NCBI GenBank assembly: GCA_028554795.2
Contig: CM068831.1
Span: 64,570,982 to 64,634,981 of the forward strand
Origin: Sinohyriopsis cumingii
Lineage: Eukaryota > Mollusca > Bivalvia > Unionida > Unionidae
Length of the DNA stretch: 64,000 bases
Reading direction: 5' to 3'
Notes under the pieces: generated by a model
The model's database searches: none
Told to the model about the DNA's origin: nothing
What the model saw: only the letters and a program-made list of their open reading frames with translations
Made by a program: the position numbers and the translations under genes
Shown: piece by piece, positions 1 to 64,000 of the stretch
Numbering within the stretch: position 1 is the first letter of the stretch
Layout: every line of letters starts with the position of its first letter

Positions 1-1
1 A

Positions 2-586
2 CGTGAATTAGCGCGTCAAAAGGTTGATACATCAGCGAACGATGGAAAAATTCAAGAAATCAACGCGAAACTTCTCGACGCGACTACAAAAATTAACGAT
101 ATTAAAGAAGAAATATCGTCGTTGAATATTCCTGCGTTGTCGCGTATTTCGATACCAGAACAGGTGATAACAGAGAATTTACATTGCAGTGTGACATTTG
201 TTGTTAGAACTTTATATCGCATTTGGACACCCGGGGATAATTCTTTTAGATTTAAAGCGCCATTTCAGGGTGTATATCGAGTTTATGTTGTATCCAAGAT
301 AAAATTCAATGTAAATTCGACTTTTTATGAAAATAATGAATTTTCCCCGGGATATTTCATTATTTCGTTAATTGAAGGTAACATCGCAAATTTCACAATA
401 GAACCACAAGACAGAACCACCATGGGACCAGAGTATTATTTTGTAATTATCGAATATTTAGTGTTTAGATCTACACCATTTACAATTGCCGAGGAAAAGA
501 ATCCCGAGACAGTCGCAGTTGACGAGGAAGAGAGTCCCGAGCCGGTTGCAGCTGCCGAGATAGAGAATCCCCAATCAATTGGCTAG
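2..586 (+). CDS. Fibre-like protein: coiled-coil stalk with C-terminal beta-rich head (5' partial)
   Basis: The frame is open from the first bases of the window, so the gene starts upstream; the TTG at 122 is not a start. Residues encoded at about 50-124 form an uninterrupted heptad pattern with I, I, L, A, I, I, I, L at successive a/d positions, typical of a parallel, probably trimeric, coiled coil. A beta-rich domain follows, including FRFKAPFQGVYRVYVVS, which resembles the F-x-P-x-x-G-x-Y strand of C1q/TNF-like heads. The tail from about 490 is acidic (repeated E, P, V and A). Stalk plus head is the architecture of viral attachment fibres, and its place before membrane and capsid-like genes fits that. 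The role is inferred from architecture; no specific family match is claimed. A poly(A) signal overlaps the next gene's start. Confidence 0.5.
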   Translation, partial: RELARQKVDTSANDGKIQEINAKLLDATTKINDIKEEISSLNIPALSRISIPEQVITENLHCSVTFVVRTLYRIWTPGDNSFRFKAPFQGVYRVYVVSKIKFNVNSTFYENNEFSPGYFIISLIEGNIANFTIEPQDRTTMGPEYYFVIIEYLVFRSTPFTIAEEKNPETVAVDEEESPEPVAAAEIENPQSIG

Positions 587-596
587 ATAAATAACT

Positions 597-604
597 AATA
601 AATG
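597..604 (+). promoter_or_regulatory. Poly(A) signal overlapping the next start codon (AATAAATG)
   Basis: AATAAA at 597-602 lies 11 bases after the stop of the fibre-like gene and runs straight into the ATG at 602-604. The 3' processing signal of one gene and the start of the next share bases, which shows how tightly packed the element is. Confidence 0.45.
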
Positions 605-1126
605 ACCGCATCTGACTACCGTTACAATCAGGCGCGATCATGGCAGGATTCGCTAAAAAAGCTACTCGACGAGTATCAGGTAAAAATAAAGAAATACCAG
701 CGTAGATTAGTTGCCATCGATGTTGCTGTGTACGCGGTAAGTGCAATAGTCGCTGGTGCTGGAATAATTTTATCCGCGGTAACAACAATCGCGCCAATCG
801 TTGCAACGATAATAATCTCGTCAACAACGACAATCGCTGGTGTTCTCAATATCGTAGCGAAAAAAATCTCATCATGCACAAGTGAAAAGTTATCATTGTA
901 CAAAAACAAACTAACCAAGATCAACGACGCGTATTCAAAATTATCATCGTTGCTTTCGGAGAGTCTCAATGACGGCGTTATCTCCGATCTAGAATTTTCA
1001 GCAATGATCGGTATTTACTCCGAGATTGAACAAATGAATATTAATAATGTCCGAGCTAGCCCAGATCGTGACAAACACGACACCGCCGACAACGACGTTA
1101 ATATCGTTAAGCTCAACCAAGCCTGA
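602..1126 (+). CDS. Small membrane protein of Polinton/adintovirus type
   Basis: The protein has 174 residues. A basic, helical N-terminus containing YRYNQARSW is followed by two adjacent hydrophobic segments (about residues 39-62 and 64-86, rich in A, V, I, G and T), then a charged helical region ending in DGVISDLEFSAMIGIYSEIE. A small protein with YNQ-x-x-SW, two membrane segments and a C-terminal DG-x-ISD-x-EF motif is one I recognise from invertebrate Polinton-like elements; its function is not established and a virion-membrane role is only a guess. Its last 80 bases overlap the next gene in another frame, so the final 26 residues may be constrained mainly by that gene. Confidence 0.6.
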   Translation: MTASDYRYNQARSWQDSLKKLLDEYQVKIKKYQRRLVAIDVAVYAVSAIVAGAGIILSAVTTIAPIVATIIISSTTTIAGVLNIVAKKISSCTSEKLSLYKNKLTKINDAYSKLSSLLSESLNDGVISDLEFSAMIGIYSEIEQMNINNVRASPDRDKHDTADNDVNIVKLNQA

Positions 1127-2591
1127 ATTTAGCATCAATTTTCCAACACCAATTAGCGTCAAAGAAATTGCGTTAACACAATTGCGTGTCTACAACAGCT
1201 GGCCTAATGTTAGATCGACGTCATTCGGTAAATTATTGTCAAATAATTCACTTGTTTTTGCCAACAAAACCAAACCCGATGGAACACCTGATTGGATATA
1301 TGTCGGTATACCAACAGGAAGTTACGAAATTGATCAGCTGGATAAGGAATTTACCACCAGAATATCAAATATAACCGGCGATGCTACTCCGGGAATAAAA
1401 ATATCTGCGCACGAACCAACACTATCATCGATAATAGAAGTGAAATCACCGTACATCGTTGATATTTACCAATCATCGATTAGGACCATATTAGGTTGGC
1501 CCGAAATTCCTCCTGTGGAAACATCAGATGATACAACTCCCGGGTTTACCTCGTTGGATTTACCAAGTACATTAGAACCAAAAAAATCCGACTTTGTCAC
1601 CGACGAGGCTTCGGGATCATTCCCTACATCCAGCTTTGATATAATCAATAAGGCTCTTGATCTCATGGAGCAACATAAACTTGGTCGTATTGTGTTTTCT
1701 TTTAATTTTAAGGTGGAAAATGTTTCATGGTTGGTTCTTCCCAAAATCCCACCCGCGGATACAGTGATAGATATTGGTGAATATAAAAAAATTATAATAA
1801 CCCCAATAGACGGCGATTATGTAAAAAAAACCATCAATGAATTTAATATATTACATAAGATGCTATTTTCTTATTTTCGATCATTTTTCAATGAATGTAT
1901 CGAAAATAAAACAGGCTGGTGTGATTATCTCCCAAGACATGTGAGACGCTTGAATCGAATTGCGAACGATCTTGAATATTATCATAAAATGTTTATTCAG
2001 GCAATCATCGACGATATATCAATCGGCGATTATATTCTTCCTATTACCAAATTTACATTGATCAAAAATTCAGGCAATAAGAAAAAATTCATGGAATTAC
2101 ATAAATTAACCGAGAAAACATTACCAAATTTCAAATTTCCCGGTTACGACGTTGATAAAATGAGAAAATCCCTCACTGATACCATCGATGAGTTATTTCC
2201 GAAATTACACGCCGCGTGGGCAGAGAAAAAACAATTAGCGCTGTTTCTCAGACACGATAATGATCCGACCAAAGGCGGGCGGCATATCTCGCCAGGTATC
2301 GTTAATATAACGGAAGTTATCGCGATTTATATTCACGCGGATGTTGTCGAGGGGAGTTACAATGTTGATTCGTCAGAGTCAAATCAAGCACAGCAGGGAT
2401 TTATCTTGTATTCGTTTTCACCTAGCGCTTCTCCGGGTTATTTGATAATAAAGGAGCCGGTGAATCCGTTTTATCTGCGATGTCATAATCGATTATTATC
2501 GAAGATAAATTTCAAACTGACGGATCAGAAAGGAAATTTGCTTGATATCCGCGGGGAAACGATAAGTATCAATCTGCTGGTGAAATCGTAA
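1047..2591 (+). CDS. Virion/capsid-like protein with large central insertion
   Basis: The protein has 514 residues. The N-terminal part (about 20-150) has ALTQLRVYNSWPNVR, GIPTGSYEIDQLD and SIRTILGW. The C-terminal part (about 415-514) has ITEVIAIYIHADVVEGSYN, SASPGYLIIKEP and LTDQKGNLLDIRGETISINL. Both blocks match the order of a protein common in invertebrate Polinton-like elements, probably a jelly-roll virion component, where the blocks are nearly adjacent. Here about 260 residues separate them, including a helical stretch at 255-325 and a lysine-rich region at 335-400. The ATG at 1047 lies inside the upstream gene; it is the first ATG that keeps the whole N-terminal block. The exact role (major capsid, penton or minor protein) is unresolved. 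Confidence 0.6.
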   Translation: MSELAQIVTNTTPPTTTLISLSSTKPEFSINFPTPISVKEIALTQLRVYNSWPNVRSTSFGKLLSNNSLVFANKTKPDGTPDWIYVGIPTGSYEIDQLDKEFTTRISNITGDATPGIKISAHEPTLSSIIEVKSPYIVDIYQSSIRTILGWPEIPPVETSDDTTPGFTSLDLPSTLEPKKSDFVTDEASGSFPTSSFDIINKALDLMEQHKLGRIVFSFNFKVENVSWLVLPKIPPADTVIDIGEYKKIIITPIDGDYVKKTINEFNILHKMLFSYFRSFFNECIENKTGWCDYLPRHVRRLNRIANDLEYYHKMFIQAIIDDISIGDYILPITKFTLIKNSGNKKKFMELHKLTEKTLPNFKFPGYDVDKMRKSLTDTIDELFPKLHAAWAEKKQLALFLRHDNDPTKGGRHISPGIVNITEVIAIYIHADVVEGSYNVDSSESNQAQQGFILYSFSPSASPGYLIIKEPVNPFYLRCHNRLLSKINFKLTDQKGNLLDIRGETISINLLVKS

Positions 2592-2600
2592 ATCCATCCG

Positions 2601-2720
2601 CCATGGAAAAACAGGCCAAAAAAATAAATAAAATCCAGGGAAATTTTCAAATCGTGAGAATCTGTCTGCCAGGGAAAAACAGGCCAAAAAAATAAATAAA
2701 ATCCAGGGAAATTTTCAAAA
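2601..2720. repeat. Two direct copies of a ~51-bp repeat with AATAAATAAA, between convergent genes
   Basis: Copies at 2601-2651 and 2669-2720 (period 68) differ by about one base in the core. Each holds GCCAAAAAAATAAATAAAAT, so each gives overlapping plus-strand poly(A) signals just past the capsid-like gene stop at 2591. On the right a T-rich tract (about 2727-2757) precedes the end of the convergent minus-strand gene. The simplest reading is a duplicated 3'-end-processing region separating two convergent units. Confidence 0.7.
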
Positions 2721-2780
2721 TTAATATATTTTTTTAATTTTTGTTTTTTTTTGTTGTTTGCGGAAAATATTCAGGAAAAT

Positions 2781-3158
2781 TCAAGAGTCTGCGATTTCCT
2801 TGGCCTTGGTCTCATCGACAAGTTTTTTCAGTTGTCTGACGCGTGAACTTGTAATTTTTTTTGACTCGTATGCGTCTGATAAAATCAATCTAGCTTTTTC
2901 CACTAGCGTAGATAATTTAACAAAATCCTCGACGCGATCATCGCTGACTGTCGAAAGTGATTGATACATCGCGATTTGGATTTTCTTTATTAATTTGTAT
3001 TCGGATGGTAGCGTGTATTTGTATTCAAGTTTTCCTTGAACAATTGTCTCGAATTCGGATCGGATTTTATTTGTGTCCAATTCTGAGGGAAGATTTATTT
3101 TTTTCTTTCTCAGGTCATCAATAGCTTCGATAATATTGTTTATGGTTTGTTCGTTCAT
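2781..3158 (-). CDS. Unknown helical viral protein
   Basis: The protein has 125 residues and is not recognised. The sequence is highly charged (many K, E, D), predicted almost wholly alpha-helical, and lacks cysteine, signal peptide or membrane segment. It starts MNEQTINNIIEAIDDLRKKK and ends in a basic-to-acidic helix. It is the last gene of a minus-strand group with the HNH-like and cysteine-rich genes (25 bases after the HNH-like stop). It could be a small structural or DNA-binding accessory protein; no function is assigned. Confidence 0.6.
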   Translation of the reverse strand: MNEQTINNIIEAIDDLRKKKINLPSELDTNKIRSEFETIVQGKLEYKYTLPSEYKLIKKIQIAMYQSLSTVSDDRVEDFVKLSTLVEKARLILSDAYESKKITSSRVRQLKKLVDETKAKEIADS

Positions 3159-3183
3159 GTTATATTAATTTTGTAATATTCAA

Positions 3184-3744
3184 TTAATTTTCTTCGGATA
3201 TTATCGGAATATAGTAAAACTCAATCCACTCGCCAATTTTGTAGGAAAATGCTGCGCTAGTTATTTTTTCTGCCGTACGATGCACCGATGCTGGATTAAT
3301 ACTATAATATTTTGCAGCGGCGGTCATCGACGTGAATACAATTTCCTCATTTGTCTCTTTATTTATCGATTTGACCGCCTTTGGTATTCTGTATCCGCCA
3401 TTAAATTTACAATTTTCACTCGGAGTTACCGCGCGAAGATTGGATATTTTATTATTAAGTTTATTTCCGTCGATATGGTCAATGACCAAATTATCCTTGA
3501 TGAGTCCATGGAAACACTCGAATATAAATCTGTGGCATAAATAACTTGATTTTCTTTGTTTTTTATTCTCACCGACAGTAAATAACAGATAACCAGAATT
3601 GCAAATATTACCAACATTTTTCTTTGTTTTGATATGTCTAACGATACCATCGGACGACGCTTCGTAACCCTCGATAGTTGGATGAGATCTATACTCGTGC
3701 GTGATTTTCATTGCAGGAATCGTCGATTTCATTTCCATATACAA
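3184..3744 (-). CDS. HNH homing-endonuclease-like protein (NUMOD4-HNH-NUMOD1 layout)
   Basis: The protein has 186 residues from the first ATG. Residues about 24-55 (IEGYEASSDGIVRHIKTKK) resemble NUMOD4. Residues about 70-107 have CHRFIFECF then VIDHIDGNKLNNKISNLRAVT, the HNH nuclease core with the DH pair at 89-90 and N98. Residues about 122-160 (SINKETNEEIVFTSMTAAAKYY) resemble the NUMOD1 DNA-binding repeat. Free-standing enzymes of this kind are selfish endonucleases common in large DNA viruses and phages. The core residues look intact. The first ATG overlaps the upstream gene by 56 bases; the internal ATG at 3711 would shorten the overlap and keep every domain, so the start is uncertain. 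Confidence 0.85.
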   Translation of the reverse strand: MYMEMKSTIPAMKITHEYRSHPTIEGYEASSDGIVRHIKTKKNVGNICNSGYLLFTVGENKKQRKSSYLCHRFIFECFHGLIKDNLVIDHIDGNKLNNKISNLRAVTPSENCKFNGGYRIPKAVKSINKETNEEIVFTSMTAAAKYYSINPASVHRTAEKITSAAFSYKIGEWIEFYYIPIISEEN

Positions 3745-4036
3745 TATTCCATTTGTCTAAATCGTAATTTGCCTTGAATCGATTAATATAATCTTCTTCG
3801 CATGTTATTATCGACGAGGATCTTTTTTCATAATATCGCCGCAATTCCCGATAATTTTTCCCTCCACAAGCCAGACACAATCGAGTTTTTCCTCGAGTGC
3901 CAACTTGGCAAACTAAGCACCGCTGTGGTCCTTTACTGCCTCGTCGAATCGCATATATATGAGCACCACAATAATCACCTCTGCAGGATTTGTCGCATGA
4001 TTTTGTTGATCCGATTGGTATCCATTTGCATTGCAT
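3689..4036 (-). CDS. Cysteine-rich, probably zinc-binding protein
   Basis: The start at 4036 gives 115 residues; a longer frame to 4291 would run antisense into the polymerase gene and adds nothing domain-like. Cysteines and a histidine at C3, C14, C18, C23, H26, C40, C43, C54 and C57 include KSCDKSCRGDYCGAH and RCLVCQVGTRGKTRLCLACG, consistent with two zinc-binding modules. The C-terminus is charged and helical. Similar small Cys-rich proteins occur in invertebrate Polinton-like elements as far as I recall, with no known function. It heads the minus-strand group, only 33 bases from the divergent polymerase-helicase gene, and overlaps the HNH-like frame. Confidence 0.6.
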   Translation of the reverse strand: MQCKWIPIGSTKSCDKSCRGDYCGAHIYAIRRGSKGPQRCLVCQVGTRGKTRLCLACGGKNYRELRRYYEKRSSSIITCEEDYINRFKANYDLDKWNIVYGNEIDDSCNENHARV

Positions 4037-4069
4037 TATATAATTTAAACATTTGTCTAAAATATAATA
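4037..4069. promoter_or_regulatory. 33-bp divergent promoter gap with TATATAA
   Basis: The only space between the Cys-rich gene (start 4036, minus) and the polymerase-helicase gene (start 4070, plus) contains TATATAA at 4037-4043. This near-palindromic AT box could serve either direction. With so little room, transcript starts or 5' leaders must lie inside the neighbouring coding sequence or be extremely short. Confidence 0.4.
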
Positions 4070-7042
4070 ATGGATACATTTGATCTTGATGAGGCAGAAT
4101 ATATCATTCCTGAGGTCGATCGCGCCAAAAAAGAATTCTTCGATGATGGAGCGATTCACACTTGGTCGACATGGAAAACTAACGCTGTTGATGCTACGAT
4201 GAATCTGGAACGGGCCAAGAAGATAATCGAGCATATAAAATTCGAACACAAAGAAGAACGATTTATCTTCGGAATAAAATTTATTGCACAAATGCCTGAC
4301 GACACTTGGATCATTCGCGATAAACGAGATCCAATACGTGGCGGTAAGAAAAATGTTATTCTTGATAAAAATTCGAAGCCAGGATTATTATTGGGAATCG
4401 ATGGTCCTTATTATGCCAGGGCGTATCCTTCTAGTGCTGTTGTTTATGGAATTTATCGGCTAAATAATAATCCTGACATGAAAAATCTACCTGCGATGAA
4501 AGAATCACCGATGATAAACTGCGTGGCTGAGCGCGTTATCGAGCACATGAAAAACGCTCGTCGTGGATCTGGTCTGACTCAGTTGAGGTTGAATAAAATT
4601 AACTCATGGGCGAAGACAGTTGTTGATGGCGCATCGATTGACGATGTTGCTGTGTTGAGCAAGAAACTTAAATTTCCTATCACGGTGAAAACGCTATCAG
4701 GAGAAATATTATATTCGTCGCCGTATAGATCTCGAGGAGTTCCAATCGAAATTATTGATCATAATTCACATGCGTGGTCGCAGTCGGTAATGATATTCCC
4801 GCGAGATCGCGCTGTTAAATTTTATCCCGTTGAAGGCGCAAAAGACAATTCCGATGCCATGTTCAGATATATCAAAATATTAGCCGCGTCTGATCCGATA
4901 TCGGTTTGGTTATTCTCGAGCGAAGAAAAATACGATCAGTTTATATTGCCGCGAGGAGATATTTACCGTGATGAAAAATTACATGAATCTATGAAAAATA
5001 TCGCGGTGAAATATTCGTCAAATCCTGATCAGTTATTAACGAATTGTTTTACTGTTCCGTCTGTTGCTGCTCACGCTGCCAGAGAAAGAAATTCGTGGAA
5101 ACCTACGAGAAACGAATACCTCACTGATATTCAACTTAGTTGTATCGAATACGGCCATGGCGGATTGTGGAATACCAAATATTATTTCGAAGATATGATA
5201 TCCGTTGACATGAGCGCGTGCTATCCTGGAAGTTTCCTTGGATATGGTGATTGTGCGGATTATTTTGCTAAATTTGGCCATCCCACCAACGAAATGACAA
5301 GGGTAGCAATTAACGGACCGTTGCCTGATTTTGTCATGACAGGATTCGCTTGTGTTACTTCATTCGAGTTTGCTGAAAATTTACATAAAATTTGTTATAT
5401 TTGGTTTGGTCGGCATTTATCGCAGCGTCGTTGGGTCCCTACGGTTTTGTTGAGGTATATGCTGGATTCGTCAATGTTAATATCGTTGACGGTTAGCGAG
5501 GCGATTATATCATACAGGAAACAAACTAAGGTGTGGTTGCCGACGGATTGTGAAAACGCGAAAGATATTGGAAGAAAAATAATTGGCAAATTTACTCAAG
5601 GAGGATCCGTTGATCATAAACACCGACACGCTAGGTTATTTATCAATGATGCCGAGATGGACTTTATTATTGCCGATACGGTATCGCGAGGAATATTCTG
5701 CAACAGAGAGAATATTATTATTGACGGAGAAAAATTAGGTACCGTAATCACTTATCTCGATGGAGAATCAGCGCAGTATACGCATTTGAGATCATCGATG
5801 CTCGCTTATGTGAGTATAAATTTGCTATCGATGATAAATAAATTTTCTGATATCGCGGTAAGGGTCGCAACGGACTCGTTTTATATCGATAAGAAATACC
5901 AGTATAGGCTGGATAATTTAATCGCCGATGGTTCTTGGGGAACTTGGAGGATAAAAAACGAGGATATCCTAGATTACTGTGAGGACGCCGATGTCGAAGA
6001 TTGCGATAAATTTCATCGAGATAAATTTGAGGAAATATCGACGGCTGCATCTGCATTTGACCCGATTTCACGTAGTAAATTCGTTTACATGAATGGACCT
6101 GGTGGTAGCGGGAAAACAACGAGAGCGATAAATTTATTTGCGAAATCTGATATGATAGTGTTGACTCCAACTCACAGATTAGCGCGAGAAATAAGGCAAC
6201 GCGACGTTGATTCTTGCACGTATCACAGTTATTTCAAATACAGCGGTGGATTATGGGATTCGGCTCGCATGGGAAATAAATATATCAACAAAATTATAAT
6301 ATTTGATGAAATTTGCACAGTAAATTTAGTTGTATTAAAATCGTTCCTGATCTGGCTGGAGGAGAAAAATACAGCCGTGGTAATGTGCGGAGATCATGGC
6401 CAGCCTGATCCGATTGATGGTGAATCTCCTCACGAATGGCTCAGGAACTTTGTTGACTATTATGAGGAAATCGACGCTGATTATAGATCCGATGATATTT
6501 TACTGACTGAATTTAAGAAAATAATTCGATTACAACCGAATAAAATTCAATGCGATGTGATGAGAAAAATAATCGACGAGACTCCGATGGATATTTTTCT
6601 AAATTTGTGGCGTCCCGATCATCTGATTGTTGCTAGTAGGAAAATTGTTCGTGATGTTATTCAGGAAATGTTATTCAAGCTGCATTGCGAGAAATTTCCA
6701 ACATTGCAGGTGCCGTTGTGTTACAGGCCCGCTGATACCAGGAAACAAAATATCAGTGTTACTTTACCCTGCGGAGAGGAAAAGATCTTGGTACTGAACG
6801 ATATTATTCTTGTTGATATTAATCTTGTCAATGACACGATAAACGCAGAAAGATCGCCATGGAAACTAGGATATGCAACAACGATACATTCATCGCAGGG
6901 ATTAACCATGGATGGCCAAGTTTGGATTGTCGATGATAGAATTTCCTGGTCAAATTTAGTGTATTTAGCCGTGTCAAGAGTAAGAAAATTATCTCAGTTA
7001 GGTAGAATTCGGTTTCACATTAATGACGCTGGCGGTAGTTGA
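4070..7042 (+). CDS. Family-B-like DNA polymerase fused to superfamily 1 helicase
   Basis: The protein has 990 residues in one uninterrupted frame. SVDMSACYPGS at 378-388 fits polymerase motif A (D380, Y385, P386); IGKFTQGG at 505-512 could be motif B (K507, G511); VRVATDSFYID with T601-D602-S603 fits motif C. The A-to-C distance of 222 residues is normal for family B. Residues 1-340 show no exonuclease motif I recognise. The C-terminal third is an SF1 helicase: Walker A GPGGSGKTT (676-684), PTHRLAREIR (motif Ia), FDE at 745-747 (motif II), GDHGQ at 774-778 (motif III) and ATTIHSSQGLTMD (936-948) with YLAVSRVR (motifs V/VI). The protein would copy and unwind the viral genome. The helicase assignment is firm; the polymerase assignment rests on short motifs and their spacing. 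Its 3' end overlaps the integrase gene by 28 bases, tail to tail. Confidence 0.8.
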   Translation: MDTFDLDEAEYIIPEVDRAKKEFFDDGAIHTWSTWKTNAVDATMNLERAKKIIEHIKFEHKEERFIFGIKFIAQMPDDTWIIRDKRDPIRGGKKNVILDKNSKPGLLLGIDGPYYARAYPSSAVVYGIYRLNNNPDMKNLPAMKESPMINCVAERVIEHMKNARRGSGLTQLRLNKINSWAKTVVDGASIDDVAVLSKKLKFPITVKTLSGEILYSSPYRSRGVPIEIIDHNSHAWSQSVMIFPRDRAVKFYPVEGAKDNSDAMFRYIKILAASDPISVWLFSSEEKYDQFILPRGDIYRDEKLHESMKNIAVKYSSNPDQLLTNCFTVPSVAAHAARERNSWKPTRNEYLTDIQLSCIEYGHGGLWNTKYYFEDMISVDMSACYPGSFLGYGDCADYFAKFGHPTNEMTRVAINGPLPDFVMTGFACVTSFEFAENLHKICYIWFGRHLSQRRWVPTVLLRYMLDSSMLISLTVSEAIISYRKQTKVWLPTDCENAKDIGRKIIGKFTQGGSVDHKHRHARLFINDAEMDFIIADTVSRGIFCNRENIIIDGEKLGTVITYLDGESAQYTHLRSSMLAYVSINLLSMINKFSDIAVRVATDSFYIDKKYQYRLDNLIADGSWGTWRIKNEDILDYCEDADVEDCDKFHRDKFEEISTAASAFDPISRSKFVYMNGPGGSGKTTRAINLFAKSDMIVLTPTHRLAREIRQRDVDSCTYHSYFKYSGGLWDSARMGNKYINKIIIFDEICTVNLVVLKSFLIWLEEKNTAVVMCGDHGQPDPIDGESPHEWLRNFVDYYEEIDADYRSDDILLTEFKKIIRLQPNKIQCDVMRKIIDETPMDIFLNLWRPDHLIVASRKIVRDVIQEMLFKLHCEKFPTLQVPLCYRPADTRKQNISVTLPCGEEKILVLNDIILVDINLVNDTINAERSPWKLGYATTIHSSQGLTMDGQVWIVDDRISWSNLVYLAVSRVRKLSQLGRIRFHINDAGGS

Positions 7043-7965
7043 GTATCTTTCGGTATTATTTGTAATTCCTCCTTGGTAAATCCGCGTTGTGGCGCTAGCG
7101 AATCTAGGAAATAAATTGCTGGTCTTCCTGATGATCTTGTTACGGCTGATATTTTATGTGTCGTAACGCTCCAGTTTGGATCAGTTGCTCTTTTTCTTCC
7201 TCCTTCGGCCTCGCCTTCTTTATATAAATACCTGACCGTGACGCTACCTAGCACAGGCGGAATTGTGGAATCTCGCTTTAGGGGTATATTTGGTTTTGTA
7301 ATTGCAATTGCAGGTTTCATTGCTATTGTTCTCGTTGTCTCGTTATTTAGTGCGTTAATCACATGAGGCAACCTCGATACCCAATCATGAGATCGATTAT
7401 CTTGAATAAATTCACGCGCGTACTGGTATCCGAATAATCTTTCCGCTAGTGTTTTATTAAATCTCTCAACGATAGCTTGATTGTGATGAACACCTACAAT
7501 ACCGCGACGGATTTTAACATTATTCTTTTTCATCAGTGAAGTAACCGCGCCAAGAAATTCTCGACCTGGATCAACCTGGAGAAGCTTCGGCCATGTTAAT
7601 GGAGATCGTGAATAAATTTCGCTAAACGCCTTAGCGATCTCCGTTGCTGTTTTATTCGATAACGGCTCGGCTTCTTTATACCTGCTGGCGATATCAACGA
7701 CTGTCAAGACATATTTATATGTGACTCCGTCGACGGTATCGTAAGGAAGAAACATTAAATCAGCCTGATGGACTTCATTAGGGACACTGACGGTGAAACT
7801 TGCATATGGTATTTTCTTAGGCGGAGGAAGATATATTTGCCAGACTGCCTGTTTCGATAACCACGATTCAGCGGTGGATTGTTTTACTTTAGCGGCTTTA
7901 GCGAGTTTGGCAATTGCTGATTTTCCTCGCCAGAATCCTCGCGGAGAATAATATATCTGCTCCAT
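7015..7965 (-). CDS. Retroviral-type (DDE) integrase
   Basis: The protein has 316 residues. The rve core runs from about 60 to 215: HQADLMFLP with D69, VDPGREF with D132 and HHNQAIVERFNKTL with E167, a D-62-D-34-E layout close to the classical DD35E. The N-terminus (1-50) is helical and basic and lacks a visible HHCC zinc finger, so it may be divergent or reduced. Residues about 240-305 are strand-rich and basic, as in C-terminal DNA- or chromatin-binding domains of Polinton integrases. It would insert the viral DNA into host chromosomes. It lies two bases after the PLA2 stop codon and converges with the polymerase-helicase gene. Confidence 0.95.
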   Translation of the reverse strand: MEQIYYSPRGFWRGKSAIAKLAKAAKVKQSTAESWLSKQAVWQIYLPPPKKIPYASFTVSVPNEVHQADLMFLPYDTVDGVTYKYVLTVVDIASRYKEAEPLSNKTATEIAKAFSEIYSRSPLTWPKLLQVDPGREFLGAVTSLMKKNNVKIRRGIVGVHHNQAIVERFNKTLAERLFGYQYAREFIQDNRSHDWVSRLPHVINALNNETTRTIAMKPAIAITKPNIPLKRDSTIPPVLGSVTVRYLYKEGEAEGGRKRATDPNWSVTTHKISAVTRSSGRPAIYFLDSLAPQRGFTKEELQIIPKDTQLPPASLM

Positions 7966-7967
7966 TA

Positions 7968-8303
7968 TTATTTACCAGCACCGAATACTAATTTACCTTT
8001 CATCGCGCCTTTTTTCAACCAAGTTGCCAATTTTTCTTTGAAACTTTTGTCAGGAATCGCGTCTATTGCATGAATTAGCCTAATATCAGCGAGATGTCTT
8101 TGTTGTAAATCCCCGCTACGATACGCAAGATCGTGATAGTAACACGCGTTATCGATGGCGTTTACTGGATCTTCGCCGGGATTTGGTTGATTATTATCGT
8201 TGAGTCTTATATCGAGCCTTGTGCCGGGTCCGCAGTAATTGTATCCTGGCAGATGCTTCTCTCCGGGATATTTCGCCCAGGGCAACCCGGGTAGATTTTT
8301 CAT
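7968..8303 (-). CDS. Phospholipase A2 of parvovirus VP1-unique-region type
   Basis: The protein has 111 residues. The calcium-binding loop YNYCGPGTRLD (21-31) and the catalytic block AIDNACYYHDLAY with H57-D58 (49-61) are present, as is a second aspartate near 73. This is the arrangement of the PLA2 of parvovirus VP1, also reported in some adintovirus-like elements. The known role of such enzymes is breaching of endosomal membranes by incoming particles. The C-terminus is basic (KKGAMKGK). Its ATG at 8303 overlaps the stop of the zinc-ribbon gene (ATGA), and the integrase begins two bases after its stop, so the three genes form a tight minus-strand group. Confidence 0.9.
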   Translation of the reverse strand: MKNLPGLPWAKYPGEKHLPGYNYCGPGTRLDIRLNDNNQPNPGEDPVNAIDNACYYHDLAYRSGDLQQRHLADIRLIHAIDAIPDKSFKEKLATWLKKGAMKGKLVFGAGK

Positions 8304-8476
8304 GGAGGCGGTAATGTCTCCTCCGGTTCTTCTATTTTTTTTTTTACAAATCTGAATTTGCGCGTCTTACAAACTTCGCATTCTCCTGCAATTGCGTTCC
8401 TGTTATTGCGTGTGACGATTTCGATTGGATTTATCGTAGCTGTGCGTGTGCGACATTTAACACAATATAGATCCAT
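8300..8476 (-). CDS. Small zinc-ribbon protein (DUF5679-like)
   Basis: The start at 8476 gives 58 residues; a longer frame to 8539 would overlap the divergent ATPase gene and adds no conserved sequence. MDLYCVKCRTRT with C5/C8 and GECEVCKTRKFRFVKK with C33/C36 form a four-cysteine ribbon. The pattern matches short zinc-ribbon proteins found in many large DNA viruses and Polinton-like elements. The tail is acidic and proline-rich (EEPEETLPPP). It may be a transcription or replication accessory factor; no direct evidence. Its stop codon overlaps the PLA2 start. Confidence 0.8.
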   Translation of the reverse strand: MDLYCVKCRTRTATINPIEIVTRNNRNAIAGECEVCKTRKFRFVKKKIEEPEETLPPP

Positions 8477-8488
8477 ATATTCTGTAAC

Positions 8489-9139
8489 ATGAATGTAATT
8501 GATTTTTCGGCCACGAAGCGACGCGAGCAGGTGAAACACAACGCGGTGTTACCGAATTCGATAAGGATGATAATTATTGGCCCGTCTGGTTCTGGAAAGA
8601 CGCAGTTGTTGCTAAATTTGATAATGCGATGGCTAAAATGGGATAAGTTGTATTTGGTTGCGCCGTCCGTTGATGATCAGCGTTGCTATCAAGTACTAAA
8701 GGAATTTAGCGACAATACCGACGAAGGCACAATCGAATTCATCACAGACATCAATGAAGCTCCATCTGTGGAAATTTTAGATGGCGATGTTAATAATCTT
8801 GTTGTTTTCGATGATGTTATGCTGGATAAACAAACTAATCCGGCTAGGATATTCTCGCGTGGCCGACACAAGAACACCGATGTGATTTACGTGACGCAGC
8901 GATATACACAAATTCCAAAGGTAATTAGGGACAATTGCAATATCTTATCAGTTTTCAATGGCGTTGATACTCACACGCTAAGAAATATTCATCAGACCTG
9001 GTGCAACGGCGATATGGACATAAACAAATTCAAAAATTTCTTCAGCCGCGCCCAGGCAACACCGCATGGTTTCATCACGATTAATCTTCATGATCCGCGT
9101 AGTAGATATCGAATCGGTCTTGATCAAATTTATTCATGA
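8489..9139 (+). CDS. A32/FtsK-type genome-packaging ATPase
   Basis: The protein has 216 residues. Walker A is GPSGSGKT at 31-38, Walker B VVFDD at 105-109, followed by YVTQRYTQIPKVIRDNCN at about 133-150, which holds the polar sensor region expected in packaging ATPases of Polintons, adintoviruses and poxvirus A32. The enzyme would drive viral DNA into preformed capsids. The length is typical and the frame intact. It starts only 12 bases from the zinc-ribbon start on the other strand, so both share a minimal divergent promoter. Confidence 0.95.
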   Translation: MNVIDFSATKRREQVKHNAVLPNSIRMIIIGPSGSGKTQLLLNLIMRWLKWDKLYLVAPSVDDQRCYQVLKEFSDNTDEGTIEFITDINEAPSVEILDGDVNNLVVFDDVMLDKQTNPARIFSRGRHKNTDVIYVTQRYTQIPKVIRDNCNILSVFNGVDTHTLRNIHQTWCNGDMDINKFKNFFSRAQATPHGFITINLHDPRSRYRIGLDQIYS

Positions 9140-9176
9140 GACTCGCAGCCAAATCCTTTGTGCAAAAAGACACCAG

Positions 9177-9182
9177 AATAAA
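9177..9182 (+). promoter_or_regulatory. Poly(A) signal after the ATPase gene
   Basis: AATAAA lies 37 bases after the stop codon at 9137-9139, placed as expected for 3' processing of the last viral gene. Confidence 0.5.
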
Positions 9183-10983
<1,801 letters not shown>

Positions 10984-11250
10984 ATGATACGAAAACTGTA
11001 CAGGCAGTGTGACCAATCGCAGAAGAGACTGGGATTGTTCCTTGTCATAGTTGTCATATTGGAGGTTATCATAATAGCTGGCATCGTTAAGCACGAGCAT
11101 ATCAATTCCGAAGCCATGGTGAAGCGAAATCACGTGCCACACGACTTTACCCTTACCCGTCTAATTACAACAAAAAACATTAACTCATCTGGTTCAACGT
11201 TTGGCAGGAGAAAAATCAAGTTATTACTTTCTGAGTCAGATGTTAGTTGA
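10984..11250 (+). CDS. Candidate exon with type II membrane anchor (unidentified)
   Basis: A pyrimidine-rich tract ending CTTTTTCTTTAG at 10975 precedes an ATG at 10984. The frame encodes a short basic N-terminus (MIRKLYRQCDQSQKR), a hydrophobic segment LGLFLVIVVILEVIIIAGIV and a polar stretch with an N-x-S site, the layout of a type II membrane protein such as a Golgi enzyme. It stops at 11250. A good donor (TTTG|GTGAGT, about 11287) lies past the stop, so the exon structure is unclear. No family is recognised and no partner exon was found. Confidence 0.3.
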   Translation: MIRKLYRQCDQSQKRLGLFLVIVVILEVIIIAGIVKHEHINSEAMVKRNHVPHDFTLTRLITTKNINSSGSTFGRRKIKLLLSESDVS

Positions 11251-11855
11251 TTCGTGTTTCTTGCAACAACATTTCGGGAGGAATTTGGTGAGTTTCTGGA
11301 ATTATCATTCATTCACTTACGTCAGATGGATTGAAAAAAAACAAAACCAAAAATATTTATAAAAAAACACGTCTTCGCCAGCGAAGAGTCATCCATCTTG
11401 TTTGTAAAGAACATGGAACAATGTGCAATGGGCTCTATATCATTGGCTAACGACGATGGTCATCCCCACAAATACATCCATACATGTTTTTCATTGTATG
11501 ATTTTCACTGCCTTCCAACGCTAGTGTCTGCATATTCTTGGTTTATGTAAAGCTTATTTGTGATTGCCAAGATTTATGTTCAAATAGGAATGAGGAAAAC
11601 GTTATTTAAACATTATGTGTATTTATGGTTTGCAATTAAATTTAAATGTTTTAACTGATATGATTATATAATACACCTTGCCAAAATGCCCGCAAACAAA
11701 GGCATCTAGCGTTTGATTTCACAGCAACATGTGGAAAGGAGAGATTTTGATTATGTATCATGATCCAGCATTTTAAAGTCCACTTAATATTTGATGTCGT
11801 AATTGAGTGATACGCTTACCCTGAATATATTAACAAAACCCTATGCTGATTAGGC
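11251..11855. other. Non-coding
   Basis: Nothing recognisable beyond AT-rich DNA. Confidence 0.5.
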
Positions 11856-12027
11856 AGCTAAACAGTTTTCACAGATACGCTGATATTAGATTTACGACGG
11901 CTAAACAGTTTTCACAGATACGCTGATATTAGATTTACGACGGCTAAACAGTTTTCACAGATACGCTGATATTAGATTTACGACGGCTAAACAGTTTTCA
12001 TGAATATGATATTAGATTTACGTTATA
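11856..12027. repeat. 43-bp tandem repeat, about four copies
   Basis: Units of GGCTAAACAGTTTTCACAGA plus 23 further bases start at 11856, 11899, 11942 and 11985. The first three are nearly identical; the last is truncated internally. Near identity points to recent expansion. Confidence 0.9.
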
Positions 12028-14202
<2,175 letters not shown>

Positions 14203-14677
14203 TAGTCCGATAAATTCCCCCCCCCCCAAAAAAAAAAAAAAAAAATATGTGTCGATACTGATGGACGATATGTGGGTGTAATGTCACTTGTTCATTAAAA
14301 TGTGCAATTTTGCTGCATGCAGATATTTCCGGAACACATCTGCGTACACTTTAGACACATATATATAATTGGTGACAGCTATATCTAGCGCGAAATTCAA
14401 AATGGCTTCAGTACAAATGGTTGTGCTATTCCACGTGGATTTACAAGTCATCAAACACAGGAATTGCTCCGGAAATATAATGTACATGTCACCAAAAGAA
14501 CCCTTCAGCTGACGGTAGCTCCACAGCCGTGAGAAATACGTGCAAGTGTATAAAATGTACATCAATGTGTGCAGACAAAATTTTCTGCAAATTTGTGCAG
14601 CTTGCAATGAATAATAATATCAGCGCCTAAACCAAAACTCAGTATCGTCATGGGAGAGGGGCTGATTTATCGGCCTA
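14203..14677 (+). mobile_element. MITE, copy 1 (TAGTCCGATAAAT ... ATTTATCGGCCTA)
   Basis: The 475-bp segment starts TAGTCCGATAAAT and ends ATTTATCGGCCTA, imperfect 13-bp inverted termini with TA at each outer edge, as in Tc1/mariner-type elements. A second copy lies 540 bp downstream in the same orientation. No transposase is encoded; minus-strand frames inside it are not conserved between copies. Confidence 0.65.
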
Positions 14678-15218
14678 CCTCTACGTGTATCAGATCTGAA
14701 GTTTCATGTCAGATCCATAAGCGTCGTGTATTGTCATATAGCGTTCCTTCGTCTGTAACGATATGATCGCTGCTTCTTACTACTTGACCATCAACCATTA
14801 GCTAGATCCGGGTATTTCAGGTACAATAGGTTCGCGGTCTTGCATCCATTAATAAACATCTACTATTTGTCTAAAAAGAATGGGGTGACCAGTAATATAT
14901 TATATGATAAAGAGACACCACATTAAAAGATTGAAACTAGTTCAGTCTTATTGGCTGAGGCAAACCCCACATAAAATAAATAAAAAAGATTAGAAGAAAT
15001 ATCACTGAGATAACTTTTAATTACTGCACTGGCCAACTGTACTATTTGCCATTTTGACTATGTTTATGACCATTCGAGACCACTTGCAAAATATTAATTA
15101 GATACCATGTCTTGTAGCGAGTACAATGATGTTTCTTCACAACTGTTCATTTCACCGAAGGTGCAATGAGACAGCCCAGCGACCACTTGTAAATTATAGA
15201 AGCTAATGTATCAAACTG
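14678..15218. other. Non-coding spacer between MITE copies
   Basis: AT-rich, nothing recognisable. Confidence 0.5.
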
Positions 15219-15681
15219 GAGTCCGATAAATCAACACCCACCCACCCAAATCCGTATTGATGCTGATGGACGATATGTGGATCTAATGTCACATGATCAT
15301 TAAATGTGCTATTTCGCTGCATGCAAATTATTCCGGTATAGTAATGCGTACAATTTAGATACACGCCAGTAATTGGTAACAGCAGTGTCTAGCGCGAAAT
15401 TTAAAATGTCCACATGACAGATGGTTGTGCTACTCCACGTGGATTAACAAGTCACCAAACATAGAATTTGCTCCAGAAATATAATGTACATGTCACCCGA
15501 AGAACCCTTCAGCCGACGGTAGCTCCACAGCAGCGAGAAATACTGGTAAGTGTATAAAATGTACACCGATGTGTGCAGATAAAAGTGGTTGCGAATAATT
15601 AGCCTTTTATGAAATGGGTGATATCAGCCCCTAACCCGAAAATCAACATAATCACGGGTGATGGGATGATTTATCGGCCTA
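15219..15681 (+). mobile_element. MITE, copy 2
   Basis: It aligns with copy 1 over its whole length (shared blocks such as GATGGACGATATGTGG and TCTAGCGCGAAATT) and ends ATTTATCGGCCTA. The left terminus reads GAGTCCGATAAAT, so the outer TA is lost there. It has clearly diverged from copy 1 by substitutions and small indels. Confidence 0.65.
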
Positions 15682-16000
15682 ATCAGATCCCTTAGCCTTT
15701 GTACAGCGTGACTTCGGAACTATGGCACATAATGTTTGGCACATCACAAAATAAAAATTTTATACGAAACATAACTAATGGCACAACACCTATTTGCGGT
15801 AATCTAAGTAGATTTTAGAAATGTGAAAAAAATATGTTACGAGTTTAACACAAACACAACAATCTCAGTCTAAAAAATAATGTGTTTGTTCACAAGTTTA
15901 GATGGAATAAAAGCATAGTTAAAGGTACTTCCGTTACTAATTAACAGTCAGGAGAATAACAATATTGTTTTGTTGATCTCAAACATCAAATAAGAATAAA

Positions 16001-16274
16001 TAGTGTCTAACTACCCGAGTGCTTTCGACTCTTAATGAGTCTTTTTCAAAAGCAAATACAAATATAAAATAATTTTTCAGCATCTGCATCAAGTTAAAGT
16101 AAATTAGTTAAAACATAATAAATTTTTAAAGGTTTCATTCGTGTAGAAATAGTCATGTAAAGTTTTACAAACACAACGGTTTTTCTGTTTTGTGCGTTTG
16201 TTTTGTCTGTTTTGTATTTGCCTTTGAAAAAAAAACCTCAATAAGAGTCGAAAGCGCTCATGCTAGTTAGATAC
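16001..16274. mobile_element. Inverted-repeat element with ~60-bp arms
   Basis: The left arm (16001-16059; TAGTGTCTAACTACCCGAGT then CTTTCGACTCTTAATGAG) is an imperfect reverse complement of the right arm (16211-16274; CAATAAGAGTCGAAAGCGCT then GTTAGATACTA). Outer TA dinucleotides and long arms suggest a non-autonomous DNA transposon. A TA microsatellite (16307-16373) lies just beyond. Confidence 0.55.
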
Positions 16275-16303
16275 TAGTTTCGCACTGTTCGTTGTCAGAT
16301 TAT

Positions 16304-16376
<73 letters not shown>

Positions 16377-16659
16377 CAAGACACTATTCGCAGGGTTGGT
16401 GGGTGGCTAGTTTTGAAATCGGATCATCTGGGGGTTTTATGGAATAAATTATATCACAAATGTTTAATCCTACACTGTGCACTTGCAGCTCCGCTGATTA
16501 ACAGTTTTATCGTCTGGTTTCTGATTTCTGTTTTATGGTTGCAAACTTAGTCGGAAGCGTCTGAATCGATAAATGACAGAACTGTTTCACGTCTAGTGTT
16601 AATTATATGATTCGTTGCAGAAAAATCGAGAAGACAGAATGACGTACACAATGATGTAA

Positions 16660-16815
16660 CGAGTTTCGGTAATTATCAGGCCAATCAGGTTAAATAAAAC
16701 ATATTACGGTAATTATCAGGCCAAACATGTTAATAAAATGTATTACGGTAATTATCAGGTCAAACATGCTAAATAAGATGTATGATGGTAATTATAAAGC
16801 CAAATATGCTAAATA
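16660..16815. repeat. Four imperfect ~44-bp tandem units
   Basis: Units share GGTAATTATCAGGCCAAACATG and an AT-rich tail ending TATTAC; the fourth copy is the most decayed. Confidence 0.7.
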
Positions 16816-17121
16816 GTAATTTACAAGAAAACTCTTTGTGATCAAAAAATGAAAATACATTTAAAAGATTACTAATTATTACAATTTTAACAAAACTCAC
16901 AATCAGAAACTTTGACTCAATATAGTTACTATTATCAACATGCAGGTCAAAGAGACCTCGAAAGGTTTTTTAAAAAATATAATATTGCGATAGATAGAAT
17001 AAACACCTTTCTCACTCTTTATAAATATCTTTAGATCTCGACTCAAATCCACTGACATTTGGGGGAGAAGAAAAAAAAAGAAGGTGGGAATACGAGTCGC
17101 AAGATGCAATATTTGATGTGT

Positions 17122-17442
17122 TTTGATGTGATTTGGATTTTTAACGTAGAATTTAACAATTTTTCAGTCATGTCGCTACGATGTCTGCAATCTGGCAGTT
17201 GATAGTAATGTCTAGCATGGGGGCATCATGCCACAGACATGTAGCACGATGTCCCACTCAGTCACATTATCCTGACACCAGGCCGACCAGTCCTAATCCT
17301 AACCTCTTAATGCTGAACGCCAAGCGAGGCAGCTGTTAGTACCATTTTTGTAAGTCTCTGGTATGACTCGGCCGGGGATCGTTCCCACGACCTCCAGCAT
17401 CTGAGGCGGACGCTCTAACCACTAGGCCATCGGAGCGGTTCG
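17122..17442 (-). mobile_element. tRNA-derived SINE family A, copy 1
   Basis: On the minus strand the head reads GGCCTAGTGGTTAGAGCG (A box) and GGTCGTGGGAACGATCC (B box), followed by a body with GAGGTTAGGATTAGGACTGG and an end CATGACTGAAAAATTGTTAA. Two other copies share head and body. The folded tRNA is incomplete and the tail is not tRNA, so it is not a tRNA gene. Confidence 0.85.
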
Positions 17443-17580
17443 CAATATTTGACGAATAACATTTATGGGTAGACCTATATTCTCTTATTCTTGTCATCAA
17501 ATTTAGCCTTTTCATAAAGGACATATATCCATAGGGGACGCATTTGTGTGTGTACTTGGATATGAGAAGAAAGAAAGGAA

Positions 17581-17632
17581 ACATACATACATACATACAT
17601 ACATACATACATACATACATACATACATACAT
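17581..17632. repeat. (CATA)n microsatellite
   Basis: About thirteen uninterrupted ACAT units. Confidence 0.95.
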
Positions 17633-17868
17633 AAATGCGGCGTGATTGAAATTTACGGTGGATTGTCCGGTACCACAACTTGCATCCAAATAATATGTTG
17701 ACGTCAGATCCGTAAGCGTCATGTACCTTCAAAACGTCACATTGCCTGTAACTCTAGCAACGCTCGATGCTTGTCACTGCTTAGAGATCGACTGTCCACT
17801 AGGTTTTGTTAGTACTTTAAGTAATATCATTGCACGAGCTTGCGTCGACTATAAAGACACCTCTCAAA

Positions 17869-18054
17869 ATGAAGGGACGACCGAGAGATCCAAGCCAACC
17901 TATGATGGGAAATCATCCGAGGTCCAAGTCCTCAATTACATTCGGCTACGATAATATCTCGGCCCGTTCCAACTATAGGATTGATTACGGACTCCATAGT
18001 TCGGCTCTCAACGGGTGTCGTGAAGTACTACCAAAACAACCACCACAAGCTGAG
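17869..18054 (+). CDS. Candidate first coding exon of an unidentified gene
   Basis: The ATG at 17869 has A at -3 and opens a 62-codon frame beginning MKGRPRDPSQPMMGNHPRSK and containing TFGYDNISARSNYRIDYGLH. It ends PQAE at a good donor, GCTGAG|GTGAGA, in phase 0. The next in-frame candidate exon (22711) also begins in phase 0. Composition (basic, proline- and tyrosine-containing, low complexity absent) looks coding, but I recognise no family. A small cytoskeletal or ciliary protein is only a guess. Confidence 0.4.
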
Positions 18055-18119
18055 GTGAGACGTTACTACGAGCACTTTTGTATGAAGCGCCGTACGGGAC
18101 AAAAGTTGGTCCAATGAGA

Positions 18120-18750
18120 AAGTAGCAGTTCGAATTTCAATCTCATATTTCGAGAATTGTGATTTCACATGTTTAAATCAAATTGCTGGTGTTGAACGTT
18201 TATTTCATGTGATGAGTTTTCAATTTTATCTGTTGAATTACATAGTAGTGGCTGAAGCTTCCATTTTGTATTATTTTTTTTAACATTTAGTCTACACAGC
18301 GGTAGTTGACATTTCATTGCAAGTATATCGTGAATTCCAATTTCACATGTTTAATCAACTTGTTTGTGTTCAAAGTTCGATTTCATACATTGTTTTTAGA
18401 TTGTATCTGTTGAATTACACAGCGGTGATTGAAAATTCCATTTCCTATTTCGAGTTTTTAGATTTTGAACTTTTTGAATTACACAGTGGTTGCTGACATT
18501 TCAATGTTGTACGTCCAAAATTAAAATTTCACATGCTCAATCAAATTTTGTGCTGAAATTTTAATTTCACATGTTCACACGTTAAGATTTTAGATTTTAT
18601 CTGTTCACTTATACGGCGGTGGTTGAACGTTATATTTCCTATGTCGTTTTTTTTTTTAATGTTATCTGCTGAGTTACACAGCGGTAGTTGTAAAGTTCCA
18701 TTTCTTATGGCAAGAATTTCAAATTTCACATGTTGAATCAAACTGAGCGT
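18120..18750. repeat. Degenerate satellite-like block
   Basis: Motifs resembling TGTTGAATTACACAGCGGT recur near 18231, 18290, 18408, 18470, 18600 and 18665, at alternating distances of about 60 and 120, together with repeated ATTTCACATGTT(T/G)AATCAA. This implies an old tandem array of roughly 180-bp composite units. Confidence 0.6.
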
Positions 18751-21732
18751 GTCCTTCCGTCCATAAATATGAAGATAAGATTGGAACAATATGAATTTTA
18801 GAAATTTTGATGCTCTAAATATCGGTTATAATCAGAACAGAAGTAAATATTACACGAGTTAAACACATTTAATTATGGCAATAAACCAAAGGTGTTTTTT
18901 TTCTTCTGAAATTTTTGCAAGATTCTGCCTCACTGCGTAAACAATAAATATGTAGCAAGCAGCGATTATCAACGAGTTGTTTATCAATATTGTTATCTTA
19001 TTCCTGATGGCAGGGGCAAATGAACCTGAAGGTGATTTACGAATTTAAAAATCTTTCCCCACACAAAGATAAAACACGAAAATTGGTTCCATGAACTCCT
19101 TGAAATGTAAACAAGACCACTATCTTCAAAAGAAAATCAGGATTTCATAAAGGTGTTTGGTAATTAAAATAAATTTAAAAAGGAAAGGAGATCATGAAAT
19201 TAACCAATAAAAAATGGACAAGTTTTTTGCAACAGATCAGTGATCGCTAATTGTAATACTTCACTAACCAAAAATAATTTACATCATGGTCAGTGCAAAA
19301 GATAAAGAGTACACATATTAAATTATGAATTTCAAAAAACATGTGCCTTGCACATTCATTTCAACCCTAGTAGGTTTCGCTTTAATTATTTTGAAGTTGG
19401 GGCGATTTGTAACATACACAATAGTGAGATCCTTGACTTACCTATAACATAGTTGGTGAACTAATCCGTAACTGGAATAGCTACCATATAATTTCAAGGT
19501 AAAAGTTATTCTTCTGCTTTCCTTATTTGCCACGGCTTAAAAAGGACTGTGACTAAAGTACCTGGCAAACTGAAATTGTCAATGTATTTGAATGTTTGCC
19601 GAAACCAGACAGCATTCTGCGCCAGTCGCTAAAAAGCAACTGTTATCTGGCGATTTTGGATATTATACCTACGCAAATCAACTCTTGAGGTTACATCTGT
19701 ATTTTAAGAGCAAGATTATTTCCAAACACGTGGCCCAATTTTTTTTAATTTTCATGACATACTGAAGTAAATCTAATACATCTCTCAGAAGTAATTTTAA
19801 ACTAAGCACAATTCTTTTTAAAATGTGTTCATATGTCTTTGCAAAGCGTAAAATTGCTGATGCTTATGGGAGCACTTCCGTTGGAGGTGCATAGTTTTTA
19901 ATTAAACCAAAGCTCTTCAGATTTAAAGGTAAGTAAATCTTGCTTGTTGTTCGCAATCCCATAATGCCTAAATATAATTTTTAAAAAAAGCAACAAAAAA
20001 ACCTGCAACTTGTGAAGTTTGACCAGACAGTCCTTGGCAATAAGATTAATACATGCTAATTACTTGCAATTCTCCAGGTACCTTACAATGAAATTATGTG
20101 GTGGATATCCCAGTTATGACATAGTATACCGACTGTGCGTATGCTTCTTTCATGTATAGTCCTACAATGTAAAACACATTACGTTATTTATGTTTTAGGG
20201 CTACACCTCAAACATAAATATCAAGGTGGAGGTCTTAAACCGCAGGACTACTTTTATATACTGTGACTGAAAATCCTTGTATGTCGCATTATGGAAACAA
20301 CACACCACTTAAAGCATACTGCTGATGAAAATGGCTGCTCCAACATGCTCAGGAAATGAACTTCAAATATCCAATAGACAATCTAACTTCTGCAAGTACA
20401 AAATAAATAAATTATGAAATATTAAAAATGAAATTTTTTAAAACGTTCTCGTTTATTTTATTTTTCCATTTTACCACTTAAGTCCAGGAAGTACCATAAA
20501 AATGACCAAGCAGAGTTGTCTTTTGAGAGAAAGGCCAACCCATGTACTCTATAACCCAAAGTACACCCAACAATGGTACAAGAAAACAATGGGAATTAGA
20601 ATTTGTTGCCTTTTTTTCAGACAATAACCAATATAAAATGTCTTTTTAAGTAACTAGAATAACAAGTGAGGAAAACCTGCAAAATTCTTTTTTTCATTAA
20701 AGAACGAACTCTGTCCAAAGTAGAAAACTGTAGAGCGGGACCTTAAGACAAATATGAACATTTATGCAATTGCTTTTCTCCTTCATATTTGATTAATTTC
20801 CTCAGTAAAATGGTACATCAATATTGATGCTATTGAAAATAAGCCAACTGTTCCCATCTTCCTCTTGTTGATACAATATGCCTGTGGCAGTATTGTGTCT
20901 GAATTGTCCTTAATCATGCAGAAATAAAGTCTTAGAACATACAAGTCATCAAATTTAATTCAAAAGTTATTGGATAAAGTGAGAAAAAAATGTAACAAAA
21001 ATGTTTTCTTCTTGTCATTCATTTGTAAAATATTGGAAAAAAGGATCACAAAACAGAATAGCTTACTTCCATATACTAGTGTTAGAAATATTAATTACCA
21101 AATTTTGTACCCTCTGACCTTTGTGAACCTGACATGTTCCATCCCTGTTCCATCTGTAAAAGTTATCAGTGACATCTCAGGAATGACTTGTGGCAAGTCC
21201 TGTCTTTCAGCATAACACTGGTTGCTGTGCTGAGAAAATAGTGTTTTTTATATACAAGAGCTCACTTTCTATCAGGGTCTTGAAGAGGCAGGCAGCGTGC
21301 AAAAAATTCACAATAATTATTCAAAAGGACTGTTTAGATGCTTGCAACTTAAATATTTCAGCAACATAACCAAAATTAAATATACAATAACATCATGTTT
21401 AGGTCTTTATGGTTCTTCTCTACAGTGGTTTTCTTCTGAAACTGGGATTGGTATAAGGTGGCATTGTGTGCATTTGCAATAAGTAGCATTGAAAGAATAT
21501 TCACATTTCTCTAATCAAATTGTATGTTCTGTGAATGAAATTTTCTTATGTTTGGCATTAGGGAAACATGCTGCACACAGCAGATGGCCATTCAAAATGG
21601 CAGCTCCAATATACATAAGAAATTAACTTGAAATAGTCCAAAATACAAACTTTTGCAGTAATTACAACAGGAAAAATAAAATTTTCCTGGGTAGACAATA
21701 CTAACTTCTTAAAGTGCAATGTGTGCGTGTGT
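18751..21732. other. Non-coding (possible intron of the plus-strand gene)
   Basis: AT-rich sequence without recognisable exons or elements. Short frames at 20970-21215 and 21297-21482 lack coding character. Confidence 0.5.
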
Positions 21733-21997
21733 ATGATTTGGATTTTTAATGTAGCTTTAACAATTTTCCAGCAGTGGGGCATCATGTCACAGACATGTAG
21801 CATAACGTCCCACCCAGTCACATTATCCTGACACGAGGCAAACCAGTCCTAACACTAACCTCTTCATGCTGAGCACCAAGCGAGGCAACTGGTAGTACCA
21901 TTTTTATAAGTATTTGTTATGACTTGGCCGTGGACTGAACCCACGACCTCTCACATCCGAGGCGGACGTTCTAACCACTAGGCCAACGGAGTGGTCT
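21733..21997 (-). mobile_element. tRNA-derived SINE family A, copy 2 (internally deleted)
   Basis: The head (GGCCTAGTGGTTAGAACG on the minus strand) and body match copy 1, but about 50 bases near the 3' end are missing. Confidence 0.8.
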
Positions 21998-22710
21998 TAA
22001 AGTGCGATCAATGAATTCTAAAATGCACATCTGAAGTAAGGTCAAGATGTATAGCCCAAAATTAATCCTACGACCCTACAGCAAAATAATGGGTATTAAA
22101 AGCTATTTTTAAAATATCCATGAAATAAAAGATCTTTTTAAAATAATCAGGATAACCAGTAAGAAAAAAAAAATCAAACCATGTGCAAAGGATAAAAAAC
22201 ATTGATATACACAGCATATACTCGATTACATGTTGAATCCAACTGCAAACAACATTGATCCTGATATAAAATTGCATTATGTGACAAAGATCTGAGTCTG
22301 CTGTTAGAAGTTATATTTGATTTATGAGTGAGTGTATAATGAATGTAATTAGTTTAATACAGAAAAGGAAGTATGAAAATCTGGTGGATCATGCAGAATG
22401 GAATTGGAAAAAAAAAAAGAATAAAATGGATGTAATATCTGTTGAGAGAGTGCATGGATTTCGAGTTTCTCCCATAAGACATTTTAAGATCCTGGCAGTA
22501 TCGTATGAATAATGTACCCATACTGTATGTGTATTACTTTATTATTTGCAATATTAAATATCCTAATTTAAATAATAATGAAAGGCAGCATTCATGATGA
22601 AATACATTTGTCATTGTATCCACAGCTGTTGTGTGTGGCTGTGTAGGGGTTGGTTTAATAGAAGAGAATCAGTCATGGGCAGGAATAATTTAAATTAATC
22701 ATTTTTACAG
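21998..22710. other. Non-coding upstream of the 22.7-kb exon
   Basis: AT-rich; the last bases form an acceptor (TTTTTACAG at 22710). Confidence 0.5.
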
Positions 22711-22962
22711 GTTTTACCACAAATTCATGGCAGTACTAAAGAACCCTGGATGACAACCAGCAGGCGTGATATACCGTTCTACAGCAATGATCTTCGCCGC
22801 AAACTCTACTATCAACAGTTACAAGAATTTAATCGCATGAGAAACATGTACAGAACGAGACACTGGTCATCAGGAAGCTACCATCTTCCACCCATTACAA
22901 GTTACAACATAGATTACAGATATCTACTCTTACCCTCCATACAGTTAAAGACTAAAAAATAA
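22711..22962 (+). CDS. Candidate terminal exon of the unidentified gene begun at 17.87 kb
   Basis: Acceptor ATCATTTTTACAG|GTTTTACC opens a frame that runs in phase 0 from codon VLPQIHGSTKEPW to a TAA at 22960-22962. The peptide has RRDIPFYSNDLRRKLYYQQL and RMRNMYRTRHWSSGSYHLPP, a basic, tyrosine- and arginine-rich composition that is clearly unlike the surrounding AT-rich DNA. Joined to the 17.87-kb exon it would give a protein of about 146 residues, though further exons may lie between. No AATAAA is seen close behind the stop. Family not recognised. Confidence 0.45.
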   Translation, partial: VLPQIHGSTKEPWMTTSRRDIPFYSNDLRRKLYYQQLQEFNRMRNMYRTRHWSSGSYHLPPITSYNIDYRYLLLPSIQLKTKK

Positions 22963-23496
22963 CTGTTGGGTATTTTTAAGGATACAAGAAAATTGTAAGT
23001 AAAGGTATTTCAACTAAAACACTTTCATAGGTGGTTACTATCCATCATCGGGTCACGGGGTGCTTTGCATTATCGGGCTATGGTACAATGTCTTTTGCAT
23101 TAACACACATTTGATGAGCTCTGTATTTGAAATCATATATATTAATGAAACGGGCCAAATTTAATTAAATGGATAATGGAATTTCATATCAATTCACATG
23201 AATATTTACTCTGTACCGCAGGCATGCACGATACCACTTTTATTATCAGGTTTAATCCACTAGTGAAAAGTAACTACAAGCTTGTGCTTTTCATCTGCCC
23301 TTTACCTTTTTATTGTGTTGGAGCACCTAATAGAACCTGCCTTTATTTTGTCTTAGAATATTTGAACTCATTGTTCCAAAGTTAAATGGAGGGTAACCTT
23401 TCATTTCTCGATCACGATTAAAATATTCTCGGCATCTCTTAAACCATGCACATGCAGGGTCCAATACGATGGAAATGCTCACTGCAAAACAATCAC

Positions 23497-23812
23497 AACT
23501 GCTCCAGTGGCCTAGTGGTTAGAGCGTCTGCCTCATGGAGCATGTCGCAGGTTCAAACCACGGCCAAGTCATACCAAAGACTTATAAAAAAACGGTACTA
23601 ACAGTTGCCTCACTAGGCACTCAGCATTAAGAGGTTAGTGTTAGGACTGGTCGGCTTGGTGTCAAGATATTATGCCTGGGTGGGACCCCATGCTACATCA
23701 CGTCTGCGGCATGATGCCCCAGTGCTAGACATCACTATAAACTGCCACAATGCAGACATCGTAGCGATATGACTGAAAAATTGTTAAAGCCACATTAAAT
23801 ATCCAAACCACA
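23497..23812 (+). mobile_element. tRNA-derived SINE family A, copy 3
   Basis: Plus orientation: head CCAGTGGCCTAGTGGTTAGA, B-box region GCAGGTTCAAACC, the shared body AAGAGGTTAGTGTTAGGACT, and an end ACTGAAAAATTGTTAAAG leading into a CA-rich tail (23812-23826). Confidence 0.85.
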
Positions 23813-23958
23813 CACACACACACACAAAACAATCATTGAGGTCCCCACTTCAGAAAATGGCCCAGATTTCTTTAGCATTTTCTCATTATAAGCAAATTGT
23901 TATACTTCCCTGGGAGTGATTGCTTAATATTGACTGGATTTTGTGTATAGGGTGTGTC

Positions 23959-23959
<1 letters not shown>

Positions 23960-24016
<57 letters not shown>
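23960..24016. repeat. (AT)n microsatellite
   Basis: 57 bases of AT. Confidence 0.95.
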
Positions 24017-24019
<3 letters not shown>

Positions 24020-24504
24020 CACACAAAGATTCAGACATATGGGCAGACACCCTGGCACAAGGAGAAACATTAACTTCCAAGGAACAATTCATCCTGATGA
24101 ATTAAAATGTTTCATTTGGAGCAGATAGTCTCAGGTTCTGTAGTGCAGACAAGTTGTGTGCAAGCGTCAAAAAAATGCTACAAGTATTCGCATACTAGTT
24201 TGCATCCCACCACCAATTTTAAAAACAATAGCATTTAAAAACATCGTCATTTCATTGATTTATGTCTAACCTTAACGTCACCAAGAGGTCCCTAACACTG
24301 TCGAATTATAGCATTTCAAAGCAAATGGCAGCTCCCAATGTAAACAAGCAAACAGACTGCTCGCTGTCCATTTCTGTTTTCTAGAAGAGTCTATTTTAAT
24401 CAAAAGATCTGTCATCTGCATCAATTATTTGCAATGTTTAGTTCAACATTTCTAAAACAAATTGAACAAATAAGTTGGATGAACTTTTGTATGTGTGTTC
24501 AAAG

Positions 24505-24675
24505 AGATGTAAATCCAGAATTTATGGAATTTCAAAGACCGCGAATTACATCATATCAGTTGCTAGAAAACAGACTGGTCCAAGCAAATAAGGCAACCAT
24601 GTTGCTAAAGAAACACCCTTTTGATTTGAAACGCCAACAAGCTGACAGTGTTTGGGACCACATGGTGACAATCAG
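24505..24675 (+). CDS. Candidate internal exon of an unidentified plus-strand gene
   Basis: The frame encodes DVNPEFMEFQRPRITSYQLL then ENRLVQANKATMLLKKHPFD and QADSVWDHMVTIR, and stays open to the donor CAATCAG|GTTAGA. The acceptor is uncertain: TTCAAAG at 24504 is used here, but TTTTCTAG at 24384 also keeps the frame open. The phase at the donor (two bases) fits the 25.11-kb acceptor exactly. Charged, helical composition. Family not recognised; it may or may not belong to the gene with exons at 17.87 and 22.71 kb. Confidence 0.5.
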
Positions 24676-25109
24676 GTTAGAACTTTCAATGAAAGAAACG
24701 ACCAAGTTTTGTGACTTTTTGTTTATATCCTTGATACCCTGTTTTTAATATTGATGGGTGGGTACAAATGGGATGGTGTGAGAACTACTATTGTCATGAT
24801 CATTTTACAAATGGGATGGTGTAAGAACTACTATAGTCATGGTTGTTTTACAGAAAAACCCCAAAGAGTTTCTAGATGAGTTAAGAACACAAAAATGGGA
24901 TCAAATTTTTAACAAAGTTATTGGTAAAATCATGTTTCTCATAATGTGAGATATGATAGGGATTCATAGGTTTTGGGGAACGGAGTAGGTTATTCTTAAT
25001 ATTACTGCAAGCAAGTAAGCATACCACTGTTACAGGGAATGTCAAAATAAAGTTAAGCAATACCTAAAGTCATGAAAGAAATTTTAGGTCTTTGACATTT
25101 TGATTTCAG

Positions 25110-25236
25110 ACAGCTATGTTCCTGTGATGTTATCAGAGATTCAGCAGTCTTACCAGCCCCTAAAGGGATCCAAACTTGTCATCTTAAAAATGCTGAAGTT
25201 GATTTCTGTACTTTATTCAGCATTCCAGGTCAATAA
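25110..25236 (+). CDS. Candidate last exon of the same gene
   Basis: Acceptor TTTTGATTTCAG|ACAGC continues the frame from the 24.5-kb exon (AG|A makes arginine) for 41 further codons, including VIRDSAVLPAPKGIQTCHLK and DFCTLFSIPGQ, to a TAA at 25234-25236. An AATAAA at 25254-25259 lies directly after. Matching splice phase, open frame and poly(A) signal together support a real 3' end. Confidence 0.5.
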
Positions 25237-25253
25237 TATCATTTCTTTTAGCC

Positions 25254-25259
25254 AATAAA
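25254..25259 (+). promoter_or_regulatory. Poly(A) signal of the plus-strand gene
   Basis: AATAAA begins 18 bases after the TAA stop codon of the 25.11-kb exon. Confidence 0.5.
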
Positions 25260-28170
25260 GTAAATCGTTTATTACAGTTGTTTATTTCTTTTTACATTAA
25301 AATATCATTGTTTTGGCACATAGATATGAATGTAGATTAGTAAAAATAGTCCCTAGTGATTGTAACAATAGCACTTACAATTGGTCGAATAGTTGGATTT
25401 AAGCTTGAACAATAGGCTGATCATAACCATACATACCACATGCTGTCTCCTCCAAGTTACATGTTGTCTAATCAATAATTTTCATAAATTTATTATTAGA
25501 TAAACATTAGTTCAAGATTATATAATTGTAGATATATTTTAACATTACATAATTTTTTTGATGACATTGTCTGGCTCCATACTAATGCTTCCCAAATGCA
25601 AAGGCAAAACTTTAATGTGTGATGATCACAAATTAACAAACTGATTTAATGATGGCATTAATATGGTCAAGTTCACAGATTTAAAGAAATTTAAACACTC
25701 AAACTAGAAATATGTCTATACAACATGACTCACCCAAACCAATCTGAAGCAGATGAAGAAGGTAAAAGTCAAATAGGGATCATAACTCCATAAAATTTTA
25801 ACGTGTTGAGGTGGTAGTACTATCTGTTATCATTTTCAAACCAAGTTACTTTAGGATCCAAGAGGACGACTACCAGTATATGGATAAACTTATTTTTACA
25901 AATTACCAATTACTAAATGTTGCCTGAACAAGGCTTACACCAAGGAACAAATAGTATCATCATTCTATGACTGTTTCACAGCTGTGAACGCCAGTATATG
26001 GCTGGGACCACATTAGCTTAAAGGTGTTCTTTGGTTATTTTAAAAGGTTTCTCTTATGAAGTCGTGCTTGTCTGGATAAGGCACAGACCATGACAGCTCT
26101 AGGATAGAATCCCTCACCTTTGAGATATGCATGTCTGCACCAAGTCCAGCCTTGCAATCAGACTAGATGTCCAACATAAGAAATGGAGTCATATGAATCC
26201 TATATAAGGGTCATGTGATAGCTTCAATTATATTTTTGCCAATTTTCAAAATTTCATTGATACAGCTGTACCTAATTGCATGAACCACTGTGCTGTTTGA
26301 GACTAACATATAAGAGACTGAAAATTCCCACCAAGCCCACCTCTGCACTAATACAGTTAAGCACTTTTGCTATCTGGAAATTTACTACACAATGTGTAAA
26401 CATTAGTTCCCTAAACTGACCAGCTTGGTGGACATGTATGTAAAAACTTCACCACTTTATTCTGTTGGGATGACTTATTAAATATAGGTCTTGACTGTAT
26501 TTGAACAAAGTAAAAGTCTTCATAAAAATGTGTTAACGTGTTTTTGCAAAATATGAAATTGCCCATTCTCAAAGGAGTACTCTGTTACCAAATTTTCATT
26601 CTTGGAGGTGTGTAGATATTGTTGTTAAGCTCCTCCATTTCGGGGGTAGTAAATCTTGCTTGTAGTACCGATTCCTTGCATGGCATGTATTCTTGGCGTA
26701 CTGATTAATTTTGATGAAAACTGTCAGCTAAAGAGCCACTGTTGAACTAATCAGCTGAATTTTGCATTTGCAGTCAAACTGTTTGGTCCATAACCAAAAC
26801 CATCATCATGTCGACCATAACACTGATGGTCACGAGATACATCTCTGTGGCTCCTTTGGCTGGTAAGAAAATCATACACTAGCAAAACACATTTGCTGAC
26901 ATTTTGATTTAAAATAGAAAACTTCATTTTTAACAAAGTCCACAGGTCATGAAAATTTTGCTTATCACTAATGAATCCATTAATAAAAATGTGATAATGA
27001 AGTTCCTTTTCCATGGAGATGAAAAGTGGCTCATTACGCTGAGTATTCTGCTGTATCAGCTCTTGCCACATGTGAAGTTTACTTTATGTAAATGTAAAGG
27101 AAACGGTTTTCATATTTTCATTTACCACCACATTTTATACTTCTCTCTCAAAGTTTCCTGTATCTGTGGGATAATAGATTTGATTAGAAAAACTGAAATT
27201 GAACCGGTTTTCAAAAAACACTTTTATTTCCAAACATATGAAATTTATATCTTAAAACAAAAGTCCCTCAAAGGAACTGACACTCTACTGGCTGACAATC
27301 CAAAATATGTCAGATTACCATGGACAGAATATAAATAAACTAGTCTCAGACAATGTAAAGATATCCATAAATGTAATTTTGGTTAAATCAGTATTCTAAT
27401 AGTTTTGGTGAGAATTTGTTATGGGCAACATTGAATATTTGGTGATTCAATGTCTTCAACACCACAGGCCACACGAACCAAAAATGTAAAGTTTGTGGGC
27501 CATACATATATATATATTACATTAATTATAATTATTGATCTGACTTTTTGCAGTTGGACTATTCTATTCTAATAAATCCACAAACTGGGTTTAATTAGAA
27601 TTCTTTCATATCTCTTGGTTATCATGCTCACAAACATGTAGAGCTAAAATGCTGAAATTTGCCAACTATCTAAGTATTCACTGGAATGCAAATAAAACCA
27701 AACTGTTGTCAAACTCACTCGCATATGTATACAAAAAATCACTGCATTCATAACCTCAAGATGTTCAAGATGGTTACTGTGGCAGCATTGTTGGATGTAC
27801 GATTGGGATCGTTTTCATTACAATCAACAAGACAACATCTGAAGTCTTTTGGTGAAAACCCCAAGTCAATATGAATATCATAGTACAGAGACTTTTATGA
27901 CATCTACTAATGTCCAACTGTCAACATTTTTATTTGCAAACTAGACTTTGGATGAATGTAAGTTTCATGGAAATCCTCCGAGTAGTTCAGCGGAAAAAGT
28001 ACAAAGATCTTATGCTACCAGACATCAGATAGATGACAGGATGGTGACGGACAACAGGCATCACATAACCTTTTTAGGTCTATATCCAGTAGAGTTCATT
28101 ATCAAAATGTAAAGCCAAACTTCTATTTTTTGTTTCATGTTTGTAAAGCATTTGTTAAACATTAAGACCA
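25260..28170. other. Intergenic DNA between the plus-strand gene and U2AF1
   Basis: No gene supported. One unit of the degenerate family whose copies carry GCAGC(C/A)(A/T)T(A/G)TTGGATG lies at about 27760-28080. Confidence 0.5.
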
Positions 28171-28836
28171 AGAAATGTAAAAATTTTCTTTTAATGGGAT
28201 GCAGTCTCTACTATCATTATCTGCAATTCCACAATAAGTGACACTTTATTTGCCAACTTAAACAGTATAATTGTACATGTTTTGCCCTTCTGACATACTG
28301 ACAGCAAAGAATTTATTTCTAAAGTATAAAATCAAGTCCAGTTCATGTGATAATATACTAATACCGAAAATGCATAATAAATGTGATCAAAACATGAGAA
28401 TTTTCCATGATAACTTTTCAATATACACATTACTGTGAAGCTCAGTACCCTACAATGTCATCTGATATGAGAAATGATAACTGCACATACTCCACATAGC
28501 CAGAGAAATGTAAAAATTTTCTTTTAATGGGATGCAGTCTCTACTATCATTTTCTGCAATTCCACAATAAGTGACACTTTATTTGCCAACTTAAACAGTA
28601 TAATTGTACATGTTTTGCCCTTCTGACATACTGACAGCAAAGAATTTATTTCTTAAGTATAAAATCAAGTCCAGTTCATGTGATAATATACTAATACCAA
28701 AAATGCATAATAAATGTGATCAAAACATGAGAATTTTCCATGATAACTTTTCAATATACACATTACTGTGAAGCTCAGTACCCTACAATGTCATCTGATA
28801 TGAGAAATGATAACTGCACATACTCCACATAGCCAG
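28171..28836 (-). repeat. 333-bp tandem duplication downstream of the U2AF1 stop
   Basis: Copy 1 is 28171-28503 and copy 2 28504-28836, differing by only a few bases. Read on the minus strand each copy holds two AATAAA sites (copy 2 at 28578-28583 and 28645-28650; copy 1 at 28245-28250 and 28312-28317). The block begins 142 bases past the stop codon, so it probably lies in the 3' UTR and doubles the choice of poly(A) sites. Confidence 0.85.
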
Positions 28837-28977
28837 TTGCCAAGACAAATGAACAGTGATCAATGAGCATAAAGAAACAGGCAAGCAAGCCGATTCTGTC
28901 ACAAAAATCTGTCGTGAAATTGGTCTTGGAGACTGGTGCAAAATATGATGAAAAAACATCTTGGTGTACAAGGACAC

Positions 28978-29110
28978 TCAGTAGCGTCCATATCTGTCTC
29001 GTGATCTAGATCTCCTGCGTTCACGACTGCGAGATCTTTTTTCTCTGCTCCTGGACCTGCGTCTCTCACGGCTTTTACTGCGTCGTGTTGGTGGTGAGCG
29101 GGACTTAGAC
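28978..29110 (-). CDS. U2AF1: U2AF1 last exon: RS domain and stop
   Basis: Acceptor TTTTGAAG|GTCTAAG. The first G completes an arginine codon begun in the previous exon. It encodes [20 protein letters not shown] and further RS/RE dipeptides ending SRDRYGRY and TGA (28978-28980). RS domains mediate contacts with SR proteins. Confidence 0.95.
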
Positions 29111-32100
29111 CTTCAAAAGAAAAGTTCCATTAAAATTTTAAACAAAAAATTTCAGAAGCTTTAAACATTTTTAAGCAAATAAAGGAGCAATGGAAGAAAA
29201 TAGCCATATTCTTGAGTGAGTAACGAGTGTTTCATTTAACTAATGTGCAGCTTTCTTGTATCAGTTAAATCCACAGAATATTAAATACAATAGAGAATAC
29301 AAATAAACCTTTAATTTCACTATTAATAAACTTTAAGCCACAAACTACAGTTCTAAAACAAAGACCAACACCAAACTTAATTTTCAAATCTAATAAGAGC
29401 AACTCCTCCAAACATTTCCCCATGAAGATGTGTAATGTGATTAAAGCATTTTGAATCTATCCAGACACATCCACAGTGACCAGTGTGATTTAAAATAACA
29501 AATAATACAAAACTAATTTTGACAAAAGACTCTCGCTTTGTCAAGCCCCATAAAATAAACTTAAACAAAAATCTGATCTATAAGTCTTCAACACTGACCT
29601 TAATCTAGGGTGTGGACAGACATTGAGGAATGTAAATATATCCCTACCTATTCCACATCCCATCCCTACCCCTATGATAAAAAGATGCACAAAACTCTAA
29701 TAAAACAATTGCAAATAAAATGCATACCTTCAATAATGACATAACATGTACCCAATTTTGCAACAATCCAGCAAAAACTGCAAGCAAGGATAATTACAAT
29801 CACAAAATTATATTACACAGTGCATCAATCTGGAAATGAGCAATAACTCTTGCAATATGAGTCCCTAAAAGGGACTGCCACTGCTGGCCCAAAAAAAATT
29901 CTCCAGGAATTCAAGATACAACCGTTTCTTTCTTTTAACTGTTGAGTGTTGAAATAATCTACGATATTCTTGACTTAAAAGATTTTCAATTTAGCCACTG
30001 TGGCAGCCATATTGGATGTAAGATTGGCATCATTTTCATTTAAAAGAAACAAAACACCATTAGAAGACTTTTGGAGAAAACCCCAAATTGAAATGAGAAT
30101 TATTGACAAGATTTTAAATATGCTCAATGTGGCAGCCACATTTGAGGTCTGATAAGCTCCATTTTCATTCAGGACCAACTGGATATCATGGTTAGTCTTC
30201 AGGTGAAATCTGCTTATCAATATGACTTTCCATTTAGGAGGAGAAGCAATATCAAGATATTTAAGCGGAATAATTTTCATTTTGTACCAATTAGACATCA
30301 TAGGAAGTCTTCTGGTAAAAACCCTATGTTGAGATGACTTCCATCTTGGATGAACAAGCTGGCTGCTATGGTGGCCATACTGGATATCAAACGTTTTTAT
30401 TTAACTCATTCGGCCCCAGAGGTTTTTGTCCTTTTTGCCTGAAATGTGCGTAGGAACGAGATCTGGGGTGCTATTTCTGAATACATCGCAATACAGCGGT
30501 TTTCAACGGATTATCCATGAGAATAATGCCTAGTTGTATTAGAAACATCAATTTCCATTGGTTATTTTGCTTGCGCATGAGCAGAAGGGTAAAAGTTGGA
30601 GTTCTTTTTTTTTTTTTTTTTTGCTTAATAGACCCATCATTTTCGTATGGAGACCGCAATTTATTCCAAATGCCCACCTCATCCTAGGTTTTGCAAAGGT
30701 TCACCTGTCTGTGTGCAGTTAAGACCGGTATGCCTTAGATCTGAGGCCAAAAGGTCTAAAATCTGGACACAAAATTGCATTCCGATCTCGAGCGAATTTT
30801 GGGTGGGAAAAAAAAAAAACGGATCCAAAAAATGAGCTTTTTCTAACTGTATTTTGTAGTGCAACTAGAACTTCCAGATTATTTGATATCATTTTAGAGC
30901 TATATCTGTCTGCTTTTTTTTAATACTATCCACGTTGGTCTATCTTAAATGGCCTTGATGCTGCAGGTCTTTGAAGTAGGGTACAGCCTCATCATGCCTA
31001 CAGACAGGATCGGGGCCGAATCAAGTTTATGGAAATTTCTTAGAAATTGTCAAAGAATGGCTCTTTTTGTAACTTATGTGCAATACTGATTCACGAATGA
31101 TGAAATAAATAAGACATATTCCGATTTAGTGATGTCACGAAAATTCACCCATTAACTCATTCGGCCCCAGAGGTTTTTGTCCTTTTTGCCTGAAATGTGC
31201 GTAGGAACGAGATTTGGGGTGCTATTTCTGAATACATCGCAATACAGCGGTTTTCAACGGATTATCCATGAGAATAATGCCTAGTTGTATTAGAAACATC
31301 AATTTCCATTGGTTATTTTGCTTGCGCATGAGCAGAAGGGTAAAAGTTGGAGTTCTTTTTTTTTTTTTTTTTTGCTTAATAGACCCATCATTTTCGTATG
31401 GAGACCGCAATTTATTCCAAATGCCCACCTTATCCTAGTCTTGCAAAGGTTCACCTGTCTGTGTGCAGTTAAGACTGGTATGCCTTAGATCTGAGGCCAA
31501 AAGGTCTAAAATCTGAACACAAAATCGCATTCCAATCTCGAGCAAATTTTGGGTGGAAACAAAACGGGTCCAAAAAATGAGCTTTTTCTAACTGTATTTT
31601 GTAGTGCAACTAGAACTTCCAGATTATTTGATATCATTTTAGAGCTATATCTGTCTGCTTTTTTTTAATACCATCCACGTTGGTCTATCTTAAATGGCCT
31701 TGATGCTGCAGGGCTTTGAAGTAGGGTACAGCCTCATCACGCCTACAGACGGGATCGGGGCCGAATCGGTTAAGACCAACTAGACACCATAAAAAGTCAT
31801 CTGGTGAAAACATCATGTTGATATGACTTTCTGTCAAGGGGAGAAGACATATCAAGGTTCTCAAGATTGCTGCCATGATGGACATCAGAATGGCATCATT
31901 GTCATTTTGGACCAATACGTCATCTTAAGTTCTAAAAAAGTATTCCAGTTAAAAAAAAAACATGCTGATTTGATCATTGGTTTAGAAATAGTGCCAAGAT
32001 TTGCAAGATGGCTGTTGTGGTGGCCTTACTTGATGCCAGAGCAGCACCATTTTCAAATGCAAGCATGTAAAGTTTTGTGGCAATCCTTGAAGTAGTTAAG

Positions 32101-35100
32101 GAGAAGTAGCAGTAACAGGTAATCATAAAAACTCCTCTGTTCTATAACCTTCAGAGCGAAAAATGGCATGTCATTGATTATTTAACATTTCCCATGTTTC
32201 ACAGTGATCCAATTCAATCAAAACATTGACAAACACTGCATTCAGTTGCAAGCAAATAGGGGAATAGCTCTTATAAATTTGTGCAAATGGGGATTTCATG
32301 ATATGTTGATTTTCAGGTGATGACCATATAATTTATCGAGTTTTATGCCAATCTATCGAATACTCCAGAAAAAGTTTTGGCAACGAGATTGTGTAATACA
32401 ATGCATGAAGCCTCAAGACAAAAAGGGCAAGAACTCTATAAAAAAATTGCAGAAGCAAAGTGATTTGTCAGTATGCATATCTTGAGGTTGTTGTGGGGTT
32501 TAACGCCATTTTTCAGCACAAGATAGGCCATACATGGTGGCCAGTATAACTGGTGGAGGAAGAACCACCAACCCATGATAAGCTACTGGCAGGCTTTCTT
32601 ACATACTCATGTTAGCCGAGCCTTAGACTCAAACCCATTCAGACAGGTGAGATGGCAGTGATCTGGAACAGTGAGCGATTTAGACCACTTGGCCACTTGG
32701 GGGCCCCACATAATTTTCAAAAACTGCTATATGGCCAAAATGAAAAAAACAAAACAAACAAGAGTTCTGGAATCAAAGTGATTTGTTGATATGTGCATAT
32801 TTAGGTGAAAACTATAATAATTACCAAGTTTCATAGCAATCCATCAAAAACTATGGGGATAGTTGAGCTAACTGAAGGATGGAAATAAGATCAACAATAT
32901 ACCCCTGCATCTATAAAGACACGGTGACATGAAATAAAATCCCCAAATCATTTTTGAACTTCTAATGCAATCAATTGTTAAGAGACAAAAGATAAACTTG
33001 TTTTTCACATAGGGGTGGGGAGATCTCAGCTGTATTCACATCTTAAATGTTTGAGGCATTCACTAACACCAAGAAATTGGATAAATGCCAGTTCTATTTT
33101 TTCTGTCAAAAATCTCTACTCTTACAAAAATTATCACATTTGTTGGACAAGCTTTGCTCCAATAACTTTAATTTAATGACTAGAAACTTTGCTGTCTGGC
33201 TTTCCCCAAACAAGAATAATTTTTCTAGCAAAATGTTTCTTTGACAATACTTACCTGATTGTAATACCTTAGAACTAGTACCACCTCGCAAATCCACCCC
33301 TCCAAGGCTAAAACCTCTTAGCTATGAAGCAAAAGGTTATCTGCCCATACAGGTGGCAGTTAAGAGTGATCTCTTCTTAATACAGAACTGGTGCCAAATG
33401 CTCTCTCTAGATAGATGTAATTGCAGGGTGGCTGGGAGGGTGAATATGTATTATCCTTGGGCAGGAATTATCGTGAAAAACATCTTACTGAAAAATTGGA
33501 TTATTCTTCAAATACATTACCCGATCACAAGGCTGAGGGAGTTACATTCCCTTACCCTGGATAGACCATCTCCATTCTCCTAAGGTGTGTGAGGCAGCTT
33601 CTAGATAGCTTGAGAATAGGCACCATATGCCAGGGCACAACATCTGTAAGGGAAATAATTGTCCCACCACCAGTTCGGTTTAAGTAAGCTGTGTCCTAAG
33701 CAAGCTGCCAAAAACCAAGAAAGGTTACCTGTTGTGCAGCAGTTATAGGACCCACCACCAATTCTAGCTGAGGATTTTGGGATGAAACATCTCGTAGGTT
33801 AAAGGAAAATCTTGACTGACCACCACCAAAAGCTAAATTAAAATTTGACAAAGGACCAGATAGGTCTTTGTTTTGTTTCATATCCTCTCTTTCAGGATGG
33901 TTTAATGTGTTGGAGATCATCAAATGGTAGCCGTTTACTATCACTGGAGCTAACTGTTCTCGTCAGAGACAATGTAAGAAGGCAACTATTTCAGGTGCAT
34001 GTATTGATTGGTTCAACAGCACCATGCGTTAGCATTTACATCACTGGGTAAACATTATTTTCCCCTGCATACTTTCAAAGTGGAGGGCCATCTCACTCAA
34101 GTAATTCTCTCTACAACTTGCTGAGAGAACTGTTTCTTCTTAAGGGCTTGTTACTATATCCATGCATGCAGGCTCAACAATTCTGGATTGGGATGGAATG
34201 CCCACCCTCATTGTTACCTTAGCAGAGGAAAGCTCTCAATTTCCTGGGGATTTCCGCTGCCACATTGAAGAGGCTGTTGATACATGATTATTCAAACCTG
34301 AGTGGCACAATCAGAATTTTGACTTCTGTATCACATTTGGACAGAGCAATGTTGGAGAGTAAGTGTGTGCATCCAAACCATTCCAATCTATGAAAATAGC
34401 ACCAATTACTCAGGTCTTTGGACCTGGAACTGGTGAGACATGTGCTTACAGTTTTGCATTTCACCTTGCTGCTTTCAGTGGTTGATCCTATAAGGCACAT
34501 ATGTTTGTATTATCTGATTCTTCTGGCACAGCAAAGTCCACTAATACATTTAGTCAGTCAGGAATATGACAAATTTGTATGTGAAAGATGCCAATGTAGA
34601 AAATCTGAAATAATGCAAAGGTCTGGAGTCTTTGCTCCATCTTTCTCTCTGATACAATTCACCATAGTGAAGTTGTTGGACAGAATGAGGACGCCCTGTC
34701 CATGTAGCTCCTCATGCCATCAACGGAATGTTTCCCTTATGGTTTTGATCTCTGGGATACTGATATGCAATAGATGATGCTCAGTGCTCAGTTAGCCAGT
34801 GTGTGCTGGCCTCCTGAAATGATGGAAGGAGACCTGCACTCTAGCCTGTTGTGCTTGCATCCATACATACCAACTCAAAGGCTGTACTGCCTGGGACCAC
34901 CAGACATAAGCCAAGGGAGGTTCTTCCATTCCTGAAAATGGAACACTTAGGTACTGTTTGTTCCAATGAGTAAAGTTTTGGCCACCATTGGGACAACAGT
35001 ATTATTCATAATGGCCTCAAGCTAAGTGACTTATAACAATGATATTCTCTGTCACAATGACTAAACCCTGTTACCACAATATTCTTGGGCTGTGGATTGG

Positions 35101-38100
35101 TTCTTTGTAACAACTGAAGTCTCTGCTAAATTAGTACCACAGGTGTTCCTGTGGGAGACACAATCTGTTCAAGAGGAATTGCCAGGCTGAAATACGATTC
35201 TTGCAAGAATTGAAGGTAGCTTTAAAATTAATAGTATTTATAGTGGCCCCATACTGATGATAGCCAAATATGGGTTGAGAGCATGTGATTGTGATGCTGA
35301 AGCCCAAGTTATGGTGCTGGGAATGGATAAGGGTCATGGGACCCTTATAACCCGTCCCTTTAGGTGCAAGAAAAGATGTATCATAATATGATAGTCATAT
35401 GTGATAATCATCAGATGGCAAAGTTCAGTCGCGATGAAAGAGAGCCACCATATCTTATTCTTTGCAGCCAGGTTTTTAGCACTTACTGGTAACAGTCATT
35501 CCTGGTCTGGATATCTGGGCTGAACGTCAAGGTAGACAATACTGGAAAAGATGCAATGTTGAATCCTGTAGCCATTCAATCTTGGTCAGTGATGGCAATG
35601 GATAAAGACTGATCTGTAAGGTACCTGTAGGAAAGGCAAACTGACTGCCTATACAGGTAAAGTCACCAAGTGTCACATATCCAAACACAGCAGAAACTAT
35701 ACAATATAATTTTCTACAGCACACACATAAAATAAAGCCACAGCAATGTGAGTGGATGCACAAGTGACCTGTGCAAGTATGCACCAAGGGTGCCTAAACA
35801 TGTGAGGATGGCAAAATTATAATTCTGAAGAAAGACCGAGAACTTTGTCTTTGGAAGAAAGAAAGGTTGGAAAATCGAGATAGTGAATACTTCTCTCTGA
35901 AAAGAACACTCATCCTACTTGCTCTAACAAAGAAAATTTCCATAATACTTTGCATGTTGACTGAAAGGCCTGTCTGTAGAGATTGTGCAACTCAGCATGA
36001 GCAGAAGCAGGAACTGAAGTTTTCGTGGGTTTCGTGGCCAATCTATGTATCAAGGGGAGATCAACTGTAGTTGCTATCTATGTGGGTAGGTCATTTTTAA
36101 CTACTTAGCATGTTTTAGCTTGGGAGGGTTGGATTTTCAAGGTAGTAGTAGTACACCTAAGGTATTATAATTGAGTAATGTATCTGAAGAAGACCGACCT
36201 ATAGTGAAGTTTAAGTAGATGCAGTTCTGCCATACACCTAACTGCACTAAAGCCCCCCCCCCCCCCGCCATTTCTGTCTGAGACTATGTCCTTGAGTCAG
36301 ATGTACCATACATTTAACTACACTGGCAAGTCCATCTCCCAGAGATGCCCAAGTAGTCACCACTACTTGGATTCAGTCAGCTCGACTTTAGCAGCTTAAT
36401 TTCTCCAAAAGTTTTTTAAAAAAATATCATTTCTCTTCATTACCTAAAAGATAGTTGTGGGTTGAAATTTAGACATTACCACTATATTCTTTCTCCCCCC
36501 GCCCCCACATGTATTTCTAGTTTGAGAAACAGGTGGTATTTAGCATAATGTGTCTGCCATGGATTTCAGTTTTTTGACAGGTCTGGGTTGAAAATTTTTA
36601 ACACAACCAATGCAGAATTTGTTTTGCTAGATATTCCTACTTTGTTCACCATGTGGTTGCAGATGTTGAGAAATGGTGCTATTGAGACACGTCTCCAAAA
36701 ACCAAGGCTGTTCAAATACCACAGCGCAATGTCCCAAAATATTCATCTCAAAGTCAGCCAAATGGATGTTTCAAGGCAATAGCTAGTCAGAGACAAGTAC
36801 TTTTTTCCTATTTTAAAACAAGCTGAGCAAATGCTAATTTTCATTCTTTGATAATCTACCTTTATCTGACTATTCATGCCTTAGAGATACTTGAATCTAC
36901 TTCTTTCCATTTATTCTTTCCAATTTTGCAATATGTCACACCTACAGTAAGTGGTCACTGATAAATGTCACATGTGAGAGCAGGGTTTTTTGGTGTTTGT
37001 GTGGGTATTTTTAAAATATTTTTTTAATGAAGTTTTAACAATTTGAGTCATATATGTGCATCCAATTACTGCTTCACTGCATATTGGGTTCAGCAACCAA
37101 ATTATCATCCAAATCAAAAATACAAGTGGGTCACCTTTAATTTCAATCTACAATCAGTGCAATTAAATTGTCAGCTTCATTTCTGACAGTAATGATGGTT
37201 GAAATTTTAACTGATTATATGGTGGGTCAATTTCCTCATGCAGTATTCTGCTTTAAGTGATTACACTAATTATGGCATTGTCTGTATTTATATTGATATT
37301 TAATATATGGATAATATGTTTGCAAGGAAGGTATTAAGGAAGAGTCAAAGAACAATAATTTACATGAAAGTTATGGCTAAAATGCAAAGCTGCTATTGAA
37401 TCTGAGATAACTATTTGTCCAATCAGACATGTGCCTGACTATGGCAGCAAATCAAAGTTCAACCAGTATATATGTCACTGGATCTGACAAATTCAAAATT
37501 GAACTACTCAAGTCTTGTGGCAGTTCTGGCACACTATATGCATGGCACTAGCTAGCATGTACTCATGTACAGCACCATGGCTATCAAATCCCACAGCCCG
37601 ACATCCCAGACTATATATCCTTGAAGTCGAGCTAGTAAATTTTTCAATGCCACCACACTGGGACAAGTGGATTTTCCTATTTAAAAGCAAGTTAGCCAAG
37701 TGCTAATTTTCATACTTTAATCACTTTATCTCTATTAATCTGGACATTCATGCCCTCTGTGCATACTGAATGCTTGCTTGACTCTACTTCCACTTACTGT
37801 AACACTACAGCAATAAGTCACTGATAATTGTCACATGTGATTTCTATTACAGCTTGACTGCATACTGTGGTTAGGTGACCAAGTTATCAGCCAGGCAAAT
37901 AATGTCAAACAAAACAAATCTGGTATGATTAATTGATTATACTGAGGAAGGGAGTATTGCATCTGAAGCAAAACAATTACACTAAAGCAGTGGTCTGTAT
38001 TTGCATTTAACAACCAAATGCATTCTATGACCACTTTATTTGAAGTAGTTGTCCAATGAGGTGATCTTTTCTATATGGCTACGAGTACTCTCCTAAATTA

Positions 38101-41100
38101 TTTTCACAAGGAAGGTTAATAGAAAGATTTGGAGGTGATCTTTTCTATATGGCTACGAGTACTCTCCTAAATTATTTTCACAAGGAAGGATAATAGAAAG
38201 ATTTGGAGAATGAAACTTCACTTGAAAGTGTAAGGATATGATGTAAAGCTGCCACAGAGTCTGAAGTAATTATTCCTCCCACGAGACATAAGATAAACTC
38301 TGTGGAAGTAAAATATTTCAAATATGTTGGAAAAAAGAGATTTTTTTATAGCAACTCTGGGTTGATAATTATTCCAGACTTAAATTCGCTGACTCTGAAG
38401 TAAAGAGGTTTTACAGTCAATGAGAACAATATCCCATTCTAGCTCAAGTTGGCAATTCAGCAGTTGGATTTGTCAATGGAACTGACAAATTGAGGATTTA
38501 ATCAAGCAATTCTCAGGACAGTTTTGAATCTCATACAGCATGGTATATGCATGACATCAGCCAGCATGTCCCAATGTTCAGCACAACATATGCATTACAC
38601 TAGCCAGTATGTAGACATGTAAAACATAGTATATACATGACACCAGCCAGCACCCCCATGTTCAGCACAGTGTATGCATGACACCAGCCAGCATGTACAT
38701 GTGAAGAAAATCCAATGAGTCATAGTTGCTGACAAACCACTAGGAAAAGCCATTTTAAAATTAAATGAGAATGTATTGAAAACAAAAATGAGAATTCTCT
38801 TTCAAGACATCATATACTCCAACCTGTTGTGAAAACCTATTTTCTAATTTAAAAAATGATGTGTGCTTTTCTATTTTAAAAAATGCTGTGTGCACTTGAT
38901 AAAAGAACACAGTTGAACTTGGTGTTAATTACAAGGACTGACTCAGGGCATGGTCTTTGTTCTGTCCACTAATCAAGTCTTGAAAGCAGTCAGGAAAAAT
39001 CTAAATTCCAACAAATTCCTTTCCATTCTTGCTGATGGAATCAATGATGCTTCCATATCAGAAAACGAAAATGGTGTCTATAAGTTTCGTTGACAATGGA
39101 AAATGAGAAATAAATATATTGTACATTATTCTTTTCTTAAAGTGCATACATTTAATAAAATCTAGGTAATAAGTGATTTAAATTTTGGACAAGTTAATTT
39201 ACTGTAACTACTTGTTCTGGACAAGTGGATTTTGAAAAATCTGATCAGCCCAGCTAATGCAGTGCTGTGTAATAGCATCATGTACATACCTTTTTTTTGA
39301 TTTGCGAGTTCTTCCATACAGCTCTCGCCTCAGTTCACGGGAGATTGGTTTCAAGTGCATGAAATTACAGAAACCTCCTCGGGTACACTCGCTGGAATTA
39401 ATAAGGCTTTAAACACTGAGGTGCAAAAAAAATTCTATAACATATAAGATTTAAGTACTAATACCTATAAAATACTAATGTGAACATTAACCCCAACCTG
39501 GCACACTTCCATTTCTATGATCACCCCAAAATCAATAGGCTATTTACACATGGTGCAAACCATCCACAAAGTTTGGTCTAGATATGTGATATGGAACTAA
39601 TGCTTTTAAGGCAAAAACCTATTTACTTCCTCCAGTCCCACTGACCTTGATATTGACCATTTGACACCAAAATCAATGGCCTACTTCCTAACCTGAAGTG
39701 CAAGTCGTTCACAATGTTTAATCCAGGTAGGAAGTGTATTGCTAACATTATTCTGTGAAAAGCATTTTTCTTATGTCTAAGATTTAGAACCAATGTTATT
39801 ATGGAGAAACCATTATCCCCCCCATCTTAAATACAGCCATCTTGACCTTTGATCTTTTGACCCAAAATCAATACACTTTTCCCTTACTCCAAGTGCAAAT
39901 GGTCCACAAGCTTGGTCCATGCATGTGACCAAAAGAAATAGGCTTTTCCTTACCCCAAATGCAAGTCACCCACAAGGCTGAGTAACTGTAGATGGTGAAG
40001 AACTTGAGTTACTGTTCAGAAACAAAATTGCTAAAAGATGGACACGTATGCTTAGCCTTAAGGCAAGTCTATCAAAATCTTTCAAACAAATTTAATGCCT
40101 GATAGCAAGAAGCTTGAACCTAATATTACAGCTGTATTTTATCTTTTGTAATAATTAAATGTTACAAATTTAGAACAGCATTTCTTCTATGATAAGCCAT
40201 GTACATTTGTTGAAAATTCTTTTGGAAGTGGAGTGCGTAGTAGATGAGCTAATATTTGCAAAAGTAAAAGCTTTCTTAAACGAAAATTTATCAAAAGTTT
40301 GTAAAATGATGGAAGACTGAATCACCTACCCCATTTCATACTGCCTACAGCATGCTTCACGGAAATCTGTCACAGGAGATAGCTCTGCATGAATTGGTCG
40401 CCCATTAAACCAGCGATTGTTTAAGTCATTTACTGCTTTCTCTGCATCTTCCTCGTAGCGGTACTGAATGAATAACAACAGAATATGTACACAAAAATGT
40501 AAAAACTATCAAAAATTACCTCATGTATTATTTCACACATAGGTTGTTTACAAAAAGTATATAAATTTTATTCTCTATGATGGTTTGATTCCTTATAAAA
40601 ACTAAAAAATACTATCATCTTAAAAGACAATCAGGCATGAAAGCTGGCAAGATATGGTCAAATTATGTGATTTTTAGAAATCATTTTTAGTAACTGTGGC
40701 AATATTTGATGATGAATCAGCAGAATTACTAATTTGAAAGCCATTTATGTAGAGTGCTTTCTGTGAAATGTAGTTAAATTCCAAAGAATGGCTTTTGAGA
40801 ACTTGTTTAAAAGGTTATTCTAGTTTTAGTTTTAGTAATGACAAACGTAGTTGGTCACAAATCAGGATCATTTGAATAAACCTTCTTTATGTTAGGATGC
40901 TTTCTCTCAAAGTAGGTCAAATTCTGTTGAGTGGTATTGGGAAAAAGTCATTTCAAGGTTTTCTTTTTTTTACGGAACCATAACTATATTTGACTGCAGA
41001 TTAACACCACTGAAAGCTCTTCATTCATCTGTTAAATCAGATCAAATTGTGAAGAGCCATTTTCAAAAAGTCATTTACATAAATTTTCCATTTTTAATAA

Positions 41101-42635
41101 TCTTTAAAAATAGCATGAATATTTGCAGGTCAGCATCATTTGTACAAACTTTTAAAACCTCCAAGAGAGAATGCCGTCAGCCAAGTCTAATAGAATCTGG
41201 CACAGTGGTTTTTTAAAAAAGCAAATGTGCTGACGAACATGTGATGGAAGATGCATAATGACAATGGCTAATCCAGAAGCTTGCCTGGCCTAACAACCAG
41301 TTAGAAATATTTGCATGATTAATATTATAATTACTACAAAAAAAAAAAAGGTGCCAGAGTTGTAATGGAAAGTTTGAATATGATGCCAAACTTTACATGA
41401 TTACTGTGAACAGAACAGTATACACCTCCAGTGTGTTTAATTGTCCTTGATGTTGATAAAGGAAATTTGTGTACAGAGACCATTATCCGTCTGGCAGTCA
41501 ATGGCAGTGTTGCACATTTAGCAGTCACTGGCAGTGTTGCACATTTAGCACAGACTTCCAGCAATCTTTTGTCCTACATCCCCCATATCTTTACCATATT
41601 CACCCTCTTTGCATGTTTTTGGTCAGGAAAAATATAAAAAAAACATGCTGAAACTTTTCATTATTGGAAACCCATCCATATCTCTTTTGAAATTGACAGA
41701 ATTCTTCCTAAACCCAAGTGCAAGCCATCAATAAAGATTACTAACCACAGACTGTGGAGAATTCAAGTATTACACGCAAACTATGGTGACCATAATCCTT
41801 TTACCTTATGACCATGAAATTAATAGGGCTCCTCCTTACTATAATTGCAAGCCATACACAAAGTTTAGTATTTGTGGTTGGTGTGGAACTGAAGTTATTG
41901 TGAGGAACCTATTTTACTTCCATTAATCAGAGTAACCATGACATTTGAGGTTTCTACTCCAAAACTGATAGGACTCATCTTTACCCCAAGACCAAACCAT
42001 CAACAAAGTTTGGTACCTGTAGTGGCAGACAATCTGAGTTACGATACAAAAGCAAAATTGGTAACAGCCAGATGGACATCATAACATAATTGGCAGGCAT
42101 ACCAAAAAAAAAGTCTTGAAATTTAAGCTTGATATTACCATTAAGTTATAAAAATAAAAAGGGGCTCAAACGACAGGTCAAACAAGTGGCAAATGATTAA
42201 AGGAAACAAATAACGACACAATCATATTTATATTGCTCAAAATTATTATTGTACTGGAAATAACCGTCTTACCTTGACGTACACATTGCCAACCAAATGG
42301 TCACCTAAATTGTCACATACATTCATCTCCTCTATCTCACCATACTGAAAATACAAAAAATATAATTTTAATAGTCAATTCATCTTTTTTTGTTTATGAC
42401 AGTAATGGAAAACTCGTACTAGAGTCATGAATTTTTTAATCCTGCATCCACTGGCATGTTTACATGCTATTATTTGATAATCTAGCCAAGTCTAGGGTGT
42501 GAAATGTTTAGAAAACTAGTGGAGGAATCAAATTTGTTACAAAGAATTTGGTCAAAAACAAAAATAAGCGTACAGAATTTTGTTCACTTTTAGACTACCT
42601 TTGTAATACATTAGTTTTCAATGGGTTCCACTTCA

Positions 42636-42667
<32 letters not shown>

Positions 42668-45600
42668 CAACGAATTGTTTTCATGCTGACAAACCATAAA
42701 GCCAATGAATCAAGTCATTAAACATGATCAAGATACATGTCTGGCAGCAATAAAGGTGATCTCAAGCAAGATGTTCCATGATATTGGAAATAGCAGGTAA
42801 GATTCTGAAGTTTGTGTGTGACTGAAGATACTACCCTGATGAGGCTACTGGGGGCAGCAAAATGTTGCAGCTGCTCTAGCAGGTAAATTATCTGGTTAAC
42901 GGTATTTACAGAATGCCCTGATAAAGTCTGTCACTTTCCTAAATACACCCCCCCCAAAAAGTTCACTTCACCTTGCCTTGATTTCACACCAGTCCCCCAC
43001 TCCCCTTTGCTTCAATAAATTACATTAACCAAATAAACTGTTGATGAGGTCGTCTAGATCTTCACAATAATAAACTGAACAGATCAAAATATAATTCATG
43101 ACTGGTAACGTCAAGATCACCTATTTTGTAGCCGTATTTTATAGTGGATTAGCATAATTCTGTTGAGTGAATTTTGTGAAGAAGCCACTAAAAGCTTTTT
43201 AGTAATAGTGGCCATTTCTGACGGTGGATGGTTATGCCAATTTCCTTTATAACCACATTTTTAAAAAAAATTTCACTGCGCATGTATGCTTTAACCATTT
43301 TCTGTGTTGGTGAAAAAGTACACAAATATTTGTGATGTATAACACGTTTCTAGAGACACTACACACATACTTAGAAGAGTATGACCGTAGTCGTATTCAG
43401 GATAAAATGGGATACTACGACCACAGGCACATTCAGGATAGAATGAGGTATTACGACCATAGCCATATTCAGGATAAAATGGGTTAACTGCCAAAAAAGA
43501 ACTTCCAGATGAAAATTATCTATCACTATGGACTTTTGTAATGGTGGCCATGTACTAAACTTGGGTCAAAATAAGAGCACATCCAGTGGAATCGTCACAA
43601 TCAAAGGTAGTAGGAATTTGTTTATCAATATGAGTAGCTTTCACTGTAACATCAAAGCGTGCGACATTCAATCCAGATTGTACTGGATCACACCTTTAGG
43701 TTCATTTCGTCCAAAAACGTCTACATACTTTAACATTGATTTTGCCATATGCATGTCTGGGAGTGTCGAAATAACGACCTTCCAAAGGAATATGGATGTA
43801 TACAAATCCGAATGAAGCGAATACTTGCCACTTAAAGGTATATAGAATCAAATTCTAAAAATGACACCCATTACTGAAATAGTCAGTGCTGAATGCCTAC
43901 ATGATCTGTGTGACTTGAACAATAGTGGTTTACGTCACTTTTAAGGTTTTCAATTTTTTAAAATTGTGACCATATTATATGGTGGATCAGAATCATCTGT
44001 AAAAAAATGAAGGTCATCTATGCATGCATGCATGCTTATGCTGAAATGGTTTTTAGGAAGTAAAGTTTTTTTTTCTCTTTCTAATAATGATGGTAGCCAG
44101 TGAATAAAAACATCATCTGAACCAATTTAAAAGACCCTCATGAAAGGATGAGTTGTTACACATTTGGTCGAATTCTGTCAAGCAAATTCTGGGAAGTCAT
44201 TTGTAGGTTTTTCCATTTTCTATTAGATGAGGTCATATCTGATCCAAGCATCAATAGAACAAATTTGATATATATTCATGCCTAGATACTTTCTGTCAAA
44301 ATTGTTCAAATTCTATTGAGCTGTCTTTTGCAAAGTCTTTTTTTTTTTTTAGGTTTCTCTATTTGTAGTACAATGGCCATATTTGACTGTGGATAGGCAT
44401 CATTTGAACAAATTTCAATGTTGTTCATGCCAGGATGCTTTCCATTAATTCTGCCCAATTCTCTTGAGTGGATTTTGAGAAGCTGGGGTTTTTCTAGTAT
44501 CATTCTCATCGTCATCATTTTTACTGAAGGTGGCCATATTCGATTACAAATCATCATTTGAACAATTGAAGAATTCCATGAGAGGGTGCATTCTTTTAAA
44601 CGTGGTCGAATTCAGTTTAGCGAACTCTGCTTTTTATTTTAATTTTAGTAACAACAGTCACATGATGGCAGATCAGCATAATTTATAACAGCTGTAAAGA
44701 CCTAAATTATGGCAGATGATTTATTTCAAATTTGGTCAAACTCTTCTGAGCATCTTTTGACAAAGAATTCAATGCAAGGTTTTTCTACTTTCAGTAACAA
44801 TGACCATGTTGATGGAAGATCGATCTTACTTGAATCAATTATGTAAAATTTTATCAAATTCTGTTTTTTCTATCTTACAGCCAGGTCAGTTAAAACTCAA
44901 TCATTTTATCCACTATTTCAGCCCACAAATGTATGAAATGAAAACCTCAGTTATGGGAATAGTTGACAACCACCCCTTGCAAGCTATCTTCAAGATTACT
45001 GTTTTAATACAATAACTGTGGCAAAGCAAATCAGAAGTTTTAACATTTGTATAAAGTTCTGATAGAATTTCATCAATATTTTAATAATCTGACATGAAAA
45101 TATGAAAAAGGGATGTTTAAAATGACTATTCTGAACATCATAAACTTTTGAACTTTCTGCACTCACTTCTCCCAATCTGACAGCTTCACCATATTCTGAT
45201 TGCAGAGAAATGTGATTTTTCATCAAAACAGGATGAGTCCAGTATGGATCTGAGTGGCTAATAAAAACTATACACTAAACTCATTGTGCTTTCATTCTGT
45301 TTATATCCTCACTTTTGGAGGGACATTGTCAGAGATCCGATCTGTTCGTGTGCCCATCAATCAATGTGTCCACACCCAAATGTCTCTGTTATCCTTGTAA
45401 CTGGACCTTCATCTAAAGAGACTGTAGGAGGATGATCAGATATGGGATGTTGTTTCTGAAGGATGAGGATGAGGGAAATTTTCTTCAGCTGGATTCTACC
45501 TTTTAACCTGAACGGAATCAAGACTAATTATGTGTGATCATGTTTGGTATGATGCAACCAGATGAGACCAAATAGTTTGAATCATAACCTCCTAACTCCC

Positions 45601-48600
45601 AAGCCAGATGTATGAGGTGTCAAGGTTTGGTTTTTTCCAATCTAACTGGCATTTGTAAGCAAATAAACAATCACCAGACTCCTGTTTTATTTAAGTTCTG
45701 AATATGGACCTGATTAGTTGTCATAATTATCAGCCTCTTTACCAATATATGAATATGGTCTTAATCAGTTGTCACATTTTTATCAGACTCTCTACCAATT
45801 TCTGAATATGGTCTTGATTAGCTGTCACATGATTAACAGACTCTTTCTACCAATTTCTTAATATGGACTTCATTAGTTGTTGTATGATGATCAGGCTATT
45901 TCTTCCAAGTTCTGAATATGGACTTTATTAAGAAGTTTTCATGTTTATTAAAGTGAAATACTGACACAGTCCTCTGGAACTGAATTGTGGACAAATCTCA
46001 CAACTTTGATGACAAAAAGTTTACCTCAACTACAGATAGAATCTGGAAAAAATGATTAACAACACCATTTCATAAGCATTACTGCAATAGCTCTTTATTC
46101 AATGTTTTTCAATGTATAAACAAGCTAATGGCCCTCCTCTTGCATGGAATTTCTGCAAACTATTTTGTATTGGCCATCTAATATGACAGACCAATTCCAA
46201 CTACCATACCAAATCTTAAAGCTATGAGTTAGTTTTATTGGCATGGTCTAGTGACCTACAAAACTTTCAACTACTGACAACAACCAAGACAACAAGTGAG
46301 GTTTGACTGTTACTCAAGATGCTATTAAAGGCAAGTGTTCAATCTATTACATTATTATGACAAATTCGGTTTCTAGTCCTCATTGATTTAGAAGTCTTCC
46401 TACTTTTAAAAACTGAAACAACACAGAAAAAGGCAGTCTACAGGTTATAAGGTCCACCTGATTGGCGTATGGAAGGGGCAGCTTCAACGGTGGGAGGTAC
46501 CATCGTGTCCCACTGGCCAACTAACACATGCCTCAAGCCAGGCAGCCCCTGATCAGTAAGGTGTTGACCTGCCAACGTCTGCCTGCTCCAGTGGGTATCT
46601 GGAGCTCAGTGTGTTGCTTAGCGTCACAAGCAAACGGAAATTCCACAACAGACAAAACAAGAAACCAACAAAGACTATGAGACTTTGATTTGCAAGCTGG
46701 AATGTGCACAACACCAGGAAGATGGCCATCATCAAGAGAGAGCTCACCACACTAAATGTCAGCATTGCTGCCCTCCAGGAAACTAGGCTCGCCTCTAGCG
46801 GCTCCCTCGGAGAGGAAAACTACACCTTTTGGAAGGGTTGAGAACCCGAGGAGCCCCACCAGCACGGAATAGGCTTCACCTTCAAAAACAATTCCTGACC
46901 TCAGTTGAGCCTCCCTTAGGAGGCGCTGAGCATCTCTTGTCCATCTGTTTTGCCACTGCTGCAGGTCCTGTCAACATCCTCAGTGTCTAAGCCCCCATCC
47001 ACACATCTTCAGAAGACACAAAGGATCAGATTTTTGGGCAGCTGGATGAACAGATTAAAGGATGCCCCAAAGACAAGACACAATTCCTCCTTGGCAACTT
47101 TAATGCCAGAGCAGGTGTGGACCATTAGTCATGGTCTATCTGCTTTCAACATCATTGCACTGAAAAGACCAATGAAAACGGTCAGAGACTAATGCAGCTG
47201 TGCACCTACCATGGCCTGTGTGTAACAACATAGTGTAATGGAAACACTCCAGGTCTCATTGCTGGCACTAGCTTGACTGGGTCATCACCAGGTGCTCTGC
47301 TCTGAACAGCGTCCTTTCCATGAGAAGCTACCACAGTGCAGAGTGCAATTCCAACCACGTTCTCCTGAGCAGCAGGGTGCACCTACAGCCACACACACTA
47401 CACCACTCAAAAGCAAAAGGTCACCCTCGCATCAACACTGCGCAGACGCTGGTCCCCTCCAAGGCGGACGGGTATGTGTCTGCCCTCAAACAGGCTCTCC
47501 AGGACATGCCAGAGCACGATGCCACAGCCATGAAGGGTGCCATCTACAGCACAGCCATGTCCACGTTTAGCAAGAAGGAACGGCCCAGCCAGGACTGGTT
47601 CAACACACACCTTTCAAGGGTGGAACAAAGAACAGAAGACAAATGAAAAGCCTTCAAAGCTTTTAAAAAATGCCCCAATGAATGAATGCTTGCCGCCCTC
47701 AGAAGTTCCAAAGTATCACCCAACGCATTGCTAGACAGTGTTCATATGAGTACTGGCAACAACTATGTGAAGGGATCCATCGCAGTGCCGAGTCTGGAAA
47801 CATCCAAGGTATGTACAGTGGCATCAAGAAGGATCTAGGCCCTACAGTGAAAGGGGTCATCCCTGAAATCTCTGATGGGAGAGAAGATCACAGATGGCCA
47901 GATGGGTGGAGCACTACTCAAGAGCTATACTACCAAGAAATATCAGTCACCAACGCAACTCTTAGCAGAACACAGAAACTGCCCACCATGGAGGAGCTCG
48001 ACAAAGTGCCCACCTTGGAGGAGCTCAGCAAAGCAATTGACTCCCTCCCAAACAACAAAGCACCAGCATCCCGCCTGAAGCTATCAAATATGGTAAACCG
48101 ACATTGTTTCAGCTGCATAAGCTACTCTGCCACTGCTGGGAGGAAGGAGCAGTCCCCTAAGACATGTGGGATGCTACCATTGTGACCCTTTACAAAAACA
48201 AGGGCGACTGCAGTGACTGTAACAATTACAGAGGGTTCTCGCTCCTGAACATCGTTGGTAAAGTGTACGCCCACATCATCCTCAACAGGCTGCAGCTGCT
48301 GATGGACCATGTGTACCTGGAATCTCAGTACAGCTTCAGAGCAGGCAGGTCAACAACAGACATGATTTTTTCCTCTGATTACTCTAAGAGAAGAAAAGAG
48401 AGCAAGGTCAGCCACTCTACATGATATTCACTGACCTCACCAAGGCCTTCGACATGGTCAGCAGAAAGGGCCTATTTGAACTTCTCAGTAAGATCAGCTG
48501 CCCCCCAAAACACAGCAGCATGATAATCTCTATCCAGGCCAACATGAAGGGAACAGTCTTGTATGATGGATCCTCCTCAGACTCATTCCCCTGGCGTGAA

Positions 48601-51600
48601 GAAAATCAGCTGGCAAGAACGTGTCCAACACAGCAAGATGTGTCAGCCACCCATATTCCGTTTCAAGGATGTGTGCAAGAGGGACATGAAGGCATGTGAC
48701 AGTTCACCCGACTGCTGGAAGTGTAGACCGAATAGACCAAGGCACCTGGAGACTGACGGTCTGCAAAGGCATAGTAGTCACTGATGTGAGGAGAGGCCAG
48801 CTGGTGGCAGAGAAACGTGAGAGAAAGAAGAGCACGACAGCAACCCCAGACTTCTTAGTATGTTTGCACCAACTGCAACAGGGGCTGTCACTCGCACTCG
48901 CTCTTGAGACTGAGCCACCAATGATGAATGCAATTTAAGACTTCACTTAGTGTTCTGGGGCATTTAGGGACACAAGGTTAAGGATCCTTCCCAAAATGTT
49001 CCTATGCCTTTCCTGGCATTCATACATGATCATGATGTGGTATGTACATGTATAACATTTCATAGAAACAATCCACAAAGTCCAATTTTCTTTGTACATA
49101 TTTCTTGTATTCCTATCAATGATCACCCAAAGGTACTGCACAGGCTTGAAATAGATAACTATATGAGATGGAATTGAAAAGAAAAGAAACACCCTATCAG
49201 GATGATTCCATTTTGTAATGTCACACTAATCCATTTCAGGAGCTTATGGCTTCATTTTTTACACCAACAAATTTTTCTCACTAAATCTTACTTTTGGGTA
49301 CAAACATAACCATAAAGCAATAAACTATTACAAGTCTTTCTGCAAAGGCTTTACAGGTCATGTGGAATCAACATGTCTATTTAACTGCTTGCTACTAGTG
49401 ATTGTGACCAAAAAGTGTTCTGTTCAATTAGATCACACTTTGCACTTTTAGTAAATATGATAATTATTTTCTGTCCCATATATTTATATAATCAAGGCAT
49501 ATAATCAACATATAAGTACAATAACATGATATGGACTGCCGTGTCAAGTTCTATTAACAGCATCAAGACTCGTATCAAATGAGATTCTGCCACCATCCTG
49601 ATTCTGTCAACATGAACAAGTGACATAACAATCTGTGTCCTGTCTGATAGTATAAATGTGTATCAAGGAATGCTGCCTACCTTTTCCATTTCTACATAAA
49701 CTTCTTCAAAAAACTCATCATAGTGCTGCTGTATCTCAAGCTCATCCATTTGGACTACAACAGAGCATATCATAGGTCATACTACACATCAACCAATATA
49801 TCTTGCTAGCTTTGCAATTTCATCACATTGTAAATAAAATTAACAAAACCGATTAGTTTCTGAAAAACTCAGCAACACGTTCCTATCATTTCAAGAGCCA
49901 GGTTATATTTTCAATTTGAATTTCAGCTGAAGAATGGCTTTATCGCATGCCAATACAGACACATGGAGAACTTTTTAGCTAAACAAAGGTCTAATAAATC
50001 TTGCATGCAAAAAGATCATGGTTACAGCCACTATCATTGAACGGATTATCATAGAACGGATTTCTCTGGGACTCTAACTGACATAACAATCAAACATTAC
50101 TATAAATCTTTAAAAAATTACAGAGAATATTTTCCAATCTCCATTTTTTCCCTTCAGAGCCAAAAAGCATTTTTATTTTAGTTTTTCCATGACTGTGAAC
50201 CATGGATATCCAAACCAGTAAAAATGGGTCCACACTGTACAAGGCAATCGATTTTGGACTAATGCTCTCAAATCTGTTATTTGCAAAATAATAGTTAATA
50301 CTGATCTTTGATCAAAATTTGTTAGTTGGGAAGTCAGTACATAAAAAACATGGTTGATTTCTTCCATCTTTATTCCTAAATAATTTGTATCAAACTTTTA
50401 TGGCTGAATAAAGTTACATCTGGGCTAAATATAACTGCCACCAGTATTTATTTGTGCCCAACAAGTGTTTTACTTTTTTTTTGTTTCATTAACTTCCACA
50501 TGGCTGCCTCATTAGCTGACAAAAACATTTCAGAAACTAACAGGTTGAAAGATATGAAAAGATAAAGAAATCATAATAATGTGATGATAAATGCAAAATC
50601 TTTGATAAAAGTTTTCTTTCTCTGTATGCTGAGCTTACAGAAAAAACACCATTACACCTTTTTAAATACAATTCAAAATATTTCAAGATTTGACAAATCT
50701 TGAAAGAAAAATATTCTAGGCAATTTAAGGCAATTCATTTTGATTTTATAACCACCACTGTCTCAAGGTATTCAAGAAATGTTTAGGTTTATTTAATTTT
50801 AATAGCTTGTATGAAAATTTTAGAAATGTATTTCCCTCATGATGAAACTTTCCATGCCTCTGCAAAAAGCACCATTTTGTCAATTAAAAATAATTCACAT
50901 CAGAGCAAGAATTTGCACATATTTTTTAAATACAATGTTTAGCTAATTTTGAGGAATAAATTTACAAAAAAAGAGCAAAACTAAATTTAAATATTTCTTT
51001 CAGATGAACCACTTTTTAGGAGAAAGGCTTGGCCTTAATTATGTTAGTCAAACTTGTCAAGATTTTGTTAAACTTCTTTGAATACCTGAGAAAATGTTGA
51101 TTACTTAAACAGGAAAGTTTGATATCACAACTTTCCTGTAACACAAGATGCTGAAGTGGTCTGTGAATGATCTGTCCGTTGGATTTCTTCTAAAATGAAA
51201 CAAAGCCAAATAAGTTTTTACCTTATCTTCTAGCTCAGTAAAAACTTCCTCAAAGAAGTCATCAAACATCTCCTGAGCTTCAACATCATCCATATGGACT
51301 GAAACATAATTCTTACATTAGACTGATTAACAAACAAGATAGCCTCCAAGAGATCGATGCTCTACTGATCGAACTTTTTTCCCTCAGAAATCCAGGATCT
51401 TCTACTCTTTGATTCATTTTAAGTACTGAAACAAGAAATCCTGCCAAATCTCCCACATAACAAAACTATTTCCTTATGTTTGAGTTAACAAGTTCACAAG
51501 ATATCATAACTACAAGTGAAGTAAAAAAAAATCTTTGTCATAACCTGTTTACCTAAAACCTAGTAGCATGGTTCACTGAACTTGTCTGAGAACATGTCAA

Positions 51601-54600
51601 GATCTAACTGCATGTTAAGCTGGGTTATATTCATAAGTAATAATTTTGAAGAATGAAAAAAAAGTACTGAAGTGGTATCATTCATGACATTCTTCAGATT
51701 TAACCACACATGGCTAATAATAAAAATCTATATATTTGTGCCTCGTGATGCTTACTAGAGTATAGCATATAACTAAGTCAAGACTTTTGACCTTAAAATC
51801 AATGTGTGAGGGCTGACTATCAACTTCTTCACCAGAACACAACTAAATACAAAGTATTTTCAAAATCCACTTGTATAACAAAAAAGAAGTCACTCTGTTC
51901 ACAAGATCAATGAAGTCCAAAAATGCAAGCCATGACCTTTAATCTGACAAGGTCAATTAGATCTTGTCTTCAAAAGTCCTCAATAAAAGTACAGACATGT
52001 TGTAAGTCAGATCTGCAAGATTTTCACTCAGAACCAATTAAAACCATGTTAACACCATTATTCATGTCAAAGCAGTAGTGACAAAATTATTTTCAAGATA
52101 GCTATGGTGCCATTTTGGAGTCAGATGAGAGTTGCTTGCATTCATAAATAGCTAATACTACTGTGCTTGTACTAAAGCCACACACTGACATTACCATTGA
52201 TTATGGAGAAGTAGCCATAAAATGACCTTAAGAATGACCATGGTTGCTATTTGGAGGTTATACTAACATCATAATATAGAAACAATGTTATATTGCAGAA
52301 AAGAACTGATTTTTTTTTTAATTCAGCAAGGCTAATCGTAATGGAGAAGTAGCTGTTAAATGATTTATCAACTGTTGTGAGACCAAAGTGGCTTCATTTG
52401 TGGCCAACTAGATACAAATATAGTGAGAACTATTTTAGTGAAAATCACATCAATATGACCAAGTAACAATGGTGTTGAACTGGTTGTCTGATCATTTTAT
52501 TTAGGACCAACTAAACATCACAAGTCTTTAGTGAAAACTCTAAGTCAATATGACAATCTGAACAGAAGGAATCATAGGAAACTTTTCCAGATGGCGACCA
52601 TGCTAGATGGCTGACTGGCACCCTTTACATTAAGGACCAACCACACATGCCAAAGAGTATTTTGACAAAAATAAAACCATGTCACTATGGCCGTCTATTT
52701 AGAAGCAGCCATAATAAGATTTCAAAATGGTGACTAGGCCTGTCCTTATTGCATATCAAATCAGATTAAATTCATTTAGGACCAATCAGACATGATCAGT
52801 ATTTTGGTTAAAATCCTACATGTATGCAGCTATGACCGTTCATTATTGAGTCATGTTGGCAACACATCATATGAAATCCTTCAATCAAAACCCAATGTCA
52901 ATATGACTATGCAGCCACCATGGCAGCCATATTGGATGCACAAGGGCATGCCTGACGTGCACCCTTTTGATCATTAGGATGAACCAACCATCATTAGAAA
53001 TCTGTTAGTGATTCTCTCATCATCCATACTTGAACAGCAGTGACAACCATTTTCAATAGGGCTACAGTGGCAGCCTTACTTTGCAAGGCATGATTTTCAT
53101 TTAGGACCAACTAGGCTTGAAGATGAGTATGTTTGTAAAGTTTGATGGCAATCCTCTCAGTATATTTGAAGCAGCAATAACAAACCTATACTAATGGACA
53201 ACAGGCAATCACATAAGCTCTTCCTGTTTTCTCATGCTACCTTAATTAAACATTCTTTATGCTTCTGATAGTTTTATTCATGTGTGGTAATTCTGTCTGT
53301 CAGATCTGTTAAGTGTTTCAGGATAAAAACATTGTTTTTTAATTATTATAAGCCAAAAACACAAAACATACATTTAAAATAATTAGTAAAGTTACTGAGT
53401 ATATGAAAAGCTATAAAATGATGCACAATACATTTGACAATGTATAGAACAGCAAATGTTCCAGGTATTTTAATGACAATACTAGCAACTTAGTTTAAAC
53501 AAATATCAAACAGACTTTGAATATTTCAAAATTTTCAATGTGATTACCAGTAAGTTTTTTTGTGTGCAATAAATATATGCAAATAAATTAATAAACTTGG
53601 ACATGGTATTTGCAATAAAAATGTTCTTATTGAAGTAAGAATCTCCTTCTTGCACATATTTCAATCTGTATAGAAATTATCATACTTGGATACCTTTATT
53701 TATAAGCAACAGAGGCACTTTATTGTTCAGCATAGAGGCTACCTTGCATTATTAGTAAATTCTCATGTTTCCTTTTCCATAAGTAATGAGAAAACAATGA
53801 TGGCATATTAAATGCCTGTCCAATGTTTAATAGTCATCGATGTAGGTTGACTCTGGAGATTATTAACCAATAGGTCTCAATAACCTCACTGTTTGTCATA
53901 AAACTAACTATAACATGCAGAAACCATTATTTTCTAAACAGTCTTACCAGGACCATTAGACCCCAGATTCCTTTTTACTCTATATACAAGCCAAAAGAGA
54001 AATGGTCCATAGTAAGCTGCATTCCAGAATTGTGATTTAGCAATCAGGGACCAGTAGTAGGCAAACAGGATTCCATAAACAGCCACTTCCTGAAGCTTCA
54101 TCTTCACACAGTAAAGGTACGTACCATTTGTCTAAAACTATAGCTTTTTTTTTTGTTGCATAAACTATTTTCCTATTTCATTCAGTGACCTTGACCTTGG
54201 GTAGTTTAACTGCAAAATGAATAGGTTTTTTTTATTACCCATGTAAGCCATCCAAAAGATCTGTCAAAGGCATATGGCAGAAACCAACTTTTTCAGAAAC
54301 CATTTTTCTTCATCACAGTGACCTTGACATTTGACTATTTGTTCCCAACCTCAATACTCTTTCTCCTTACCCAAAGTGCAATCCATCCAAATAATTTGGT
54401 GCAAGTCAGTGATAGAAAACTAATACTATTGTGCAAAAATCATTTGTCTTCTCTGGCAGTGACCACAACTCGGACCATTCAACCCCAAAAACACTCTGCA
54501 CAATCCCAAACCTGTGATTTAGATAGCCCTTATCAAAGTCCTTTCTTTGTAAAAATAACTTTAAAAAATGGCAACTGCAAGCACTATACTAGGGTTTGAA

Positions 54601-57600
54601 TATATTACTAGAATCACTTGAATTTCCAGTAATGCTATAAACAATGATCAACTAATCAAATAAAAACTGATCAGCAATAAAACATCAATGGTGATAACAA
54701 GCTCAGCAAATGATATATACCTTATTATTAATCATGGCTATTGATCACAACTGACCTAATTTCCATGGTGCAAGGTTATACACAAAGTCCAATAAAAATC
54801 TGATTAGATTGAGGCTTCTACAGTGTTCACTGTATCAGCGAGTTAGATGCAATATCACTCATTTAAATCTGTTAATGTCACTCATGATCAAAATCATCTG
54901 AGATCTTGATGCTACAAGTTTACATACCAAATCTCATCAAAATCTGATTGGATAGAGGCTTCTAGTCTTAGCTGTATCAGCCAATTAGATGCAATATCAC
55001 TCATTTATGTAAGCTGTTATGTGTTTTGGCCCTTACAAAATGTAACAAGAAAAAAAGTGATGACAACAAGCTTTACAAAATTTAACAAGAAATTTATTTC
55101 CCTACAAAAACAAGGTAAAAATGAGAAAAAGAACTTATTGTTTTATGAATCAAATCAAAAATAATCCAAGAATTAAAAAATAGAAGTCATAGTAATAAAA
55201 AGCTCTAATGAAATTGAGTTAGAATCCCAATGAAATCCAAAATGAAAGGCAATGACGTATACTGTAGTCAGCGTCATACTGATGTGTCAACAATTCTTTG
55301 TTGAATCACAAAAAATAAAATTCCAGTTTTTGAATTCTGTGTAAATTTCAATAAATGTCTTTGTCCAAGAATTAATTTTGAGCACTAGTATTTCCAGGGA
55401 AAAGAATCACTTTTCTTAAATATAATCTCAAGAAAATTAAAATAATTAGCCCCAAACTGGTCACAATATAAAACACTTTAACTTCTCAAGTGTTAAGGCA
55501 AGACTAATTATTATTATTATTACTCAAAACATCAATACTAAAACTAACTACAACACAAAACAGATGCACAGATATGGGTCAATTCTCTGGAAAAACCAGA
55601 GTTTGTAACAATTGCTACATGTTATTTGTCACATACTCCAAGTATGGCCTGAATTCCTTTTAATTTATAAATCTTACTCTGAGAAAGAATTTTTTAAAAA
55701 GTTGTTTACTACAAACTATCACAGTTTCAGAATCAAGGTCAGGATCTAGGTCATCATTAAATACAATGTTTCCATAAAGTTGTTTATGTCAAAAATAAAA
55801 ATCAGTCTTAAGTGAACTGAATTTCTCGACAATATCAAATCCAGTAAAGTTACATTACAATAAGAATTTAAAACTAACAAACAATTAAATTAAATCAAAT
55901 ATAAATTAAATCAAACATAACAAAGTTAATGTCACTCATAATCAAAATCATCTGAGATCTTGATTCAAGTTTACCAAACAAATCTCATCAAAACTAGATT
56001 AGATATATGGCAGCTACAGTGTTCAAAAAGTGAACCGATCAGATGCAGGATCACATCATTAATATGGCACTTATAATCAGACTAGTGTGTCATATTGATG
56101 ATATAAACTCGCATATCAAAATTTAATCAGCCTCTTGATTGCTCAGGGGTATTAACTGATGGACTGACAATGCAAAAATTATATGGGGCAATATTAAAAT
56201 CTCATTTTGCTTTGGCCAGGTGAACTAAAAGTAAAATGATTACATATTTATAAATGCAAATTATTTCAAATATTTCAAGTCTAACAATGGAAACTAAAAC
56301 TGAAAAGAAATCAATTGTGCAAAGCATACAGTGACTAATGAATGCAAAAATGATATGGGGCAATATTAAAATCTCATTTTGCTTTGGCCAACTAAAAGTG
56401 AAATGATTACATATTTATAAATGCAAATTATTTCAAATATTTCAAGTCTAACAATGGAAACTCAAACTAAAACTGAAAGAAGTGGAAGTCAGAATTAGTA
56501 TGGAAAATGGAAAATAACTAAAACTGAAAAGAAATCAACTGTGCAAAACATACAATGACTAATGAAAATAAAGAAATGTAAATGAAGATGTCTGAAAAAG
56601 AACCAGAACAAGCTATCATAAGACAGCTAAGTTCAATTATTCTAAGAACAAAGATATGATATGAAATGATATGAATTAACTTTTTAAGGTGACCAATTTC
56701 TGTTGCAATTCTCTGGGAAATGCATCACCATCCACAACTTTTATAATTCTGTGACATGCAATATTCAAAATACTACCTTAAATATCACAGCCAGTGGAAT
56801 TTTGACATTAAGATCACAAGCACCTTATTTACTTCACTGGTTTATCCGACTGAAATGCATCACAGCAATAGGATTCATTATCCTACCATGAATAGTGCCA
56901 GAGAAACCAACTTAAATGTGACAATATACCAAAGTCAAAGAGAAATCAAAGGTTTGCCACAGTGATCTATTTTAATACGCATATAGTAAACATAGATATG
57001 CATGCCTCCACCAAGATCCTGACCATACAACATCTATTATTATTTAAGAAAATCACAAAAAATTGAAATTAACAAAGCTGCTAAAGAATGAAATATAGAT
57101 CAGCAAGACCTAACCATGGTTTGTATGAGATAGAAAATCAGCAAATGTCTTTAAAGCATGTGATACATACAGCTCAAGGTGATCTTCTTTTGAGCATATA
57201 TTACTCATACTGAAGCATGAACCAAGGAAGTTTTTGGATTCTGGTATTAAATGTTCAGAGAAACTGTGCTGAACACAAAAATTAATGCAAATAACTTGTC
57301 CCAAACAAGATTTCAGAAAAACATGAATACACCAGCAATACTTGCTAGGGCTGTTTAAAGAGGAATGATGTGCAGGTGCATTCAAACTAAGCACCATGTC
57401 AATTACGTAAAAGATATAACAAGTACAGCAGCTAGTCTCAACATTTTAACCAAATGAACACTAATCAGACAAAGACACCCAGGTGAGTGCATAAGATCTA
57501 TTCTTCAAAACAGTCCAGTTAAAAATGAATAGAAAAGACTAACAATACTACAAAATATGAAATTTCTCAAATGTTGAGGTTAAAAGTGATTATGTGACAC

Positions 57601-60600
57601 TTGGATATGAAAATGTATTTCTGGGGGATGGGGTGGGGTTAAAATTAATTTTAATTATATAATACTTACTGGCTACTATTACACAGCTTTCATTTCTATG
57701 TGAAAACTAAGCCCCCAGTATGAGTTGTATATTCGCTTCTTCAATGAGTAATGTTAGAGGCCCAAAACTGAAAACACTATGACCTGGTTTGGTTCCATAG
57801 TCGTAGCCAACATACAGAATATCTTTCTCTTTTTACTTGGACCAAGGCTACAGAGGACATCAGAGCAGGAAGGAATAACTGCAACAGTAGCAGTTAAGTA
57901 TTATATAATTAATTTTACCCCATCCAAAGAAAAGAACAACAATTTAAAAGCAGTAACATATTGCCTACATTGTTTCATTTAGCAATTACCAGGGAGACTG
58001 ATGATCTCAAAAACAAAACTGGTGAAAGAAATATGTACTTACACTTACTTTAAGAGCATTTTTAACCCAAAAGATGGCCTAGACCCAATGAGTAAATTAC
58101 TTCACTCTGGTATGCCAAAGATTGAAGGTACAAGGATGAAAAGGTAAAGCAAGATCATCAGAAAGTGACTTGCATGACATTATTAAAAGAGGAGTCATTC
58201 AAGAAGGTCCAAGATGCAGCAATATCATTAACCTCAAGGACTTAAGGTGCATAAAAGAAACAGCTCTCTAGCTGAGAGTTTGAAAAGCTCTTTAATAGTG
58301 AGGTTAATCCATCTGGAAAAGGTGACCTGTCAAAATATCAAAGGAACCCTTGAGAGGGAGAAAGGGACAATTCCAACCTTTCCTGCTCCTTTTAGCGTAA
58401 GTCAAATAAACCCAAATCCCTTAACTAGACCAAGAACCCTATCTTGATTGCCATCAGAGATACAACCAAGACTGGGAATCTAAATAGGCAAAGTGTCTAG
58501 TGACGATAGCTGATTCTTTGCCAAAAACTTTGGTTGGCAAAGAAAAGAAACAGAATCATAGTTACAAATGAACCATAACAGTTCTATTTTATTGATAAGG
58601 CATGGAGTTCACTCCTTCTCAATGATGCAATGGACAGCAGGAAAACCATCTCAACGATAAAGTTCCAGAAGGAAGCTTCAGTCAAAGCTTCATAAAGGGT
58701 TTGATAATGCATTAATGACATACTTGTCTCTGAAGCTCAAATACCTCATGAGATAAGAAAGCTGAAGATCTGAACCAATGGTGGAACTGGTAGAGAACTT
58801 TATTAGAGCTAAAACAGAGTCCCTAATGGTAGTACAAAGAGTTTTCTTTCCTCCAAAAGGAAGAGAAGTCCACAAATACAGTTAAAGAGAGAAAATTAGG
58901 TTCAACAGATTCCTACTACACCAATTACATGAATATTCTCCATACTGCATCTCTATTGGTGTGGGGGGAGGTCAAGCTGATATGTGGTAGAGAACCTTAT
59001 TTTGAAGGTTGGAAAGCATAAGTGTACCGGTGATCCCACATCACGCTTAATTTGTCCTCAACCCAGATCCCTCTGACCTGTTGCTGGAGACATAAAGAGG
59101 AGCTTCTCTGTTCAGTCTCAGGGGAAAGAAGTCCACTACTGTCCTCCACCACTGCTGAAAAGTGATTCTGCTACCAACTGGAGCAGAGACAATTTACTGT
59201 GGACCACTTGACCTATCTGGTTGAGCTCTCTACTCAGAAAAGTCCTTTGGCCCAGAAACTGGCAGATCCAAGACTGCATATCAAAGAATGATGCAGACTT
59301 CCACAAAAAGTGAAAGGTCATGTACCAGAGGTACACTTTTACCAATGTGTTGAGGCGATCATAACACCCTACAAGGCTCTCTCACCACTGCACAGATAGG
59401 AACACAACCTGCATTTCTTGGTTGTTGATGCTGTTGGGTTGCCTCTTCCCAAGACCAGTCCCTGAAGAACTATGTCCTCTGATTCTTGATTTGTACCTCA
59501 TCCTGACTGATTCTGATGCATCTGTGTACAGAAGGGAGTGGGATTCTCAGCTGTAAATCAGAACTCTGGTCAGGAAATAATCTAAATCGAGCCACCAGCT
59601 CAAGTGGTGATGAAAATCAGATCCATGGGGAATTCAAGCCAATAGCAGGTCATCATAAGGTTTCCAGTTGGCCAAAAGCAGAAACTATATTTGGCAAAAG
59701 TGAAGTCTCCCTGTGGAAACTAAACCTACAAAGTCCCAACAAGGGATGAGATTCAAATTATGGAGGTTGGGATTTAGATCCAGACAAGTCACAGCCACCC
59801 AGCAGAAGGATTGGCCCTTCATGAGAGTATTGCTGAGGAGGTGGTAGACATAATGACAGATGATGATTCCTAAAGACCTCAAGTGAACTGCTATTACTCC
59901 CATGCCCAACCAAGCCTCTTAAAAAAGGGTTAGGCACATAGTAGTACAATGGGAAGAGAAAGACAATCAGAATGTGAGAGGTGACTGCATAGGCCTCCAA
60001 AGACATCTTCCCTTGGTTTCTACAACTGCCTTATCTGGTATAGGATTGGGGATGGGTTAGAGAGGGTGTAGTGTAGGGCAAGAGTGTTGAACTGATTATG
60101 TGGTTGTTTTAAAGTTGACCCTTGTTTAAAAAGCTGGAAGATAAAATATGTCAATCAGGGTGGGCAAGCTTCTTGGCAGGTTTCAACTGGCCAAGAGTTC
60201 AGGCTAGGGAGTGGTGTAGCTGGTCCCTCAAATCCTGCGATGCCATCGACGGGACGATACTTCCAAAAAGTGTCTCTGCATCAAGCAGTGTGGCCCAGCA
60301 AGACCTTGCACATCTCCAAGATGGCAGCTTTGTAGAAGAAGATAAACTCTGCAGTAAATGGAATGGACACTGACAGAGCATAAAAGTTTTAGTCACAGCC
60401 TCCAGGAGCTGCTAGAGACAATGATTTGAAGGAGGCGGAAAAGATGGCATGAAAATTAACTGTCACCAGGGTGTGAGCCTTTAGTTCCAATGCTTCTGTG
60501 GTTTTCACTGAGAGAAAACCCGGGGCAGGGGGGGCTTAAGGGTCCTCGCAGAAGAATCAACCTGTTCTCTAGTGGATGTAGTTTAGAAGGGGGCGGGAAG

Positions 60601-63600
60601 AGACCACCCCTTTTGTTGTCTGTTGTCCTCTTAGCGACAAGAATGCATCTGCGCTACCTCATAAACCATTGCTCAGGGCCCCAGAAAGCTGTACCAGACT
60701 GGAAAGAATTCTTGTGTCCTATGCCCATGAAGGCTAGGTGTACAGGTCTGGGGAAGGAGCTGACTCCTCCATCTGACACAGAAGTGGAAAGAAACTAGAG
60801 ACTCTAATGGAAGTGAAGGATCTGCCACAACCATTTCATCTTAAAACTCATTCAAGTCCATATGAATTGAATGGGCATCGTCATCCTCAACCCACTCCCA
60901 TGACAATACAGGGCTGTCCTTCCTAGTCTCCTTCTCTGGAGTGAGAGACACTGAAATCCATCGAACAATACTATCTTTACTCCTTAGCAAATTAGATCCC
61001 TCATCAACGATCTTCCAAGAGGAGAATGGTCACCCAACTCATTTTTGCTGGACAACATCTGACACGTCAGGAGTAAGTCCATGGACTACCATGTCTAACA
61101 TACCTTGAAACTAAGGCAGACACATCATGATGTAATGGAGGATAAAGTAGAGTATCAACCTGGTAGTGTGGGCAACCAAATCCCATTGGGACTAAACAGG
61201 AACATTGGAAAGAAGCGGAATCTGATTCAATCCTCTTCTTTAGATGGATGATCAAAGCATGTGGAAATTTGCAGTAACACCGAGTAATGGGTCACTGTTC
61301 CAAGATCTTTGATCAAAACCCAGTGCCTGGTTTCTTGAAGAGTGTTCTCTGGTGACTGGTCACTATTAAAGATCGATCTACAGATCTGACAGATAAAACT
61401 TTGTCTGGCAGACCAGAGTGCTCAACAGATATCAATGAGGAAAAGTGTAGTTCTTCCCTGTCTTTGGGAAGGTGCAACTAGCTCTTATCAGTCAGCAGAG
61501 GGCGCTACTCATCCAAGTCAGGCAATGACAATTTAGCTCCCTTAGGAGAGGCCAATGATCTACCTCTAACAGGTACTGATATCAGACCTTGTTGCAATCT
61601 CAGAAGAGAGATTGTTCCTGGTTCCAGACCCACTGGGGTGGGTGGGTAAGGGTGCGTACTTCATCATGACCAGAAGCAATCCAGAACCAAGAACAGAGAG
61701 GGTTGTCCTGGGATGAAGAGGAACCTTTCTTACTCTCATACAAAGTTTGACAATTTTCTGTCCCACTCAACATCTGTCCACTGACAACAAACAGGATATC
61801 CATCTGTGTGTGTACATTTGTACATAATCGGAAAAGAAAAATGATGCAATAGCAAACAGGAACTGTATTACCGCTATTAAAACTGCAGAAACATCTACAC
61901 ACACCAATTTTGTTAAATCTGTCTTTAATATAAAGAATTAAAACCCTTTAATACTGATGTTAATCTATAGTGATCATGAACAGACAGACACATGTAAGGG
62001 GCCCCGAGTGGCCGAAAGTGCTCTCTGTTATGGATCACTGCCATCTCACCTGTCTGTGTGGGTTCGAGTCTTGGATAGAGCCAACGTGGGTATGTGAGAA
62101 AGCTTGCCAGTAGCTTCTCGTGGGGCAGTGGTTCTTTCTGGGGGTTTTCCCAGGTTCTTCCTCCACCATTAATACTGGCTGCCATGTATAGCCTATCATG
62201 TGCTAAAAAATGGCGTTAAACCCTACAACAACAACAACAAATGTAAATAGATCCCAATGAAACTGCTATGTCAAGATTCCTCTTCACAAATATTCCCAAG
62301 AACCAATCATGTTTGCAACCTAAAGTTTTACATGTTTTGTACAAAATACAGCCATGGTGACAACAAGTTAAGTTTATTGCTGAAATCAACAGAAATAACA
62401 TTAAAATCGTTCAAATTGTTCATATACAAAATTGGGAAATTTTAGGATAAAGTTAAAATTGTTTTAGTAAACATTACACGAGCATATTGAAATGTACAAA
62501 TGGATTTACTTCCTGTGGTACGTCTGAACTTGCATTCTAAAAATAGACAACCGTTAACATGGTCATTTATGAATGAAATGGGATTTACTTCCTGTGACTT
62601 GTCTGAACTTAAATTCTAAAAGTGTATACTCTTTAATTTGGTCAGTTATGAATGAAATGCACCTGCACATTATACTTGATCATGTGATTATTTGGACACT
62701 GCAAAAATGCCCCATACTGACAAATGCAGCATCAGTGATGGGTTCTTTCTGCTGTATACTTTTGTAAGCTAAACCCTTACTGCATACAAATACTGACTGA
62801 GTGAGATTATGGATCTATACGTAACCATGTGAAATAAAAAAACTAAAATTGTGCTTTGTCCAAGCAAGCATTCTTATCCTCAGGTTCACTTTTGACAGGC
62901 GTGCACTGTCCAAAATCTTCAGAAAGTCTATTCTCTTTGGTAACATATTTGGCATATCTTGTTACTGTCTACACAATTGGAAATACTAAATATTTCTGAA
63001 TGTCATTGTTCATTCAACCAAACTGTCCATGACATATAAAAGTTTCGGAGATCAATTCCTTTGTTTGTTTCTGCCTTGACTGCAGTAAAATTTGAAATCA
63101 AGATTTTTTTTACTAGAATCAATGTTCTAGAACACTTTCTATGTGACATTTCTATCTGTGGCTATAGCATTATGCAGTTCACTAGCCTATTAGGGAAAAC
63201 AGGTAACCTTTTGCAACATGACAGCTTTGATATCCTACAATAAACAGAATACGCTGGCCAACTTTGACCTCATTTGTTTTAATTCAACTTGGTCAAATAA
63301 TTACAACTCTGTTACTTTAACCTGTTTTTCTGTCATCTGAAGGTCCTGAATCCAACATTAATTTGGCTAGAATCTGCTGCTTGCATCATTTTTTGATAGT
63401 TGAACAAAGTTCACCATAAAAGAAAACAGAGTAGTACACAAGTGAGACTTGTCTCTGAAAATATTGGAAATGGTAGGGGGCTCACAAGCTTTACAAAACA
63501 ACCATGTTAAAGAATGCAGGTTAGGGCATGTAATGGAAAGAAGTCATAAGTACATTTCACCATGTAAGCGTAATTGTTTATGAAATGAAATCTTATCATC

Positions 63601-63776
63601 CAAATCATTGGTACCTAATGTATCAAAATGAAGCAAATCAAAGCGTGATTGTGTTGCATGCAAAACAAAGCAGAGAAAACAGAGATGGAATATATCTGTG
63701 AATACTTACTGTGGGAACCATCAGCTGTGAGGGCAGCATTCTGTGGGTTCAAATACAGGTTCTGCAGCAAAACAGT
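28978..63776 (-). CDS. U2AF1: U2AF1, small subunit of splicing factor U2AF (5' exons missing)
   Basis: U2AF35 binds the AG at the 3' splice site and pairs with U2AF65. Seven coding exons on the minus strand are identified (63710-63776; alternatives 51222-51298 and 49681-49754; 42273-42344; 40330-40463; 39290-39391; 28978-29110), all with AG/GT borders and matching phases. They encode the UHM/RRM (including [16 protein letters not shown] and the RWF of [18 protein letters not shown]), the second CCCH zinc finger (C-x7-C-x5-C-x3-H in [19 protein letters not shown]), [16 protein letters not shown], and an RS tail without the glycine run of vertebrates. About 44 N-terminal residues (first zinc finger) must lie beyond 64 kb; total length would be about 238, close to human (240). 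The gene carries a mutually exclusive exon pair. Confidence 0.97.
30401..31024. mobile_element. piggyBac-like non-autonomous element, copy 1
   Basis: It starts TTAACTCATTCGGCCCC and ends GGGGCCGAATCAAG; the outer right TTAA is lost. It aligns along its length with copy 2, and its ends are inverted (ATTCGGCCCC/GGGGCCGAAT). An identical 68-codon minus-strand frame in both copies is a by-product, not a gene. Confidence 0.6.
31152..31773. mobile_element. piggyBac-like non-autonomous element, copy 2
   Basis: It starts TTAACTCATTCGGCCCC and ends GGGGCCGAATCGGTTAA, so a TTAA flanks both ends, as left by piggyBac-type insertion. About 620 bp, no transposase. It lies only 127 bp from copy 1 in the same orientation. 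Confidence 0.65.
32487..32707 (-). mobile_element. tRNA-derived SINE family B, copy 1
   Basis: The reverse complement begins GGGGCCCCCAAGTGGCCAAG, has a B-box-like region TGGGTTTGAGTC and ends GGCGTTAAACCCCACAACAA, matching the copy at 62 kb. The 3' part (TTCTTCCTCCACCA ... GGCGTTAAAC) resembles the conserved 3' domain of mollusc SINEs (inference). Confidence 0.8.
34280..34960 (-). pseudogene. DIRS-like retroelement remnant (RNase H region)
   Basis: The minus strand reads VCMDASTTG (RNase H DAS motif, stop next) then, after a shift, [34 protein letters not shown] and [13 protein letters not shown]. This order matches the LHIN-LE-K, VLV-SDN-T and GG-KS-LC blocks of DIRS-type RNase H. Stops and frameshifts show decay. 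Related sequence probably extends over about 33.2-36.1 kb, but I cannot place its ends. It has the same orientation as U2AF1. Confidence 0.55.
38060..38207. repeat. 74-bp perfect-to-near-perfect tandem duplication
   Basis: GGTGATCTTTTCTATATGGC begins copies at 38060 and 38134; the copies differ at about one base, so this duplication is recent. Confidence 0.9.
39290..39391 (-). CDS. U2AF1: U2AF1 exon: end of zinc finger 2 and linker
   Basis: Acceptor TTAATTCCAG|CGAGTG, donor AAAAAAAAG|GTATGT; 102 bases. It encodes [28 protein letters not shown] and a short basic run TRKSKK before the RS domain. The leading C completes a glycine codon. Confidence 0.97.
39392..40329. other. U2AF1 intron with mollusc-type degenerate repeats
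   Basis: Units carrying GACCTTGA, CCAAAATCAAT and AAGTGCAA lie at about 39480-40030. Nothing coding. Confidence 0.7.
40330..40463 (-). CDS. U2AF1: U2AF1 exon: second half of UHM and start of zinc finger 2
   Basis: Acceptor TTATTCATTCAG|TACCGC, donor GAAATGGG|GTAGGT; 134 bases. It encodes [39 protein letters not shown] and RQYEMG. RWF is the UHM signature that grips the tryptophan of U2AF65. Confidence 0.97.
40464..42272. other. U2AF1 intron with degenerate repeats
   Basis: Units with TCAAATTCTGTTGAG (40690-41230) and with the GACCTTGAC-type motif (41670-42070) are present, plus a 27-bp duplication (GGCAGTGTTGCACATTTAGCA, 41502-41550). Confidence 0.65.
42273..42344 (-). CDS. U2AF1: U2AF1 exon: central UHM strands
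   Basis: Acceptor GTATTTTCAG|TATGG, donor GTCAAG|GTAAGA; 72 bases, phase 0 at both ends. It encodes [20 protein letters not shown] then VYVK, almost identical to the human segment. Confidence 0.97.
43385..43486. repeat. About 2.5 copies of a ~40-bp tandem unit
   Basis: Units contain TATTCAGGATAAAATGGG and TACGACCA. The minus-strand frame through it reads [10 protein letters not shown] repeats but has no splice or start support. Confidence 0.7.
45690..45940. repeat. Four ~62-bp imperfect tandem units
   Basis: Units share CTGAATATGGACTTGATTAG, TGTCACAT and TACCAATT. Confidence 0.7.
46440..48940 (+). pseudogene. APE-type non-LTR retrotransposon (LINE), internally deleted
   Basis: The plus strand reads [20 protein letters not shown] and [11 protein letters not shown] (endonuclease start), later [16 protein letters not shown] and [34 protein letters not shown] and [20 protein letters not shown] (reverse transcriptase), then directly [14 protein letters not shown] and [10 protein letters not shown] (C-terminal zinc-like end). 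The RT fingers/palm are present, but the part with the catalytic YADD box and thumb is missing, and there are several stops and frameshifts. It is antisense to U2AF1. Confidence 0.85.
49681..49754 (-). CDS. U2AF1: U2AF1 alternative exon 4B (UHM helix A, version 2)
   Basis: Acceptor GCTCTGTTGTAG|TCCAAA, donor GAAAAG|GTAGGC; 74 bases. After two bases completing a codon it encodes [20 protein letters not shown] then [14 protein letters not shown] matches the human helix best, but the end is one residue shorter than human. It starts and ends in the same phases as exon 4A. Confidence 0.93.
49755..51221. other. Intron between alternative exons 4A and 4B (1,467 bp)
   Basis: AT-rich with no element recognised. 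It is long enough for normal splicing, so steric exclusion does not explain the exon choice. Confidence 0.7.
51222..51298 (-). CDS. U2AF1: U2AF1 alternative exon 4A (UHM helix A, version 1)
   Basis: Acceptor TTATGTTTCAG|TCCATA, donor GATAAG|GTAAAA; 77 bases. It encodes [20 protein letters not shown] then ELEDK, the canonical length. It is homologous to exon 4B residue by residue with conservative changes (HY to MF, YV to FT, M to L). The frame is open with no decay. Confidence 0.93.
56169..56463. repeat. Direct repeat, ~122 bp, period 172
   Basis: Copies at 56169-56290 and 56341-56463 share AATGCAAAAAT(T/G)ATATGGGG through TCTAACAATGGAAACT; copy 2 lacks six bases. Confidence 0.85.
58030..60010 (-). 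pseudogene. DIRS-like retroelement remnant (RT, RNase H, tyrosine recombinase)
   Basis: Read 5' to 3' on the minus strand: an RT-like stretch (59690-59910, [18 protein letters not shown]), SWWLDLDYF then YTDASES at about 59510-59600 (RNase H), [13 protein letters not shown] (about 58.97-59.0 kb), [20 protein letters not shown] followed by [13 protein letters not shown] (58.57-58.7 kb, tyrosine recombinase core), and [16 protein letters not shown] and [17 protein letters not shown] (58.05-58.23 kb, recombinase end). This is the gene order of DIRS elements. Many stops and shifts show it is dead. It may extend to about 61.8 kb. Same orientation as U2AF1. Confidence 0.6.
61998..62241 (+). mobile_element. 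tRNA-derived SINE family B, copy 2
   Basis: Head GGGGCCCCGAGTGGCCGAAA, B box GGGTTCGAGTC, 3' domain GGGGGTTTTCCCAGGTTCTT ... GGCGTTAAACCCTACAACAA with a (CAA)n tail. A spacer of variable-arm type between the boxes suggests a leucine/serine-class tRNA ancestor (inference). Confidence 0.85.
62242..63709. other. Non-coding end of the large U2AF1 intron
   Basis: It contains a short duplication (GGATTTACTTCCTGTG at about 62501 and 62581) and otherwise nothing recognised. Confidence 0.55.
63710..63776 (-). CDS. U2AF1: U2AF1 67-base exon: start of UHM
   Basis: Acceptor TTTTTCATGCAG|ACTGTT, donor TCCCACA|GTAAGT. It encodes [20 protein letters not shown] then SH plus one base. Its length, 67, equals that of the vertebrate exons 3 and Ab, which are alternative forms of this same segment. 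Only one copy is seen here. The preceding exons lie outside the window. Confidence 0.96.
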
Positions 63777-64000
63777 CTGCATGAAAAAGAAAGTTTATGA
63801 TAAAACACGAATGCATGTCACAAGAGGTAACATATCTTGAAAACATACATAGGTTTACATCTTATATTATTACCATGTCATTTGTAAACAGCATTTTGTG
63901 AGTAAAGCTCAACAGAAATTACATGTCAATTTATACAAAATGTGCAAATAATTGTTTCAAGACTTTGGAAATGTTTCAATGAAATAACTTTTCTTACTGG

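Follow-up and report, generated by a model that had tools for sequence, protein, structure and literature searches.

U2AF1 (U2AF35), the small subunit of U2AF, reads the AG at the 3' splice site, and mutations in it occur in human myelodysplastic syndromes. The described system closest to the one reported here is a pair of tandem homologous exons in the same gene of vertebrates, exons 3 and Ab (U2AF35a/U2AF35b) (PMC5224494). According to the same source, the inclusion or exclusion of both vertebrate exons leads to stop codons and nonsense-mediated decay (NMD), and the pair recodes a portion of the U2AF65-binding domain (UHM) that extends to helix A. A broader parallel is provided by convergent tandem duplicated exon substitutions, in which exons of one gene have likewise been duplicated independently, a different exon in each phylum (PMC9741552). 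The examples considered from that paper are ion channels and tropomyosin, neither of which belongs to the core splicing machinery, and U2AF1 occurs 0 times in its main text.

Here we describe the U2AF1 locus of Sinohyriopsis cumingii within the whole 64,000-nucleotide stretch of DNA that was analysed (the window). The vertebrate pair consists of versions of the 67-nt exon 3, whereas the mollusc pair consists of versions of the next exon, with lengths of 77 and 74 nt. As in vertebrates, the use of both exons or of neither introduces early stops and would be expected to trigger NMD.

The U2AF1 locus and its two versions of exon 4

Exons 3, 4A, 4B, and 5 to 8 of U2AF1, through the stop codon, are located on the minus strand of the window. 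Neither exon 1 nor exon 2 was found within the 64 kb; both presumably sit beyond the window edge. Exon 3 (63710..63776, 67 nt) is preceded by AG and followed by gtaagt, encodes 22 residues and the first base of the next codon, and is the equivalent of vertebrate exon 3/Ab. A 12411-nt intron separates it from exon 4A (51222..51298, 77 nt), which is flanked by AG and GT and encodes an A-type peptide of 25 residues. Exon 4B (49681..49754, 74 nt), also with AG and GT flanks, follows after an intron of 1467 nt (49755..51221); its B-type peptide of 24 residues is one codon shorter than that of 4A. Another 7336 nt lead to exon 5 (42273..42344, 72 nt, 24 residues). Exon 6 (40330..40463, 134 nt) encodes the end of the UHM, including the RWF loop, and the start of zinc finger 2, and exon 7 (39290..39391, 102 nt) continues from zinc finger 2 onward. 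The coding part of exon 8 (28978..29110) specifies the C-terminal RS domain and ends with the stop codon at 28978-28980. All the splice sites looked at are canonical, with AG at seven acceptors and GT at six donors.

The domain composition is that of U2AF1, with two CCCH zinc fingers around an RRM-like UHM. Two stretches of PF00642 and one domain PF00076 scored above the gathering thresholds in both P0001 and P0039, proteins that match the window exons. Finger 2 is encoded by exons 6-7, and finger 1 lies outside the window. The Arg-X-Phe loop and the acidic helix A, which define a UHM (PMC7648758), are both present. In the Rfam search, no family reached its gathering score. A possible alternative acceptor of exon 7, positioned 15 nt upstream (39391-39406), would insert the residues LINSS at zinc finger 2, and exactly this insertion is present in the Sinanodonta model P0002. 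Shortly downstream of the U2AF1 stop codon are two nearly identical tandem copies of 333 nt (28171-28836).

Elsewhere in the window, positions 122-9139 contain a cluster of long open reading frames on both strands, which looks like a Polinton/Maverick-type element. The plus strand carries a frame without a Pfam match (1047-2591), a long protein with an AAA/helicase part (4070-7042), and an A32-like packaging ATPase (8489-9139), and the minus strand an integrase core (7015-7965) and a phospholipase-A2-like domain (7968-8303).

The peptides of exons 4A and 4B match each other in a tblastn search of the 64-kb window with an E value of about 5e-7, which rules out chance similarity. The only further match of either peptide in the window is on the other strand, at a chance-level E value of 0.79, and provides no indication of a third copy of exon 4. 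The two exons have 24 codons in common, over which they agree at 13 residues and at 50 of 72 bases, and the differences are distributed as 6, 5, and 11 over codon positions 1, 2, and 3, as expected of two coding copies under constraint. Judged by their sequences, 4A and 4B are true paralogs. The exon 3-5 segment of the A form is 100% identical to the protein P0039 of Sinanodonta woodiana, and that of the B form is 100% identical to P0001 from Potamilus streckersoni and P0002 from Sinanodonta woodiana.

Joining exon 3 to exon 5 through either 4A or 4B produces an open frame, with a 31-residue stretch for A and a 30-residue stretch for B. Both exons have lengths of 2 modulo 3, are entered in phase 1 and left in phase 0, and therefore both double skipping and double inclusion shift the frame and result in early stops. 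The direct splice of exon 3 to exon 5 reads ATA TGG TGA, which ends in a stop, and the combination of 4A with 4B shifts the frame so that a TAG is met inside 4B. The locus thus has the properties of a tandem exon pair: neighbouring homologous exons of equal phase, each with its own splice sites, in which skipping and double inclusion break the frame. The original prediction of homologous 77- and 74-base exons with equal phases and clean splice sites proved exact to the base. The two stops that it had named, an immediate one upon skipping both exons and a TAG upon including both, were reproduced, and its claim that only one of the two can be used is supported by the frame.

The acceptor region of exon 4A (51299..51323) contains 8 pyrimidines among the 17 positions from -20 to -4, the lowest count of the seven acceptors, and has another AG 13 nt upstream. 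The acceptor region of 4B (49755..49779) has 10 of 17, and the counts for exons 3, 5, 6, 7, and 8 are 12, 13, 13, 10, and 11, respectively. The weak acceptors of 4A and 4B hint that U2AF itself might regulate them, as it does in vertebrates.

One copy of exon 3 was found in the window, which includes just 224 bases upstream of this exon. The isoforms within each of the eight within-species mollusc pairs compared (8/8) have a common exon 3 sequence, unlike those of the vertebrate pair, which indirectly supports the single exon 3 of the original prediction. The duplicated unit here is exon 4, the neighbour of the 67-nt exon duplicated in vertebrates, in agreement with the earlier claim that the duplication is independent of exon 3/Ab. 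Isoforms of Crassostrea virginica (P0036, P0120) and Glandiceps (P0125) contain extra residues starting with SK after SH. In the oyster and the hemichordate, these residues suggest that exon 3 has a second donor, located a few bases further downstream.

Distribution and age of the A and B types

Three protein searches, from which we used the best 120 of 1095, the best 120 of 1193, and 72 of 72 matches, provided 164 distinct proteins, and the exon-4 part was read in all of them. The exon-4 table has 63 rows from 58 of the 164 proteins, of which 52 were read once and six for both A and B; the B part of Mya was counted once. Proteins without an organism name, near-copies, and further isoforms were left out. 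Five B rows do not have the first two columns, and the gap in the B rows was placed by a script. Residues are numbered according to P0001, which we take to be equivalent to the numbering of human U2AF35.

The B type is characterized by Tyr86, Ile or Leu74, His or Phe77, and six residues between FFEEV and YGE. The A type has Phe86, Ala or Gly74, an acidic or other non-His residue at position 77, and seven residues in the same interval. In four of the 26 columns (74, 77, 86, and 91), no residue is common to the 19 A and 27 B rows. The mean identity is 0.79 within A, 0.85 within B, and 0.59 between A and B. A definition of B by the one-residue deletion alone was dropped, since the short spacing is also found in camel P0081, which keeps Phe86, and in fission yeast U2AF23; B is therefore defined by Tyr86 together with the short turn. 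This combination is absent from every named non-mollusc among the 164 proteins listed.

The outgroup comprises 17 rows from three annelids, two nemerteans, a brachiopod, a flatworm, a priapulid, two chelicerates, and seven deuterostomes. Phe86 and the seven-residue spacing are present in 17/17 of these rows and His77 in 15/17, which indicates that each copy changed where the other stayed. The ancestral His77 would have been lost in A, and the ancestral Phe86 and one residue in B. Position 70 is Asp in 18 of 19 A rows and 25 of 27 B rows, in contrast to 0/17 outgroup rows, 16 of which have Ser or Thr there. The sharing of Asp70 by A and B places the duplication after molluscs split from these phyla, gene conversion aside.

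Both exon types are on record in 13 mollusc species, which we take to be bivalves, gastropods, and a cephalopod. In seven of them (Sinanodonta, Gigantopelta, Mercenaria, Pecten, Octopus sinensis, Crassostrea angulata, and C. virginica), A and B form isoform pairs, each annotated isoform has one exon type, and the two isoforms are listed with the same longest contig. In Nucella, Mya, Mytilus galloprovincialis, M. californianus, Tegillarca, and C. gigas, one model contains both types, with A before B as in the window. The B type was also seen in the chiton Liolophura. Within the eight isoform pairs, the N-terminal part is identical in 8/8 and the C-terminal part in 7/8; the exception is a five-residue insertion, which fits an alternative acceptor of exon 7. 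Two uninterrupted B-type proteins of 254 and 255 residues (P0015 and P0020) are encoded on contigs of 913 and 986 bases, which are too short for introns like those described here and look like spliced mRNA, and thus are probably transcripts.

The A- and B-type proteins differ in the exon-4 segment, as anticipated from the predicted recoding of a piece of the UHM. The presence of both types in three mollusc classes, and of B in a chiton, answers the proposed search for the two exons in other molluscs. It also rules out a duplicate confined to this lineage or assembly and removes the concern that the second copy might be found in this individual only. Among the matches listed, the heterobranch snails Elysia, Bradybaena, Lymnaea, and Physella (P0043, P0048, P0149, and P0150) have only A, and the absence of B from them may reflect a loss or a gap in the gene models. 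The A-type peptides of Elysia, Lymnaea, and Physella contain Glu80, Ile85, and Val87, which are found in B rows as well; a change of the A form following a loss of B could produce such a pattern.

In the tree of exon-4 peptides, B forms one clade with support 99/98 and A is split in two; the tree was built from 26 columns only, and the program warned that the columns were few and that the bootstrap had not converged. For the topology tests, in which the constrained groups were chosen after inspection of the tree, constraining A as one clade improved the likelihood by 4.8 (p 0.63). A clade uniting octopus A and B was rejected (likelihood cost 27.5, p 0.005), and one uniting oyster A and B, with a cost of 20.1 and p 0.18, was not. 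Taken together with the fixed differences between A and B, the tree and the topology tests are read most simply as a single duplication that preceded the divergence of bivalves, gastropods, cephalopods, and, as the B copy indicates, chitons. In molluscs, this either-or choice within the splicing machinery appears to go back a very long way.

Predicted function of the pair and competing explanations

Exon 4 was mapped onto the human structure 1JMT by sequence alignment, and we take it to encode helix A of the UHM and the turn to the next strand. Phe81, Phe82, Glu83, Glu84, Glu88, and Glu90 are kept in 46/46 mollusc rows, and the RWF loop, R132-W133-F134, is invariant in 37 aligned proteins. Since these pocket-typical residues are kept in both, the A and B forms should both still bind U2AF65. 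The mean net charge of the exon-4 peptide is -9.05 in A (19 rows), -7.78 in B (27 rows), and -8.06 in the outgroups. Fission-yeast U2AF23 aligns with B without a gap in the turn and with the A form with one gap, so that a functional small subunit of U2AF is known to have the shorter turn. In vertebrates, the swap between exons 3 and Ab is speculated to shift helix alpha2 relative to alpha6 and to alter U2AF65 contacts (PMC5224494), and U2AF1a and U2AF1b are described as having different sequence preferences at 3' splice sites (PMC6821156). By analogy, the mollusc swap is likely to have a similar effect, because it changes the same helix more heavily.

We have high confidence that 4A and 4B are an ancient mutually exclusive pair, backed by NMD and separate from the vertebrate exon 3/Ab pair. 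The pair would have originated when exon 4 of U2AF1 was duplicated in tandem in the ancestry of molluscs. Each mRNA would take either 4A or 4B, the double-skip and double-inclusion mRNAs would be removed by NMD so that only single-exon mRNAs make protein, and the two resulting proteins would differ only in the exon-4 segment. The changes between A and B probably tune the geometry of the UHM or its choice of partner, and hence the choice of 3' splice sites, as proposed for vertebrate U2AF35a/b.

The early stops caused by double inclusion and double skipping would also be produced if the second exon were a decaying duplicate or a poison exon, which only lowers U2AF1 output through frameshift and NMD. 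The poor pyrimidine tracts, with 4A ranking last among the seven acceptors and 4B tied with exon 7 as second poorest, are compatible with such a role. However, both exons are open, each is kept as a protein type of its own across mollusc classes, and both types are annotated as protein isoforms. It is thus very improbable that lowering output is all that the second exon does; NMD may be a side role of the pair. The models from six species that hold both exons in frame would, if real, mean that the pair is not strictly exclusive there, but they may be artefacts of prediction. A shifted 4B acceptor could in principle create an in-frame two-exon mRNA and a third protein with a doubled helix A, as the A-then-B models of Nucella, Mya, the two Mytilus species, Tegillarca, and C. 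gigas would have it. In the window, though, a shift to the closest upstream AG would lengthen 4B by 27 nt to 101 nt, with which double inclusion is still out of frame. Two of the six models (P0061 and P0145) contain odd inserted residues and do not have the normal exon-5 or later sequence, and therefore resemble prediction errors. A third protein of this kind is very improbable.

Competing RNA structures, in which docking and selector sites of the flanking introns take part, might impose the exclusive choice, either in addition to the NMD clean-up or in its place. Steric exclusion operates where the intervening intron is short, and the 1467 nt between 4A and 4B are too long for it in its simple form, which leaves more scope for RNA structures. 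In vertebrates, long inverted repeats have been described upstream of both Ab and exon 3, and mutating them did not affect splicing (PMC5224494). A search of 5.5 kb returned a raw count of 34 inverted pairs, and among the 25 listed none stood out or was convincing as a docking site. We consider a choice enforced by RNA structure unlikely.

The exclusive pair may be part of a wider arrangement, which we propose tentatively, as possible rather than probable: a two-state U2AF since near the origin of molluscs. The A and B UHMs, which retained complementary features of the ancestral helix A, would have different ligands or zinc-finger geometry. Each would direct its own set of 3' splice sites, in different tissues, and the pair would select its own exon through feedback on the weak acceptors.

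Relation to other U2AF1 isoforms and significance

The nemertean Lineus longissimus resembles molluscs in having two U2AF1 isoforms that differ in the UHM, X1 and X2 (P0042 and P0044). Unlike in the mollusc pair, the differences, known from the proteins, are confined to residues 50 and 53, which belong to the exon-3 segment, and exon 4 has one form of the seven-residue ancestral type. An independent duplication of exon 3 in Lineus, a further parallel to vertebrates, is possible judging from these two proteins.

The vertebrate exon 3/Ab pair was already known, and the mollusc isoform sequences are already in public annotation. Among the open-licence papers listed, none dealt with a U2AF1 pair at exon 4 or with isoforms of U2AF1 in molluscs, and as far as that literature was searched, the recognition of the mollusc isoforms as an ancient exclusive pair is new. 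Vertebrates swap one UHM exon. In molluscs, by these data, the swapping of its neighbour predates the separation of the main classes, and a nemertean may exchange the exon-3 piece independently. The repeated and long-kept duplication within the same small domain suggests that having two versions of the UHM is useful. The mollusc pair provides natural, strongly diverged variants, with 13 of 24 residues alike in the pair described here, for probing how helix A is tuned.
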